Positions 1-58,044 of a DNA stretch of 58,044 bases are shown here, in pieces. Source of the DNA: an uncultured Bacteroidales bacterium. GTDB taxonomy: Bacteria; Bacteroidota; Bacteroidia; Bacteroidales; FEN-979. Location: assembly GCA_903875045.1 (NCBI GenBank), contig CAIQUS010000111.1:1-58044 (forward strand), in the 5' to 3' direction. Numbering within the stretch: position 1 is the first letter of the stretch; each line of letters starts with the position of its first letter. The translations under genes were made by a program, and so were the position numbers. The notes beneath the pieces were generated by a model that did no database searches, was not told where the DNA came from, and saw only the letters and a program-made list of their open reading frames with translations.

Positions 1-66
1 GATGTTATCCAGTTTATCTTGTAACTGGCTAACTGCTTGGGGTAATTGTTCAAATGTAATTGCCAT
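1..66 (-). CDS. Partial N-terminus of excisionase-like helix-turn-helix protein
   Basis: Only the first 22 codons lie in the window; the gene starts with ATG at 66 and runs off the left edge. The peptide begins MAITFEQLPQAVSQLQ, which I recognise from memory as the opening of small Bacteroidota DNA-binding proteins of the excisionase / MerR-like HTH type (a short coiled helix precedes the HTH). The HTH itself is outside the window, so the call rests on the N-terminal signature and on the neighbour at 136-1092, which belongs to a family often found in mobile elements. Another small protein with a coiled N-terminus is possible. Confidence 0.5.
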   Translation of the reverse strand, partial: MAITFEQLPQAVSQLQDKLDNI

Positions 67-135
67 ATAGGATAAATATTAGTTATCCGGCAATTTTACA
101 CGCGGCATTTCGCGGCATTAAGACGCGAGTACTCC

Positions 136-1092
136 TTATTTTAAAGTTTCGTAGTGTTTTTTTACCTCTTCTCTATGCTGGGAAGCAGTATACCTGGGGT
201 CTCGATTTGTTGTATTTTTCCTTAGATCGTTCATATTCCCCTGGATAGCTCTTACTGAGACTGGTCTGTTTCCAGCACAAAAGATTTCAGAGAATTTTTT
301 ATACATGTCCGTTCTTGTGGATCCATACTCTGATAAAAAGTAGTCGGTGAAGCCGAGGTGATCAAACATTGCAATTTTATAGGGAACGTCATTGGAACAA
401 ATAAGTTTTACAAGTTCCTCCCTGGATTGTTCATTCAGGTCCCTGACTTTTGGGACATTCAGAAAACCATTTTCCTGCAATGCCAGTTTCAGTTTTTCGA
501 TGGCACCTTTCGGAACTTCGAACACCTGATTCGGTAAATTCACCTTTTCCGGGGAGGGAGCCTGTATATTAATGGTGTCCAGGGGGAATCCAAGCTTCAG
601 GCAAATATCAGCAAAGGGGATGTCATAGATAGCGCAGCATTTTTGCAGTTCATCAAAGAGCAGGTGGTACAGGATGTTGCAGCCTTGTATGAATTTAAAG
701 TCAGCATTGTCGTTCTGAGGGATGTCCATGATGAGCAATCCGTCCTGAGGAAGGAGGACCGACTGAATATCTTTAGCTACCGTACCTTGCTCATTTACTC
801 CCCTGTTAGTTTTACTTTCATGAACAGTCAAATGATTTTTGGACTTTCTCAACCTGGACAGGTAACGTTTTAAAAGATCGGCCTTCTGTTCGGGGGTACT
901 CCTGTCCAGAATTTCGTCTTCAAGGTCCTGGATAAAAGGTTCAATAAAAAAATCGGCAATCCTGTCGGGGGAACCCAATATTGGAGATTGCTGGGGGTGA
1001 AACGGGGAAAATTGGTCAACTGGCATTGTCAATAGATCGATACAAGCATCAAAATGGGAATATTGCCGATCAAACTTTTGTCCCGTTCCCAT
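136..1092 (-). CDS. Uncharacterised Bacteroidota protein, mobile-element type (RteC-like context)
   Basis: About 318 residues from the ATG at 1092. The frame is open to 1179, but the first 29 codons of that longer version lie in the tRNA-Val 3' end and its terminator, so the internal ATG is preferred. There is no signal peptide or membrane segment; the protein looks soluble. The C-terminal third is the distinctive part: a segment around PYKIAMFDHLGF, then AIQGNMNDL, then RYTASQHREEVKKHYE. From memory this matches a family of unnamed Bacteroidota proteins encoded just upstream of excisionase-like HTH genes in integrated elements, and the 1-66 start codon lies 69 bp downstream. No catalytic motif is visible. 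I cannot assign a biochemical function; regulation of element transfer or excision is only a contextual guess. Confidence 0.72.
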   Translation of the reverse strand: MGTGQKFDRQYSHFDACIDLLTMPVDQFSPFHPQQSPILGSPDRIADFFIEPFIQDLEDEILDRSTPEQKADLLKRYLSRLRKSKNHLTVHESKTNRGVNEQGTVAKDIQSVLLPQDGLLIMDIPQNDNADFKFIQGCNILYHLLFDELQKCCAIYDIPFADICLKLGFPLDTINIQAPSPEKVNLPNQVFEVPKGAIEKLKLALQENGFLNVPKVRDLNEQSREELVKLICSNDVPYKIAMFDHLGFTDYFLSEYGSTRTDMYKKFSEIFCAGNRPVSVRAIQGNMNDLRKNTTNRDPRYTASQHREEVKKHYETLK

Positions 1093-1121
1093 AAATTTTA
1101 AGGTTACATTTAGGGTTACAT

Positions 1122-1160
1122 GAAAAAAGGGTTTCAGATTTTTATTCTCTGAAACCCTTG
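1122..1160 (-). terminator. Rho-independent terminator after tRNA-Val
   Basis: Read on the minus strand, an 11-bp perfect stem (AAGGGTTTCAG / CTGAAACCCTT) with an 11-nt loop begins 8 nt past the tRNA CCA end and is followed by TTTTTC. This is a standard intrinsic terminator for the tRNA transcript. Confidence 0.8.
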
Positions 1161-1167
1161 TCTTTGT

Positions 1168-1245
1168 TGGTGGGAGCAACAGGATTCGAACCTGTGACCC
1201 TCTGCTTGTAAGGCAGATGCTCTGAACCGGCTGAGCTATGCTCCC
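1168..1245 (-). tRNA. tRNA-Val (anticodon UAC)
   Basis: The minus strand folds as a full cloverleaf: acceptor stem GGGAGCA/TGCTCCC, D stem GCTC/GAGC, anticodon stem TCTGC/GCAGA with loop CTTACAA (anticodon TAC, reading GUA), T arm ACAGG-TTCGAAT-CCTGT and discriminator A. The CCA tail is encoded (1168-1170). It has its own promoter and terminator, so it is a single-gene transcript. The 3' end faces the putative island at 1-1092, a common integration arrangement. Confidence 0.95.
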
Positions 1246-1258
1246 TCATTTGAATGTG

Positions 1259-1289
1259 CAAAGATAAAAACATTTTTCTGACTCACAAG
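1259..1289 (-). promoter_or_regulatory. Bacteroidota-type promoter of tRNA-Val
   Basis: On the minus strand the -7 element TATCTTTG (1259-1266) matches TAnnTTTG exactly. CTTG (1286-1289) lies 19 bp upstream, one mismatch from the TTTG -33 element. It sits 13 bp before the tRNA 5' end. Confidence 0.75.
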
Positions 1290-1363
1290 CATCCCGCATT
1301 GATTCTGATGATTAATTTTAAAATGCTGCTAACTGTTCATTTTCTCTAACGGTAATGTATAAT

Positions 1364-1479
1364 ACGATTTGGGATTTGGGAATTACGATTTAGGAATGAC
1401 AGCCATACAGCACTAAATATCGTCAATCGTAAATCGTAAATCGTAAATCGTACTTCGTCATTCGTACTTCGTAAATCGC
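1364..1479. repeat. Inverted array of heptamers (ACGATTT / AAATCGT)
   Basis: Five 7-bp units (ACGATTT, GGGATTT, GGGAATT, ACGATTT, AGGAATG; 1364-1398) face eight units of the opposite sense (CAATCGT, three AAATCGT, ACTTCGT, CATTCGT, ACTTCGT, AAATCGC; 1424-1479). The arms can pair into a long imperfect hairpin around a 25-nt loop. The array ends two bases before the stop codon of the CoA-binding gene. It fills most of the 1246-1481 gap, which otherwise holds only the tRNA promoter. Confidence 0.8.
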
Positions 1480-1481
1480 AA

Positions 1482-1937
1482 TTACTTCGGAAACAGCCCA
1501 AACAACTTCTTGATGCTTCGGTGAAATTTATGAATTCCTGTCACAGGATCAAGATGCATGAGGATGCATTCATGGGTTATCAGATTTACCGACTTTGTGT
1601 TTGTCAATGCAATAGCTTCCGGTGTTTCTGACATCTGCTGGATCCAGATGTTGTCAATACCCTTAGCCATGGCTTCAGCCACAATGTCCTTTGTGTGTTT
1701 TTTCGGAGTGATGATAAGTAAACTGTGAACATTTAAGGGCAATGAACCTACACTTCGGAAACATGGAATGCCTTCAATGTTGTCAGTGCCCGGATGGATC
1801 GGATAAACCTCAAATCCCTTCTCCCTGAGTTGTTTGAATACAATGTGCCCGAATTTCTTCGGATCTCTCGAAACACCTGCGATCGCTAATTTTCGCGATG
1901 AAAGAAAGGTGTCAATGGAAGCTTTTGTCGCCTTCAT
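1482..1937 (-). CDS. CoA-binding protein (YccU/CoA_binding_2 family)
   Basis: 151 residues, full length for this family of small Rossmann-fold proteins. The N-terminus has the nucleotide-binding strand-loop KLAIAGVSRDPKKFG (about residues 16-30), followed by VYPIHPGTDNIEG and by LIITPKK and DNIWIQQ, all typical of the succinyl-CoA-synthetase-like CoA-binding fold. Relatives bind CoA, but their physiological role is not established. It starts 3 bp after the stop of the upstream DUF486 gene, so the two are almost certainly cotranscribed. There is no signal peptide; the protein is cytosolic. Confidence 0.88.
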   Translation of the reverse strand: MKATKASIDTFLSSRKLAIAGVSRDPKKFGHIVFKQLREKGFEVYPIHPGTDNIEGIPCFRSVGSLPLNVHSLLIITPKKHTKDIVAEAMAKGIDNIWIQQMSETPEAIALTNTKSVNLITHECILMHLDPVTGIHKFHRSIKKLFGLFPK

Positions 1938-1940
1938 GGG

Positions 1941-2312
1941 TTACTTTTTAAAAATGAAATAAACAGCTAAAATTAAAAAGAAAAAACCAATAAAATGGTT
2001 CAATCGAAAAGTCTCCGTCCTGAAAAACAACATGGTAAACAGCGTAAACACCAGGAGTGTAATTACCTCCTGGATGACCTTTAATTCAACCAGTGAAAAT
2101 GGTCCCCCGAACTCATGATACCCTATGCGGTTTGCCGGAACCTGGAAGAAATATTCGAACAGGGCAATCCCCCAGCTGATGAGGACGATGCTGATAAGGC
2201 CAAGGTTTTGAAACCAGTTCATCTCTTTGAACTTCAGATGGCCGTACCACGCAAGGGTCATAAACGCATTGGAAAGGATGAGAAGCAGTATCGTATAAAT
2301 TCCACGTTGCAT
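1941..2312 (-). CDS. DUF486 / DMT-family small membrane protein
   Basis: 123 residues with four predicted membrane segments (about 5-25, 36-54, 79-97, 103-121). The family signature is clear: LSNAFMTLAWYGHLK near the N-terminus, WGIALFEYFFQVPANRIG in the middle and LKVIQEVITL near residue 77. DUF486 proteins belong to the drug/metabolite transporter-like superfamily, with four helices per chain, and probably act as dimers; no substrate is known. It is followed after 3 bp by the CoA-binding gene. The 51-bp gap to the PfkB stop holds a REP-like palindrome. Confidence 0.88.
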   Translation of the reverse strand: MQRGIYTILLLILSNAFMTLAWYGHLKFKEMNWFQNLGLISIVLISWGIALFEYFFQVPANRIGYHEFGGPFSLVELKVIQEVITLLVFTLFTMLFFRTETFRLNHFIGFFFLILAVYFIFKK

Positions 2313-2355
2313 AAAAAAATGAACTGTCTTTACTAATTAAAAATTACATCACAAA

Positions 2356-2375
2356 CCTTCTCCTCAAGGAGAAGG
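2356..2375. repeat. REP-like palindrome at the 3' end of the PfkB gene
   Basis: Perfect 8-bp stem CCTTCTCC / GGAGAAGG with a 4-nt loop, continuing into a GC-rich GGGGCCGGTGGAGGAG tract. This sequence style (CTTCTCC..GGAGAAGG plus G-rich arm) recurs as an interspersed intergenic repeat in many Bacteroidota genomes. Here the PfkB stop codon lies inside the stem-loop. Confidence 0.65.
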
Positions 2376-3344
2376 GGCCGGTGGAGGAGTTGCTTTACTC
2401 ACCTGTCTGCCAAAATCGATAGATATATAATTATCAAGACTTTGACAAACATCTGCTGAAAACCTGATTCCATTACCGATCATGGTCTCCCAACATGATG
2501 CGGAAAATTCGCCGATGGAAAATTCGCTGTTTACCATATAATATATCATACCTGCATTAAAAGCATCGCCCGCGCCAATTGTACTTACTGTCTGAATTGG
2601 CGGAACTGCATAAGATGCGGAATATCCACCTGTAATGATATCAACTCCCTCACTGCTTTTCGTGTACACCAGATGTGGACAGCCTGCTCCGAAAACATGC
2701 TGAAACGACTGATTCGCATCTGAAGCGCCAAATACATTCATAAAGTCTTCATCTGAACCCCTTATAATGTCTGCCATACGCATATTATCAAGAATCAATG
2801 GCTTGTGGGTTTCCAGGTCGCCAAGGTGTGCACGTCTGAAGTTTGGATCATACATGACGAGTGCTCCGTTTGATTTTGCATTCCTGAGGAAGGTCATCAT
2901 TTTCGGACGAATTGATCCGGTGAGTGCGTAAAATGAACCGAAAAGAACAATATCACCCTTCTGAGCCGATGGAATTGGGGCCGTGAGACGCTCTTCCGGG
3001 AAATTTTTATAAAATGAATAATCTGCATTTTGCAATTGATCAAGAAAAGCAAGTGCAACCGCCGTTTGTCCTTCGGTATACCGGCTGATATATTTTGTTG
3101 AAACTCCGTTTTCCAATAAAAAATCATGAATCAAATCCCCGGCATGATCCTGTCCGAAATCACTGATAAAATATACCGGAATCCCGGCCCTGCCAAGTGA
3201 CACAGCTGTATTTAACATCGATCCACCCGGTTTTGCAGCAATCGGCATATTATCCCGGAAAATGATGTCAAGTACTGTTTCACCGAAACAAAAAACCCGC
3301 TTCTCTATGGTCTTCTTCGACGTACTGATGTTCTCAATTTTCAA
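2364..3344 (-). CDS. PfkB-family carbohydrate kinase (fructokinase-like)
   Basis: 326 residues, ribokinase/PfkB fold, which phosphorylates a sugar with ATP. The N-terminal PfkB signature is at about residues 36-52 (PIAAKPGGSMLNTAVSL). The C-terminal signature TIGAGDAFNAG is at about 256-266 and carries the catalytic Asp and the anion hole. The GSDEDF segment contacts nucleotide in relatives, and ALVMYDPNFR is also typical. Bacteroidota homologues are usually called fructokinase, but specificity cannot be read from sequence. No ATG precedes the domain: the only available start is TTG at 3344, lying inside a heptamer repeat. The gene lies 14 bp downstream of dnaX and is probably cotranscribed. 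The last residues (PPPAPSP) are encoded by a REP-like palindrome. Confidence 0.9.
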   Translation of the reverse strand: MKIENISTSKKTIEKRVFCFGETVLDIIFRDNMPIAAKPGGSMLNTAVSLGRAGIPVYFISDFGQDHAGDLIHDFLLENGVSTKYISRYTEGQTAVALAFLDQLQNADYSFYKNFPEERLTAPIPSAQKGDIVLFGSFYALTGSIRPKMMTFLRNAKSNGALVMYDPNFRRAHLGDLETHKPLILDNMRMADIIRGSDEDFMNVFGASDANQSFQHVFGAGCPHLVYTKSSEGVDIITGGYSASYAVPPIQTVSTIGAGDAFNAGMIYYMVNSEFSIGEFSASCWETMIGNGIRFSADVCQSLDNYISIDFGRQVSKATPPPAPSP

Positions 3345-3360
3345 TTTTCAATTTTCAATT
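3335..3360. repeat. Heptamer repeat (CAATTTT)3.7 spanning the dnaX/PfkB junction
   Basis: Three perfect CAATTTT units plus CAATT. The array covers the end of dnaX, the intergenic spacer and the TTG start codon of the PfkB gene, so a copy-number change would alter the distance to that start. Confidence 0.85.
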
Positions 3361-5170
3361 AATATTCAATCTCCAGATCCAACTCCTCCTTCAAAGTGCG
3401 CAGTGCAGGGTTCTTTCCTGCCATCATCTCATATTTTTCTTTATCGGTATATGGTTTCAGATTTTTTTGTGTTTCGGCTATACTGGTTTGAAGTTGAATT
3501 TTATAGTTGTTCAGATGTGCACGTAAAAATTCCATCATCTCCGTTTTTCGCAAAGTGAGTTCATCTTCCAGTACTTTGTTGTCGATGGTAAAGGCGATAA
3601 TCCATCCTGCCTGTAATATCGGTCTGGAGTTTTTTAATGTCGAATAGAGATGTGGTGAGTCGTTCTTCAACTTATCAGCGTATTCATCCCAATAAAAAAT
3701 CAGTTCTGCCTGTGTAAAAGGATTTTCAATGTCAAACCTTGCCTGATCTTCATCTGAAGACGATGACTCCGAACCTGTTTTTGACTGTGGTTTCCTGATT
3801 GACGTCGTACTGGTGAAATCGTTTTTAATATCCCTCATTTTCACTGTTTCAACTGTTTTTTTTGGAGGGTTTTCAACAGAAGTTTCAGATGATGGCGAAT
3901 TTTTTACCGCTTCAGGTTGATGGCTGCCGGATGATGGTAACTGGCCCGCAGTTGATGGTGGTGGTGTGCTGAGATCCTTTAAAGGAATGGGACTCGCCGG
4001 GGCAGCTGGTATCGGGGCAGGAGGGACGGCTGGCGTGCTCATGGCTCCGGGAGGTGCTAATTGATTTGCATCCTGCCTGATCATCGGGGCGCACATCTGC
4101 ATCAGCGAAATTTCAAGATGCAAACGCTTGTTGTTACTGGTTTTGTAACTAAGGTCGCATCGATTATTGAGATCAAGTAATTTCAACAGCAGACTCACCG
4201 GACATCGGCTCGATTGCTCCACATAATGACTTCGGATGGATGGCGCAGTCTCTAATAAACCAGCAGTTGCCGCATCTTTGCATACCAGAACATTTCTCAG
4301 ATGTTCCCCGAAACCGATCAGAAAATGCTGGCCTTCAAATCCTTTGTCGATGATATCGTTGATGGTGAGCAGGGTGCCTGAAATATCCCCCTGCAGAATC
4401 TGGTCTGTTATTTTAAAGAAATATTCATAATCAAGAACATTCAGATTTTCAAGAACTGTATTGTATGTCAATGCATTTCCTGCAAAACTGACAAGCTGAT
4501 CAAAAATGGATAAAGCATCACGCATAGCTCCATCTGCCTTTTGTGCAATGATGTGCAATGCATTGTCTTCGGCTGTAATATTTTCTTTATCAGCAACATG
4601 ATGAAGGTGCCCGGCAATATCATCTACCGTTATCCGTTTAAAATCGAATATCTGACATCTTGAAAGAATGGTAGGCAGGATTTTATGTTTCTCTGTGGTT
4701 GCAAGGATAAACTTGGCATAAGGAGGCGGTTCCTCAAGGGTTTTTAAAAAAGCATTAAAGGCAGAAGCTGAAAGCATGTGTACTTCATCGATGATATATA
4801 CTTTGTATCTGCCCATTTGCGGAGGAATTCTTACCTGGTCAACCAGGGTACGGATATCATCAACCGAATTGTTTGAGGCCCCGTCAAGCTCATAAATGTT
4901 GAATGATGCGTTCTCATTAAAGGAAACGCATGAAGGGCAATGGTCGCAGGCTTCCAAATTTGAAGAAAGGTGCTCACAGTTGATTGTCTTGGCAAGTATA
5001 CGGGCACAAGTGGTTTTCCCTACCCCCCTTGGTCCGCAAAAAAGAAATGCCTGTGCCAGCTGATTGTTTTTAATGGCATTTTTCAAGGTGTTGGTAATGG
5101 ACTTCTGCCCAACCACGGTATCAAAAGTTTGTGGACGGTATTTCCTTGCCGATACAATAAAGTTCTCCAT
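3359..5170 (-). CDS. dnaX: DNA polymerase III subunit gamma/tau
   Basis: 603 residues from the ATG at 5170; an ATG 18 bp further upstream is less likely because relatives begin MENFIVSARKYRP. This is the clamp-loader ATPase that loads the sliding clamp at the replication fork. Visible are Walker A GPRGVGKTT (about residues 45-53), a four-cysteine zinc module (C..C..C..C, about 64-79), Walker B IIDEVHML and the sensor ATTEKHKILPTILSRCQ. A Pro/Ser-rich linker (about 370-450) separates the AAA+ and clamp-loader part from a C-terminal tau-like domain. It heads a dnaX-PfkB unit and is divergent from the deacetylase-like gene at 5265. Confidence 0.96.
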   Translation of the reverse strand: MENFIVSARKYRPQTFDTVVGQKSITNTLKNAIKNNQLAQAFLFCGPRGVGKTTCARILAKTINCEHLSSNLEACDHCPSCVSFNENASFNIYELDGASNNSVDDIRTLVDQVRIPPQMGRYKVYIIDEVHMLSASAFNAFLKTLEEPPPYAKFILATTEKHKILPTILSRCQIFDFKRITVDDIAGHLHHVADKENITAEDNALHIIAQKADGAMRDALSIFDQLVSFAGNALTYNTVLENLNVLDYEYFFKITDQILQGDISGTLLTINDIIDKGFEGQHFLIGFGEHLRNVLVCKDAATAGLLETAPSIRSHYVEQSSRCPVSLLLKLLDLNNRCDLSYKTSNNKRLHLEISLMQMCAPMIRQDANQLAPPGAMSTPAVPPAPIPAAPASPIPLKDLSTPPPSTAGQLPSSGSHQPEAVKNSPSSETSVENPPKKTVETVKMRDIKNDFTSTTSIRKPQSKTGSESSSSDEDQARFDIENPFTQAELIFYWDEYADKLKNDSPHLYSTLKNSRPILQAGWIIAFTIDNKVLEDELTLRKTEMMEFLRAHLNNYKIQLQTSIAETQKNLKPYTDKEKYEMMAGKNPALRTLKEELDLEIEY

Positions 5171-5203
5171 AATGGTTGTCCGTTTCAATTATTTAATAAG
5201 ATT

Positions 5204-5211
5204 CAAAAGTA
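5204..5211 (-). promoter_or_regulatory. Probable -7 element of the dnaX promoter
   Basis: TACTTTTG on the minus strand fits TAnnTTTG, 33 bp before the dnaX ATG. No TTTG is present 19 bp upstream, so only half of the promoter is supported. Confidence 0.5.
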
Positions 5212-5264
5212 CGAAAGTTTTTGTTTTTTTTGTGTAATTTGGCTGCAACTAACAACAGTGTGTT

Positions 5265-6572
5265 ATGCTCCTTATTCTTTCTGTTTCCATTTCAAACCGT
5301 CTCAGATACATAACGCATCTGTTACTGAGTAATATGCTGGGCATTGAAGTCCGGTTCACCACTTCTCCCGAAGAATTCACCAGTTACGAGGGCCCGAAAA
5401 TTTCCTATTCCAGGGAACCCCTGGCAGATGGATTGTTTATTGAAGCCTCTGCACTGCTTTTTGAAAGCAAAATATTTCTGCGGGAGGTGAAATCTTCCAT
5501 GACAGGCGATGTTCCAGTCCTTTTCATGACCGGTAATCCATTATCTGCACTTACGTTCGATCCATTTGCCGCCTCTTTTTACCTGATAAGCCGTTACGAG
5601 GAGTATCACCCTTTCAAAAAGGATAACTTTGGACGTTATCCGGTTACTGAGAGTATTGCCTGGAAGGGGAAATTCCTGGATGTGCCGGTTGTACACCGTT
5701 GGGCAGATATTCTGGAAACGTTGCTGCGAAAACACTTTCCCGGGTTGAATTTCCGGCATCCGACCTATCGTTTTGTACCTACTATCGACATAGATCATGC
5801 ATGGTGTTATAAGGGGCGTACCATTCCACGTACCCTGGGAGGCTTCGGCAGGTCGGTCATGCATGGCCGGTTTCATGAAGCTTTAGCGAGGATCAAGGTT
5901 CTGACAGGGTTAAGCATTGACCCCTACGATAACTATGCCTTTATTAATAAAGTACATGAACCATACTCCAATGTTCCTCTGTACTTTATTCTTTTTGCCG
6001 ATTATGGAAAAAATGACAACAATGTTACGGTTTCTTCAAAAGAGTTCCATTTGCTGCTGCGCGAATTAGACTTGCACAGAGGTGTTGGGATCCACCCGTC
6101 ACTTTCATCCGGCAAACATCATCAAAAGCTCGACAATGAATACCAGGGATTATGCGATGTCCTTGATCGGGATGTGACCATAAGCCGCCAGCATTTTCTT
6201 AAACTGAGCTTGCCAAAAACCTATCAAAACCTCCTACAGTTGGGAATCACAGATGATTATTCAATGGGATATGCCACACAGACAGGGTTTAGGGCAGGGA
6301 TCGCCATTCCGTTTCCATTTTTTGATTTGTCAAAGGATGAGGTCACTACCCTGATCATTCACCCTGTTACCATGATGGATGTAACGATGAAGGATTACCT
6401 TCGTCTAAGCACGGATAAGAGCCTCGAAAAAATCACAGACATGATCCGGACCGTGAAGGCCGTAAACGGTGAATTTGTTAGTCTGTGGCACAACGAAAGC
6501 CTGAGCGACACTGGTCACTGGCAGAATTGGCGGAAGGTTTATCAAGAGATGGTTAAATTGGCATCTGTCTGA
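5265..6572 (+). CDS. Polysaccharide deacetylase-family protein
   Basis: 435 residues without a signal peptide. The N-terminal ~150 residues (SRYEEYHPFKKDNFGRYP, SIAWKGKFLDVPVVHRW) match the region preceding a NodB-like deacetylase fold in many Bacteroidota proteins. The second half contains VPTIDIDHAW (about 172-181), the metal-binding Asp-x-Asp motif of the family, then GIHPSLSS (about 277-284) as the His-containing motif and SLWHNESL near the end. Family members hydrolyse N-acetyl groups from surface sugars using a divalent metal. It lies 8 bp before the acetyltransferase-like gene, so the pair may act together in surface polysaccharide or peptidoglycan modification (inference from context). 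Confidence 0.82.
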   Translation: MLLILSVSISNRLRYITHLLLSNMLGIEVRFTTSPEEFTSYEGPKISYSREPLADGLFIEASALLFESKIFLREVKSSMTGDVPVLFMTGNPLSALTFDPFAASFYLISRYEEYHPFKKDNFGRYPVTESIAWKGKFLDVPVVHRWADILETLLRKHFPGLNFRHPTYRFVPTIDIDHAWCYKGRTIPRTLGGFGRSVMHGRFHEALARIKVLTGLSIDPYDNYAFINKVHEPYSNVPLYFILFADYGKNDNNVTVSSKEFHLLLRELDLHRGVGIHPSLSSGKHHQKLDNEYQGLCDVLDRDVTISRQHFLKLSLPKTYQNLLQLGITDDYSMGYATQTGFRAGIAIPFPFFDLSKDEVTTLIIHPVTMMDVTMKDYLRLSTDKSLEKITDMIRTVKAVNGEFVSLWHNESLSDTGHWQNWRKVYQEMVKLASV

Positions 6573-6580
6573 TTATTAAT

Positions 6581-7516
6581 ATGATAAAATATCTCAGAAG
6601 TACTCAGATTGATAAGAATCGTTGGGACAACTGTATCAGCAGGTCTGTTAACCGGCGGATATATGCCTTTTCATGGTATCTTGATCTGGTTTGCCCTGGT
6701 TGGGATGCGCTGGTAACCGAGGATTATTCAAGCGTGTTTCCACTTACACACCATCGCAAATGGATGATCAATTATCTGGCACAGCCTTTTTTTGCACAAC
6801 AGCTTGGCATCTTTTCTATCGGAAAAATAACTGAACCTCTGGTTACTGAATTTATTCGGGCCATCCCCGGAAAATTCAGATTTGTTGAAATTCATCTGAA
6901 CTCAGTGAATACTTATGCCAGTACCGAGGGAAAAACAACTTTACGTGTTAATTATGAATTAGATATGACTCCGGTTTATGCACAACTTACGGGAAATTAT
7001 GCTCAAAATACACGAAGAAATATTAGAAAAGCGCATGAATCTGAGATAACCTGCAACCGTGCAACTGGAACGTCTGAACTTATCGGCTTATTCCGTGAAA
7101 ATTTCGGCAAAAAGGAGGGAAAGCTGAATGATACACATTATCTGGTACTGCAACGATTGATTGATCATTGCCTTATGAATAATTTGGGCTATATCCTCGG
7201 ATCAAAAACAAAAACGGGGACTCTTTCTGCAGGGGCATTTTTTCTGTTTGATCAGGAGCGTGTGTATTTTCTGTTTGCCGCTTCTTCCGCTGAAGCGCGT
7301 GAGAATGGAGCCATGTTTTTATTGATCGATGAATTTATCGCTGAAAATGCCGGGAAGAATTTTCTACTCGACTTTGAGGGGGGTAACGATCCGAACCTGG
7401 GCAGGTTTTATAAAAGTTTTGGCGCATTTGCTGTGTCCTATCAGGCGTTGCAGCTAAACAGGCTGTCTAAAACAGCCGAAAGAGGCCTTTATTTTATTCG
7501 TAAATTCAGGAAGTAG
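6581..7516 (+). CDS. FemAB/GNAT-like acyl- or aminoacyltransferase
   Basis: 311 residues, cytosolic, no signal peptide. The pattern is that of tandem-GNAT proteins: YAFSWYLDLVCPGWDALV at the start, then a substrate domain with YAQNTRRNIRKAHES (about 140-154), and a C-terminal GNAT half with AGAFFLFDQERVYFLFAAS and LLDFEGGNDPNLGRFYKSFG, where G.G.FYKSFG resembles the acyl-CoA or aminoacyl-tRNA binding end. Homologues are annotated as GNAT or FemAB-like proteins of cell-envelope clusters; the substrate is unknown. Translation is probably coupled to the deacetylase gene, 8 bp upstream. Confidence 0.72.
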   Translation: MIKYLRSTQIDKNRWDNCISRSVNRRIYAFSWYLDLVCPGWDALVTEDYSSVFPLTHHRKWMINYLAQPFFAQQLGIFSIGKITEPLVTEFIRAIPGKFRFVEIHLNSVNTYASTEGKTTLRVNYELDMTPVYAQLTGNYAQNTRRNIRKAHESEITCNRATGTSELIGLFRENFGKKEGKLNDTHYLVLQRLIDHCLMNNLGYILGSKTKTGTLSAGAFFLFDQERVYFLFAASSAEARENGAMFLLIDEFIAENAGKNFLLDFEGGNDPNLGRFYKSFGAFAVSYQALQLNRLSKTAERGLYFIRKFRK

Positions 7517-7527
7517 AGAAAAATAGC

Positions 7528-7535
7528 TATTTTTG
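7528..7535 (+). promoter_or_regulatory. -7 element of the upp promoter
   Basis: TATTTTTG fits TAnnTTTG and lies 28 bp before the upp ATG, just past the stop of the preceding gene. The -33 region is not a good TTTG match. Confidence 0.55.
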
Positions 7536-7563
7536 TGAGAGGTAAAAACTAAAACTTAAAGCC

Positions 7564-8214
7564 ATGATCAATGTATTATCTGCAGGAAATTCCATCGTGA
7601 ATCAATACATTTCTGAATTGCGGGATGCTGAAATTCAGAAAGACAGTTTAAGGTTTCGTTATAACCTCGAACGGCTTGGCGGAATTTTTGCATACGAGAT
7701 AAGCAAGAGACTGGCTTATGAAACGAAAGAGGTGATGACACCCCTGGGTATTGCCAATGTTCCGGTTTTGATTGAATACCCTGTGCTGGCAACTATTCTG
7801 CGTGCAGGGTTACCCTTTCACCAGGGGTTGCTGCAATTCTTTGATAAGTCAGAAAATGCCTTTATTTCGGCGTTTCGGCGTCATCACAAAGATGGATCGT
7901 TTTCAATCAGCATTGAATATGCCTCCATTACCGAGATTGAAAACAAGGTCGTTGTTTTGTGCGACACGATGCTTGCCTCGGGCTCTTCCATGGTACTGGC
8001 ATACAAGGAACTTATCTCCCACGGAGTGCCAAATCATACACACATCGTAGCGGCAGTTGCAAGTGTGGAAGGGCTTGAATATGTTAAAAAAAATATTGCA
8101 AAAAAAGATATTACCCTCTGGGTTGGTGTTGTTGATGACGAAATGACCGCCCAATCTTTCATTGTTCCCGGATTAGGGGATGCAGGCGACCTTGCCTACG
8201 GCAAAAAACATTAA
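7564..8214 (+). CDS. upp: Uracil phosphoribosyltransferase
   Basis: 216 residues, the usual length. The enzyme converts uracil and PRPP to UMP in pyrimidine salvage. The PRPP-binding loop VVVLCDTMLASGSS is at about residues 129-142. The flexible-loop Arg lies in LRAGLPFHQG (about 80-89) and the uracil-binding C-terminus is FIVPGLGDAGDLAYG. It appears to have its own promoter at 7528 and is followed 9 bp later by the permease gene. Confidence 0.96.
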   Translation: MINVLSAGNSIVNQYISELRDAEIQKDSLRFRYNLERLGGIFAYEISKRLAYETKEVMTPLGIANVPVLIEYPVLATILRAGLPFHQGLLQFFDKSENAFISAFRRHHKDGSFSISIEYASITEIENKVVVLCDTMLASGSSMVLAYKELISHGVPNHTHIVAAVASVEGLEYVKKNIAKKDITLWVGVVDDEMTAQSFIVPGLGDAGDLAYGKKH

Positions 8215-8223
8215 GGAATTTAT

Positions 8224-9468
8224 ATGAAAAACACACTGGTTCTTGAAAATATCAATATTTCGCTGGTTTCCATCAAAAGCCATCTGCTGAGAACAATTCT
8301 CACTATTCTGATTATTTCCTTTGGAATTATGGCGTTGGTTGGCATCCTTACCGCAACCGACTCCATTAAGTATTATCTTACCCAGAATTTTTCGATGATG
8401 GGTTCGAATACCCTTACGATCCGGAACCGGTCGATGAACCTTCACATGGGAGGAAACAACCATAAGGAAAAACGGTATGAGCCCATAACATTCAATCAGG
8501 CACAAGAATTTAAAAGCCGCTTTGATTTCCCGGCTTTTACCTCTGTTTTTACCCGCGCCACAGGCATTGCCACATTGAAATATGAAGAAAACAAAACAAA
8601 TCCGAATGTTGGCGTAATGGGTACCGATGAAAATTACCTGATCACCTCTGGTGATGAGGTTGAATTTGGCAGGAACTTTACGGCCAACGAGGTTGATTAT
8701 GGATTTAGTTCAGTGATTCTGGGTGCTTCACTTGTGAAAGATCTTTTCAAAAAAAAGGAGGATCCTCTTGGCAAAATAATTTCCATCGGACCAGGGAAAT
8801 TCAAAGTCATCGGCGTTTTGAAATCCAAAGGTTCAAGTATGGGATTCAGCGGTGACCGCTCATGCTTTATTCCGGTTACCAATGTGCGTACAAATTTTCC
8901 CCGGCCCAATATGTCATTTAATATCAATGTGATGGCTAAACGACCAGAATTGGTTGATGCGGCTACCGGAGAAGCGACAGCTATTTTGAGGAATATCCGG
9001 AAAGTTCCGGTAGGGGTTGAAGACACCTTTGAAATTACCAAAAGTGACAACATTGCCAAGATGCTCATTGAAAACATCAAATATGTGACCATGGCTGCTA
9101 CGATCATTGGTTTCATCACGTTACTGGGGGCAGCCATCGGGTTGATGAATATTATGCTGGTTTCTGTCACCGAGCGTACCCGTGAAATTGGTATCCGCAA
9201 AGCAATTGGTGCAACAAAAAGGGTAATCCGCAATCAGTTTCTGGTCGAGTCGATTGTTATTGGCCAGTTGGGCGGTTTGCTGGGCATCGTTTTAGGAATC
9301 CTGGTTGGAAATGTGATCTCCCTGTTAATTGGCAGTGCATTCATTGTTCCCTGGATTTGGATCGTAACCGGTGTGGTACTCTGCTTTGCTGTTGCATTGA
9401 TCAGCGGAATTATTCCTGCAAGAAAAGCCGCCAACCTCGATCCGATCGAGTCACTGCGTTACGAATAA
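8224..9468 (+). CDS. MacB/FtsX-type ABC transporter permease
   Basis: 414 residues with the MacB topology: one N-terminal membrane helix (about 20-42, TILTILIISFGIMALVGIL), a large periplasmic MacB_PCD domain (about 45-285), and three C-terminal helices (about 286-310, 337-362, 369-393) forming the FtsX domain. The cytoplasmic loop TERTREIGIRKAIGAT (about 317-332) is the family coupling-helix motif, and the end IPARKAANLDPIESLRYE is diagnostic. Such permeases couple ATP hydrolysis to periplasmic work such as lipoprotein, peptide or toxin movement. No ATPase partner is encoded nearby, so it must be supplied elsewhere. Confidence 0.92.
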   Translation: MKNTLVLENINISLVSIKSHLLRTILTILIISFGIMALVGILTATDSIKYYLTQNFSMMGSNTLTIRNRSMNLHMGGNNHKEKRYEPITFNQAQEFKSRFDFPAFTSVFTRATGIATLKYEENKTNPNVGVMGTDENYLITSGDEVEFGRNFTANEVDYGFSSVILGASLVKDLFKKKEDPLGKIISIGPGKFKVIGVLKSKGSSMGFSGDRSCFIPVTNVRTNFPRPNMSFNINVMAKRPELVDAATGEATAILRNIRKVPVGVEDTFEITKSDNIAKMLIENIKYVTMAATIIGFITLLGAAIGLMNIMLVSVTERTREIGIRKAIGATKRVIRNQFLVESIVIGQLGGLLGIVLGILVGNVISLLIGSAFIVPWIWIVTGVVLCFAVALISGIIPARKAANLDPIESLRYE

Positions 9469-9476
9469 TTTGAACC

Positions 9477-10910
9477 ATGGATTTAACCAGGGTCATCGCT
9501 GCACTGCGTAAGGAGTTTCCTTATGAGCCCACCGATGGCCAGGATAAATTGTTGGGGGAACTGGCCCTTTTTCTGACAATTTCATGGAAACAGCAAAATG
9601 CATTGTTTATCCTCAGAGGCTATGCAGGCACAGGTAAAACCACGATAGTTAAAGCGTTGGTTGATGTACTTCCGCAATTAGGAAAAAAAACGGTGCTGCT
9701 GGCCCCGACCGGACGGGCTGCCAAGGTGCTTACCACCTATACCAGGAAGGAAGCCAACACCATCCACCGGAAAATTTATTTTGCACGGACCAACAAAGAC
9801 GGGCTCATTGACCTCAAACCCCAGGTCAATTACCATAAACATACACTTTTTATTGTGGACGAGGCATCCATGATCCAGCATACCATGTCCTCCGAAGGAG
9901 CCTTGTTTGCAACCAGGAATCTGCTGGATGATCTGTTCCAGTTTGTGTATAGCGGTGAAAACTGCCGGATGTTATTTATTGGTGATGCTGCACAATTACC
10001 TCCCGTTGGCCTGGATCACAGTCCGGCGCTTGATCATGATTTTTTAAAAAACGCCTACCATCTCAACATCGACATGTTTGAGCTTACAGAAGTCGTACGC
10101 CAGGCAAAAGAGTCGGGAATATTGGTTAACGCTACCCAAGTGCGGCAGCAGATACAGAATAAGCAAGTGGAATTCCCGATGTTTTCCATCGAAACCTTTA
10201 AGGATATTACGAGGCTGAACGGTCAGGATCTCGAAGAGGCACTCAATCATGCCTATTCCGGATCTGAAAAAGAGAACAATGTGGTGATCTGCCGGTCAAA
10301 TAAACGGGCCAACATTTACAACCGGGAGATTCGCCGCAGGATTCTGTTCCTGGAAGAAGAAATCTCTACCGGCGATTTCATCATGGTCGTGAAGAATAAC
10401 TATTTCTGGCTGCCTGTAGAATCAACTGCCGGGTTTATTGCCAATGGTGACATTGTGGAGTTGATGCGTATACGCAACATCGAAGAGATCTATGGATTCC
10501 GTTTCGCAGATGTTACGGTTCGGTTTCTCGACTATCCTGATGAAAAAGACCTTGATGTGAAAATCATACTTGATACATTGATGTCGGAATCTGCTGCTTT
10601 GACCCAATCAGACAACAACCGGTTATTCCAGGCTGTTCTGGCCGATTTTCAGGACATCCCTTCACGATCTGAACGGATGGAAAAGGTCAAAGCAAGCCCA
10701 TATTTCAATGCCCTGCAAATTAAGTTCGCCTACGCTTTGACATGCCACAAAACTCAGGGCGGCCAATGGGATACTGTGTTTATCGACCAGGGATACATTA
10801 ATGATAAAATGCTGAACCTTGAATTCGAACGCTGGCTTTATACTGCCATTACGCGAGCCACCAGGAAATTATACCTGATTAATTTTGAGGATAGGTTTTT
10901 TGACGGGTGA
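9477..10910 (+). CDS. SF1 helicase, RecD/Dda-like (AAA_30 plus UvrD_C_2)
   Basis: 477 residues. Helicase motifs appear in order: I/Walker A RGYAGTGKTT (about 46-55), Ia LAPTGRAAKVL, II/Walker B FIVDEASMI (about 124-132), III FIGDAAQLPPVG, motif V-like CHKTQGGQWDTVFID (about 422-436) and VI YTAITRATRKLYLI. This matches the short RecD2/Dda-like DNA helicases common in Bacteroidota, presumably 5'-3' translocases acting in repair or replication restart. It lacks the long N-terminal extension of RecD2. It starts 8 bp after the permease stop. The final codons overlap the first unit of a heptamer array (GGGTGAC, starting at 10905). Confidence 0.9.
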   Translation: MDLTRVIAALRKEFPYEPTDGQDKLLGELALFLTISWKQQNALFILRGYAGTGKTTIVKALVDVLPQLGKKTVLLAPTGRAAKVLTTYTRKEANTIHRKIYFARTNKDGLIDLKPQVNYHKHTLFIVDEASMIQHTMSSEGALFATRNLLDDLFQFVYSGENCRMLFIGDAAQLPPVGLDHSPALDHDFLKNAYHLNIDMFELTEVVRQAKESGILVNATQVRQQIQNKQVEFPMFSIETFKDITRLNGQDLEEALNHAYSGSEKENNVVICRSNKRANIYNREIRRRILFLEEEISTGDFIMVVKNNYFWLPVESTAGFIANGDIVELMRIRNIEEIYGFRFADVTVRFLDYPDEKDLDVKIILDTLMSESAALTQSDNNRLFQAVLADFQDIPSRSERMEKVKASPYFNALQIKFAYALTCHKTQGGQWDTVFIDQGYINDKMLNLEFERWLYTAITRATRKLYLINFEDRFFDG

Positions 10911-10986
10911 CACGTGACGGGTGATGGGTGAAGGGTGGCGGGTGACGGGTGATATTTCATTCGTCACCCGTCCTTTGTCAATCGTC
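10905..10986. repeat. Inverted heptamer array, likely bidirectional terminator
   Basis: Seven GGGTGAC-type units (10905-10953) are followed, after a short loop, by four units of the opposite sense (ATTCGTC, ACCCGTC, CTTTGTC, AATCGTC; 10959-10986). The best stem is GACGGGTGA (10944-10952) with TCACCCGTC (10964-10972). It sits between two converging genes, the helicase and the barrel protein, and could terminate both; no long T-run follows the stem. Confidence 0.7.
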
Positions 10987-10999
10987 CTTTTACCCGTTT

Positions 11000-11899
11000 C
11001 TACCAGCCGAGCAATGTTATCCCAACTGTAAAGGGGTATAACTCCGGTCCCTGGTTTTTCTGGAACATTTGGGTGAGCGAGTAGGTGCCAAAAAGGTTAA
11101 GGTGTGACCAACCTATACGAAAAGAGGCATCCAATTTAAATGGGCTCAGGTGATAGGCGCCGCGATCGCGTGCAGTGTAGTGATCAATATCAAACGTGGC
11201 AACTTTATTCCCATTGTCGTCAACCAGGTAATAGGATTCTTCTTTATTGTTGTAAACCTGTTTGGTATACGATCCGATGCGTACGCCGGCGATTACGCCG
11301 AGTGTAACGTGGAAGCTGTTGATGTGACGATAAGGGTTGGTTTGAAATTCAAAAAAAAGTGGGAGGTTCAGATATGAAACCACCATTTTGTTCACTTTCA
11401 TGTCAACAAAGTTACCCTGGGTATCCTGCACTTTGTAGGCAACAAGTGTAGCTGAATCTTTGAGCATGACATAGTTGTTGGTAAAGTAGTAGTTGCTGAC
11501 CTGTAACCCGAGGCCTGTTGTAAAACCGATCTTGTTTTTATAGAGGTTAACGTTGAGTTCAAAAGGATTGAGGTTCACGGTAAGAGACCTTGCCGTATTC
11601 ATATTCATGTAGGGATAGCCAGGATTGAAGTTCATGTCGAAATCAGGTGTAACATAACCGCTGATACCAAGGTCAACGCCGGCCCAATGACCGTTGAATT
11701 TCTTTCTATTTTTACAAAACGGAAACTCGTCCATGTTGAAATTCTCCATGGAACATGAAAATTCTTTCATTTGGGTACTGTCGCCGGTATGCCAGCCACG
11801 TTTATGCAAAGGGCATTTTTTCTTTTCCTGGGCATTGATATTTGAAGAAACAAGAAATAATAGTAGAAATAGCATTGTGACTTTCAATATGGTTTTCAT
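11000..11899 (-). CDS. Outer-membrane beta-barrel protein (PorT-like)
   Basis: 299 residues. A signal peptide (about 1-23, ending SSNINAQ) is followed by a short Cys-containing region (CPLHKRGWH, CSMENFNMDEFPFC) and then alternating amphipathic strands typical of Bacteroidota outer-membrane barrels: HWAGVDLGISGYV, FELNVNLYKNKIGFTTGLGLQVSNYYF, VVSYLNLPLFFEF, FHVTLGVIAGVRIGSY, FKLDASFRIGWSHLNLFGTYSL and a C-terminal LYPFTVGITLLGW ending in an aromatic residue. No enzyme motif is present; function is unknown. It lies 79 bp downstream of lepA and may be read from the same transcript. Confidence 0.8.
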   Translation of the reverse strand: MKTILKVTMLFLLLFLVSSNINAQEKKKCPLHKRGWHTGDSTQMKEFSCSMENFNMDEFPFCKNRKKFNGHWAGVDLGISGYVTPDFDMNFNPGYPYMNMNTARSLTVNLNPFELNVNLYKNKIGFTTGLGLQVSNYYFTNNYVMLKDSATLVAYKVQDTQGNFVDMKVNKMVVSYLNLPLFFEFQTNPYRHINSFHVTLGVIAGVRIGSYTKQVYNNKEESYYLVDDNGNKVATFDIDHYTARDRGAYHLSPFKLDASFRIGWSHLNLFGTYSLTQMFQKNQGPELYPFTVGITLLGW

Positions 11900-11978
11900 A
11901 ATGTATCTTTTTTTTAGTTAGAGAATATGAAACACATGACGAAGTCAGAAGGAAAATGTTACAGCTGAGGAAGAGAAA

Positions 11979-13769
11979 TCAGGAATCGAGTTTAAGCACA
12001 GCAAGAAAGGCTTTCTGAGGCACTTCCACATTGCCGATCTGGCGCATTCGTTTTTTTCCTTTTTTTTGTTTTTCCAGAAGTTTTCGTTTACGTGTAATAT
12101 CGCCTCCGTAACATTTGGCGGTAACATCTTTTCGGAGCGCTTTTACGGTTTCTCTGGAGATAATTTTGGCACCAATGGCAGCCTGTATGGCAACATCGTA
12201 TTGTTGCCTGGGGATAAATTCCTTAAGTTTCTCACAGAAACGCCTGCCAAAGTCATAAGCGTTATTCCTGGTGATCAGTGCAGAAAGTGCATCCACGATT
12301 TCGCCATTGAGCAGGATATCCAATTTGATCAGGTCGGCTGTTTGCCAGCCGGAAGGGTGGTAATCAAATGAAGCATACCCTTTTGAAATACTTTTTAACT
12401 TATCATAAAAGTCAAAAACAATTTCGCCTAGCGGCAGGTCAACAGTTAACTCAATGCGGTCGGTGGTGAGGTAAACCTGATTTTTCAAAATACCACGCTT
12501 GCCAACACACAGGGTCATGATCGATCCGATGTATTCTGATTTTGTAATGATGTTGGCCGTAATGGTGGGCTCTTCAATTTTGCTGATATAGTTTGGCTCC
12601 GGCAATCCGGATGGATTGTAAACATCCAGCATTTCTCCCTTGGTTGTATAAACTTTATAGGATACGTTGGGCACTGTTGTAATGACATCCATGTCGAATT
12701 CGCGGTCGAGACGTTCCTGGACGATTTCCATGTGCAACAATCCCAGGAAACCGCAACGGAAACCAAACCCAAGGGCTGCAGAGGCTTCGGGTTCAAAGGA
12801 CAGGGCGGCATCGTTCAGCCTTAGTTTTTCAAGCGAATCGCGTAAAACTTCATAATCATCGGCATCAGTCGGGTAGATTCCTGCAAACACCATTGGTTTG
12901 ACCCCGAGAAATCCCTCAATAATTTCGGTACATGGCCTTGCCACATGGGTGATGGTATCGCCAACCTGAACTTCCTTGCTGTTTTTTATCCCGGAAATGA
13001 TATAGCCGACATCACCGGCATATACGGTACTTCGTACCTCCTGTTTCATGCGTAAAATGCCCACTTCATCAGCCCGGTAATCCATACCGGTAGCCACGAA
13101 TTTTACATGATCACCTTTCTTGATGGAGCCGTTGAAAATCCTGAAATAAGCCACAACACCCCTGAAAGGATTGAACAATGAGTCGAAAATCAAGGCCTGA
13201 AGGGGAGCTTCAGGATCACCCTTCGGACAAGGTATTCTTTCAATAATCGCATCAAGAACCTGGTCAATTCCGATGCCGGCTTTGGCACTCACAGCAAGGA
13301 TTTCATCATGGTCACAGCCAAGCAGGTCAACGATCTGGTCTTTGACTTCTTCAATCATGGCAGCATCCATGTCAATTTTATTCAGAACCGGAATGATCGT
13401 CAGGTTATGATCAATGGCAAGGTACAGATTGGAAATGGTCTGGGCCTGAATGCCCTGGGTGGCATCAACCACGAGCAAAGCGCCTTCACAGGCAGCGATG
13501 GCACGTGAAACCTCGTATGAAAAATCGACATGCCCGGGTGTGTCGATCAGGTTTAGCACATAATCCTGGCCATTATGCGGAAAATTCATCTGGATGGCGT
13601 GGCTCTTGATGGTGATCCCCCGTTCGCGCTCCAAATCCATGTCATCAAGTACTTGTTCTCTTGAATCCCTTTCAGAAACAGTATCGGTCCATTGCAGCAG
13701 GCGATCGGCCAGGGTCGATTTCCCATGGTCAATGTGTGCAATAATGCAGAAGTTACGAATATTTTTCAC
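11979..13769 (-). CDS. lepA: Elongation factor 4 (back-translocating GTPase LepA)
   Basis: 596 residues, the normal LepA length. G1 is AHIDHGKST (about 11-19), G2 lies around RGITIKS, G3 is DTPGHVDF and G4 is NKID; EF-Tu-like domain II, two EF-G-like alpha/beta domains and the LepA-specific C-terminus with [16 protein letters not shown] follow. The start codon is GTG at 13769, fixed by the conserved N-terminus [19 protein letters not shown]. LepA acts on stalled or mistranslocated ribosomes. A consensus -7 element lies 5 bp before the GTG, which implies a nearly leaderless mRNA. Confidence 0.97.
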
Positions 13770-13774
13770 GGGTG

Positions 13775-13806
13775 CAAAGATATGAAATCTACCTCAGGAT
13801 TGTCAA
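13775..13806 (-). promoter_or_regulatory. lepA promoter inside the upstream gene's 3' end
   Basis: On the minus strand TATCTTTG (13775-13782) matches the -7 consensus, with a TTG (13804-13806) 21 bp upstream. If transcription starts about 4 nt after the element, the mRNA begins within two or three bases of the lepA GTG. Confidence 0.6.
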
Positions 13807-16398
13807 CGAACCGTGAAGATTTCGTTTGACTATTCCTGATAAGGTGATTTCAAAAACATCGCAAATATAAAAATAGGTTCCATCACTGCACGGTTGATTC
13901 GTGGTAATGTCCTTTCCATCCCAATTAACAGCCGGATCACTGGTGTTGAAAACCAGTTTTCCCCACCGGTCAAAAATTTTCATGTTGACCTCACTTACTG
14001 ATGTAAAGTCGGGGAAAGGGATGAAATAATCATTGTTGCCGTCGCCATTCGGGGTGAAAATGTTAGGTAACCGATAAACCGGGCAAAAGGTATTGTCGAT
14101 GCAAATGATGTTACCTGTATCGCTGCGGTTCCCGACAGAATCGATGGCCGCAACCCCATAACAGCCGACGATCGACTGTGGTGGCTTGTGGGTATAGCTT
14201 GTATCGTGCGGATTGAGAATTGAATCGATCAGTATCGGGTTCCCTTTTACCTGGATATAATAAATATAATATTTGGCAATATCATTCGGACAACTGTCTG
14301 CCGGCTTAGTCCATGACAAAATATTAACTGATCCATTGCAAATGGTGTTTACAGTCAGCAGAGGAGGGCAGGGGGGAACATCATCAATGGGTGTGGCACA
14401 GGTTTCCTGGGAGAAATTGATGATCGGGTCAACAAACCCGGAGGCTGAATAGTTGCCGATACTCTTTATTTTATAACAATAGTTCAATCCATTTTCCAAC
14501 CCTTTATCACTATAATTTGCCACAGGGGAGGAGCCAATTGAATCGTAGGATACTCCACCAGGGCCTTTGCGATAAATGGTAAATGAATGGTTGATCCAGG
14601 GAACATCATTGTTCCAGGAAAGTTTAACCATCCTGTCGGTTGGAACCGCTGTAAGAAATATGGTGGAGGCCACTTGAGATGACCCGATCAGGAAACGGTT
14701 TCCCGGGGTAACATTATAAAGGTCGATACGGTATAGATAATGAAATTGGACCGTGTTTAACAAATTGTCATTCAGGATTGTATCATTCAGGTTTGTGAGC
14801 GAATCGATCATCACAAACTGACCGGGTGTATCCGATTCAGAACGGGCAATGATATATTTGTACGGGCCCGGTATCTGCACGGTGTCTATCTCTGTGGGTT
14901 TCGACCACGCAACGTAAACCGACCCGGAAGTTTCACTTGTGCTGTTAATGCTGGCATTGGTTATGACGGGTACATCTTTTTTCAAGGTGGCGCAAGCCTC
15001 GTTGGAGGCATAGCTTTCTGCTTTGTCAGGATAATAGGCAACAACCATATAACAGTATTTCAACCCCCGCATAAGTCCGGCACCCTTGTTATCATCCAGG
15101 TAGGATGTAAGTGAAATGTCGGTCAACTGATCGATTTTGGAGTACCCCAGGTAGGGAGGGACCCCTGTTTCGCAGTAGTTTGGTATATATCCGGTTGAAT
15201 CGGCTTTTCGATAAATATAATAACCTGAGGCATTGGAACAATCATAGTTATCCCAGGTTAATGCAATCGTATTGCCCAACGGGGCTGTTGTCAATTTTTT
15301 GGGAGCCGGACCAATGACAAGAATTTTAATAGATTTGAATGTCACGAGACTCACAGGTTCTCCGTCATCCTTGGCTTTGAAAAAAACCTGGTAAGGGCGT
15401 TTCAGGACATGGTTACAGACAGTATTCCAGCGGAACAGAGCCCCAACCTGGCCATGTCCGGTGGCAGGGTTCGGAGTAAGGGTTGCCGAATCCCGGGGCA
15501 GGATAAAAGGGCCCCCTGTCGCTGTCAGGGTTACATTGTTGCTGTCGGGGTCATAAGCTCTTACAGGGAACCGCAGATTTTTCCCGGCTTCAACACAGGT
15601 GTCAAAAACAGAATCTATCACCGGAGGACGGTTATTGCAGGCTACAATGATTATTTGCATATCGCGCAAAACGCTTCCGATTTTTACGCCATTCCTCCAT
15701 TCTTCGATGAGGATCGCAATATTGTATTCCCCCTGTTGTTCCGGACTATCCCAGATAAGGTCACCGGTTGTGGAGTTAAGGGTCAGACTTTTCGAGGCGG
15801 CCGGATAGGTATATCCGGGAATCACCTGTCCGAGCGCCCCCCTGCAGGGAACCAGCCTGTAGGATAAACTGTCACCATCGGTATCATAAGCGCCCGGATT
15901 ATGGAAAAATATTTGGTTGACACACCCGTTGTCAACCGGAGGATTCAAAAGGACCGGGGAATTGTCATAACCCTGAAAGGGGTTGATGGTCAGTTCTGAA
16001 TAAATGTACAACGGCGTGTTGATGGAGTTGGGAATATTCATGATTCCCCCGTTCCGGTTTGGGTCTTCACAAGAAATGGTATAGGTAGCCGGTCCAGGAA
16101 ATTCGTGGGTTCCCACATATTTGTTATAGGTAATGTCATCAGGCAGGTATGTCAATACCACCCTTGGAATATCCTTTGATGTGCCGTCTCCCCAATTGAT
16201 GGTCAGAAAGTCGCGATAGGCATTTGCCGGACTTGGTGTGAACGTATATGAAACAAGTGTGATTTCGTAGGTTAAATCTTTCAGATGCCGGAAAGTAATC
16301 TCTGCGGCACGCTGATGGGTGGCAAAGACCCATGCAGGGGCCAAAACAAGTGTAACAAGAACCAGGAAAAGTAACCGTAAAATCGATCGTCGAGACAT
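13789..16398 (-). CDS. T9SS type B secreted protein with FN3-like domains
   Basis: 869 residues. A signal peptide (about 1-26, [18 protein letters not shown]) leads into an N-terminal beta-rich region with Ig-like or cadherin-like features ([32 protein letters not shown]). Three or four fibronectin-III-like modules follow (about 370-760; [59 protein letters not shown]). The C-terminal ~90 residues are the gliding-motility-associated / T9SS type B sorting domain: [34 protein letters not shown] and final LHGSLTILR. It is exported by Sec, passes the outer membrane by T9SS and is surface-attached or released. The function is probably adhesion or matrix-related; no enzyme motif is seen. Confidence 0.88.
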
Positions 16399-16427
16399 AT
16401 CAGGATTGTGACTTCAGAATCTATCGT

Positions 16428-16435
16428 CAAAAGTA
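16428..16435 (-). promoter_or_regulatory. -7 element for the 869-residue T9SS protein gene
   Basis: TACTTTTG on the minus strand fits TAnnTTTG, 29 bp before the ATG. The -33 site is not evident. It is divergent from the RelA/SpoT promoter element at 16498. Confidence 0.45.
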
Positions 16436-16497
16436 ATAATTTTCTCTCCCCGCAGGGTGTTATTGGTACTTTATTTCAATTCATTCTAAATTTTAAT

Positions 16498-16505
16498 TAA
16501 TTTTG
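16498..16505 (+). promoter_or_regulatory. -7 element for the RelA/SpoT gene
   Basis: TAATTTTG fits TAnnTTTG and lies 28 bp before the ATG at 16534. A TTTC lies about 20 bp upstream as a weak -33 element. Confidence 0.5.
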
Positions 16506-16533
16506 CGGTCTATTCAGAAAACAGCCAGTAGTA

Positions 16534-18753
16534 ATGTATCAGCAGGATGCAGAAGTTGAGAAACAGGAAATACTAAAACGCTACAGGAATCTTTTACGCA
16601 TTTGGAAACCCCGAAATCCGGTAGATAAAAAGCTGGTGCGCAAAGCGTTTAAAATGGCGCTGGAAGCACATAAGGACATGCGTCGCAAGACCGGTGAGCC
16701 ATACATATATCATCCTTTGAGTGTTGCTACCATCGCGGTGGAAGAAATTGGGCTTGGTGCCACTTCCATCGTATGTGCGTTGCTTCATGACGTTGTAGAA
16801 GATACGGAATACACCATTGAAGATATCAGGGGGCTGTTTGGTGATAAAGTCACGGCAATCATTGACGGGCTAACCAAGATCAAGGGGATTTTCGATCAGC
16901 ATACGGCCTCAATCCATGCTGAAAATTTCAAAAAAATCCTGCTGACACTTTCTGATGATGTAAGGGTCATCCTGATCAAACTGGCCGACAGGCTGCACAA
17001 CATGCGCACACTTGATGCGCTGACACATGAAAAACAGCTGAAAATATCTTCCGAAACCATTTATCTCTATTCCCCGCTGGCTCACAGGCTTGGTTTGCAT
17101 GCCATCAAAAGCGAATTGGAAGATCTTGCCATGAAATACACTGAGCCGGCCGTATATGATGCCATCTCAAAAAAGCTGAAGGAATCTGCAAAAAGCCGGA
17201 CACGATTTGTTAATAAATTTATATATCCGATAAAAAAGGCACTTACTGAAAAGGGATTTGTATTTGAAATCCACGACCGCGAAAAATCCATTGCGGCCAT
17301 CTGGTTGAAAATGCAGAAGAAAGAGGTCCCATTCGAGGAAATATATGATATTTTTGCGATTAGGATCGTGATTGATTCGGCTGTTGAAACAGAAAAATCG
17401 GATTGCTGGAAGGTTTATTCGGCCATTACTGACTTTTACCGGCCCAACATGGACAGATTGCGCGATTGGATTTCAATTCCCAAAGCCAACGGATACGAAG
17501 CACTGCATACCACTGTCATGAGTCATACGGGTCAATGGGTTGAAATTCAAATCCGTTCCCGCCGGATGGACGAAATAGCCGAAAAAGGATATGCAGCCCA
17601 TTGGAAATATAAGGAGGCGATGCACATCAACAGCCGGCTGGATAACTGGCTTGACCGTATCAAGGAGATGATCGAAAGTCCGGATACTGATGCGATGTCG
17701 TTTATAGATGATGTCAAAGGATTTTTCTTTCTCGATGAAATATCTTTGTTTACCCCGTCAGGTGAACTCAGGTCACTTCCGGCCAGTGCAACTGTGCTTG
17801 ATTTTGCTTATGCAATTCACAGTGAACTGGGAAATACCTGCATTGGGGCAAAGGTTGATAAAAAACTGGTTCCCTTCACCCAAGTGCTGAAAAATGGCCA
17901 GCAGGTTGAAATTATCACTTCCCTGAAACAGTCCCCCAAGGAAGAATGGCTTGGCTATGTTGTTACCACACGGGCTAAAACAAGCATTAAGTTAGCAGTT
18001 CGGGCGGAAAAAAAGAAATACGCCAAGTCCGGAAAAGAAAAGTTGGGGATTTATTTTACCCAACTCGGTCTGGAGTTCTCAAACGATAATATAAAGAAAT
18101 TCATGGCCGCCAATAATTTTAGCAGCATCGTGGATCTATTCTATTCTGTTTCGTTGGGAACCGTTGGAGTAAAAGATGTAAAACTTTTCGCTGCTTCGAA
18201 TGTCCGTAATGGATGGCAAAATTATGTTTCCAAGGGTTCATCCAAGGTTTCAGGTTCTGAGGAGGCTGACAACCCGCCTCTGAAAAGAGTCCAGACAGCC
18301 AGGGATGGCCGTCCAACTGTTACTGATCCGGCTGCTATCGATTATTCAGTTGCTGCGTGCTGTAATCCCATTCCTGGTGATGATGTGATCGGACTTAGGA
18401 TATCGGATCAACTGCCCATGCAGATTCATCGGACAAAATGTGTTAAAGCACAGGAACTTATTACCGTTTATGGAAATAAAATGGTTGCGGTGAACTGGGA
18501 GAATCTCGAATCAATCTCCTTTGTAACAGAAATTAAGGTGATCGGTATAGACAGGCAGGGACTGATCAACGAAATAACCCGCATCCTCTCTAATGACCTG
18601 AACCTGAATATCAAATCTTTCCATATTGATGCCATGGATGGACTTACAGAAGGCGCCATTGCACTGTATGTTAAAAATACTGCAAATTTGAATGATGCTT
18701 TAATCAAGTTAAACATGGTTGACGGTATAAAACATGTTACGAGGATAAATTAG
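16534..18753 (+). CDS. Bifunctional (p)ppGpp synthetase/hydrolase, RelA/SpoT (RSH)
   Basis: 739 residues with all long-RSH domains. The HD hydrolase domain has the metal motif LLHDVVEDT (about 86-94) intact. The synthetase domain has YDIFAIRIVI and IPKANGYEALHTTVM, and the diagnostic site between the domains reads RLRD, close to the RxKD of bifunctional enzymes and unlike the ExDD of synthetase-only RelA. TGS (LFTPSGELRSLPASATVLDFA, about 407-470) and a C-terminal ACT domain (FVTEIKVIGIDRQGLINEITR) follow. It makes and degrades the stringent-response alarmone. It is the first gene of a likely RSH-fur-purA cluster. Confidence 0.95.
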   Translation: MYQQDAEVEKQEILKRYRNLLRIWKPRNPVDKKLVRKAFKMALEAHKDMRRKTGEPYIYHPLSVATIAVEEIGLGATSIVCALLHDVVEDTEYTIEDIRGLFGDKVTAIIDGLTKIKGIFDQHTASIHAENFKKILLTLSDDVRVILIKLADRLHNMRTLDALTHEKQLKISSETIYLYSPLAHRLGLHAIKSELEDLAMKYTEPAVYDAISKKLKESAKSRTRFVNKFIYPIKKALTEKGFVFEIHDREKSIAAIWLKMQKKEVPFEEIYDIFAIRIVIDSAVETEKSDCWKVYSAITDFYRPNMDRLRDWISIPKANGYEALHTTVMSHTGQWVEIQIRSRRMDEIAEKGYAAHWKYKEAMHINSRLDNWLDRIKEMIESPDTDAMSFIDDVKGFFFLDEISLFTPSGELRSLPASATVLDFAYAIHSELGNTCIGAKVDKKLVPFTQVLKNGQQVEIITSLKQSPKEEWLGYVVTTRAKTSIKLAVRAEKKKYAKSGKEKLGIYFTQLGLEFSNDNIKKFMAANNFSSIVDLFYSVSLGTVGVKDVKLFAASNVRNGWQNYVSKGSSKVSGSEEADNPPLKRVQTARDGRPTVTDPAAIDYSVAACCNPIPGDDVIGLRISDQLPMQIHRTKCVKAQELITVYGNKMVAVNWENLESISFVTEIKVIGIDRQGLINEITRILSNDLNLNIKSFHIDAMDGLTEGAIALYVKNTANLNDALIKLNMVDGIKHVTRIN

Positions 18754-18821
18754 TAAAAAAAAACTATTTTTATTCGTTCTAAATACTGATAAATGTCTAT
18801 CTTTATGCCAAATTTTCAAAT

Positions 18822-19274
18822 ATGATTAAAAAAACTATGGAAGATTTATTCGAAACCGCTCGCAATTTATTCACAGACTATCTTGAACGGCATGGCCACC
18901 GTAAAACCCCGGAGCGTTATACTATTTTGAAGGAGATATTTGCAACTGAAGGACATTTTGACATTGAAACGCTCTACATCCGGATGAAGAACCACAAATA
19001 CCGGGTAAGCAGGGCCACCCTATATAACACCATCGAACTGCTTCTTGATTGTGGATTGGTAACCAAGCATCAGTTTGGTACCAATTATGCCCAATTTGAA
19101 AAATCAACGTTGCTTAAACAGCATGATCATTTTATTTTTGACGATACAGGAGAGGTTCTGGAGTTTTACGATCCACGGATTGAGGAGATGAAAGCCCACA
19201 TTGAATCGATGTTCAATGTGAATATTTCGCACTATGCACTTACTTTTTACGGTCATTCAGCATCCAAGAAATAA
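18822..19274 (+). CDS. Fur-family transcriptional regulator
   Basis: 150 residues with the Fur fold: an N-terminal winged helix ([16 protein letters not shown]; recognition helix near [13 protein letters not shown], about 61-73) and a C-terminal dimerisation and metal domain. A His-rich metal site (KQHDHFIF) is present, but the usual two C-terminal CxxC zinc-binding pairs are absent; there is no cysteine after the recognition region. So metal specificity (iron, zinc or peroxide sensing) cannot be assigned. A second ATG six codons in is a possible alternative start. A weak -7 box (TATCTTTA) lies at 18798-18805. Six bp separate it from purA. Confidence 0.9.
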
Positions 19275-19280
19275 AAGCCA

Positions 19281-20573
19281 ATGATGAAGGTTGATGTGAT
19301 CCTTGGGCTGCAATGGGGAGATGAGGGCAAAGGGAAAATTGTTGATGTATTCACCCCAAAGTACGACATTATTGCCCGGTTTCAAGGCGGGCCGAATGCA
19401 GGCCATACGATAATTTTCGGAGGAAGAAAATTTGTGCTGCATACCATCCCTTCAGGGATTTTTCACCGGGAAACACTTAATGTAATCGGGAATGGCGTAA
19501 TTATCGACCCATTTATCCTGTTCAAAGAGCTGGATTCACTTCGCAATGCCGGCATGGAACCAGAAGAAAACCTGTTGGTTTCCCGCCGCGCCCATTTAAT
19601 TTTGCCTACCCATCGGTTGCTTGATGCCGCGCTGGAATCCGAAAAAGGAACTTCCAAAATTGGTTCAACACTGAAAGGAATTGGTCCGACCTACACCGAT
19701 AAATATGGCCGGAACGGGTTACGGGTTGGAAATGTTTCTGAGCATTCTTTCAATCTCCGGTATGAACAGCTTAAAGCTACCCATCTTGAAGCGGTTCGCC
19801 ATCTTGGATTTGACTATTCATCGCATCTTTTTGACGGGCTGACTTTTGATGCTTACGAAGCAAAGTGGTTTGAATCGATCCAGCGTTTGAAGGGTTTGAA
19901 GATCATTGACAGTGAAACCTTCCTGAATGAAAGCCTTGACCAGGGAAAATCGGTACTTGCCGAAGGTGCACAGGGAACCATGCTTGATGTTGATTTTGGG
20001 TCATATCCTTTTGTAACCTCTTCAAATACCATCACTGCAGGCGTTTGTTCCGGCTTGGGAATTTCTCCGCGAAAAATTGGTAAAATCTATGGAATTTTTA
20101 AGGCTTATTGCACACGTGTTGGCAGCGGTCCTTTCCCCACAGAATTATTTGATTCGGATGGCGAGAAACTGAGGGCAGGAGGCAACGAGTTCGGATCTAC
20201 GACAGGTCGCCCACGCCGATGTGGCTGGCTTGACCTGCCGGCATTGAAATATTCGGTCATGCTGAATGGCGTGGATAGTCTGATCATGATGAAGGCTGAT
20301 GTGCTGAACCCGTTCCCGGCTATTAAAATCTGCACGAACTACCAGTCAGACGGGTTAAATTTACCGGGTTTTCCATTCGATCTCAGCGATGAGAAAATCC
20401 AACCGGAATATAAGGAGATGAAAGGGTGGGATACAACCCTAGATGGTTGCACTTCCGTGAATGATATCCCGGAAGCCCTGGCAGAATACATCAGATTTGT
20501 CGAAAATGAAGTCGGATTACCGGTAGACACAGTATCAATCGGTCCGGACAGGCTGCAAACATTGCAGCGATAA
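19281..20573 (+). CDS. purA: Adenylosuccinate synthetase
   Basis: 430 residues, the usual length. The enzyme joins IMP and aspartate using GTP, the first committed step to AMP. The P-loop-like QWGDEGKGKIVD is at about residues 11-22, with FQGGPNAGHT (about 34-43), GSTLKGIGPTY and GSTTGRPRRCGW also present. The C-terminal SIGPDRLQT is typical. It starts 6 bp after fur and is presumably cotranscribed. Its stop lies 7 bp from the infB stop on the other strand. PurA is a known target of ppGpp inhibition in other bacteria, which makes the RSH neighbour notable. Confidence 0.97.
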   Translation: MMKVDVILGLQWGDEGKGKIVDVFTPKYDIIARFQGGPNAGHTIIFGGRKFVLHTIPSGIFHRETLNVIGNGVIIDPFILFKELDSLRNAGMEPEENLLVSRRAHLILPTHRLLDAALESEKGTSKIGSTLKGIGPTYTDKYGRNGLRVGNVSEHSFNLRYEQLKATHLEAVRHLGFDYSSHLFDGLTFDAYEAKWFESIQRLKGLKIIDSETFLNESLDQGKSVLAEGAQGTMLDVDFGSYPFVTSSNTITAGVCSGLGISPRKIGKIYGIFKAYCTRVGSGPFPTELFDSDGEKLRAGGNEFGSTTGRPRRCGWLDLPALKYSVMLNGVDSLIMMKADVLNPFPAIKICTNYQSDGLNLPGFPFDLSDEKIQPEYKEMKGWDTTLDGCTSVNDIPEALAEYIRFVENEVGLPVDTVSIGPDRLQTLQR

Positions 20574-20580
20574 CTGGTTG

Positions 20581-23500
20581 TTAAAGTTTCCTCTTTACCT
20601 CGGTCAATTCGTAACCTTCCACAATGTCGCCTACCTGGATGTCATTGAAGTTTTCGATATTCAGACCGCACTCGTAACCGGTTTGTACCTCTTTTACATC
20701 GTCTTTGAAGCGTTTCAGTGATCCAAGCATACCCGTGTAGACTACAATCCCATCGCGGATGACCCTGATTTTGGTATTCCTTGTCACCTTTCCATCCAGC
20801 ACCATACATCCGGCAACGGAACCAACTTTGGTGATTTTAAATACATCACGGACTTCAATGTTGCAGAGGATTTTCTCTTCAATATCAGGTGATAACATGC
20901 CTTCGATGGCAGCTTTAATTTCCTCAATTGCTTTGTAGATAATGGAGTATAAGCGGATGTCGATCTGTTCAGCTTCTGCGAGTTTGCGTGCATTTGCTGA
21001 TGGACGAACCTGGAAGCCAACGATAATGGCATTTGAAGCGGAAGCGAGCAATACATCCGATTCGATAATGGCGCCAACTGATTTGTGGATCACATTGACC
21101 ATCACCTCTTCGTTGGATAACTTCAACAATGAATCCGATAAAGCTTCAACTGAACCATCCACATCGCATTTGACAATGATGTTGAGTTCCTTGAAGTCGC
21201 CAATTGCGATACGGCGTCCGATTTCATCCAGGGTGATATGTTTTTGAGTCCGCAACCCTTGTTCACGCTGCAATTGCAAACGTTTGGTGGCGATAAGTTT
21301 TGACTCTTTTTCATCAGCCATTACATTGAAGCCATCGCCAGCCTGCGGGGCGCCGTTTAAACCGAGCATCAGCATGGGCTGTGACGGACCGGCCTCTTTG
21401 ATAGGCTGGTTACGTTCATTATACATGGCTTTTACTTTGCCATAAGTTGCGCCGGCCAATACGATATCTCCGACGCGGAGGGTTCCGTTTTGTACCAGCA
21501 GTTTGGAAACATATCCACGACCTTTGTCCAGGGATGATTCAATGACTGTACCTGTTGCCAGCCTTGAAGGGTTGGCTTTCAGGCTTAGCATTTCTGCCTC
21601 CAGCAATACCTTTTCAAGAAGCAGTTCAACGTTTGTACCAACCTTTGCGGATATTTCCTGTGTCTGGTACTTCCCGCCCCATTCTTCAACAAGGATATTC
21701 ATTTTTGACAGCTCTTCACGTACTTTCTCAGGTTGTGAATTGGGCTTGTCCATTTTATTGAATGCGAAAACAATCGGAACCCCTGCAGCAAGCGCATGGT
21801 TGATTGCTTCCCGGGTTTGGGGCATCACATTTTCATCAGCTGCGATGACGATGATGGCAACATCGGTAACACTGGCACCACGGGCACGCATGGCCGTAAA
21901 TGCTTCGTGACCGGGGGTATCGAGGAAGGTGATTTTCCTGCCATCTTCGCGCATCACTTCATACGCACCGATGTGCTGGGTAATTCCTCCTGCTTCACCG
22001 GCAACCACATTGGTACTACGGATAAAATCGAGGAGTTTCGTCTTGCCATGGTCAACATGTCCCATTACAGTCACAATGGGTGGCCGTTCGGCCATATCTT
22101 CCGGTTTATCAGGCTCATTTTGTTTAATGGCTTCCTGAACCTCCACACTTACAAACTCAACTTTGTGGCCGAATTCTTCAGCAACGAGGGTGAGGGTTTC
22201 AGCATCGAGCCGTTGATTGATGGAAACGAACATGCCAAGGGCCATACAGGTTGAAATGACATCTGTGACCGGCACACTCAACATGGAGGCAAGTTCATTG
22301 GCAGTGACAAATTCAGTGACTTTGATCACACGTTTGCCTTCTTCCATTCGTTCCAATTCCTGATGCATCTGGTGACTCACCGCATCACGCTTTGCTTTAC
22401 GGTATTTCGACGCTTTAGACTTTCCGGCAGGGCTTAAACGTGCCAACGTTTCTTTGATCTGCTTTTCGATGTCTTCGGAAGTTACTTCAGGCTTTTGTAT
22501 ATCCTTATGATGTTTTTTATCCTTTGCAAGTGTTGGTTTGTGCAACACCGGACGAGGAATATCGGTACTGGCTGTTGTGGAAACTGTACCTTCTTCACCC
22601 TGACGTTTGATACGTTTGCGTTTCTTTTTCTTTGATTTCAGGGTCTCGTCAGAGGAGGAGGCAACCGGTGTATGCTTCTTCTTCTCAATCTTCTTCGGTT
22701 CGGGCAATACAATTGAACCCAGGATGGTCGGACCTTCCAGTTTAATGCGTTCGGTGGGAAGAAAATTGGATTCCTGCACAGGTTCAACCACTTTGGGAAT
22801 GACTGGTACGGGGGCAGGGGGTTCGACCGCGGGTATGGCCGGCTCAATTACTTCAGGCACATTTTCTGCTACAACCGGTGCCGGTTCCGTTGTTGGTGCA
22901 GGAGTTATTTCTTCTGTGGAAGGTTGTACTTTTAGTTTGACTTTTTTGGATAATTTTTTATCAAAAACAGCAAGATCCATTTTGCCAACAATTTTCAAAT
23001 CATTTGTTGGCTTCTGAATTGATTCTGGTGCCGGAGATGGTACCTGCTCTAATTCGACCGGAAGCTGTGCCTGATCTGCAGGAGCCTCCATGACCGGGGT
23101 TTCCTTTTCAGGTATTTCAACTACTTCAGGTATTTCAACGATGACAGGTTGCTCTTCAACTACAATTATTTCAGCAGGTTGTGTTTCAGGAATAACCACC
23201 ACAGGCAGTTCTTCGATAACAGGCGCTACTGGTTCCGGTTTCTTTTCCACAGCGACTGTTACAGCCGGTTTTGGGGGTTCAGCCTGGGGGACAGCCTCGG
23301 GTTTCTTTTCTTCATGAACAGTTTCCTTAACAAAAACAACCTCTTTGGGTTTTTTTGCTGCCTCATACTGTTTCTTTTCGAAATCCATGGAGACGTTCTT
23401 AATAAAAAGATCATCAAGTTCCTTTTCACGGTCCTTGAAGGCTGATTTTTTATCTTCGATGGTGATTGTTTCATGGGCAGTAAACTGGAGCCCAATTTTC

Positions 23501-23697
23501 TTCGCCTCCTCTTTGACATGTTTTTCCGACGCGAATTCTTTCATCAGAAGATTATACATCTCCTGTGACAATTTCGCATTGGGATCCAATTCAACCGGAA
23601 ATCCCTTTTTTACAAGGAAATCCACTACGGTTTTGATCCCAATGTTAAATTCCCGTGCCGCTTTGCTTAACCTGGTAGTTACTATACCTTCACTCAT
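20581..23697 (-). CDS. infB: Translation initiation factor IF-2
   Basis: 1,038 residues. The N-terminal IF2_N-like helical module (about 6-55) precedes a long low-complexity Pro/Glu/Val-rich linker (about 120-340), then a basic stretch ([13 protein letters not shown]), a second IF2_N-like segment (about 470-520) and the GTPase core with [15 protein letters not shown] (G1), [13 protein letters not shown] (G2), [15 protein letters not shown] (G3) and NKMDK (G4). Domains II to IV follow. IF-2 brings initiator tRNA to the 30S subunit. The linker is long but of the kind usual in Bacteroidota. It is the last gene of the rimP-nusA-infB operon, 19 bp after nusA. Confidence 0.97.
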
Positions 23698-23716
23698 TCA
23701 GCAAAATTATGGTTTT

Positions 23717-24952
23717 TTATTCAAATTCCGCGCTTAAAATACGGACTACTTCATTGATTGTCTCTTCTTCAAGGTCGGTACGCCTCACCAATTCTGCAAC
23801 ATCCATATCCAATACACTTTTCGCCGTGTCGCAGCCAATGGTTTTTAATTCATCAATAATCCACTGATCGATTTCATCGGAAAACTCCTGAATGTCAACA
23901 TCTTCATTATCGACATCGGTATCGCGGTATACATCAATTTCATAACCTGTTAATTTACCGGCCAGTTTGATATTGAAACCTCCTTTTCCAATTGCCAGTG
24001 AAACCTGATCGGGCTTCATGTAAACATCGGCTCTTTTTTCAGCTTCAATTATTACGATTGACGAAACTTTTGCAGGGCTGAGCGCACGTTGGATAAACAG
24101 CGAAGGGTTTGTTGTATAATTGATTACGTCGATATTTTCATTTTTCAATTCACGAACGATCCCGTGGATGCGGCTTCCTTTCATTCCAACACAAGCACCA
24201 ACCGGGTCGATACGGTCGTCATAAGATTCGACCGCGATTTTTGCACGTTCACCGGGAACCCTGACAATTTTTTTAATATTGATCAGGCCATCGTATACTT
24301 CAGGAACTTCCGATTCGAATAAACGTTCAAGAAATGATTCTGAGGTCCGCGAAAGAATGATGATCGGATTGTTATTTTTCATTTCCACTTTTGAAACGAC
24401 AGCGCGGATGGTATCACCTTTTCTGTAGAAATCAGATGGAATCTGTTCTGATTTTGGAAGGATCAGTTCAATGTTTTCATCGTCCATCACCAGGATCTCT
24501 TTTTTCCAGACCTGATATACCTCACCGGAAATAATTTCACCAATTTTTTCGCGGTATTTGGTATAGATGTTATTTTTCTCGTATTCCTGTATTTTGGAGA
24601 TGAGATTCTGGCGAATGGCAAGAATTTCACGACGGCCAAAGCTACCAAGTTTGACCTCCTCTGATAATTCTTCACCGACCTCAAAATCAGGTTCAATTTT
24701 GATGGCTTCAGAAAGTGGGACCTGGGTATTTTCATCCTCAACCGTTCCATCGTCTACAATGGTGCGTGAACGGAAGATTTCAAGGTCTCCTTTATCAATG
24801 TTTACAATGATGTCGAAATTATCGGCCGACCCAAACCTTTTCGTCAGCATGTGTTTGAATACATCTTCCAGGATGCGCATCATGGTTTCCCTGTCGATGT
24901 TCTTGAATTCTTTGAATTCCGAAAAGGTTTCGACTAAATTCAGATGTTCCAT
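23717..24952 (-). CDS. nusA: Transcription termination/antitermination factor NusA
   Basis: 411 residues. The N-terminal RNA-polymerase-binding domain (about 1-125) is followed by S1 (GEIISGEVYQVWKKEILV), KH1 with the signature DPVGACVGMKGSRIHGIV (about 231-248), KH2 (VSLAIGKGGFNIKLAGKLTGY, where the GxxG loop is visible) and a short helical C-terminus (DVAELVRRTDLEEETINEVV). The length fits Bacteroidota NusA without the acidic repeats of E. coli. It sits between rimP (12-bp gap) and infB (19-bp gap) in the conserved order. Confidence 0.97.
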   Translation of the reverse strand: MEHLNLVETFSEFKEFKNIDRETMMRILEDVFKHMLTKRFGSADNFDIIVNIDKGDLEIFRSRTIVDDGTVEDENTQVPLSEAIKIEPDFEVGEELSEEVKLGSFGRREILAIRQNLISKIQEYEKNNIYTKYREKIGEIISGEVYQVWKKEILVMDDENIELILPKSEQIPSDFYRKGDTIRAVVSKVEMKNNNPIIILSRTSESFLERLFESEVPEVYDGLINIKKIVRVPGERAKIAVESYDDRIDPVGACVGMKGSRIHGIVRELKNENIDVINYTTNPSLFIQRALSPAKVSSIVIIEAEKRADVYMKPDQVSLAIGKGGFNIKLAGKLTGYEIDVYRDTDVDNEDVDIQEFSDEIDQWIIDELKTIGCDTAKSVLDMDVAELVRRTDLEEETINEVVRILSAEFE

Positions 24953-24964
24953 TGTTTTGTGAGT

Positions 24965-25423
24965 CTACTGTTTAAAAGTGATTACTTCTTTTGCGGATTT
25001 TATATCGCTGAAATTCAACGACATAATTTTTATTTCCGTATCTTTTTTTGTCTTTTTCAGAGGCTGTATCTCCAATTCAATTCCGGTTTCATTGGCTGTT
25101 ATAACCACCCCTGTGAATTTTTCACCGGTTTTGGTCACCACATCAAGCGAATTACCAATGTTCTTTTTATACTGTCTGGCCAGTTTTAAGGGACGATCGG
25201 CCCCGGCAGATGAAACAGTGAGGTCGAAATCTTCGGTATCGCGGTCAAAACTTTCATTCAAAAAGTGGTTTAATTCACGGCAGGCGTCAATATTTACACC
25301 ATGATCGCCGTCAATAAAGACCGAAATGCGATTACCCGACCTGATAGCCACGTCAACCAAAAAGAATTCACCTCCTGAGAGATACCCTTCAATTAACTTT
25401 GTTACTTTCGCTTCAGTGATCAT
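24965..25423 (-). CDS. rimP: Ribosome maturation factor RimP
   Basis: 152 residues, full length. The N-terminal alpha/beta domain has RISVFIDGDHGVNIDACRE (about 32-50) and the motif DLTVSSAGADRPL (about 62-74), a recognisable variant of the usual VSSPGLDRPL. The C-terminal SH3-like domain follows. RimP assists 30S assembly. It is the first gene of rimP-nusA-infB, preceded by a near-perfect promoter and a leader hairpin. Confidence 0.94.
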   Translation of the reverse strand: MITEAKVTKLIEGYLSGGEFFLVDVAIRSGNRISVFIDGDHGVNIDACRELNHFLNESFDRDTEDFDLTVSSAGADRPLKLARQYKKNIGNSLDVVTKTGEKFTGVVITANETGIELEIQPLKKTKKDTEIKIMSLNFSDIKSAKEVITFKQ

Positions 25424-25428
25424 AGATT

Positions 25429-25457
25429 ATTAATAAAAGAGGGGACTCGCTGTCCCC
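25429..25457 (-). terminator. Hairpin plus U-rich tract in the rimP leader (terminator or attenuator)
   Basis: On the minus strand GGGGAC-agcga-GTCCCC is followed by TCTTTTATT. It could terminate transcripts from the giant gene, but it also lies downstream of the predicted rimP start site and 18 bp before the rimP ATG, so it is within the rimP-nusA-infB leader. Confidence 0.6.
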
Positions 25458-25484
25458 CCGTTTCGTTCTCAATTAAATCGAGTG

Positions 25485-25515
25485 CAAAGATACGCATTAA
25501 TTATTAACCACCAAA
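25485..25515 (-). promoter_or_regulatory. Consensus Bacteroidota promoter for rimP-nusA-infB
   Basis: TTTG (25512-25515) and TATCTTTG (25485-25492) on the minus strand are separated by exactly 19 bp, a perfect match to TTTG-N19-TAnnTTTG. The -33 box begins six bases past the giant gene's stop codon. The predicted start is near 25481, giving a leader of about 57 nt. Confidence 0.85.
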
Positions 25516-25521
25516 TCTTTT

Positions 25522-28500
25522 TCATCTGATCAGTGTTACGGTTCCCATGGTGGTGGTACTGCCCTTGCCCGTATCGGATCCTTCCCACGCCTTGCCGTTT
25601 TTGAATGTTGCACTGATTTTCCACATGTAAACATCCTGCGGCATGGGCTGGCCGTTGAAGGTGCCATCCCAGACTTCCGTCGGGATACCCAAACAATTTA
25701 CAACATTCGGATCCTGACAGTCAAGTTTGGTGGATTCCCATAGCAGATGTCCCCATTTGTCAAATATCATTGCATGGTAGTCAACCAGGTTCATCCCTTT
25801 GGGTTTAAACTCCCTGCATCCCAAACCGCCCGAGACATTGTCGGGTGAAAAAGCATTCGGGACAAACAGATTGTCGAAAAGGAATTCGTATTTTAAAGAG
25901 GTGGTATCAAAGCAAACGCCATCGTTCCATGTCACCAGTTCAATGACATACGCTTGTTCATCGGAAGCATAGGTTACCACAGGGTTTACTTCATCGGAGG
26001 TGCCTCCGTTGCCAAAGGTCCATTTGAACCCTTTTGCATCTTTGGAGGATTCATTGTTCAACCTGATCTTTCCTTGTTTACCATTGATATTTTCTGTAAC
26101 GGTAAAGGCCGCAATTGGTGATGGGAGCACGGTTACCGGTTTTACAATGGTATCGCTGCAACCATACTCATCCTGCACTTTCAGATAGGTCATATAGGTA
26201 CCCGCTGAATCGAACCGGTAAACCGGATTTTTCACCATCAGCGTATCGTAAGGATTTCTTGGGTTTCCCATGTTCCAAAGCCACTTTATTGGTATGGTAT
26301 CGCCATGCACTGATTTATCTTTGTACTGGATATCGTACCGTACACATGGCATCGTAGTTATAAAAGCTGCCTCTGGAAGCTTATGCACCAGTGCCGTTTT
26401 CCTGAGGGTATCGCCGCACCCCAGATCATTGCGCTGGATGAGGGTCACAGTATGGACCCCAGGTGTCATATACCGGTGAACAGGGTTGATTAGCCGTGAT
26501 GTATCATTCGCCTGTGAGGCAGGATCCCCAAATGTCCAGAGCGTTGAGATGAGAGGTACGCCGTTGCTGTCGGACAGATTGATAAACCGCGATGAATCGC
26601 CTTTGCAAACACCCTCGACACTAAAGTCGGAAACCGGGGATGATTTAACAACCACCTGGAGTCTTGAAGTATCACTAACACCTCCGGTTCCACTTTGTGT
26701 TCTGACAATCAGTGAAACGGGGAAGGTGCCCGTAGCAGAATATGAATGGCTGATTTCGGGGCTATAGGTGGTATAGGTTGTATCCTTTCCATCACCGAAA
26801 CTCCATTTCCACAAATGGATGAGGTCAACCGGGGAAGAATTGTCGGAGAATACCACGCGGCTGTTCTGGCAAGCCAGCGTATCACTGTTGATAAACGAAG
26901 ATGAAATACACGCAGCATTTACATTGATCGTTTCGGTGGCAAGGCATTCATTATGATTATACGCAGTGAATACGGCGGTGAACCAGCCAAATCCGGGGTA
27001 CTGATGAATAAATTCAGCTGGAACCGGAGGTACAAAAGTCGTATCGCTGCCATCACCAAACTGACAGTATAAACTATCTAATGGAACATCGCCGCCGGAT
27101 GATGCATTATGGAAAGTGATAGAATCGCAGCGCAATCCACCGGTGTAGGTTACAGAAACTATTGGAAGCCGGTTCACGGTCACATCTTTGAATACGCTAT
27201 CAACACAATTGTCCGAATTGGATGCTTTGAGTTTCACGGTGTAGGAACCAGGGTTGGCGTAAGTATGGAATGGTTCATAAAGGGTGGAAGTGTTGCCGGT
27301 TCCCGAAGAGGATTCGCCAAACGTCCAGTGAAGGTCGGAAAGAATATCCCCCGCTGCAAGACTCACCGGCGTAAACGCTGTTGGTGTGCCAAGGCAACTT
27401 GGCGGGGCAGTAAAGGTGAATGCAAATCCCGGTTTGATGAAAATTGTTGAATCGATGGTGTCATAACAACCATTCGCATCATGAACAATCAGTTGTACCA
27501 ACTGGTTTGACGCCAGGTTGCTGTACACAAACACCGGATTGGGCGATGTGCTGTATGAGCCAGGCGCAAAAGTCCAGCTCCAGCTTGTTACCGGAGATCC
27601 TGCAGGTACTGATTGATCGGTAAACGTTACCTTGCCCTCAGGGCAATAGAAACTGAAATAACTGAAGTTGGCTGATGGCCGTTGCAGGATTATGACTGGA
27701 ATGCTGACCGAATCAGTACACCCGCCGGAATTGGTCACCATAAGTTTAACGGTGAATGTTCCCGGATTGGCGTAAATATGGACAGGGTTTTGCACGGTGG
27801 CAAAATTTCCGTCCCCGAAATTCCAACTCCAGGCGGTAATCGAACCAACTGAGGTAGTCGACTGATCGGTAAATTGGGTAGGTCCGCCCCTGCAAAAACC
27901 GGAGGCAGCAAACAATGCGGTCGGCGCTGTTTTTACAAGTATCATGTGGTTCACCGAGTGCTGGCAACCCATGCTGGTGGTAACTGTGAGTGTAACGGTA
28001 TAACTGCCGGGTGTTGCGTACAGATGAGTGGGGTTCTGACTGGTACCAAAGGGGCTTCCGTCACCAAAATCCCACAACCAGCTGATGATGGTTCCGGACG
28101 AAGAGGTAGATTGGTCGGTGAAATGGACCAATGAACCATCGCATGCCGTATCCGCGGTAAAATCAGCAATCGGGTTGGCGCTGATGGTTACCGTTTTTTC
28201 GACGGTATCGTAACACTGGTAGGCGTTGTGAATGATCAGGCGCACCTGATATGTTCCGGAATTGACGAAGGTATGGGTAGGATTCTGCAGGATCGACTGA
28301 TTATTTACACCAGATCCGGGGTCGCCAAAATCCCAGTCCCACGAAACGACCGACCCACTGCCATTGGGTTGAGAGGTATCGGTAAACTGAATCGGGGATC
28401 CCTGGCAACTGACAGATGAATAGGTGAAATTGGCAACCGGAGGGTTGTACACGGTCACTACATTCGAAGCACTGGCTGTGCAGCTGTCTGTGGTTTTCAC

Positions 28501-31500
28501 AGTCAGGATAACGTTGTATGTTCCGGCAGTAGCATACGTATGGATGACAGGTGAATAAGCAGGGAAGTTGATGACCGTATCATGTCCGTCGCCAAAATCC
28601 CAGGTCCATATTACAATATAACCTTGTGTATAGGTGGATTGATCAATAAAGGATACCTCAGATCCGCTACAATTCTCCGTGCTGTTTGAAAATGCGGCAA
28701 ATGGTGCCGGGCTGAGGTGTACTACTTTGGTCTTGAAATTTGTACATTGTCCGGAATTCATCACAGTGAGTTTCACCGTAAAGGGCCCTGCGGTGGTATA
28801 GAGATGCGATGGATTGGGTACCGTGGCATGTATTGAGCCATCCCCGAAATCCCAGTCCCAGGTAAGAATGGTTCCGGGATTGGTGGTGGACTGGTCGGTA
28901 AAATGGACCAAAGATCCCTGGCATACGGTGTCGAAAGTAAAATTGGCAACCGGCAGCACATTGATGATAACGGGTTTTACCAATGAATCCTTACAACCAC
29001 CTGCATTTGCGATAACCATTTTAACGTTGAAAGTACCTGACGCGGTAAATGCGTGGAGAGGATTCTGAAGCGTGGAGGTATTGCCAGTACCGCTCAAGGG
29101 GTCGTTGAAATTCCAGCGCCAGGATGTAATCGGGCCGCCGCCATTCAACAGGCTTGAATCAGTAAACTGTACATTTTGTCCCACGCAAAGCACATCTGAA
29201 TGATAAAATGCGGCATCTGGTCCGGAGACGCTCTGGATGAGGTGTTCCACCCAGGCAGTACAACTGTCGCTCGTTTTAACGGTAAGTCTTACGACATGCT
29301 GGGATGCAGTACCAACAAACGTATGGGTGACATTTGGAACAGATGGGTATAATATAGTTGTATCCGTTCCATCGCCAAAATTCCATACCCATTTCACGAT
29401 CTGGCCATGAGGGGTGGTCGATGTGTTGGTATAGGTTACCGGGGCACCATGGCACCGGGGGGCATTGGTTTGGAATCCCGCAACAGGAAGTGGAAGAACC
29501 AATACATTAATGGTGGTATCATGGCTGCAGTAATTTGAATTTTTAACCGTCAGTTTTACAGGGTAAGTACCCGCATATACATAAACATGCGAGGGGTTCT
29601 GGGAAGCAGAAACAGGGCTGCCATCGCCGAAATCCCATTGCCATTCAATGTTTGAGGCGGCATGCGGGGTGGAGGTGTCGGTGAATTGGGTTGCTGAGCC
29701 AAGGCAGGCTGTATTGTAGGTAAACATGGGGGTGGGGCCTTGCTGCACTGTAACGACCTTGATGATCGTATCCCGGCAGCTGCCGGAATTGATTACAATC
29801 AGGCGGACCTGATAAGTTCCGGTTGCACTGAATACATGAACCGGAGATTGAGTTGTGTCCGTATTGTTTTGGCCCGACAAAGGATCATCAAAATTCCAGT
29901 GCCAGGTTACAACAGAACCACCACCATTGAGCAGAGAGAGATCGGTAAATTGGACCTCTTCATTCTCACATGCATTGCTAAAAGAGAAGTTGGCAGCAGG
30001 AGCAGGGGTAATCTGTATATTTCTGGTGATCACGGCTGAACATCCTTTGTTGGTAGTAACTGTCAGCGTTACAGCATACATGTTTGGCAAGGAATATACA
30101 TGGGATATTTGCGAAAATCCCGACCAGAATATAGTAGTATCGGAACCATCCCCGAATTCCCAATGCCAGGATTGCAGGTAGTTGCTTCCAGTGGCATGAG
30201 ATTGATCGGTAAAGGTAACCGCGTTGCCGGTACATCTCGGGGCATCATGCGAAAACCATACGAAAGGCAGTTCACTCACAGAAACAGTGTGCGAAAAAGT
30301 ATTCACACAATCGTTGGTATCTGTCACGAAGAGGGTAACAAGGTAGTTGCCGGTCGCCGGATACAGATGCGAAGGTTCAAACGGAGAGGTAAATGTAGCT
30401 GAATTGCCATCTCCGAAATTCCATTGCCAGGTGGCAATCCGGCCAATATCAAGCCCGGTGAGATGGAACTGTGTCGGAAAACCAAGGCAGGCGGAGTCGC
30501 TGGTAAAATCGACCTGCGGGGTAGCGAAAATACGCACCAGTACACTGTCGCTATAGGTGACTTCGCACAAAGTCTGCGGATGCCGTGCTTCTACCTGATA
30601 TATCCCCGGGGTCGTCTTCCAGCCAAAAGAGATTGGCGCTCCGGTGCCAGGCAGTGGCGTGCCGCTTGGCATCCCTGAAAACAGCAACTGGTATAAGATA
30701 CCTGTTTGGGAACCATCAAGGCCGATTTCAATGCCTGAGCCACCTTCGCAGTATCCGCCACCATTGGTGGAAGTCATGTTATAAGTGTCCGGTTGCGGGT
30801 ACACTGTAATAGTGAAAAATGGTCCTGTCTGGGTTACGGTACAGTTCGCATCGGTCACCGACAAAATGGTGTAGGTGGTTGTTGCAATAGGGCTGACACT
30901 CAGATTGTAAGGACTAGCCGGAATGTTGTTGATGGTAAAATTGTTCAGACCATCCGTATAAGTGACAGACCATGGACCAAGGCCTGACAGGGTCATGGTC
31001 ACAAAGACTGAGGTGCCTTCGCAGATGGTGTCTGTTCCGCTCAAAGTTATGGCCGGCAACGGCTTGAAGGTAATGGTTATGGTATCCGAATCAATCACTG
31101 GAGCACATTGCTGCAAGCCGTTCACCGTCATGATCAGGGAGACAAATCCTTGCTGGAGATCGATCAATCCCGGGGTATAATGTGGTTGCAGGAGGGTTGA
31201 ATTGTCAAATACCCCATCCCCCAGGGAACTCCAGAGCACCGACATGTAATGGGCAGCCGAACTGTGCATCGGGATAGCCACATTCGGGCAGGAAAGTGTA
31301 TCATTGCCTGCGTTGGCAACGGGTAAAGGATAAAGGGAAAGCAGTAAGCTGTCGGAAACTGTTTCGGTGAGGCAACTGAGTACCCCGTGAACGGAAAGCC
31401 TGAGCATCGCCGATCCGGTAAGAATATCCAACGGTCCAGGTGTATATACAGGGTTGAGGGTGTGGATGTTGTTGAAAGTTCCATCACCCGAAGTGATCCA

Positions 31501-34500
31501 TAAAAGATCGGAATTGCGCTGGACTGTTGCAAAAACATGATAAGACTGGTTGGCGCAAATGGTTGTATCCGGCCCGACATTCACCATAGGAAGTTTGTTC
31601 AGGATCAGCTTCATGGTATCCCGGTCGGTTTCAAGTGAACAATGAGCTAACCCATTTGCTGTGAGGACAAGACGGACGCTTCCTGTAGTCCGGTCGTTGG
31701 TGCCGGCCGTATAGGTTGCATCAAGAATGGCCGGATTGTCAAACGAACCATCTCCCAATGTTGTCCATAGAACCGATGATTGGTGCTGCGCACTGCCGGA
31801 AAGCCGGTATGACCAATTTTCACAAATGGTATCGTCCGGTCCTGCAGAAGCCACAGGCAATGGCTGAAAGTACAGGGTCAGAAAATCGGAGATGGTATCG
31901 CCCATACAGGAAAGTGTTCCATGAACCGTCAGCTTTAACTGGACATGCCCTGCCAGTTGATCGAGCGGCCCGGGGGAATAAACAGGGTTTAAAACAATGG
32001 CATTGTCGAAGGTCCCATCGCCCATGGTGGTCCAGTGCATGGTGGAAACGTGTTGAACCGAAGCATTCAGGGAAGCTGTTTGGGTAACGCAGATCGTGTC
32101 GTTTGCCCCTGCATCGACGATGGGGAAGGGGTTGATGGTAACAATGATCGTATCGGTCACTGAAACAGACATGCATTCGGGGGAACCATAAACCATGAGT
32201 ACCAGGTTGACAGAGCCTGAAGTTATATCAGCAGGCCCCGGTGTATAAACAGGGTTCAGGATGGCGGGATCAGAGAGGATCCCATCACCCATGGTTGACC
32301 ATATTGAAGATGTATAACTTGTAGCCTGACCGGCCAGTTGCAGCGTATATGTTGCACAAATGGCCGTATCATTGCCTGCAAATGCAACAGGTCCCGGTGT
32401 TAATATCACATGATCTGGCAGGGTGTCGGAACACAAAGTAGCAACGGTTGTGGCGATCACAAAATAGGAACCTGCAGGTTGTAACCCAAAGGTAACCGGG
32501 CCGCCAGTTCCAGGCACTGTCGCTATGGAAAATCCATTTCTGTAAAGCTCGTAGGAAACACCATTCTGAGACCCGGCAAGGCTGATTTCAGCCGGGGCGC
32601 AATTGGCACCCTGCGGCAGAACGGCAAAAGTGAGTGGTGAGGGCTGTATGTTGGTACTGCCTGTCATCATGGTGTCGCAGGAAGTGATGGTATTCACAGC
32701 CTTCACGGTATAAATTCCCACCTGGTACTGAAGTCCGAAATGAATGATAAATCCGGTTCCAGGGAGGGTTGAAACAGGTATGTTATTTCGAAGCAGTTGG
32801 TATGAAACCCCGATATGGGAGCCATTCAGGTAAATATCGGTCCCGACACATTGATCGCCGGCAGGCTGCACGAGGAAACTCTCCGGCAATGGGCTCAGTA
32901 CAGTTGCACCATTCATCACTGAATTGCAGGAATTAGTACTGTATACTGCTTGTACCGTGTATTTGCCGGGATAGAACTGATTCCCGAACCAGATGGCACT
33001 GCCGGTACCCGCAACCGGGCCTGCAGCAATGAACAAGCTGTCGCGGATCAAGGTGTAATTCACCCCGGTTTCAGAACCATCCAGTCCGATGTTCATATTG
33101 GCACAGCCAACACCGTTGGGTATGACATTGTATTTTGTCGGAAGAGCGAAAATTCGCACACTATCGGCCATGGGATACTGGCAATCGGTAACGGTATCGG
33201 TCGCTGTGATTTTATACACCCCGCTGGTTTGGTAAGTGCCAAATATCAGTGGCCCGCCGGTTCCCATGAGGGTGTCGAGATAAATCGTTCCGTTCAGAAT
33301 CAGTATATACCTTTTTCCTGATTGCGATCCATTGAGGCGAACGATTGCGGGGGCACAGGTATCCCTGGAAGGGAGAATGTTATAAACCACCGCCGGAGGC
33401 TCAATGGTGACGCTTCCGGGCATCCAGCCATAGCAATCGGTTGTTGGGTTGTAGGCCACAATCCGGTAAACACCCGGCAGATGCTGCGATCCGAAAATAA
33501 GGGCTGATCCGGTTCCAGCGTGAGGTAAGCCGACATTGGTCAGACTGTCGCGTCTGAGCTGGTACATGAGGCCTGTTTCTGAATTGGAGAGTCCGATGAT
33601 GGTTGGTGAACAGTTGATCCCGGCAGGGGTAATCGTATACTCAATGGGGCCGGGCATAATCGTGGTGGTTCCATCCATCAGCGTATCACAGGTGGTTATG
33701 GTGTTCACGGCTTTCACGGTATAAACACCTGCGAGGAATTGTTTTCCGAAACTCAGCATGGTGCCATTGCCATCTTTGGTAACCTGAATGATACTGTTAC
33801 GGAGCAACTGATAAGAAATGCCCGTTTGGGATCCATTGAGATAGATTTCGGTTCCTGCACACTGACTGCCCTGGGGTTCGATCTGATAGGTAACCGGCAG
33901 TGGCAATAGGATGGCGCTGCCATTCATCACCGAATGACATGATGTGGAGGCAAAAGTTGCTTCTATCGTATAAGTCCCCGGAAGGGATTGGGCTCCAAAA
34001 GAAAATGCTCCTCCTGTACAAGGTATAGGACCTGCCACGATGATCGACCCGTTGCGGATCAATGTATACAACACGCCGCTCTGACAGTTGTCGAGACCGA
34101 TGGGTGAATTTGCACAGGCAATGCCGTTGGGGGTGATGTTGTATTTAATAGGAGTGGCAAATATCCGGAGGCTGTCAGCCATCCAGTATTCACAATGGGT
34201 GAGGGTATCAATGGCCTTGATCTTATAAGTTCCGGCGGTTTGGTAGGAGCCGAACAGGAGCGGCTGGCCGGTACCATATAAACTGTCGAGGTATTGGGTT
34301 TCATTTAAAATTAACCGGTAGGATATACCGGTTTGTGAACCATTCAGCCTGATGAGGGCAATGGCACATGTATCGCCCGAAGGCAGCATGTTGTAAACGG
34401 TGGGTGCTGGCTGGATGGTGGCATCACCATTCATCCATGAATAGCAGTGTGTCAAAGGATTATAAGCAATCACGCGGTATTTTCCGGGAAGATATTGCGG

Positions 34501-37500
34501 ACCGAAATTGAGGGAAACACCCGTTCCGGGGATGGGAGGTCCGACATTGATCAGGCTGTCGCGGCGCAACTGATAATTTATACCGATTTGTGAGCCAGTT
34601 ACCTGGACGATTTGGCCGGGGCAGAGGATCCCGGGAGGAATTACCGTAAAAATTTCAGGGGCTGGATGCAGGGTTACTGTGCCGATTGCATCCGTTTTGC
34701 ATTTGGTGATGGGGTTGATTGCGACCACACGGTACGTACCAGTGTCGTATTGATGGCCAAATGTAAGTAAGCCGAACTGTCCAGTGCCAGGACGCATGGA
34801 AATGGTGTCATTTCCCCGGATCAGATAATAATTGATACCGGCTTCAGAACCATTGATCAGCACTTCGGTTCCATAGCAGGTATCGCCCTGCGGAACGAGC
34901 AGATAAGCAGCAGGCACAGGGTGAACAACGATGACCGCGCTGTCGTGCATCATTTTACTGAGGCCGGAGGAAAGGTTGATTCCCTGCACGGTATATAAAC
35001 CTGCCGTGGTGAATTTTCCGAATATTAATGTGTCCTCAGCCGCAGTGCCCAACATTTCTTTGAAAGTGAGTCCATTTCTTTTTAGAATATATTTTACATT
35101 GAACTCCGAACCATCAATTCCAACGACTTTACCGGAATCGCCTTCACAGATTACTCCGCCGCCGAAAACATTAAAAATATTCGGATAATAGATCACGCAG
35201 ACCCTGATGCTGTCGGGGAAATATTTTTCACAACCTGTAATAATGTTTGTGGCCCTCACATGATAATATCCGGCAAGTGTTTTATATCCAAAATTCAATG
35301 GACCAGGCCCTAGTAGTGAGGGCGCAATGGGAACTGTATCATGAAACAACGTGTAACTGATGTTGGTATCAGAATTCGCCAGACCAATTTTAATGCCCAA
35401 TCCACCAAAAGTATAACAGCTGTCTCTTGAGGTAGTCATGGGATACACCGTTGGCAGCGGATTAACCGTTACCGTAACAGAATTGTTCATAAACCGGGAG
35501 CAATCGGTCACCGTATTCATTGCATTCACGGTATAAACCCCTGCGATGAATTGATTTGGAAACGACATGGTTGTGCCGTCGCCAACAAGAAATGCCACCG
35601 AATCAACACCCCGGTAAAGAGTATAAGCGATGCCGGATTCTGTATTTTCAACAGTGATGGGAACACCCGGACCTTCGGCACAATAAGCACCGCCGCCGGA
35701 GATGATTTTGGAAACAGGCAGCGGATTGACCGTAACGGTGTAAATACTTACCTGGCCCAGACAAGTCGCAAATTCAGGGGTGACGGAATAGTTCACATCG
35801 ACCGGGACAAGCGATGAATTGGTGAGTATTTCTGCGGGTATGGTATTTCCGCACGAAGCCGCACATGGCGTGGCACCGGTACCAGAGGGGGCAACGGTCC
35901 AGGTGAAGGTGGTGTTGGCGACGGAGGAGAATAAGCCAACAGCCGTCGTAGAATGTTCCGAGCATATTACCTGGTTTGGTAATGAGAAAATCGTATTTGG
36001 TGTAGGATTTACCGTGAAAGTGAAAGTTTTTGGAGGTCCAATACAACTTGCAGGTCCATTGGCAAAATGAGGAGTCACTACGATCGTGGCAATTACTGGT
36101 GCATTCACTGCATTTATGGCAATAAATGATGGGATGTCGCCAGTGCCATTTGAAGAAAGGCCTATACTAATTTGGTCATTTGTCCAGGTGTAGGTTGTAA
36201 TTCCATTTGAATTTAGGGTGCCGAAAATAACTGGTGTGGTGCTGAAAGAATTACACAGCACCTGGTCTGATGGTTGATTGACCTGACCAGTCGGATTTAC
36301 AGTAATGGTAAAAGTTGTTGTTGGTCCATCACAGGTGACAGATCCATTGGTGAATTGAGGTGTTACTGTTATAGTTGCCACAATGGGAGTGAAACCTGTA
36401 TTTATGGCGGTGAAAGCTGCAATATCACCGGTTCCACCTGCTGCCAGACCAATCGATGTCTCGTTATTGGTCCATAAATAGGTTGAGGTACCCCCAAAGT
36501 TTGTTGACACGAAATTTATTGGAGCAGTGCTTTGACCATTGCACACAACCTGGTTTGCCGGCTGATTCATCTGTCCGGATGGATTCACAGCAATGGTAAA
36601 TGTTTTAGCCGGTCCGTCGCAAGTGACGGTTCCATTGTTGAAATGAGGTGTCACCGTAATCGTTGCTACAATAGGTGTTGATCCGGTGTTTACAGTCGTA
36701 AAAATCGGAATATCACCAGTGCCGGAGGCTGATAAGCCGATCCCGGACTGATTATTTATCCAGGTGAAAACTGTCGTTCCGCCAGTAGTTGTTGTAGAAA
36801 AAGTGATTGCTGATGTATTAAAGTTATTGCAGACCACCTGACTGGGTGGTTGATTCACCTGTGCGGTAGGATTCACTTCAATGGTAAAGGTTTTTGAGCC
36901 ACCTTCACAGGTTACCGATCCGTTGGAAAAATGAGGTGTTACGATGATTGTCGCCGTGACTGGTGAGGTACCGGTGTTGATGGCAGTAAAAGAGGAGATA
37001 TTTCCTGATCCAATAGCAGGTAACCCAATGCTTGCCTGGTCATTGGTCCATGAATAGGTGGTGGTTCCTCCTGAATTACTGGAAACAAAAATGACGGATG
37101 CAGTGTTTCCTCCATTACAGAGATACTGGTTCGCAGGTTGATCCATCTGACCGCCCGGGTTTACAGTTATTGAAAAACTCTTAGCGGGGCCTTCACAGGT
37201 TACCGTGCCATTTGTAAAAAAGGGTGTTACGGTGATGGTGGCAACAACGGGACTGGAACCGGTGTTGATTGCAGCAAACGACGGGATGTCTCCACTACCG
37301 CTCCCGGCCAATCCAATACTGGTCTGATCATTGGTCCATGTATAAGCAGTTGTACCCCCGGTAAGAACTGTTGTAAATACGACAGGATTTGTATTTGCGC
37401 TGTTGCAAAGAACCTGATTCAATGGTTGATTGACAAATCCTGATGGATTTACTGTTATGTGGAATGTTTTGACAGGTCCATCACATGTTACATTGCCATA

Positions 37501-40500
37501 GGTGTAGTGGGGAGTCACCGAAATAGTTGCAATAACCGGGGATGTACCTGTATTCAGAGTGGTAAATGATGCTATATGGCCTGTGCCATTGGCAGCCAAA
37601 CCAATACTCGTCTGGTCATTTGTCCATGAATAGGTGGTGGTCCCTAAAGTATTGATGGTTGTAAAGGTAACGGATGAATTTGAATTGTTACAGATTACCT
37701 GGTCATCAGGAGTATTTACCTGTCCTGTTGGATTAACAGTGATGGTGAAAGTTTGAGCCGTCCCGTCGCATGTCACCAAACCATTCGTAAAATGTGGTGT
37801 CACCGTAATGGAGGCTACCACCGGTGCAGTACCTGAATTGTTGGCAGTAAAGGATGCAATATTGCCGGTACCACTGGCAGCTAAACCAATACTTGTTTGA
37901 TCATTTGTCCATGTGTAAGTTGTAATACCAGTAGTGTTGCTGGTCGTAAAGGTCACCAAAGCGGTTGAACCGTTGTTACAAACAACCTGGTCAGTCGGAT
38001 CATTCACCTGTCCTGTTGGATTGATGGTAACTACAACATCAATAGGCACCCCGTTGCAATTGTCTATCGCCGGTGTGATATGGTAGGTAACAGTTGCCGG
38101 TGAAGTGGTAGTATTGGTAAGTGTTTGAGCAATTGTATTGCCGGCCCCGTCAGCAAAGCCAGAGGCAGTGCCTGATGTAAGTGATGCAGTCCATGAATAG
38201 GTAACAATTGCTCCTGTAATATTTGTGGTTAATGCAATACTTGTCGTTGCGCCATTGCAGATTGTCTGAGATGGCGGAGAAGCAATGACATCAGGGGTAG
38301 GCTGTACCGTGACATCAAAATTAAATGGAGTGCCCGGGCAAATGGTCACACCCGGACCAGTAGGTGTAATGACGTATCTCACTATACCCGGGGAAGTGCC
38401 CGAATTTATTATAGTATGGTTGATCATGTTGCCGCAACCTGAGTTGCAGGCACTGAAACCGTTTATATTGCCTGCTGGTAAAGTAATAACTGAAGCTGTC
38501 CAGGTAAAAGTCGTTCCTGTCGTAGCTGATGTGATGGTGTAGTTCACTCCTGTATTGTTGCAAATGGTTTTTGCAGGAGAACTGGTTACTGTTGCTGTAG
38601 GATTTACTGTAATCGTAAAGCTTTGGGTGCTTCCCTGGCAGCTGGTCCCCCCACTGGTGAAAACCGGGGTGACGGTAATGGTGGCAACGACAGGCATCGT
38701 ACCGGAGTTCGTGGCTGTAAAACCGGAGATATTACCTGTACCACTGTCTGCAAGGCCAATGCTTGTTGTGTTATTCGTCCAGGTGTAGGTAGTGCTCCCG
38801 CCTGTGTTGTTGGTGGTAAAGGTTACCGGTGATGTATTCGAACTATTGCACAATTCCTGATCGGCAGGTTTATTTACCTGCCCGGTCGGGTTCACAGTAA
38901 TGGTGAATATTTGTGATGGCCCGCTGCAGGGAAAAGTACCAATGGTGAGGTGAGGGGTTACTGTGATTGTGGCTGTAACAGGTGTATTACCTGAATTGAC
39001 AGCGCCGAAAGCGGCAATATTGCCAGTGCCATTCGATGCTAATCCAATACTTGTCTGGTCATTTGTCCATGTGTAGGTCGTTGTGCCGGAAGTATTGTTG
39101 GTTGTAAAGGTGACCGAAGTGTTTGAACCGTTGCAGACAACCTGGTCTGACGGATCATTCACCTGTCCGGATGGGTTAACTGTAATGGTGAATGTTTTGG
39201 TTGATCCAGTGCATGTAATACCTCCGTTTGTAAACACAGGTGTAACAACAATGGTGGCAACTACTGGTAATGAACCGCTATTGATTGTTATGAATGGCAA
39301 TATATTTCCTGAACCACTTGCTGCCAGTCCGATACCGGGGGTGTTGTTTGTCCATGAATAGGTTGTGATTCCGCCTGTAAGGGTGGTCCCAAAAGTAATT
39401 TGTGCAGTTGAAGTACCATTGCAAACTTCCTGACTGGCCGGTTGATTTACCTGCCCGTCAGGATTGATGGTAACAACAACATCAATGGGAATTCCCGTAC
39501 AGTTGTTAATGGCGGGTGTGATATGGTAGGTAACAGTTGCCGGTGAAGTGGTCGTATTGGTAAGTGTTTGAGCAATTGTGTTGCCAGCCCCGTCAGCAAA
39601 GCCCGTGGCAGTGCCTGATGTGAGTGATGCAGTCCATGAATAGGTAACTGTGGCTCCGGTAGTGTTTGTTGTTAAAGCAATGCTTGTTGTTGAGCCATTG
39701 CAGATTGTCTGAGATGGCGGAGAAGCAATGACATCAGGGGTAGGCTGTACCGTGACATCAAAATTAAATGGAGTACCCGGGCAAATGGTCACACCTGGGC
39801 CGGTTGGTGTGATGATATATCTCACCACTCCTGGGGAAGTGCCCGAATTTGCTAAAGTATGGTTGATCATGTTGCCGCAACCTGAGTTGCAGGCACTGAA
39901 ACCATTTACATTGCCTGTTGGTAAAGTAATAACTGAAGCTGTCCATGTAAAAGTCGTTCCGGTCGTAGCTGAGGTGATGGTGTAATTCACTCCTGTATTG
40001 TTGCAGATTGTTTTTGCCGGATCACTGGTTACTGTTGCTGTTGGATTTACAGTGATCGTAAAGCTTTGGGTGCTTCCCTGGCAGCTTGTCCCTCCATTGG
40101 TAAAAACTGGGGTGACAGTAATGGTGGCAACTACAGGCATCGTGCCGGAGTTCGTGGCTGTAAAAGCAGAAATATTACCTGTGCCACTGGCTGCTAGGCC
40201 AATGGTTGTTGTGTTATTTATCCAGGTATAAGTAGTGATTCCTCCAATGTTAGTTGTGGTAAAGTCGACCTGTGAAGTAGTCGAATTATTGCACAATTCC
40301 TGATCGGCAGGTTTATTTACCTGCCCGGTCGGGTTCACAGTTATCGTGAATATTTGTGATGGCCCGCTGCATGGAAAATTACCAATGGTGAGGTGAGGTG
40401 TCACAGTGATGGTTGCTGTTACAGGAGCATTGCCTGAATTAACCGCACCGAAGGCGGCAATATTACCAGTGCCACTGGCTGCCAATCCAATACTCATCTG

Positions 40501-43500
40501 GTCATTTGTCCAGGTGTAGGTCGTTGTACCGGAAGGATTGTTGGTTGTAAAGGTGACCGATGTGGTTGAACCGTTGCAAACGACCTGGTCGGACGGATCA
40601 TTTACCTGTCCGGATGGGTTAACGGTAATGGTGAATGTTTTGGTTGATCCTGTGCATGAAATACCTCCATTTGTAAATGCAGGTGTAACAACAATGGTTG
40701 CAACTACTGGTATTGAACCGCTATTGCTGGTAATAAATGGCAAAATATTTCCTGTACCATTCGCTGCCAGCCCGATACCGGGGGTGTTGTTTGTCCACGA
40801 ATAGGTTGTAGTTCCACCTGTAACGGGTGTCCCGAAAGTTATGAGTGTCGTTGAATTACCGTTGCAGACTTCCTGACTGGCCGGTTGATTTACCTGCCCG
40901 TCAGGATTGATGGTAACAACAACATCAATGGGAATTCCCATACAGTTGTTGATGGCGGGTGTGATATGGTAAGTAACAGTTGCCGGCGAAGTGGTAGTAT
41001 TGGTAAGGGTTTGAGCAATTGCATTGCCGGCACCGTCAGCAAAGCCCGTGGCAGTGCCTGATGTGAGTGAGGCAGTCCATGAATAGGTAACAGTTGTTCC
41101 GGAAGTGTTTGTTGTTAAAGCAATGCTTGTCGTTGAGCCATTGCAGATTGTCTGAGATGGCGGAGAAGCAATGGCATCAGGGATGGGCTGTACCGTAACA
41201 TCAAAATTAAACGGAGTGCCAGGGCAAATGGTTGTACCCGGACCGGTTGGTGTGATGATATATCTCACCACACCCGGTGAGGTGCCCGAATTTGCTAAAG
41301 TATGGTTGATCAGGACGCCGCAGCCTGAGGAACAAGGACTAAACCCGGTTATATGGCCACCAGTAGGTGAAGTTAACTCATAAACTGTCCATGTAAAAGT
41401 CGTTCCTGTCGTAGCTGACGTGATGGTGTAATTTACTGTTGTACTGTTGCAGATCGTTTTTGACGGAGGACTTGTTACTGTTGCCGTAGGATTTACAGTA
41501 ATTGAAAAGGTTTCCGGGGTTCCCGGGCAGCCTGGAACTCCATTCATGAAAGTCGGGGTTACTGTAATCAGGGCCACTACCGGTTCAGTACCAGAATTCA
41601 TGGCCACAAATGACGGGATATTTCCGGTGCCGTTGGCACCAAGCCCAATGCTCGTGGTGTTGTTGGTCCAGGTATAGGTAGTGCTTCCTCCATTGTTGTT
41701 TGTGGTAAAGTTTACCAGTGAAGTATTGGAATAATTGCACACGACCTGATCCGAAGGTTTGTTCACCTGGCCTGTTGGGTTTACTGTGATGGTAAATGTC
41801 TGTGAAGGTCCATCACAGGTGATGCCGCCATTCGTGAAATATGGAGTTACTGCGATATTTGCAAAAACAGGTGCCGTGCCCGTATTGGAAGCTGCAAAGG
41901 ATGTTATGTTGCCAGTGCCATTGGCTGCCAGGCCAATACTCGTCTGGTCATTTGTCCAGGTATATGTTGTGGTTCCCACAGTATTGTTTGTGGTAAATGT
42001 AACCGATACCGGTGAGGTGTTACAGACTATCTGATCGGCAGGATCATTCACTTGTGCTGTTGGATTAACTGTAATGGTGAAAGTTTGTGCAGGTCCTTCA
42101 CAAGTTGCCGATCCATTGGTAAAATGAGGTGTTACCATTATGGAGGCAACAACTGGCGCAGTACCTGTATTTGCGGCAATAAAGGATGCAATATGACCGG
42201 TACCGCTGGCAGCTAAACCAATGCCAGGCTGATCATTTGTCCATGAATAGGTTGTGATCCCTGAAGTGTTGTTTGTGGTAAAAGTTACCATAGCGGTTGA
42301 ACCGTTGTTACAAACAACCTGGTTATTAGGATCATTCACCTGTCCTGTAGGATTTATGGTGACAACTACGTCAATAGGTATTCCGGCACATGGTCCAATA
42401 GCCGGTGTGATATGGTAGGTAACAGCTGCCGGTGAATTTGTAGTATTGATAAGTGTTTGAGAAATTGCATTGCCGGTCCCGTCTGCAAAACCCGTGGCAG
42501 TCCCTGATGTGAGCGATGCAGTCCATGAATAGGTAACAGTTGCTCCGGTAGTGGTCGTTGTTAAAGCAATACTTGTCATTGTTCCATTGCAGACTGTCTG
42601 GAGTGCCGGATTTGCAATGACAACAGGGGTAGGCTGTACGGTTACATCAAAATAAAAGGGAATTCCCGGGCAAATAGTTATCCCGGGTCCTGTTGGCGTG
42701 ATGATATACCTGACCACTCCCGGGGAAGTACCTGTATTATTTAAGGTATGGTTGATCAGGTTCCCGCAACCGGAAGAGCAATCACTGAAATTGGTAATTG
42801 TGCCATTTGCAGGGGAGGTATACACCGAAGCAGTCCAGGTGAACGTTGTTCCGGTCGTAGCTGACGTGATGGTGTAGTTCACTCCGGTATTATTACAAAT
42901 CGTTTTTGCCGGAGAACTGTTTACTGTTGCTGTTGGATTTACAGTAATCGTAAAGATTTGGGTACTTCCCGGGCAACTTGTCCCACCATTGGCGAAAATT
43001 GGCGTTACCGTAATGGTGGCAACGACAGGTGAAGAACCAGAGTTAGTGGCCAAAAAAGCGGAAATGTTACCTGTTCCGCTGGCTGCAAGTCCGATGCTTG
43101 TTGTGTTATTTATCCAGGTATAGGTGGTGGTTCCTCCCGTGTTATTCGTGCTGAATGCGACTGGTAAAGTACTCGAACCATTACACAATTCCTGATCGGC
43201 CGGTTTATTAACTTGTCCGGTCGGGTTAACGGTGATGGTGAAAGTTTGTGCAGGGCCGTCGCAGGAAATAGAACCAATGGTTGAATGAGGAGTGACGGTG
43301 ATGGTGGCTGTAACCGGTGTAGTGCCTGAATTAACCGCACCAAATGTTGGAATATTGCCGGTACCGCTGGCTGCCAATCCAATGCTTGTCAGATCATTGG
43401 CCCACGAATAGGTTGTAGTACCTGAAGTACTGTTGGTTGAAAAGGTGACCGATGTGTTTGAACCGTTGCAAACTACCTGGTCGGCGGGGTCATTTACCTG

Positions 43501-46500
43501 TCCTGACGGGTTGACCGTAATGGTGAATGTTTTAGATGGCCCTGTACAGGAACCACCTTCATTGATAAAGGTAGGTATAACGACAATGGAAGCAACAATG
43601 GGGGATAACCCGCTATTGATGGCAATAAATGGAGGTATGTCTCCTGAACCACTTGCTGAGAGTCCGATACCGGGTGTGTTGTTTGTCCAGGAATATGTGG
43701 TGATTCCAACGGTATTGGATGTTCCAAAGGTTATTTGTGAAGTGGATGTTCCGTTACAAACCAACTGATTGGCGGGTTGATTCACCTGTCCCGCCGGATT
43801 GATGGTGACAACTACGTCAATGGGTGTTCCTGTACAACTTCCGATAGCCGGTGTGATATGATAGGTAACAGTTGCCGGTGAAGTTGTCGTATTGGTGAGG
43901 GTTTGAGCAATTGTATTGCCGGTCCCGTCAGCAAAACCTGTGGCAGTGCCTGATGTGAGTGATGCTGTCCATGAATATGTGACAGTTGCTCCGGTAATGG
44001 TCGTTGTTAAAGCAATACTTGTCGGTGTTCCATGGCATACAGTCTGCAATGCCGGAGTAGCAATCACCTGTGGGGTTGGTTGTACCGTGACGTAAAAATC
44101 AAATGGAATTCCCGGACAAATGGTTATCCCGGGACCGGTTGGCGTGATGATATACCTCACCACTCCCGGGGAGGTGCCGGTATTATTCAAAGTAGGATTG
44201 ATGATGTTGCCACAACCTGAGGTGCAATCACTGAAATCGGTTATTGTGCCATTTGCAGGAGAAGTAAATACAGAGGCTGTCCAGGTAAAAGTTGTTCCGG
44301 TCGTAGCTGATGTGATGGTGTAGTTCACTCCGGTATTATTGCAAATTGTTTTTGCCGGAGAACTGTTGACTGTTGCTGTTGGATTGACCGTGATCGTAAA
44401 GGATTGGGTACTTCCCGGGCAACTTTTCCCTGCGTTTGTAAAGGTCGGCGTTACCGTAATAGTGGCAACAACAGGGACAGAACCGGAATTAGTGGCTAAA
44501 AAAGCAGAAATGTTACCTGTACCACTGGCTGCAAGACCGATGCTTGTTGTGTTATTTATCCAGGTATAGGTGGTGGACCCTCCGGAATTGTTCGTGGTGA
44601 ATGAAACCGGTAAAGTACTCGAATTATTACACAATTCCTGATCGGCAGGTTTGTTGACCTGTCCGGTGGGGTTAACAGTAATGGTGAAAGTTTGTGCAGG
44701 CCCGTCGCAGGAAATAGAGCCAATGGTTGAATGAGGCGTGACGGTGATGTTGGCTGTAACAGGTGTATTGCCTGAATTAACCGCACCAAATGTTGGAATA
44801 TTGCCGTTACCGCTGGCTGCCAATCCAATACTTGTCTGATCATTGGTCCATGAATAGGTTGTAGTACCCAAAGTACTGTTGGTTGAAAAAGTGACCGATG
44901 TGTTTGAACCGTTGCAAACTACCTGGTCGGCGGGGTCATTTACCTGACCCGAAGGGTTGACCGTAATGGTGAATGATTTGGAAGGCCCTGTGCAGGAACC
45001 ACCTTCATTGATAAAAGTAGGAATGACCACAATTGTAGCAACCACGGGTGATAACCCATTATTGACGGCAAAAAATGGCGGAATATCTCCTGAACCACTT
45101 GCTGCCAGTCCGATACCGGGTGTGTTGTTCGACCAGGTATAGGTGGTGATTCCAACTGTGTTGGATGTTCCAAAAGTAATTTGTGAAGTGGCTGTACTAT
45201 TGCAAACCAATTGATTGGCCGGTTGGTTCACCTGCCCTGCCGGATTGACGGTGACAACTACGTCAATGGGTGTTCCTGTACAACTTCCGATAGCCGGTGT
45301 GATATGATAGGTAACAGTTGCCGGTAAAGTTGTCGTATTGGTAAGCGTTTGTGCAATGGTATTGGCACTTCCGGGAGAAAATCCACTGGCACTTCCTGAT
45401 GTTAAGGCTGCCGTCCATGAATAGGTAAGAGTTGCACCTGTGATGGTTGTTGATAAAGCAATATTTGTCTGTGTTCCATGGCATACAGTCTGGGATGCCG
45501 GAGTTGCAATGACAACAGGTGTAGGCTGGACCGTGACGTCAAAATTAAATGGAATTCCCGGGCAACTGGTTATCCCGGGGCCGGTTGGCGTGATGATATA
45601 CCTGACCACTCCCGGTGAGGTCCCGGTATTATTCAAAGTATGGTTGATTATGTTCCCGCATCCTGAGGAGCAATCGTTGAAATCGGTAATTGTACCATTT
45701 GCGGGTGAAGTAAATACCGAGGCTGTCCAGGTAAACGTTGTTCCTGAGGTAGCCGATGTGATGGTATAATTCACTCCTGTATTGTTACAAATTGTCTTAA
45801 CCGGAGAACTGTTTACTGTTGCTGTTGGATTTACGGTGATCGTAAAGGTTTGGGTACTTCCCGGGCAACTTTTCCCAGCATTTGAAAAGGTCGGTGTTAC
45901 CGTAATGGTGGCAACAACAGGCACAGAACCTGAGTTAGTGGCCAAAAATGCTGAGATATCTCCTGTTCCACTGGCCGCTAAACCAATGCTTGTAGTGTTA
46001 TTTACCCAGGTATAGGTTGTGGTTCCTGCGGTATTGTTCGTGGAAAAAATTACAGGTGAGGTAATCGAATTATTACACAATTCCTGATCCGTTGGTTTAT
46101 TCACCTGCCCTGACGGGTTCACCGTGTAGGTGAATGTCTGTGAAGTCCCGGTGCATGTCGCAGAACCATTTGTGTAATGTGGGGTTACGGTAATTGTGGC
46201 AACAAGGGGTGCAGTGCCTGCATTCAGGGCCGTAAAAATCCATATATTGCCTGTTCCGCTTGCTGCGAGTCCTATACTTGTCTGGTCATTTGTCCAGGTA
46301 TAGGTGGTTGCTCCGCCAAGGTTATTTGTTGTAAACGCCACGGAAGAAGTTGCCCCATTTTTGCAAACGACCTGATCTGCTGGATCATTCACCTGTCCGG
46401 AGGGGTTGACCGTGATGCTGAATGTTTTAAATGGCCCTGTGCAGGAACCGCCTTCATTGGTAAAAGTAGGTATTACGACAATTGTTGCAACAACGGGTGA

Positions 46501-49500
46501 TAATCCGCTATTGGTGGCAATAAAGGGTAATATATCACCTGAACCACTTGCTGCGAGTCCGATTCCGGGTGTGTTGTTCGTCCAGGTATATGTAGTGATA
46601 CCAACTGTATTGGATGTTCCAAAATTTATTGGTAATGTATACATCCCATTGCAAACCAACTGATTGGATGGTTGATTTACCTGCCCGGTCGGATTTACGG
46701 TTACCACTGCATCAATGGGTATTCCTGTACAACCTCCGATGGCTGGTGTGATATGATAGGTAACAGTTGCCGGTGAAGTTGTGGAATTGGTAAGTGTTTG
46801 TGCTATGGCATTACCGCTTCCGGGAGAAAATCCACTGGCGCTCCCTGATGTTAAGGTTGCAGTCCATGAATAGGTAACAGTTGCTCCTGTAATGGTTGTT
46901 GATAATCCAATATTTGTCGGTGTTCCATTGCATATTGTCTGGGATGCCGGAGTGGCAATGACAACAGGGGTAGGCTGGACTGTGACGTCAAAATTAAATG
47001 GAATTCCCGGACAAATCGTTATCCCGGGGCCGGTTGGTGTAATAACATACCTGACCACACCTGGTGAAGTACCCGTGTTTATCAATGGTTCATTGATCAG
47101 GTTACCGCAACCAGAAGTACAATCACTGAAATCGGTTATTGTGCCATTTGCGGGTGAAATAAACACCGAGGCTGTCCAGGTAAACGTTGTTCCTGACGTA
47201 GCTGAGGTGATGGTATAGTTCGCTCCTGTGTTATTACAAATCGTCTTTGCCGGAGAACTGTTAACCGTTGCCGTTGGATTAACAGTGATCGTAAAGGTTT
47301 GGGGACTTCCCGGGCAGCTTTGACCACCATTGACAAAATGTGGCGTTACGGTTATAGTGGCAACAACTGGGAGTGAGCCGGAGTTGATGGCCAAAAATGC
47401 TGATATATCTCCTGTTCCACTGGCGGCAAGACCAATGCCCGGGGTGTTGTTTATCCAGGTATAGGTTGTGGTTCCTGCAGTATTGTTCGTTGAAAATATA
47501 ACCGGTGTGGTTATCGAATTATTACACAATTCCTGATCAGGTGGTTTATTCACCTGACCTGACGGGTTCACCGTGAAGGTGAATGTTTGTGAAGCCCCTG
47601 TGCAAATAGCAGAACCATTTGTATAATGAGGTGTTACCGTAATGGTGGCAACAACTGGTGCAGAACCTGAATTAAGAGCAGTAAAAAAACCGATATTGCC
47701 TGTACCGCTGGCTGCCAGCCCGATACTTGTCACGTCATTTGTCCAGATGTAGGTTGTTGTTCCGCCAAGGTTGTTCGTTGTAAAAACAACCGGGGTTGTA
47801 ACTCCATTCTTGCAAACGACCTGATCTGCAGGGTCATTCACTTGTCCCGAAGGGTTGACTGTGATGCTGAATGTTTTGGATGACCCGATACACGATATGC
47901 CTCCATTGGTAAAGGTAGGAAATACGGAAATTGTCGCAACCACTTGTGCTGTGCTGTTGTTGGTGGCAATAAAAGCCAAAATATCGCCTGAACCACTTGC
48001 TGCCAATCCGATACCAGGTGTGTTATTGGTCCAGGTATAGGTTGTGATTCCAACTGTATTGGATGTTCCAAAAGTTATTTGTGTGGTGGTTGCTCCGTTG
48101 CAGACTACCTGACTTGATGGTTGATTCACCTGGGCTGCCGGATTTATGGTTACCACTACATCAACGGGGGTACCTGTGCAACTCCCGATTTTTGGTGTTA
48201 TATGATAAGTAACAGTTGCAGGAGAAGTTGAAGTGTTGGTTAGCGTTTGAACAATGGTTGAGCCGTTACCGGACGAAAAACCCCCGGCACTTCCTGATGT
48301 CAATGTTGCATTCCAGGTGTAGGTAACAGTTGCACCGCTTATGGTTGTTGAAAGTGCAATATTTGTTGGTGTTCCATTGCATATAGTTTGTGAGGCAGGT
48401 GTTGCAATGACATTTGGCGTGGGCATCACCGTGACATCTAAATTAAATGGGGTGCCCTGACAATTGGTAGGAGCCGGGCCATTGGGAATGATTACATAAG
48501 TGACCACCCCAGGAGAGGTTCCTGCATTATCCAGGTTATGGGTGATGAGACTTCCGCATCCTGATGAACAATTGCTAAACCCGGTGATGTTTCCACTTGC
48601 TGATGCGGTCCATGTAAAAGTCGTTCCAGATGTGGTTGAAGTGATTATGTAATTGACAGATGCATTGTCACAGATGGTTTTTGCTGCAATACTGCTAACA
48701 ACAGGTGCAGGGTTTACAGTAATGGTAAAGGTTTGCGAAGGACCCGGACAACTTTTCCCTCCGGAAGTGAATGTAGGAATAACTGTGATGGTGGCAATTA
48801 CCGGAATGGTTCCGCTGTTTGTAGCTGTAAAAGGAGTGATATCTCCGGTGCCGTTTGCTGCCAAACCAATGGAGGTTGTGTTATTGCTCCAGGAATAGGT
48901 GGTGGTTCCAAGGGTGTTGAGGGTCGAAAAGGAAATCAGTGAAGTAATCGAATTGTGGCAAAGTACCTGATCAGCCGGATCATTCACTTGCCCAGCCGGA
49001 TTCACCGTGATGGTAAACGTTTGAGGAGAACCATCACAGGTGATAGAACCTAGGGTTACATGAGGTGTAACGGTGATCAAAGCTATAACTGGTACAGTGC
49101 CGGGATTGAGAGCGGTAAAGGATGGTATATTCCCTGTTCCGCTGGCAGCCAGCCCAATTCCCGGTTGATTATTTGTCCATGTATAAATTGTAACGCCTGA
49201 TGTGTTAATGGTCGTAAAGGTAACCGGCGAAGTATTCGAATTGTGACAAACAACCTGATCTGCCGGCTTATTCACCTGCCCTGACGGGTTTACCGTGATG
49301 GTAAAGGTTTGCTGAGAACCATCACAGGTCAGCAAACCATACGTAAAATGTGGTATTACCACGATGGTGGCCACAACAGGTGAGGTGCCTGTGTTGATGG
49401 CGGTAAAGGTTGCTATATGGCCGGTGCCAGCGGATGCCAGTCCAATGCTTGTTTGGTTATTTGTCCAGGTATAGGTTGTAATTCCGATGGTATTGTTGGT

Positions 49501-52500
49501 TGTAAAAGTGACTGATGTATTTGAACCATTGCATACCACCTGATCAGCGGGATCATTCACCTGCCCGGACGGATTTACGGTAACTACAACATCAATGGCT
49601 GTTCCTGAACAACTGCCGATTTTCGGCGTGATGTGATAAGTAACTGTGGCCGGTGAAGTTGTCGTATTGGTAAGCGTTTGCACAATTGTTGAGCCGCTGC
49701 CGCCCGAAAAACCCCCGGCAGTGCCCGATGTGAGTGCGGCAGTCCATGAATAGGTTACAGTTGCGCCGGTAATGGCCGAAGAGAGCAAAATACTTGTTGC
49801 TGTTCCATTACACACTGTCTGTGCTGCCGGTGATGCAGCAACAGTAGGGGTAGGCTGTACAGTGACATCAAAATAAAAGGGTGTGCCCGGACAATTGGTC
49901 GGGGTGGGGCCGGTTGGGGTGATAATATATCTGACCACTCCCGGGGAGGTGCCGGTATTATCCAGTATGTCATTAATAAAGCTGCCGCAGGATGATAGAC
50001 AGTTATTGAAATTATTGATGGTTCCACCAGTTGGCAGAGTCAGAACCGAGGCTGTCCATGAAAAAGTTGTTCCTGATGTAGAGGAAGTTATCGTGTAACC
50101 AACGCCGGTGTTATCGCATATTGTTTTTGCAGGGGCACTGGTTATTATTGGCGAAGGGTTCACCGTAATCGTAAAGGATTGCGAAGTTCCCGGACAACTA
50201 ATGCCCCCATTGGTAAAAGTTGGAATCACTGTAATCGTAGCAACCACAGGTGCAGTTCCACTGTTCAAGGCAGTAAAAGGCGGAATGTTTCCGGAACCAC
50301 TTGCAGCTAATCCGATGCTTGTCAGATTATTAGTCCATGAGTAGGTTGTCGTGCCTGAAGTATTGCTGGTTGTAAAAGTTACCAGAGACGTACTGGAATA
50401 ATTGCATAATACCTGATCAGAAGGTTTGTTCACCTGTCCTGCCGGGTTCACTGTGATCGTGAATGTCTGAGAAGGGCCATCACAGGTTGAAGTTCCATTC
50501 GTAAAATGAGGAGTCACAACAATGTTGGCGACAACCGGGCCTGAACCAGGATTGATGGCCGTAAAGGGTGGGATGTTTCCGGTTCCGGTTGCTCCAAGTC
50601 CAATGCTGACCTGGTCGTTTGTCCATGTATACGTTGTTGTCCCTCCGGTATTTACTGTGCCAAAAGTAACGATGGAAGTATTTGCGTTATGGCAAACGTT
50701 CTGGTTGGCTGGCAGATTTACCTGACCTGTTGGATTAACGGTAATCGTAAACGATTTAGGGTTGCCGTCGCAGATGATGGAACCATAAGAAAAATGAGGC
50801 ATTACAGTGATTGTGGCTGATATAGGTGCCGTCCCGGTGTTAATCGCCTGAAAAGAGGCTATATTCCCTGAACCGGTGGCCGCAAGACCAATGCTTGTCT
50901 GATTATTTGACCATGTATAAGTTGTTGTTCCGCCCGTGTTAACAGTGCTGAATGATACGGATACAGTGTTTTCTCCGTTGCAAACCAACTGGTTAGCCGG
51001 CTGGTTTATTTGTCCGCCGGGATTAACTAAAATGTGGAATGTTTTTGTCGGTCCATTGCAATTAACAGTGCTGTTGAGAAAGTGTGGCGTTACAATGATG
51101 GTGGCAATGAGGACCGAAGTTCCGGTATTTACGGCGGTAAAAGAACCAATATTTCCGGAACCTGATGCAGCCAGCCCGATACCGGTCTGGTCATTTGACC
51201 ATGTATAGGTAGTGGTTCCTCCTGAATTATTTGTAGTGAAAACAACCGGTGCTGTACCCGACCCGTTGCACACAACCTGATCGGCCGGTTGATTGACTTG
51301 TCCTGTGGGATTTACGGTAATGGTGAAAGTCTGGGTTGATCCATAGCAAGTTACAGAACCATTTAAAAAACGTGGTGTCACAACCAGGGTGGCCGTAACC
51401 GGTGAGGTTCCGGTATTAACTGCAGCAAATGAGGCAATGTTGCCGGTGCCGGCAGCGGCCAGTCCGATCGAAGTGGTATTATTTGTCCAGGTGTATGATG
51501 TCCCCGTTCCAATAAAATTGATTTGAGTCGTCAATGAGCCATTGCACAGTAGCTGACTGGCCGGTTGTACAACAATTGGCGTCGGGTTGACTGTAATGGT
51601 AAACTGCTTCGGAGGCCCGGAACAGGTTACCCCGCCGCTGGTATACTGTGGTGTAACGGTGATGGTAGCTGTGACTGGTGACGCATTTGGATTTAATCCG
51701 GTAAACGGCGGGATATCACCTGTGCCCATTGCTCCCAGCCCTATGGTAACGTTATCATTGGTCCAGGTGTATGAAGTCCCTGTACCTGTGAAAATTATCT
51801 GGCTGGTTTGAAATCCGTTGCAAACGACCTGGTTGGCAGGTTGTGTTACCTCAGGCGTGGGGTTAACCGTGATGGTGTATGTTTTTGAACTGATGCCGCA
51901 TCCGTTGCCGGTAAATAATGTAATGGAATAAGTACCCGCTGCGGTAAATTTTACCAGCAATACCTCGGAACCATTTATCCAATAATCAATATCGTTGGGG
52001 TATCCACCATTATTGCCTGTCAATGAGGGAGCAACGATATACCAACCCGTTGAAGGGGAAATTGACCAATATTTCGATGGGGGAGATCCACATCCGGATA
52101 TACCTATTACACCCCCGGGGTCGGAGGTATTCGTTGCCGTAACTTGCTGTTCAATGCATGTTGTGGATGTGTTTGTTGTAAAATTGGCAACAGGGGCCGA
52201 ACTGATCACAATCGGATAAATTGCATTTCCTGCTGTAGGGGTACACGGATTTGTAATTTGCATGGAAGCCACAAAAGAATTTTGGTATACAGTTCCGTTT
52301 GGTGCGGTGAAACTGTATCCGCAGGAAGATAAAGTGTATGTATGAGAGATGGTATCCGGAATATCCGGATGATAATAAACAGCACTTTGACCGTCTCCAA
52401 AATAAACTTCATATTTTGTTCCTGGCACATTGCTTTGAACTCCTACAACAGGGAACTTTAGTGTAAATGGCCTGCATCCTGACATACTACCAGGGTTTCC

Positions 52501-53379
52501 AAGGGCCCCTGAAGGAGAATTGCCCACAAAAACATTATACGTGTGTGAATAGATGCAATTTTGATTGGTGGTACAAGTAAATGTTAAAAAGTAAAATCCT
52601 GCCTGGTAAGAATGGATCAGATTACCGGTAAAAGCAGTAAATGTTGTATCATGGCTGTCGCCCCAATCAACATGGTAGGAGGTAATGATTCCAGTATTTT
52701 GTGTAGCATTCGAGACAACCAGATTACTCGGAAGTGTTGAACTGCAGCGGATAAGGTAATAAATGCCATTGTAAATTCCCGATTGTGTGGTCCCGGCAGG
52801 ATCTAATAATGGATTAACCAATGTAAACATTGTTGCAACGACAGCAACCCTGGTTGGATTTTCACAGCCCGTAGTAGTATTGAAGGTAGTTACATAAAAT
52901 GTTGTTGTCGCAGATATGGTTGTTACGTAAGTATTTCCTGTATATAAAGGGGATCCGCCGGTTGAAGAAGAATACCAGTGATAATTCTCCCCGGAGGCGG
53001 CACCCGAAGCAGTCAAAGTGACCGGACCTGGTCCGCATCTTTCCATACCGGGTGAAGTTGCAACGGAGGTTGGCAACGGATTCACCACCACATTAATAGT
53101 CGCTATAGCATTACAAGTAAACGCATCCGAAACCGTTACCGTATAGGTGCCTGCAAGCACTGTCGCAATCTGAGATGTGTTAGCGCCTGTGCTCCATGCA
53201 TAACTGTATGGCGTAACTCCTCCCGTGGCTACCGCCGTTAATGTAACCGTTTGCCCTGCACAAACAGTATCATTCGGCGAAGGTGTAATGCTCACCAGAC
53301 ACTGCCCAAGAACAACATTAGTAGTCTGGGTGAAGAAGATTGCAAGGAATAAGTATAAAAACAGTAAAGATTTTTTCAT
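25522..53379 (-). CDS. Giant 9,285-residue modular surface protein, T9SS type B, PKD/Ig-like repeats
   Basis: A single open frame of 27,858 bp. Residues 1-26 are a signal peptide (LLFLYLFLAIFFTQTTN). Then come a SprB-like Ig repeat (27-98), an Ig-like domain and PKD-like domains (to about 510). The main array follows: 37 A-type PKD-like domains of ~91 residues (QVNxPADQxVCN...TYTWTN...SIGLAASGTGNI...TITVTPhF...TCxG...TFTITVNP), with ten B-type and nine C-type relatives (about 510-5880). Next are 13 D-type domains (NGSQTGISYQL), five E-type domains (WTTMGDGTFDN), one Ig-like and one more D-type domain, 18 canonical PKD domains (WDFGDGS) and a C-terminal gliding-motility/T9SS type B sorting domain (NLFVPNAFSP, MIFDKWGHLLWES, final TMGTVTLIR). 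About 97 beta-sandwich domains in all, most with a cysteine pair. No enzyme motif is seen. Likely a cell-surface adhesin or fibre. A possible weak -7 box (TACTTTTC) lies at 53452-53459. Confidence 0.95.
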   Translation of the reverse strand: MKKSLLFLYLFLAIFFTQTTNVVLGQCLVSITPSPNDTVCAGQTVTLTAVATGGVTPYSYAWSTGANTSQIATVLAGTYTVTVSDAFTCNAIATINVVVNPLPTSVATSPGMERCGPGPVTLTASGAASGENYHWYSSSTGGSPLYTGNTYVTTISATTTFYVTTFNTTTGCENPTRVAVVATMFTLVNPLLDPAGTTQSGIYNGIYYLIRCSSTLPSNLVVSNATQNTGIITSYHVDWGDSHDTTFTAFTGNLIHSYQAGFYFLTFTCTTNQNCIYSHTYNVFVGNSPSGALGNPGSMSGCRPFTLKFPVVGVQSNVPGTKYEVYFGDGQSAVYYHPDIPDTISHTYTLSSCGYSFTAPNGTVYQNSFVASMQITNPCTPTAGNAIYPIVISSAPVANFTTNTSTTCIEQQVTATNTSDPGGVIGISGCGSPPSKYWSISPSTGWYIVAPSLTGNNGGYPNDIDYWINGSEVLLVKFTAAGTYSITLFTGNGCGISSKTYTITVNPTPEVTQPANQVVCNGFQTSQIIFTGTGTSYTWTNDNVTIGLGAMGTGDIPPFTGLNPNASPVTATITVTPQYTSGGVTCSGPPKQFTITVNPTPIVVQPASQLLCNGSLTTQINFIGTGTSYTWTNNTTSIGLAAAGTGNIASFAAVNTGTSPVTATLVVTPRFLNGSVTCYGSTQTFTITVNPTGQVNQPADQVVCNGSGTAPVVFTTNNSGGTTTYTWSNDQTGIGLAASGSGNIGSFTAVNTGTSVLIATIIVTPHFLNSTVNCNGPTKTFHILVNPGGQINQPANQLVCNGENTVSVSFSTVNTGGTTTYTWSNNQTSIGLAATGSGNIASFQAINTGTAPISATITVMPHFSYGSIICDGNPKSFTITVNPTGQVNLPANQNVCHNANTSIVTFGTVNTGGTTTYTWTNDQVSIGLGATGTGNIPPFTAINPGSGPVVANIVVTPHFTNGTSTCDGPSQTFTITVNPAGQVNKPSDQVLCNYSSTSLVTFTTSNTSGTTTYSWTNNLTSIGLAASGSGNIPPFTALNSGTAPVVATITVIPTFTNGGISCPGTSQSFTITVNPSPIITSAPAKTICDNTGVGYTITSSTSGTTFSWTASVLTLPTGGTINNFNNCLSSCGSFINDILDNTGTSPGVVRYIITPTGPTPTNCPGTPFYFDVTVQPTPTVAASPAAQTVCNGTATSILLSSAITGATVTYSWTAALTSGTAGGFSGGSGSTIVQTLTNTTTSPATVTYHITPKIGSCSGTAIDVVVTVNPSGQVNDPADQVVCNGSNTSVTFTTNNTIGITTYTWTNNQTSIGLASAGTGHIATFTAINTGTSPVVATIVVIPHFTYGLLTCDGSQQTFTITVNPSGQVNKPADQVVCHNSNTSPVTFTTINTSGVTIYTWTNNQPGIGLAASGTGNIPSFTALNPGTVPVIALITVTPHVTLGSITCDGSPQTFTITVNPAGQVNDPADQVLCHNSITSLISFSTLNTLGTTTYSWSNNTTSIGLAANGTGDITPFTATNSGTIPVIATITVIPTFTSGGKSCPGPSQTFTITVNPAPVVSSIAAKTICDNASVNYIITSTTSGTTFTWTASASGNITGFSNCSSGCGSLITHNLDNAGTSPGVVTYVIIPNGPAPTNCQGTPFNLDVTVMPTPNVIATPASQTICNGTPTNIALSTTISGATVTYTWNATLTSGSAGGFSSGNGSTIVQTLTNTSTSPATVTYHITPKIGSCTGTPVDVVVTINPAAQVNQPSSQVVCNGATTTQITFGTSNTVGITTYTWTNNTPGIGLAASGSGDILAFIATNNSTAQVVATISVFPTFTNGGISCIGSSKTFSITVNPSGQVNDPADQVVCKNGVTTPVVFTTNNLGGTTTYIWTNDVTSIGLAASGTGNIGFFTALNSGSAPVVATITVTPHYTNGSAICTGASQTFTFTVNPSGQVNKPPDQELCNNSITTPVIFSTNNTAGTTTYTWINNTPGIGLAASGTGDISAFLAINSGSLPVVATITVTPHFVNGGQSCPGSPQTFTITVNPTATVNSSPAKTICNNTGANYTITSATSGTTFTWTASVFISPANGTITDFSDCTSGCGNLINEPLINTGTSPGVVRYVITPTGPGITICPGIPFNFDVTVQPTPVVIATPASQTICNGTPTNIGLSTTITGATVTYSWTATLTSGSASGFSPGSGNAIAQTLTNSTTSPATVTYHITPAIGGCTGIPIDAVVTVNPTGQVNQPSNQLVCNGMYTLPINFGTSNTVGITTYTWTNNTPGIGLAASGSGDILPFIATNSGLSPVVATIVVIPTFTNEGGSCTGPFKTFSITVNPSGQVNDPADQVVCKNGATSSVAFTTNNLGGATTYTWTNDQTSIGLAASGTGNIWIFTALNAGTAPLVATITVTPHYTNGSATCTGTSQTFTYTVNPSGQVNKPTDQELCNNSITSPVIFSTNNTAGTTTYTWVNNTTSIGLAASGTGDISAFLATNSGSVPVVATITVTPTFSNAGKSCPGSTQTFTITVNPTATVNSSPVKTICNNTGVNYTITSATSGTTFTWTASVFTSPANGTITDFNDCSSGCGNIINHTLNNTGTSPGVVRYIITPTGPGITSCPGIPFNFDVTVQPTPVVIATPASQTVCHGTQTNIALSTTITGATLTYSWTAALTSGSASGFSPGSANTIAQTLTNTTTLPATVTYHITPAIGSCTGTPIDVVVTVNPAGQVNQPANQLVCNSTATSQITFGTSNTVGITTYTWSNNTPGIGLAASGSGDIPPFFAVNNGLSPVVATIVVIPTFINEGGSCTGPSKSFTITVNPSGQVNDPADQVVCNGSNTSVTFSTNSTLGTTTYSWTNDQTSIGLAASGNGNIPTFGAVNSGNTPVTANITVTPHSTIGSISCDGPAQTFTITVNPTGQVNKPADQELCNNSSTLPVSFTTNNSGGSTTYTWINNTTSIGLAASGTGNISAFLATNSGSVPVVATITVTPTFTNAGKSCPGSTQSFTITVNPTATVNSSPAKTICNNTGVNYTITSATTGTTFTWTASVFTSPANGTITDFSDCTSGCGNIINPTLNNTGTSPGVVRYIITPTGPGITICPGIPFDFYVTVQPTPQVIATPALQTVCHGTPTSIALTTTITGATVTYSWTASLTSGTATGFADGTGNTIAQTLTNTTTSPATVTYHITPAIGSCTGTPIDVVVTINPAGQVNQPANQLVCNGTSTSQITFGTSNTVGITTYSWTNNTPGIGLSASGSGDIPPFIAINSGLSPIVASIVVIPTFINEGGSCTGPSKTFTITVNPSGQVNDPADQVVCNGSNTSVTFSTNSTSGTTTYSWANDLTSIGLAASGTGNIPTFGAVNSGTTPVTATITVTPHSTIGSISCDGPAQTFTITVNPTGQVNKPADQELCNGSSTLPVAFSTNNTGGTTTYTWINNTTSIGLAASGTGNISAFLATNSGSSPVVATITVTPIFANGGTSCPGSTQIFTITVNPTATVNSSPAKTICNNTGVNYTITSATTGTTFTWTASVYTSPANGTITNFSDCSSGCGNLINHTLNNTGTSPGVVRYIITPTGPGITICPGIPFYFDVTVQPTPVVIANPALQTVCNGTMTSIALTTTTTGATVTYSWTASLTSGTATGFADGTGNAISQTLINTTNSPAAVTYHITPAIGPCAGIPIDVVVTINPTGQVNDPNNQVVCNNGSTAMVTFTTNNTSGITTYSWTNDQPGIGLAASGTGHIASFIAANTGTAPVVASIMVTPHFTNGSATCEGPAQTFTITVNPTAQVNDPADQIVCNTSPVSVTFTTNNTVGTTTYTWTNDQTSIGLAANGTGNITSFAASNTGTAPVFANIAVTPYFTNGGITCDGPSQTFTITVNPTGQVNKPSDQVVCNYSNTSLVNFTTNNNGGSTTYTWTNNTTSIGLGANGTGNIPSFVAMNSGTEPVVALITVTPTFMNGVPGCPGTPETFSITVNPTATVTSPPSKTICNSTTVNYTITSATTGTTFTWTVYELTSPTGGHITGFSPCSSGCGVLINHTLANSGTSPGVVRYIITPTGPGTTICPGTPFNFDVTVQPIPDAIASPPSQTICNGSTTSIALTTNTSGTTVTYSWTASLTSGTATGFADGAGNAIAQTLTNTTTSPATVTYHITPAINNCMGIPIDVVVTINPDGQVNQPASQEVCNGNSTTLITFGTPVTGGTTTYSWTNNTPGIGLAANGTGNILPFITSNSGSIPVVATIVVTPAFTNGGISCTGSTKTFTITVNPSGQVNDPSDQVVCNGSTTSVTFTTNNPSGTTTYTWTNDQMSIGLAASGTGNIAAFGAVNSGNAPVTATITVTPHLTIGNFPCSGPSQIFTITVNPTGQVNKPADQELCNNSTTSQVDFTTTNIGGITTYTWINNTTTIGLAASGTGNISAFTATNSGTMPVVATITVTPVFTNGGTSCQGSTQSFTITVNPTATVTSDPAKTICNNTGVNYTITSATTGTTFTWTASVITLPTGNVNGFSACNSGCGNMINHTLANSGTSPGVVRYIITPTGPGVTICPGTPFNFDVTVQPTPDVIASPPSQTICNGSTTSIALTTNTTGATVTYSWTASLTSGTATGFADGAGNTIAQTLTNTTTSPATVTYHITPAINNCTGIPIDVVVTINPDGQVNQPASQEVCNGTSTAQITFGTTLTGGITTYSWTNNTPGIGLAASGSGNILPFITINSGSLPVVATIVVTPVFTNGGITCTGSTKTFTITVNPSGQVNDPSDQVVCNGSNTSVTFTTNNTSGTTTYTWTNDQTSIGLASNGTGNIAAFGAVNSGNTPVTATITVTPHLTIGTFPCSGPSQIFTITVNPTGQVNKPADQELCNSSNTSPVTFTTNNTGGSTTYTWTNNTTSIGLADSGTGNISGFTATNSGTMPVVATITVTPVFTSGGTSCQGSTQSFTITVNPTATVTSSPAKTICNNTGVNYTITSATTGTTFTWTASVITLPAGNINGFSACNSGCGNMINHTIINSGTSPGIVRYVITPTGPGVTICPGTPFNFDVTVQPTPDVIASPPSQTICNGATTSIALTTNITGAIVTYSWTASLTSGTASGFADGAGNTIAQTLTNTTTSPATVTYHITPAIDNCNGVPIDVVVTINPTGQVNDPTDQVVCNNGSTALVTFTTSNTTGITTYTWTNDQTSIGLAASGTGNIASFTANNSGTAPVVASITVTPHFTNGLVTCDGTAQTFTITVNPTGQVNTPDDQVICNNSNSSVTFTTINTLGTTTYSWTNDQTSIGLAANGTGHIASFTTLNTGTSPVIATISVTPHYTYGNVTCDGPVKTFHITVNPSGFVNQPLNQVLCNSANTNPVVFTTVLTGGTTAYTWTNDQTSIGLAGSGSGDIPSFAAINTGSSPVVATITVTPFFTNGTVTCEGPAKSFSITVNPGGQMDQPANQYLCNGGNTASVIFVSSNSGGTTTYSWTNDQASIGLPAIGSGNISSFTAINTGTSPVTATIIVTPHFSNGSVTCEGGSKTFTIEVNPTAQVNQPPSQVVCNNFNTSAITFSTTTTGGTTVFTWINNQSGIGLSASGTGDIPIFTTVNTGSTPIVATITVTPHFNNGTVTCDGPAKTFTIAVNPSGQMNQPANQVVCNGQSTAPINFVSTNFGGTSTYLWTNNETSIGLAAGGTGDIAAFTAINTGFTPIVATITVTPQFTNGSVTCDGPTTTFTITVNPTGQVNQPSDQVLCNSFSTTPVIFGTLNSNGITTYTWTNDQISIGLSSNGTGDIPSFIAINAVNAPVIATIVVTPHFANGPASCIGPPKTFTFTVNPTPNTIFSLPNQVICSEHSTTAVGLFSSVANTTFTWTVAPSGTGATPCAASCGNTIPAEILTNSSLVPVDVNYSVTPEFATCLGQVSIYTVTVNPLPVSKIISGGGAYCAEGPGVPITVENTESGIAYTLYRGVDSVAFLVGDGTTMSFPNQFIAGVYTVNAMNTVTDCSRFMNNSVTVTVNPLPTVYPMTTSRDSCYTFGGLGIKIGLANSDTNISYTLFHDTVPIAPSLLGPGPLNFGYKTLAGYYHVRATNIITGCEKYFPDSIRVCVIYYPNIFNVFGGGVICEGDSGKVVGIDGSEFNVKYILKRNGLTFKEMLGTAAEDTLIFGKFTTAGLYTVQGINLSSGLSKMMHDSAVIVVHPVPAAYLLVPQGDTCYGTEVLINGSEAGINYYLIRGNDTISMRPGTGQFGLLTFGHQYDTGTYRVVAINPITKCKTDAIGTVTLHPAPEIFTVIPPGILCPGQIVQVTGSQIGINYQLRRDSLINVGPPIPGTGVSLNFGPQYLPGKYRVIAYNPLTHCYSWMNGDATIQPAPTVYNMLPSGDTCAIALIRLNGSQTGISYRLILNETQYLDSLYGTGQPLLFGSYQTAGTYKIKAIDTLTHCEYWMADSLRIFATPIKYNITPNGIACANSPIGLDNCQSGVLYTLIRNGSIIVAGPIPCTGGAFSFGAQSLPGTYTIEATFASTSCHSVMNGSAILLPLPVTYQIEPQGSQCAGTEIYLNGSQTGISYQLLRNSIIQVTKDGNGTMLSFGKQFLAGVYTVKAVNTITTCDTLMDGTTTIMPGPIEYTITPAGINCSPTIIGLSNSETGLMYQLRRDSLTNVGLPHAGTGSALIFGSQHLPGVYRIVAYNPTTDCYGWMPGSVTIEPPAVVYNILPSRDTCAPAIVRLNGSQSGKRYILILNGTIYLDTLMGTGGPLIFGTYQTSGVYKITATDTVTDCQYPMADSVRIFALPTKYNVIPNGVGCANMNIGLDGSETGVNYTLIRDSLFIAAGPVAGTGSAIWFGNQFYPGKYTVQAVYSTNSCNSVMNGATVLSPLPESFLVQPAGDQCVGTDIYLNGSHIGVSYQLLRNNIPVSTLPGTGFIIHFGLQYQVGIYTVKAVNTITSCDTMMTGSTNIQPSPLTFAVLPQGANCAPAEISLAGSQNGVSYELYRNGFSIATVPGTGGPVTFGLQPAGSYFVIATTVATLCSDTLPDHVILTPGPVAFAGNDTAICATYTLQLAGQATSYTSSIWSTMGDGILSDPAILNPVYTPGPADITSGSVNLVLMVYGSPECMSVSVTDTIIVTINPFPIVDAGANDTICVTQTASLNASVQHVSTMHWTTMGDGTFDNAIVLNPVYSPGPLDQLAGHVQLKLTVHGTLSCMGDTISDFLTLYFQPLPVASAGPDDTICENWSYRLSGSAQHQSSVLWTTLGDGSFDNPAILDATYTAGTNDRTTGSVRLVLTANGLAHCSLETDRDTMKLILNKLPMVNVGPDTTICANQSYHVFATVQRNSDLLWITSGDGTFNNIHTLNPVYTPGPLDILTGSAMLRLSVHGVLSCLTETVSDSLLLSLYPLPVANAGNDTLSCPNVAIPMHSSAAHYMSVLWSSLGDGVFDNSTLLQPHYTPGLIDLQQGFVSLIMTVNGLQQCAPVIDSDTITITFKPLPAITLSGTDTICEGTSVFVTMTLSGLGPWSVTYTDGLNNFTINNIPASPYNLSVSPIATTTYTILSVTDANCTVTQTGPFFTITVYPQPDTYNMTSTNGGGYCEGGSGIEIGLDGSQTGILYQLLFSGMPSGTPLPGTGAPISFGWKTTPGIYQVEARHPQTLCEVTYSDSVLVRIFATPQVDFTSDSACLGFPTQFHLTGLDIGRIATWQWNFGDGNSATFTSPFEPSHLYPATGNYLVTLFVTDTNDCVNTFSHTVSVSELPFVWFSHDAPRCTGNAVTFTDQSHATGSNYLQSWHWEFGDGSDTTIFWSGFSQISHVYSLPNMYAVTLTVTTNKGCSAVITRNIQITPAPAANFSFSNACENEEVQFTDLSLLNGGGSVVTWHWNFDDPLSGQNNTDTTQSPVHVFSATGTYQVRLIVINSGSCRDTIIKVVTVQQGPTPMFTYNTACLGSATQFTDTSTPHAASNIEWQWDFGDGSPVSASQNPSHVYVYAGTYPVKLTVKNSNYCSHDTTINVLVLPLPVAGFQTNAPRCHGAPVTYTNTSTTPHGQIVKWVWNFGDGTDTTILYPSVPNVTHTFVGTASQHVVRLTVKTSDSCTAWVEHLIQSVSGPDAAFYHSDVLCVGQNVQFTDSSLLNGGGPITSWRWNFNDPLSGTGNTSTLQNPLHAFTASGTFNVKMVIANAGGCKDSLVKPVIINVLPVANFTFDTVCQGSLVHFTDQSTTNPGTILTWDWDFGDGSIHATVPNPSHLYTTAGPFTVKLTVMNSGQCTNFKTKVVHLSPAPFAAFSNSTENCSGSEVSFIDQSTYTQGYIVIWTWDFGDGHDTVINFPAYSPVIHTYATAGTYNVILTVKTTDSCTASASNVVTVYNPPVANFTYSSVSCQGSPIQFTDTSQPNGSGSVVSWDWDFGDPGSGVNNQSILQNPTHTFVNSGTYQVRLIIHNAYQCYDTVEKTVTISANPIADFTADTACDGSLVHFTDQSTSSSGTIISWLWDFGDGSPFGTSQNPTHLYATPGSYTVTLTVTTSMGCQHSVNHMILVKTAPTALFAASGFCRGGPTQFTDQSTTSVGSITAWSWNFGDGNFATVQNPVHIYANPGTFTVKLMVTNSGGCTDSVSIPVIILQRPSANFSYFSFYCPEGKVTFTDQSVPAGSPVTSWSWTFAPGSYSTSPNPVFVYSNLASNQLVQLIVHDANGCYDTIDSTIFIKPGFAFTFTAPPSCLGTPTAFTPVSLAAGDILSDLHWTFGESSSGTGNTSTLYEPFHTYANPGSYTVKLKASNSDNCVDSVFKDVTVNRLPIVSVTYTGGLRCDSITFHNASSGGDVPLDSLYCQFGDGSDTTFVPPVPAEFIHQYPGFGWFTAVFTAYNHNECLATETINVNAACISSSFINSDTLACQNSRVVFSDNSSPVDLIHLWKWSFGDGKDTTYTTYSPEISHSYSATGTFPVSLIVRTQSGTGGVSDTSRLQVVVKSSPVSDFSVEGVCKGDSSRFINLSDSNGVPLISTLWTFGDPASQANDTSRLINPVHRYMTPGVHTVTLIQRNDLGCGDTLRKTALVHKLPEAAFITTMPCVRYDIQYKDKSVHGDTIPIKWLWNMGNPRNPYDTLMVKNPVYRFDSAGTYMTYLKVQDEYGCSDTIVKPVTVLPSPIAAFTVTENINGKQGKIRLNNESSKDAKGFKWTFGNGGTSDEVNPVVTYASDEQAYVIELVTWNDGVCFDTTSLKYEFLFDNLFVPNAFSPDNVSGGLGCREFKPKGMNLVDYHAMIFDKWGHLLWESTKLDCQDPNVVNCLGIPTEVWDGTFNGQPMPQDVYMWKISATFKNGKAWEGSDTGKGSTTTMGTVTLIR
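27928..30267 (-). repeat. Three tandem copies of a ~780-bp three-domain PKD unit
   Basis: PKD domains 2-4, 5-7 and 8-10 correspond in register. The first of each has an inserted FGDG.DT...P...HTY loop; the second has NGGG or NGSG and a FxDPLSG or FGDPGSG loop; the third is compact with FGDGSP or FGDGS. The block is 2,340 bp, three times 780; one internal anchor gives spacings of 783 and 780 bp. Confidence 0.82.
31060..32391 (-). repeat. Five tandem E-type domains (~266 bp each)
   Basis: Five consecutive ~89-residue domains share AG.DDTIC, W(T/S)T.GDG.FDN and LNPVYTPGP.D..(T/A)G.V.L.LTV.G...C. They lie between the D-type block and the PKD block of the giant protein. Confidence 0.85.
32638..34659 (-). 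repeat. Two tandem copies of a 1,011-bp four-domain unit (D-type)
   Basis: D-type domains 5-8 and 9-12 match one to one (for example ..INYQLRRDSLINVG with ..LMYQLRRDSLTNVG, and ..YNITPNGIACAN with ..YNVIPNGVGCAN). Equivalent proline codons starting domains 5, 9 and 13 lie at 34659, 33648 and 32637, exactly 1,011 bp apart both times. Confidence 0.88.
38017..51018 (-). repeat. Nine tandem copies of a ~1,445-bp five-domain super-repeat
   Basis: Inside the giant gene, domains follow the order A-alpha (QVNQP), A-beta (QVNDPADQVVC), A-gamma (QVNKPADQELC), B (AKTICNN) and C (SQTICNG), nine times over. Using the same point in each B domain (50101, 48655, 47221, 45772, 44326, 42880, 41434, 39988, 38545), the spacings are 1446, 1434, 1449, 1446, 1446, 1446, 1446 and 1443 bp, all multiples of three. 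Adjacent copies toward the low-coordinate end are nearly identical over long stretches (for example 38285 onward against 39728 onward). Confidence 0.93.
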
Positions 53380-53595
53380 ATAACCAGGGTAAAGTTAACA
53401 CGATCTTTTTCTGACTAAAACAGCATTGAATGTAACGAATGCGGTTTTCCTGAAAAGTATAACAAAATAAAAGAATAATTTTAACAAATACCTTATCTCT
53501 TTTATATAAAATGGTATGAAATGAATATTTAGGTTTGGAATAAATAAGAATAATGCTGCAAGCTATTTGTATACAAGCAATCACAAGGCAAGATC

Positions 53596-53616
53596 CAAAT
53601 TTCAAATTTCAAATTT
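53596..53616. repeat. Heptamer repeat (CAAATTT)3
   Basis: Three perfect CAAATTT units upstream of the giant gene. A second array of the same unit (two perfect plus one partial) is at 53809-53828. Both lie in the 53380-54206 gap, where I see no convincing gene. Confidence 0.8.
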
Positions 53617-53690
53617 GAGTCCACTCCGAAATGTCGTTTATTCATCAAGTCACCATTTAAAAAAATGTTAAACCGCAAAGAACACAAAGA

Positions 53691-53774
53691 AACCGCAAAG
53701 AGCCGCAGAGATAACTCTCAGATAATTACAACTTTGCGAAACTCTGCGAAAATACTCTGCGGCCCTCTGCGGTT
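53691..53774. repeat. Imperfect inverted repeat, interspersed intergenic element
   Basis: Arms 53691-53710 and 53755-53774 pair at 18 of 20 positions (AACCGCAAAG.. against ..CTCTGCGGTT). A half copy (AACCGCAAAGAACACAAAG) precedes it at 53671. Similar CGCAAAG/CTCTGCGG elements are common between genes in Bacteroidota. The ORF across it looks spurious. Confidence 0.7.
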
Positions 53775-53873
53775 AAATTATTTGTTAGCAGACTTATCGG
53801 AGTGCCCTCAAATTTCAAATTTCAAATTCTGCTTTCAAGTCTATTTATATCAATACTCTTTAGTTTCCCAATT

Positions 53874-53908
53874 GGAATTTGGATCATGGAATTTGGACCC
53901 TGGAATTT
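53874..53908. repeat. Heptamer-phased repeat (GGAATTT with alternating units)
   Basis: Five 7-bp units in register: GGAATTT, GGATCAT, GGAATTT, GGACCCT, GGAATTT. It is non-coding and lies in the same repeat-filled gap. Confidence 0.75.
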
Positions 53909-53994
53909 TCGGGGGTGTAAAATTATTAATTCCTTTACCAGACCTTCAAGAAGATGGAATCGGTATTTGTCTTTTTAAACACTGACAGGTCTTA

Positions 53995-54114
53995 CAGACA
54001 CTGTCAGGTTTCGAAAACTCAGACCTGTCAGAGTCTTTTAGACCTGACAGTGTCTGAAAAGGTTTCGAAAACTCAGACCTGTCAGAGTCTTTTAGACCTG
54101 ACAGTGTCTGAAAA
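53995..54114. repeat. 54-bp exact tandem duplication with nested palindromes
   Basis: Units 54007-54060 and 54061-54114 are identical (GGTTTCGAAAACTCAGACCT...GTGTCTGAAAA). CAGACACTGTCAGGT (53995-54009) is the reverse complement of ACCTGACAGTGTCTG in each unit (54042-54056 and 54096-54110), so alternative hairpins can form. The CAGACCTGTCAG/ACCTGACAG theme resembles interspersed palindromes seen in other Bacteroidota. Confidence 0.85.
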
Positions 54115-54179
54115 ACTTCAAATTGGAATTTACCAGGTGTAACTTGTCTGAAAGGGATATGCAGTTTAAAATATTATCC

Positions 54180-54187
54180 TAAATTTG
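54180..54187 (+). promoter_or_regulatory. -7 element for the CAP-domain gene
   Basis: TAAATTTG fits TAnnTTTG, 19 bp before the ATG at 54207. No clear -33 TTTG. Confidence 0.45.
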
Positions 54188-54206
54188 TTTGCAAATAATC
54201 ACCCCG

Positions 54207-55685
54207 ATGAAAATAAAAACATTTCCTAATGGTGTTTTCTGGTGTTTAATACTCCTCTGTGGTGGCCTTGTGGCGCCAGTCTGTCTCTGCGCCCAGAACA
54301 AAGATTACGATGAGTTGAACCAACTGATTCAAAAATCGAAATACGCCGCATGTCTGAAGAAAGCGGAAAAAATGATTGCAAAATCACCTGAACAGGCACT
54401 TCCGCATTTTTATAAAGCCATCGCCATCTATGGTGAATTGCGAACTGTTGAAAAACCTATCGGAGAAAAAGAAGCCGATTTTCAAATTTGCATCGATGAA
54501 TTAATGGAAGCCCGAAAAACCTGGCCATTTGACACGGCAATGCTGGTTCCCTCCTCCATGATGGAAAATATTCAAAATGCAGCCATCTCGTATATCAAAA
54601 GAAAATATCAGACAAACAAATTAACCGAGGCCAATTCAATGGTGACATCTTATCTTCAGGTGTTCGATAACAAATGGCCTCAATTTTCGAATAATACATT
54701 TACTTCGTTAGACAAGATGTTTGCCGATTATGTGGAAGCCAATCCCAAAAAATCTGCGGAGGTATATGCCCTGCAGGCGAAATGTCTGTCGATATATCTG
54801 AAAAACATACCTTTGAACAGATCGGAACGGTTGATGAGGAATGAGCAGGTCCACTTTTTTAAACAGTTCAAAAAAATGGAGACCGCCGGAATGGATTCCG
54901 TTCCAGATCAGCTGCTTTTTCAGATTTTTCAGAAATTTGACAATTCAACGGCAGAGCAGACCAACTATATTGCTTTTGATGTGTACAACTATTTCACACA
55001 GCAAATTGCCAACTCCTCGAAAAAGAAATCGGAGAAATATTCAACTCGGTTTAACCATTTTGTCCGGAATTATCCGGGATTATTCAACAACAAAAAGCCT
55101 TGCCGGTTTGATAAAGAATATTGTTTCACCGAATGGGATAAACCTGAGTATCTGTGGGCCGCAACAACCATTAATGCCAGTTATCTGACAGATGATGAAA
55201 AGGATATTATTTATCTGATGAACCTGGCGCGGTTAAATCCAAAGTTGTTCAATAACACATTTGTTAAAACTTATCTGAAAGAAGGCCCTAAAACATCTTA
55301 TGAGCGGTCACTTGTCTCTTTTCTTGATAATTGTAAACCGGTTCAGTTACTTTATCCCTCCGGACAACTGTCGCAGGCAGCCGCATATCATGCAAAAGAT
55401 ATGGGCGAAAAAGACATGACAGGGCATACCTCATCCGACCGGACAAGCTTTCCAAAAAGATTAAAACGCTATTGGGTAGATCCTTATGTAGGCGAAAATT
55501 GTTCGTATGGCCCGAATGATCCATTGGATATTGTTATGCAGCTCATGATTGACGAAGGCGTACCAAATTTAGGCCACCGGGTAAATATTTTCACAGCTGA
55601 TTACTTCTTTACGGGGGTCTCGGTTGCACCGCACAAGACATACCGTTGGAATTCGGTAATGGATTTTGCCGGCGGTACCGAATAA
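54207..55685 (+). CDS. Secreted CAP-domain (SCP/PR1-like) protein
   Basis: 492 residues from the ATG at 54207; a TTG six codons earlier is in frame but less likely. A signal peptide (about 1-29, CLILLCGGLVAPVCLCAQ) is followed by a ~300-residue helical region beginning like a TPR (QLIQKSKYAACLKKAEKMIAKSPEQALPHFYKAIAIYG). The C-terminal ~140 residues form a CAP domain: LMNLARLNPKLF, LSQAAAYHAKDMGEKD.TGHTSSD, VGENCSYGPNDPLDIVMQLMIDEGVPNLGHRVNIF and a final aromatic strand. The two CAP histidines (TGHTS and GHR) and two glutamates (GE, DEG) are present. Bacterial CAP proteins are often extracellular; their activity is unsettled. The TPR gene follows after 36 bp. Confidence 0.85.
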   Translation: MKIKTFPNGVFWCLILLCGGLVAPVCLCAQNKDYDELNQLIQKSKYAACLKKAEKMIAKSPEQALPHFYKAIAIYGELRTVEKPIGEKEADFQICIDELMEARKTWPFDTAMLVPSSMMENIQNAAISYIKRKYQTNKLTEANSMVTSYLQVFDNKWPQFSNNTFTSLDKMFADYVEANPKKSAEVYALQAKCLSIYLKNIPLNRSERLMRNEQVHFFKQFKKMETAGMDSVPDQLLFQIFQKFDNSTAEQTNYIAFDVYNYFTQQIANSSKKKSEKYSTRFNHFVRNYPGLFNNKKPCRFDKEYCFTEWDKPEYLWAATTINASYLTDDEKDIIYLMNLARLNPKLFNNTFVKTYLKEGPKTSYERSLVSFLDNCKPVQLLYPSGQLSQAAAYHAKDMGEKDMTGHTSSDRTSFPKRLKRYWVDPYVGENCSYGPNDPLDIVMQLMIDEGVPNLGHRVNIFTADYFFTGVSVAPHKTYRWNSVMDFAGGTE

Positions 55686-55721
55686 TCTGATATTTTCAAA
55701 ATTTTTCTAAAAGGACAGCTA

Positions 55722-57338
55722 ATGAAAAAACTGGTATTCATAACAATAACATTGGCAATAACCATTTCCGGATTTTGCCAAACTGCCCTGGAATTTACTG
55801 CCAGCGGACAAAAAAAGTATGACATGAATGATTTCCAGGGGGCAATAGATGACTATACCAAAGCCATCGGGATTTATGGGAAAGACCCCGGAGCAGGGAA
55901 TGTTTATCTCTTCAGAGGTCTCGCCAAAAGGAAACTTCAGGATAACCCCGGGGCACTCGGTGATTTTAAAAAGGCCATAAAGATCAACCCCTTGAATGCC
56001 AGGGCCATGCTTAACAGGGGGGGCGTAAAACTGGACATTTCTGAATTCAAAGGCGCCATCGCTGATGTGAATGCAGTGATGAAGATTGTTGAGGGCCCAT
56101 CCTATTTATCGACTGATTCCCTGTATATTGAGGGTTCTATCCTGACAGCCGAGGCATATTTTATCAGAGGGCAGGCCAAGGAGCATCTCGGTGACTATAG
56201 GGGTGCCATAGAAGACTATTACTTGTCCGGCATTTTTAATCCCGGCGATGTGAAGGGCCTTTACCACGCGGCCCTGCTATCTGTGTATCTCAATGATTTC
56301 AATTCAGCTCGTGAATTTTTACCCCAGGTAATATCCAGGGACTCCGCTTTTAAGGAAGCATATATTTTATCAGGGGATGTTATGAGTGCTGCGCAAGAGT
56401 ACGCTGCAGCCATTGATTATTACTCCATGGCTGTTAAAATAGATCCTGCATACTCAAAAGCATATATGAACAGAGGTGAGGCAAAGGCCAACCTGCAAGA
56501 TTTCGACGGTGCTATGGATGACATCAACAAAGCGATCGCGATCGACCCCGGGATTGCAGAAGCATACAGTCAAAGAGGGAATGCAAAAAGCGCGATGCTT
56601 GATTATAAAGGTGCCATGGAAGATTATGACCTGGCCATAAAAACAGATCCCGGATTTGCAAAGGCATATTACAACAGAGGCATTGCAAAAAACGATCTCG
56701 AAGATTTTCAGGGAGCAATTATTGACTATACCAGGGCGTTGGAACTGCTGGGAAAGGATCCTAAAATTGTGCAGGTTTATACCAACAGGAGTATTGCAAA
56801 AAGCAACCTTCATGACAAAAAGGGGGCACTTGCTGATTTAAATCAGGCCATTAAAAAAGATCCCGCTTTCGCAAAGGCTTACGGTAACAGAGGATTGTTA
56901 AAGAATGAACTTGGTGACTACAAGGGAGCTCTGGCCGATTTTAATATGACCATCGAACTATTATGGGGTTCAGAAACCTCAGAAGATGATCCTTTATTTT
57001 CAGCCACTTACTTCAGCAGAGGAATTTCAAATTGCTTTTTAAATAACTTCTCGTACGCAATTGAAGACATTACGGCTTTTCTCGTGAAGGATTCGCTGAA
57101 TCCGGATGCTTATTATTACCGTGGATATGCATACACAATGGTGGGTTGGTATGATGAGGCCATCAACGATTTTAACCAGACCATTCAAATGGCCCCCGAT
57201 TATGCCGAAGCATATCTTTACAGAGGAATAGCGCGGTGCGAGTCGCAAGACCCTGAAAGCGGTTGCGCGGATTTACGCAAAGCAGCAGAATTGGGTTTAA
57301 AGGATGCAGAATTGGAAATCAGGAAACATTGCAACTGA
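55722..57338 (+). CDS. Secreted or periplasmic TPR-repeat protein
   Basis: 538 residues. A signal peptide (about 1-20, LVFITITLAITISGFCQ) precedes about 11-12 tetratricopeptide repeats from residue 25 to 525. Clear repeats include AYMNRGEAKANLQDFDGAMD, AYSQRGNAKSAMLDYKGAME and AYYNRGIAKNDLEDFQGAI, each with the W/Y-G-A-F-A-P pattern. It ends GCADLRKAAELGLKDAE, a typical TPR capping segment. TPR arrays are protein-binding scaffolds; no catalytic domain is seen. It is probably cotranscribed with the CAP gene. The frameshifted gene at 57522-57819 is a short relative on the other strand. Confidence 0.9.
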   Translation: MKKLVFITITLAITISGFCQTALEFTASGQKKYDMNDFQGAIDDYTKAIGIYGKDPGAGNVYLFRGLAKRKLQDNPGALGDFKKAIKINPLNARAMLNRGGVKLDISEFKGAIADVNAVMKIVEGPSYLSTDSLYIEGSILTAEAYFIRGQAKEHLGDYRGAIEDYYLSGIFNPGDVKGLYHAALLSVYLNDFNSAREFLPQVISRDSAFKEAYILSGDVMSAAQEYAAAIDYYSMAVKIDPAYSKAYMNRGEAKANLQDFDGAMDDINKAIAIDPGIAEAYSQRGNAKSAMLDYKGAMEDYDLAIKTDPGFAKAYYNRGIAKNDLEDFQGAIIDYTRALELLGKDPKIVQVYTNRSIAKSNLHDKKGALADLNQAIKKDPAFAKAYGNRGLLKNELGDYKGALADFNMTIELLWGSETSEDDPLFSATYFSRGISNCFLNNFSYAIEDITAFLVKDSLNPDAYYYRGYAYTMVGWYDEAINDFNQTIQMAPDYAEAYLYRGIARCESQDPESGCADLRKAAELGLKDAELEIRKHCN

Positions 57339-57385
57339 TTCCAATCACAGGTTGTTAATTATTGTTGCAACGCCGAATCGGGGCC

Positions 57386-57465
57386 AGGGTGGTTTATCCG
57401 ACCTGACGAGGACCTGAAAGCACCTGGATAAACCTTCGTGGTTCAAGCACCCTTGTTCTAACAAG
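57386..57465. other. Nested inverted repeats, possible structured RNA
   Basis: GGTTTATCC (57391-57399) pairs with GGATAAACC (57426-57434), and AGGGTG (57386-57391) with CACCCT (57448-57453), leaving a one-sided 13-nt bulge. A second hairpin CTTGTTctAACAAG (57452-57465) follows at once. It lies between the TPR gene and the frameshifted gene; it could be a transcription terminator, though no T-run follows. Confidence 0.45.
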
Positions 57466-57521
57466 TTGGAATAAATGTCTTTTATACATGTTTTGCACTT
57501 TACTAGTTTGATTGAGTAAAA

Positions 57522-57819
57522 TTACATAATTTCTTTGGCTTTTCGTAAATCATCGAATCCGCTATCTTTTTGTCCGGATTTTATTTTCTGCCTTGTCGAG
57601 CATGCCTCTTTTTGCCAATCCTCTCTTGATATAAGCATCTACAAACTTAGGATCTTTCTTGATGGCATGGTCAAAATCGGCAATAGCGCCCTGGTAATTT
57701 TTTATCGCATATTTTTCTATGCCCTTATGGTAATACTCCTGTGCGGTTTGGCCGAATCCGGCGAAAGAAATGAACAAAACCGTTGTTAAAAAAGTTAACT
57801 TTCTCATAAAGTTCTTCAT
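57522..57819 (-). pseudogene. Small secreted TPR protein with a single-base frameshift
   Basis: From ATG 57819 the frame encodes a signal peptide (FMRKLTFLTTVLFISFAGFGQ), one full TPR (AQEYYHKGIEKYAIKNYQGA) and the start of the next (FVDAYIKRGLAKRGMLDKAE), then stops early at 57562. Removing one T from the run 57579-57582 restores the frame and adds KSGQKDSGFDDLRKAKEIM, ending at TAA 57522; that tail matches the capping segments of TPR proteins such as the neighbour's CADLRKAAELG. So this is either a recently broken gene or a sequencing error in a homopolymer. The intact product would be about 98 residues. Confidence 0.75.
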
Positions 57820-57903
57820 TATAAACTCAAGTTTCGGAGTTAACCGAGTGTCATGATAATTCAATATTCATGAAGGTTCTCAAAGGTTTCAATTAGAAAA
57901 TCT

Positions 57904-58044
57904 AATCATTTCATCCCTTCGGGATTTTGTTGTGAAGCAATATGGTTCAATACTACAATCATTTCATCCCTTCGGGATTTTGTTGTGAAGCAATATGGTT
58001 CAATACTACAATCATTTCATCCCTTCGGGATTTTGTTGTGAAGC
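57904..58044. repeat. 53-bp tandem direct repeat, continues past the window
   Basis: Units start at 57904, 57957 and 58010. The first two are identical over all 53 bp and the third is identical for its visible 35 bp. Each contains the small palindrome ATCCCTTCGGGAT. The number of copies cannot be known because the array runs off the right edge. 53 is not a multiple of three, so it is unlikely to be coding. Confidence 0.9.

Follow-up and report, generated by a model that had tools for sequence, protein, structure and literature searches.

The window, a 58,044-nucleotide stretch of DNA from an uncultured Bacteroidales bacterium, contains a gene in which a five-domain unit, A-A-A-B-C, is repeated nine times in fixed order (positions 38017–51018, minus strand, as are all features below; residues 788–5121). 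Domains at equal positions of different units are closer to each other than to their neighbours within a unit, as in a super-repeat, and for the A1 and A2 positions this holds cleanly in six of the nine units. The region is probably a stalk of Ig-like (PKD_5) domains in a giant protein of the cell surface, in a joint reading that includes export by T9SS, type B anchoring and growth by block duplication.

Architecture, fold and probable export of the protein

The array lies in an uninterrupted ORF (P0001, 25522–53379), a single open frame of 9,285 codons that encodes a protein of 9,285 aa (~961 kDa, pI 4.7). From the N terminus, this protein has a putative signal peptide (residues 1–26, 53302–53379; judged by eye from the sequence), an Ig_7 domain (residues 106–183, 52831–53064; Pfam PF19081, 58.7 bits), three monomeric A domains, N1–N3, flanking the array (residues 508–787, 51019–51858; domain parsing, comparison and tree), and the nine units (parsing, identity, tree and lag test). 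These are followed by the A monomers T1–T7 (residues 5122–5792, 36004–38016; domain parsing and comparison), a divergent domain, T8, with four cysteines as in B (residues 5793–5886, 35722–36003; parsing and Cys count), 13 D domains of ~84 aa each (residues 5899–7001, 32377–35685), a PKD array (residues 7645–9084, 26128–30447) and a C-terminal domain (CTD; residues 9157–9285, 25525–25911) that is likely a type B T9SS sorting domain. The PKD array has 14 domains by a model built for this analysis, and PF18911 matches 17 stretches within residues 7501–9285 in a Pfam search. Both of these arrays have periods of their own. A duplicated four-domain block in the D array (residues 6248–6920, 32620–34638) gives 45.6% identity at lag 4 against a mean of 36.3% (p 0.0004), and a three-domain period in the PKD array (residues ~7795–8482, 27934–29997) gives 42.5% at lag 3 against a mean of 35.2% (p 0.0002). 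The whole stalk is estimated at ~90 domains, each of which would add ~4 nm.

Structure models of unit 6 (pLDDT 94.4, pTM 0.69) and of an A domain (pLDDT 96.9, pTM 0.85) are nearly all beta, the B and C columns of the unit fold model resting on nine rows. Unit 6 passes the PKD_5 (PF19406) threshold with 101 bits against a gathering value of 25, in four stretches with the best over C; the same Pfam search gave no PKD_5 match in the flank piece T1–T7. All 45 domains follow a Cys count of 2/2/2/4/2 in unit order, which suggests that there is probably one disulfide in each A and C domain and two in each B domain.

Against TIGR04131 or CHU_C, the CTD scores 24 bits (cut-off 35) and 18.8 and 23.5 bits (cut-off 27), all below the cut-off. 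It is 80, 77, and 62% identical to three CTDs of the same genome, each with a PorP/SprF match within ~90 nt downstream, and two further matches are at 36–38% identity. No PorP/SprF gene lies beside the gene itself, which is flanked by rimP-nusA-infB (downstream, in the direction of the ORF) and by genes for CAP and TPR proteins; the eight PorP/SprF genes of the genome are all on other contigs. The genome also has a T9SS translocon gene (SprA_N match, 551 bits) and 18 CHU_C matches, 10 of them over the cut-off. These matches are consistent with a protein that leaves the cell by T9SS and would be anchored at the outer membrane by its type B CTD; adhesion as its function is a guess.

Positional relatedness and proposed history of the array

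The ninefold AAABC order of the original prediction is borne out by the domain parse, A6-BC-(AAABC)8-A7 plus one divergent domain, with B at one constant place in 9/9 units. Spacings had been put at 1434–1449 bp, of which the upper bound stands, whereas the domain table gives units of 477–483 aa and thus 1431–1449 nt; all are indeed multiples of three, yet this adds no separate evidence, because the array lies in one open reading frame. The unit frame is a matter of choice: frames that begin at A1.1, A2.1, A3.1, or B.1 have mean unit identities of 72.9–73.3% and cannot be told apart by this measure, the alternative A3-B-C-A1-A2 × 9 (residues 980–5312, 37444–50442) reaching 73.3% against 72.9% for the frame used here.

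Mean protein identity at equal positions of the nine units is 67% for A1, 72% for A2, 75% for A3, 77% for B, and 78% for C, against 61–65% between differing A positions and ~31% (A–B), ~35% (A–C), and 43% (B–C) across types. In DNA, A domains inside one unit are 62.6% identical (n = 27), A domains at equal positions in successive units 74.9% (n = 24), and those of adjacent core units 83.6% (n = 12). The counterpart in the next unit is closer than both same-unit A domains in 19/24 comparisons, and not one of 4,000 shuffles of the domain order equalled the lag-5 excess of 24 points (p ~0.0002). In domain trees, the B domains (100/99), the C domains (82/83), and the A1 core of units 3–6, 8, and 9 (100/100) each form one group, although in the tree that gave the B and C groups the long branches leading to B and C may be wrongly joined to A; a single A1 clade of all nine units was rejected. 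The predicted likeness of equal positions therefore holds overall, and the clustering by position proposed as its check is seen for B and C in 9/9 units; for A1 and A2 both are clean only in units 3–6, 8, and 9, those of units 1, 2, and 7 falling outside the expected classes. Adjacent domains as closest relatives, the outcome named beforehand as contrary, are absent from the tree. That blocks rather than single domains were duplicated, as had been proposed, is upheld by the A domains, for which the tree needs 22 changes for unit label and 5 for position.

Unit pairs are 65.8–88.8% identical in DNA, with units 1 and 2 the most diverged of the nine, and dN/dS is 0.10–0.21 across all 36 pairs. 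Blocks 15 domains apart are 71–83% identical, and units 5–6 and 8–9 are closer than this within each pair. Such closeness is what later exchange would give.

Unit 7 is chimeric. Its opening domains, A1 and A2 (residues 3678–3868, 41776–42348), are closest by identity and tree to T1 and T2 (residues 5122–5312, 37444–38016), which border the array. A1.7 and T1 are joined at 99/95 in the tree and share 82% DNA identity; their dS of 0.67 compares with at least 1.1 (one value saturated) for T1 against six other A domains, is close to the 0.71–0.82 between units 5/6 and 8/9, and exceeds the dS of 5–6 (0.45) and 8–9 (0.37). In sliding windows, A1.7 and much of A2.7 are best matched by T1–T2, with a weaker match beyond; identity between A2.7 and T2 is only 73%, and the second half of A2.7 is about equally near T2, A2.1, and A2.2. 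The start of the unit looks as if flank had been captured, or trapped, by unequal crossing-over.

Three relatives have the cassette in single copy, as BCAAAB (L134), CBCAAABc (L022), and CAAAB (L175). AAABC is multiplied in none of these three, and in this comparison only the window multiplies the cassette; the best matches outside its own genome, in genomes of the family, reach 69% or less. The stalk probably grew by tandem duplication of multi-domain blocks via unequal homologous recombination, a mechanism that, like the following order of events, we infer from sequence comparison. An older array of A domains would have been the starting material, and a pre-existing B-C-A-A-A-B cassette would have been amplified until nine copies were present. 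Unit 7 would owe its start to two C-terminal flank domains brought in by a later unequal exchange, and the young pairs 5/6 and 8/9 to exchanges after that. Selection would then have kept each copy in frame and folded.

Block size and alternative explanations

As has been proposed for the super-repeats of titin on the thick filament, five domains might correspond to one superhelix turn or to the spacing of a partner lattice, with only five-domain additions kept by selection. The constant place of B in all nine units is in keeping with this, as are the five-domain periods in the A-only arrays of three relatives (L013, L052, and L156, p<0.01) and in L042, where two of four strong mutual-neighbour pairs are at distance five. 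A tree of the window array and six arrays from relatives, built on a short alignment and with 65 of its 126 inner branches drawn open, joins the five-apart pairs of L013, L042, and L052 inside their own arrays, so these blocks seem to be of separate origin; homology between them and the A1/A2/A3 classes of the window is unsupported for the same reason. L157 was rejected as a second five-domain array, being 100% identical to L156 over 10,349 nt, and is absent from the runs of the lag test. Structural selection is nevertheless unlikely as the explanation, given the four- and three-domain periods of the same protein and the sizes of 1, 2, 4, 5, 7, 8, and 9 among the blocks of relatives' arrays. 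Fifteen runs (the window included, and three from L158) have a significant lag; among them lag 5 leads in four, lag 2 in another four, lag 1 in three, lag 9 in two, and lags 4 and 7 in one each. Over the first 16 relative arrays, the Stouffer z was 2.3 for lag 5 and 6.0 for lag 2, and five looked promising as a general block size, but this was abandoned when added arrays showed other sizes: in a pre-set test on six new arrays, none had five as its significant leading lag. In L176, lag 5 has a p of 0.0047 but lag 8 leads, and in L183 five is the commonest neighbour lag (4/7), without significance. The fixed five-domain superhelical period that had been suggested is thus unsupported as a rule, though it may apply to the array of the window. 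Because block size varies, with three different values in a single protein, the evidence leans to block size being set by recombination chance more than by structural need.

A history of one-by-one domain addition, with few block duplications and with gene conversion evening out the positions afterwards in step, is improbable. dS is often lower for C than for the A positions, in most of the unit pairs listed (0.17 for C.7–C.8), and A2 has two subtypes, A2.3/4 and A2.5/6/8/9; conversion or domain replacement therefore also acted, and the event order is non-unique. Conversion by itself, however, is unable to create domain order, the AAABC order occurs nine times over, and the three domain types, at ~30–43% identity to one another, are too distant for interconversion. 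An assembly artefact, in which a draft assembly is falsely expanded in tandem, can be given hardly any weight: the genome is a 253-contig assembly, but exact repeats are at most 81 nt long, the array has no 100-mer that occurs twice, and the 9,285 codons form one open frame.

With growth by block duplication as the preferred reading, the long beaded stalk would present a distinct B–C pair at regular intervals. B–C pairs occur ninefold, spaced by three A domains. A wider proposal, that giant T9SS stalks of Bacteroidota grow in a satellite-like manner, the arrays of one gene each expanding by a separate block size (here 5, 4, and 3), and that the B–C pair acts as a molecular ruler with one binding site every ~20 nm, is doubtful.

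Comparison with known repeat systems

The array had been likened to satellite-type higher-order repeats (HORs), and the likeness applies to its homogeneous core, its degenerate end units and its monomeric A flanks on both sides (N1–N3 and T1–T7). As described for alpha-satellite HORs, units differ inside and match by position, borders are monomeric, and unequal crossover is the proposed engine, as it is here (PMC4585704). The copies are too divergent for the likeness to be complete: alpha-satellite HOR copies are described as <2% divergent at equal positions (PMC4585704), whereas the nine units here are 11–34% apart, protein-coding, and held at a dN/dS of 0.10–0.21. The array is therefore old and constrained, under purifying selection.

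A similar pattern is that of the titin A-band, described as beads-on-a-string Ig/FnIII domains in ordered units of seven domains (× 6) and 11 domains (× 11), and thus with two unit sizes in one protein (PMC10665226); the window protein likewise has more than one. Titin differs in being a eukaryotic muscle protein of other domain families, with a unit period linked to the thick filament (PMC10665226). In a survey of domain repeats, block duplication is described for nebulin (by 7), Fn3 (by 4), and cadherin (by 5), with several domains duplicated at once and often mid-array, as in the present array; domain repeats are much commoner in eukaryotes in that survey (PMC1553488). The window protein, by contrast, comes from a bacterium and combines three period lengths.

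Likeness to SprB of Flavobacterium johnsoniae, a very large surface protein (6,497 aa, 669 kDa) that is repetitive and a type B T9SS substrate, is one of description, and sprB adjoins sprF (PMC9143113, PMC9870892), whereas no PorP/SprF gene is next to the gene in the window. GhpA, the grappling-hook protein of Aureispira (PDB 9g8b), is described as a giant T9SS-linked surface filament (PMC13319060, PMC11205867). The unit model matches a 345-residue GhpA fragment at rank 31 (TM 0.36/0.47, 20% identity), with the highest target-normalised TM among the best 50 matches listed; by E-value, cadherins, Ig proteins, and two bacterial S-layer proteins stand above it. Unit 6 has no sequence match in the PDB up to E 10, and GhpA is found neither among the sequence matches of the profile nor among the best 50 matches listed for the single-domain model. 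Kinship with GhpA is thus unshown by sequence or single-domain search, and the likeness is general.

Searches of the open-licence literature turned up no T9SS protein described as having a multi-domain super-repeat. The array is a counterpart of titin in bacteria, and stages in its growth are visible, namely the single-copy cassette of relatives, the ninefold array, the monomeric flanks, the trapped flank, and the young pairs; with the relatives, one can ask if it is chance in recombination or a need of the structure that sets block size. Titin and nebulin are precedents for the pattern, and SprB and GhpA would be functional analogues.

The five-domain array and its gene

The array occupies window 38017–51018 on the minus strand and corresponds to residues 788–5121 of a giant ORF of 9,285 codons, which runs as a single open frame (window 25522–53379, minus). 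When the array domains were cut at the conserved final strand of each domain, the Ig-like types measured 92–96 aa (A), 96–101 aa (B) and 94 aa (C), and their order was A6-B-C-(A-A-A-B-C)8-A7 plus one divergent domain. HMM parsing returns the identical string, and this agreement shows that the nine A-A-A-B-C blocks of the original prediction are correct. The spacings that it described as multiples of three are a result of the open frame. All 45 domains keep the same cysteine pattern, with two in every A and C and four in every B. In the six core units (3–6, 8, and 9), residue 6 is always Q in A1, D in A2 and K in A3.

Beyond this array, 13 D domains show a four-domain period (p 0.0004), and a duplicated four-domain block of ~84-aa D domains lies at window 32620–34638 (minus; 51–67% protein identity by position). 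A PKD array, with 14 domains by our own model or 17 stretches by Pfam, has a three-domain period (p 0.0002) at window 27934–29997 (minus). Together with the five-domain array, there are therefore three periods within one gene. rimP, nusA, and infB (window 20581–25423, minus) follow the giant gene in the same direction, 98 bp past its stop. Perfect tandem repeats are located upstream of the giant gene (54 bp × 2, window 54006–54114) and at the end of the window (53 bp × 2.7, window 57904–58044), and short tandem repeats with 7-bp units occur at or near gene borders (window 1419–1478, 3334–3360, 10901–10952).

Relatedness by position and proposed array history

Domains five positions apart (lag 5) have a mean identity 24 points above the overall mean, an excess reached by none of 4,000 permutations of domain order. 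In a tree of 55 domains (the divergent flank domain T8 excluded), B and C form one group each. The long branches toward B and C are possibly misjoined; comparisons among A domains are unaffected. The A1, A2, and A3 labels change four, four, and two times, respectively, versus ~8.5 for shuffled labels, and A domains require 5 changes for position labels versus 22 for unit labels. The clustering of same-position domains, named in the original prediction as support for its model, is uneven: A1 and A2 deviate in units 1, 2, and 7. Both obey the rule in units 3–6, 8, and 9, where A2 comprises two subtypes (3/4 and 5/6/8/9). A single clade across all nine units is rejected for A1 (p-AU 8e-10), and is not rejected for A2 (p-AU 0.21) or A3 (0.45). 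A1 and A2 of unit 1 join T4 (99/94) and T3 (88/56), respectively, which belong to the A monomers flanking the array on its C-side (T1–T7); the placement of A1 and A2 of unit 2 is unresolved in the tree.

A1 of unit 7 (A1.7) joins T1 (99/95). The best match along unit 7 is T1–T2, extending into A2 and weakening thereafter, and when A2.7 is split in two, its second half matches T2 and A2.1 equally well, at 70% each. This pattern is what unequal crossing-over between the array end and an upstream A2 would leave. The dS between A1.7 and T1 (0.67) is near the range for units 5/6 versus 8/9 (0.71–0.82) and above the values for units 5–6 (0.45) and 8–9 (0.37); dating by dS is rough, and values well over 1 are near saturation.

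DNA identity between units is 65.8–88.8%, dN/dS is 0.10–0.21 in 36 of 36 unit pairs, and exact repeats reach 81 nt at most. The array is therefore old, constrained, and without homogenisation as a whole. Exchange among C domains may be more recent (C.7–C.8 dS, 0.17).

Cassette and block sizes in relatives

Unit 6 was matched in 25 of 41 genomes (its own, 18 of the genus, 6 more of the family, and 16 of the order), and one scan across named genomes yielded 24 loci, most of them from metagenome assemblies of Bacteroidales or Bacteroidota. At E 1e-8, 28 of 393 genomes of the order carry a match to the B model, the window's own genome included (best scores elsewhere, 140 and 97 bits). The retrieved loci contain 132 ORFs of at least 600 aa that have one or more A, B, or C domains at a cut-off of 18 bits, counting the window and some redundant pieces. 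Repeated A-A-A-B-C was found in none of 21 other ORFs chosen by B >35 bits or by the order AAABC or BCA. The cassette is present in single copy at three loci: L134 (B-C-A-A-A-B), L022 (C-B-C-A-A-A-B-c), and L175 (C-A-A-A-B), L061 being a fragment of the L175 site. Under a relaxed cut-off, L033 has the order A6-b-c, in which both b and c are weak. The cassette thus seems to predate its multiplication. As A-A-A has B-C on either side, a single unequal exchange involving two B-C copies could set off an array.

Runs of A domains in relatives (31 runs, each lag up to 12, all p values here and below uncorrected for the number of lags; three share the L158 ORF, and two each share those of L161, L162, and L166) differ in period. 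At p<0.01, lag 1 was found in L158 (three runs), lag 2 in L013, L035, L041, L053, L119, L158, and L168, lag 3 in L158, lag 4 in L166, lag 5 in L013, L052, and L156, lag 7 in L168, lag 9 in L163 and L166, and lag 10 in L156; the other runs among the 31 had no lag at this level. Another clear five-domain array is L156, a 4,902-aa ORF with 41 A domains (G241:C7:148000–167900) in which successive core blocks are 74–92% identical in DNA and the flanks are monomeric (L157 covers this gene again, at the end of an overlapping contig). The recurrence of five and two in new arrays was set beforehand as a test on six further arrays, two of which belong to the window's own genome. In none of the six did five lead with significance: L176 has leading lag 8, with lag 5 at p 0.0047, L180, L181, and L185 have leading lag 1, and L177 and L183 have no significant lag, five being the commonest neighbour lag in L183. 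Lag 2 reached significance in L176, L180, and L181.

Other block sizes were also seen. The eight-domain lag of L176 (G139:C19) has 86% mean identity, and L166 (G789:C10) has nine- and four-domain periods. L158 (G118:C29:64000–83900) is a 6,275-aa ORF with a ~1,566-aa block repeated three times (each 14 A domains plus ~256 aa); its opposite strand has three long open frames of 841–1,261 aa.

Structure, probable export, and known systems

AlphaFold2 predicted beta domains with confidence, both for unit 6 (pLDDT 94.4, pTM 0.69; nine rows underlie the B and C columns) and for one A domain on its own (pLDDT 96.9, pTM 0.85). Foldseek with the unit model placed cadherins and other Ig-like proteins on top and a GhpA grappling hook fragment at rank 31; with the single A domain, it returned no match at E <0.001. 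The genome encodes SprA, eight PorP/SprF, and 18 CHU_C matches (10 over the cut-off). The C-terminal domain (CTD) of the giant protein is under curated cut-offs, but CTDs encoded on contigs C31, C99, and C176 of the same genome share 80, 77, and 62% identity with it, and a PorP/SprF match lies within ~90 nt after each of these three ORFs. Type IX export and type B anchoring of the giant protein are therefore likely, judged against the SprB–SprF pair (PMC9143113). Adhesion, by analogy with SprB and GhpA, would be a guess at its function.

The original prediction of a satellite-type higher-order repeat applies to the anatomy, which is satellite-like, but not to copy similarity: alpha-satellite higher-order repeats are near-identical between copies (PMC4585704), and the window array is not. 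Duplication of domain blocks has been described in many proteins, and that of single domains is less common (PMC1553488). The window array is a new bacterial case of a block-duplicated domain super-repeat, titin being among the known ones. For titin, PMC10665226 describes two super-repeat sizes and a centre-to-end trend that resembles that of the window array.
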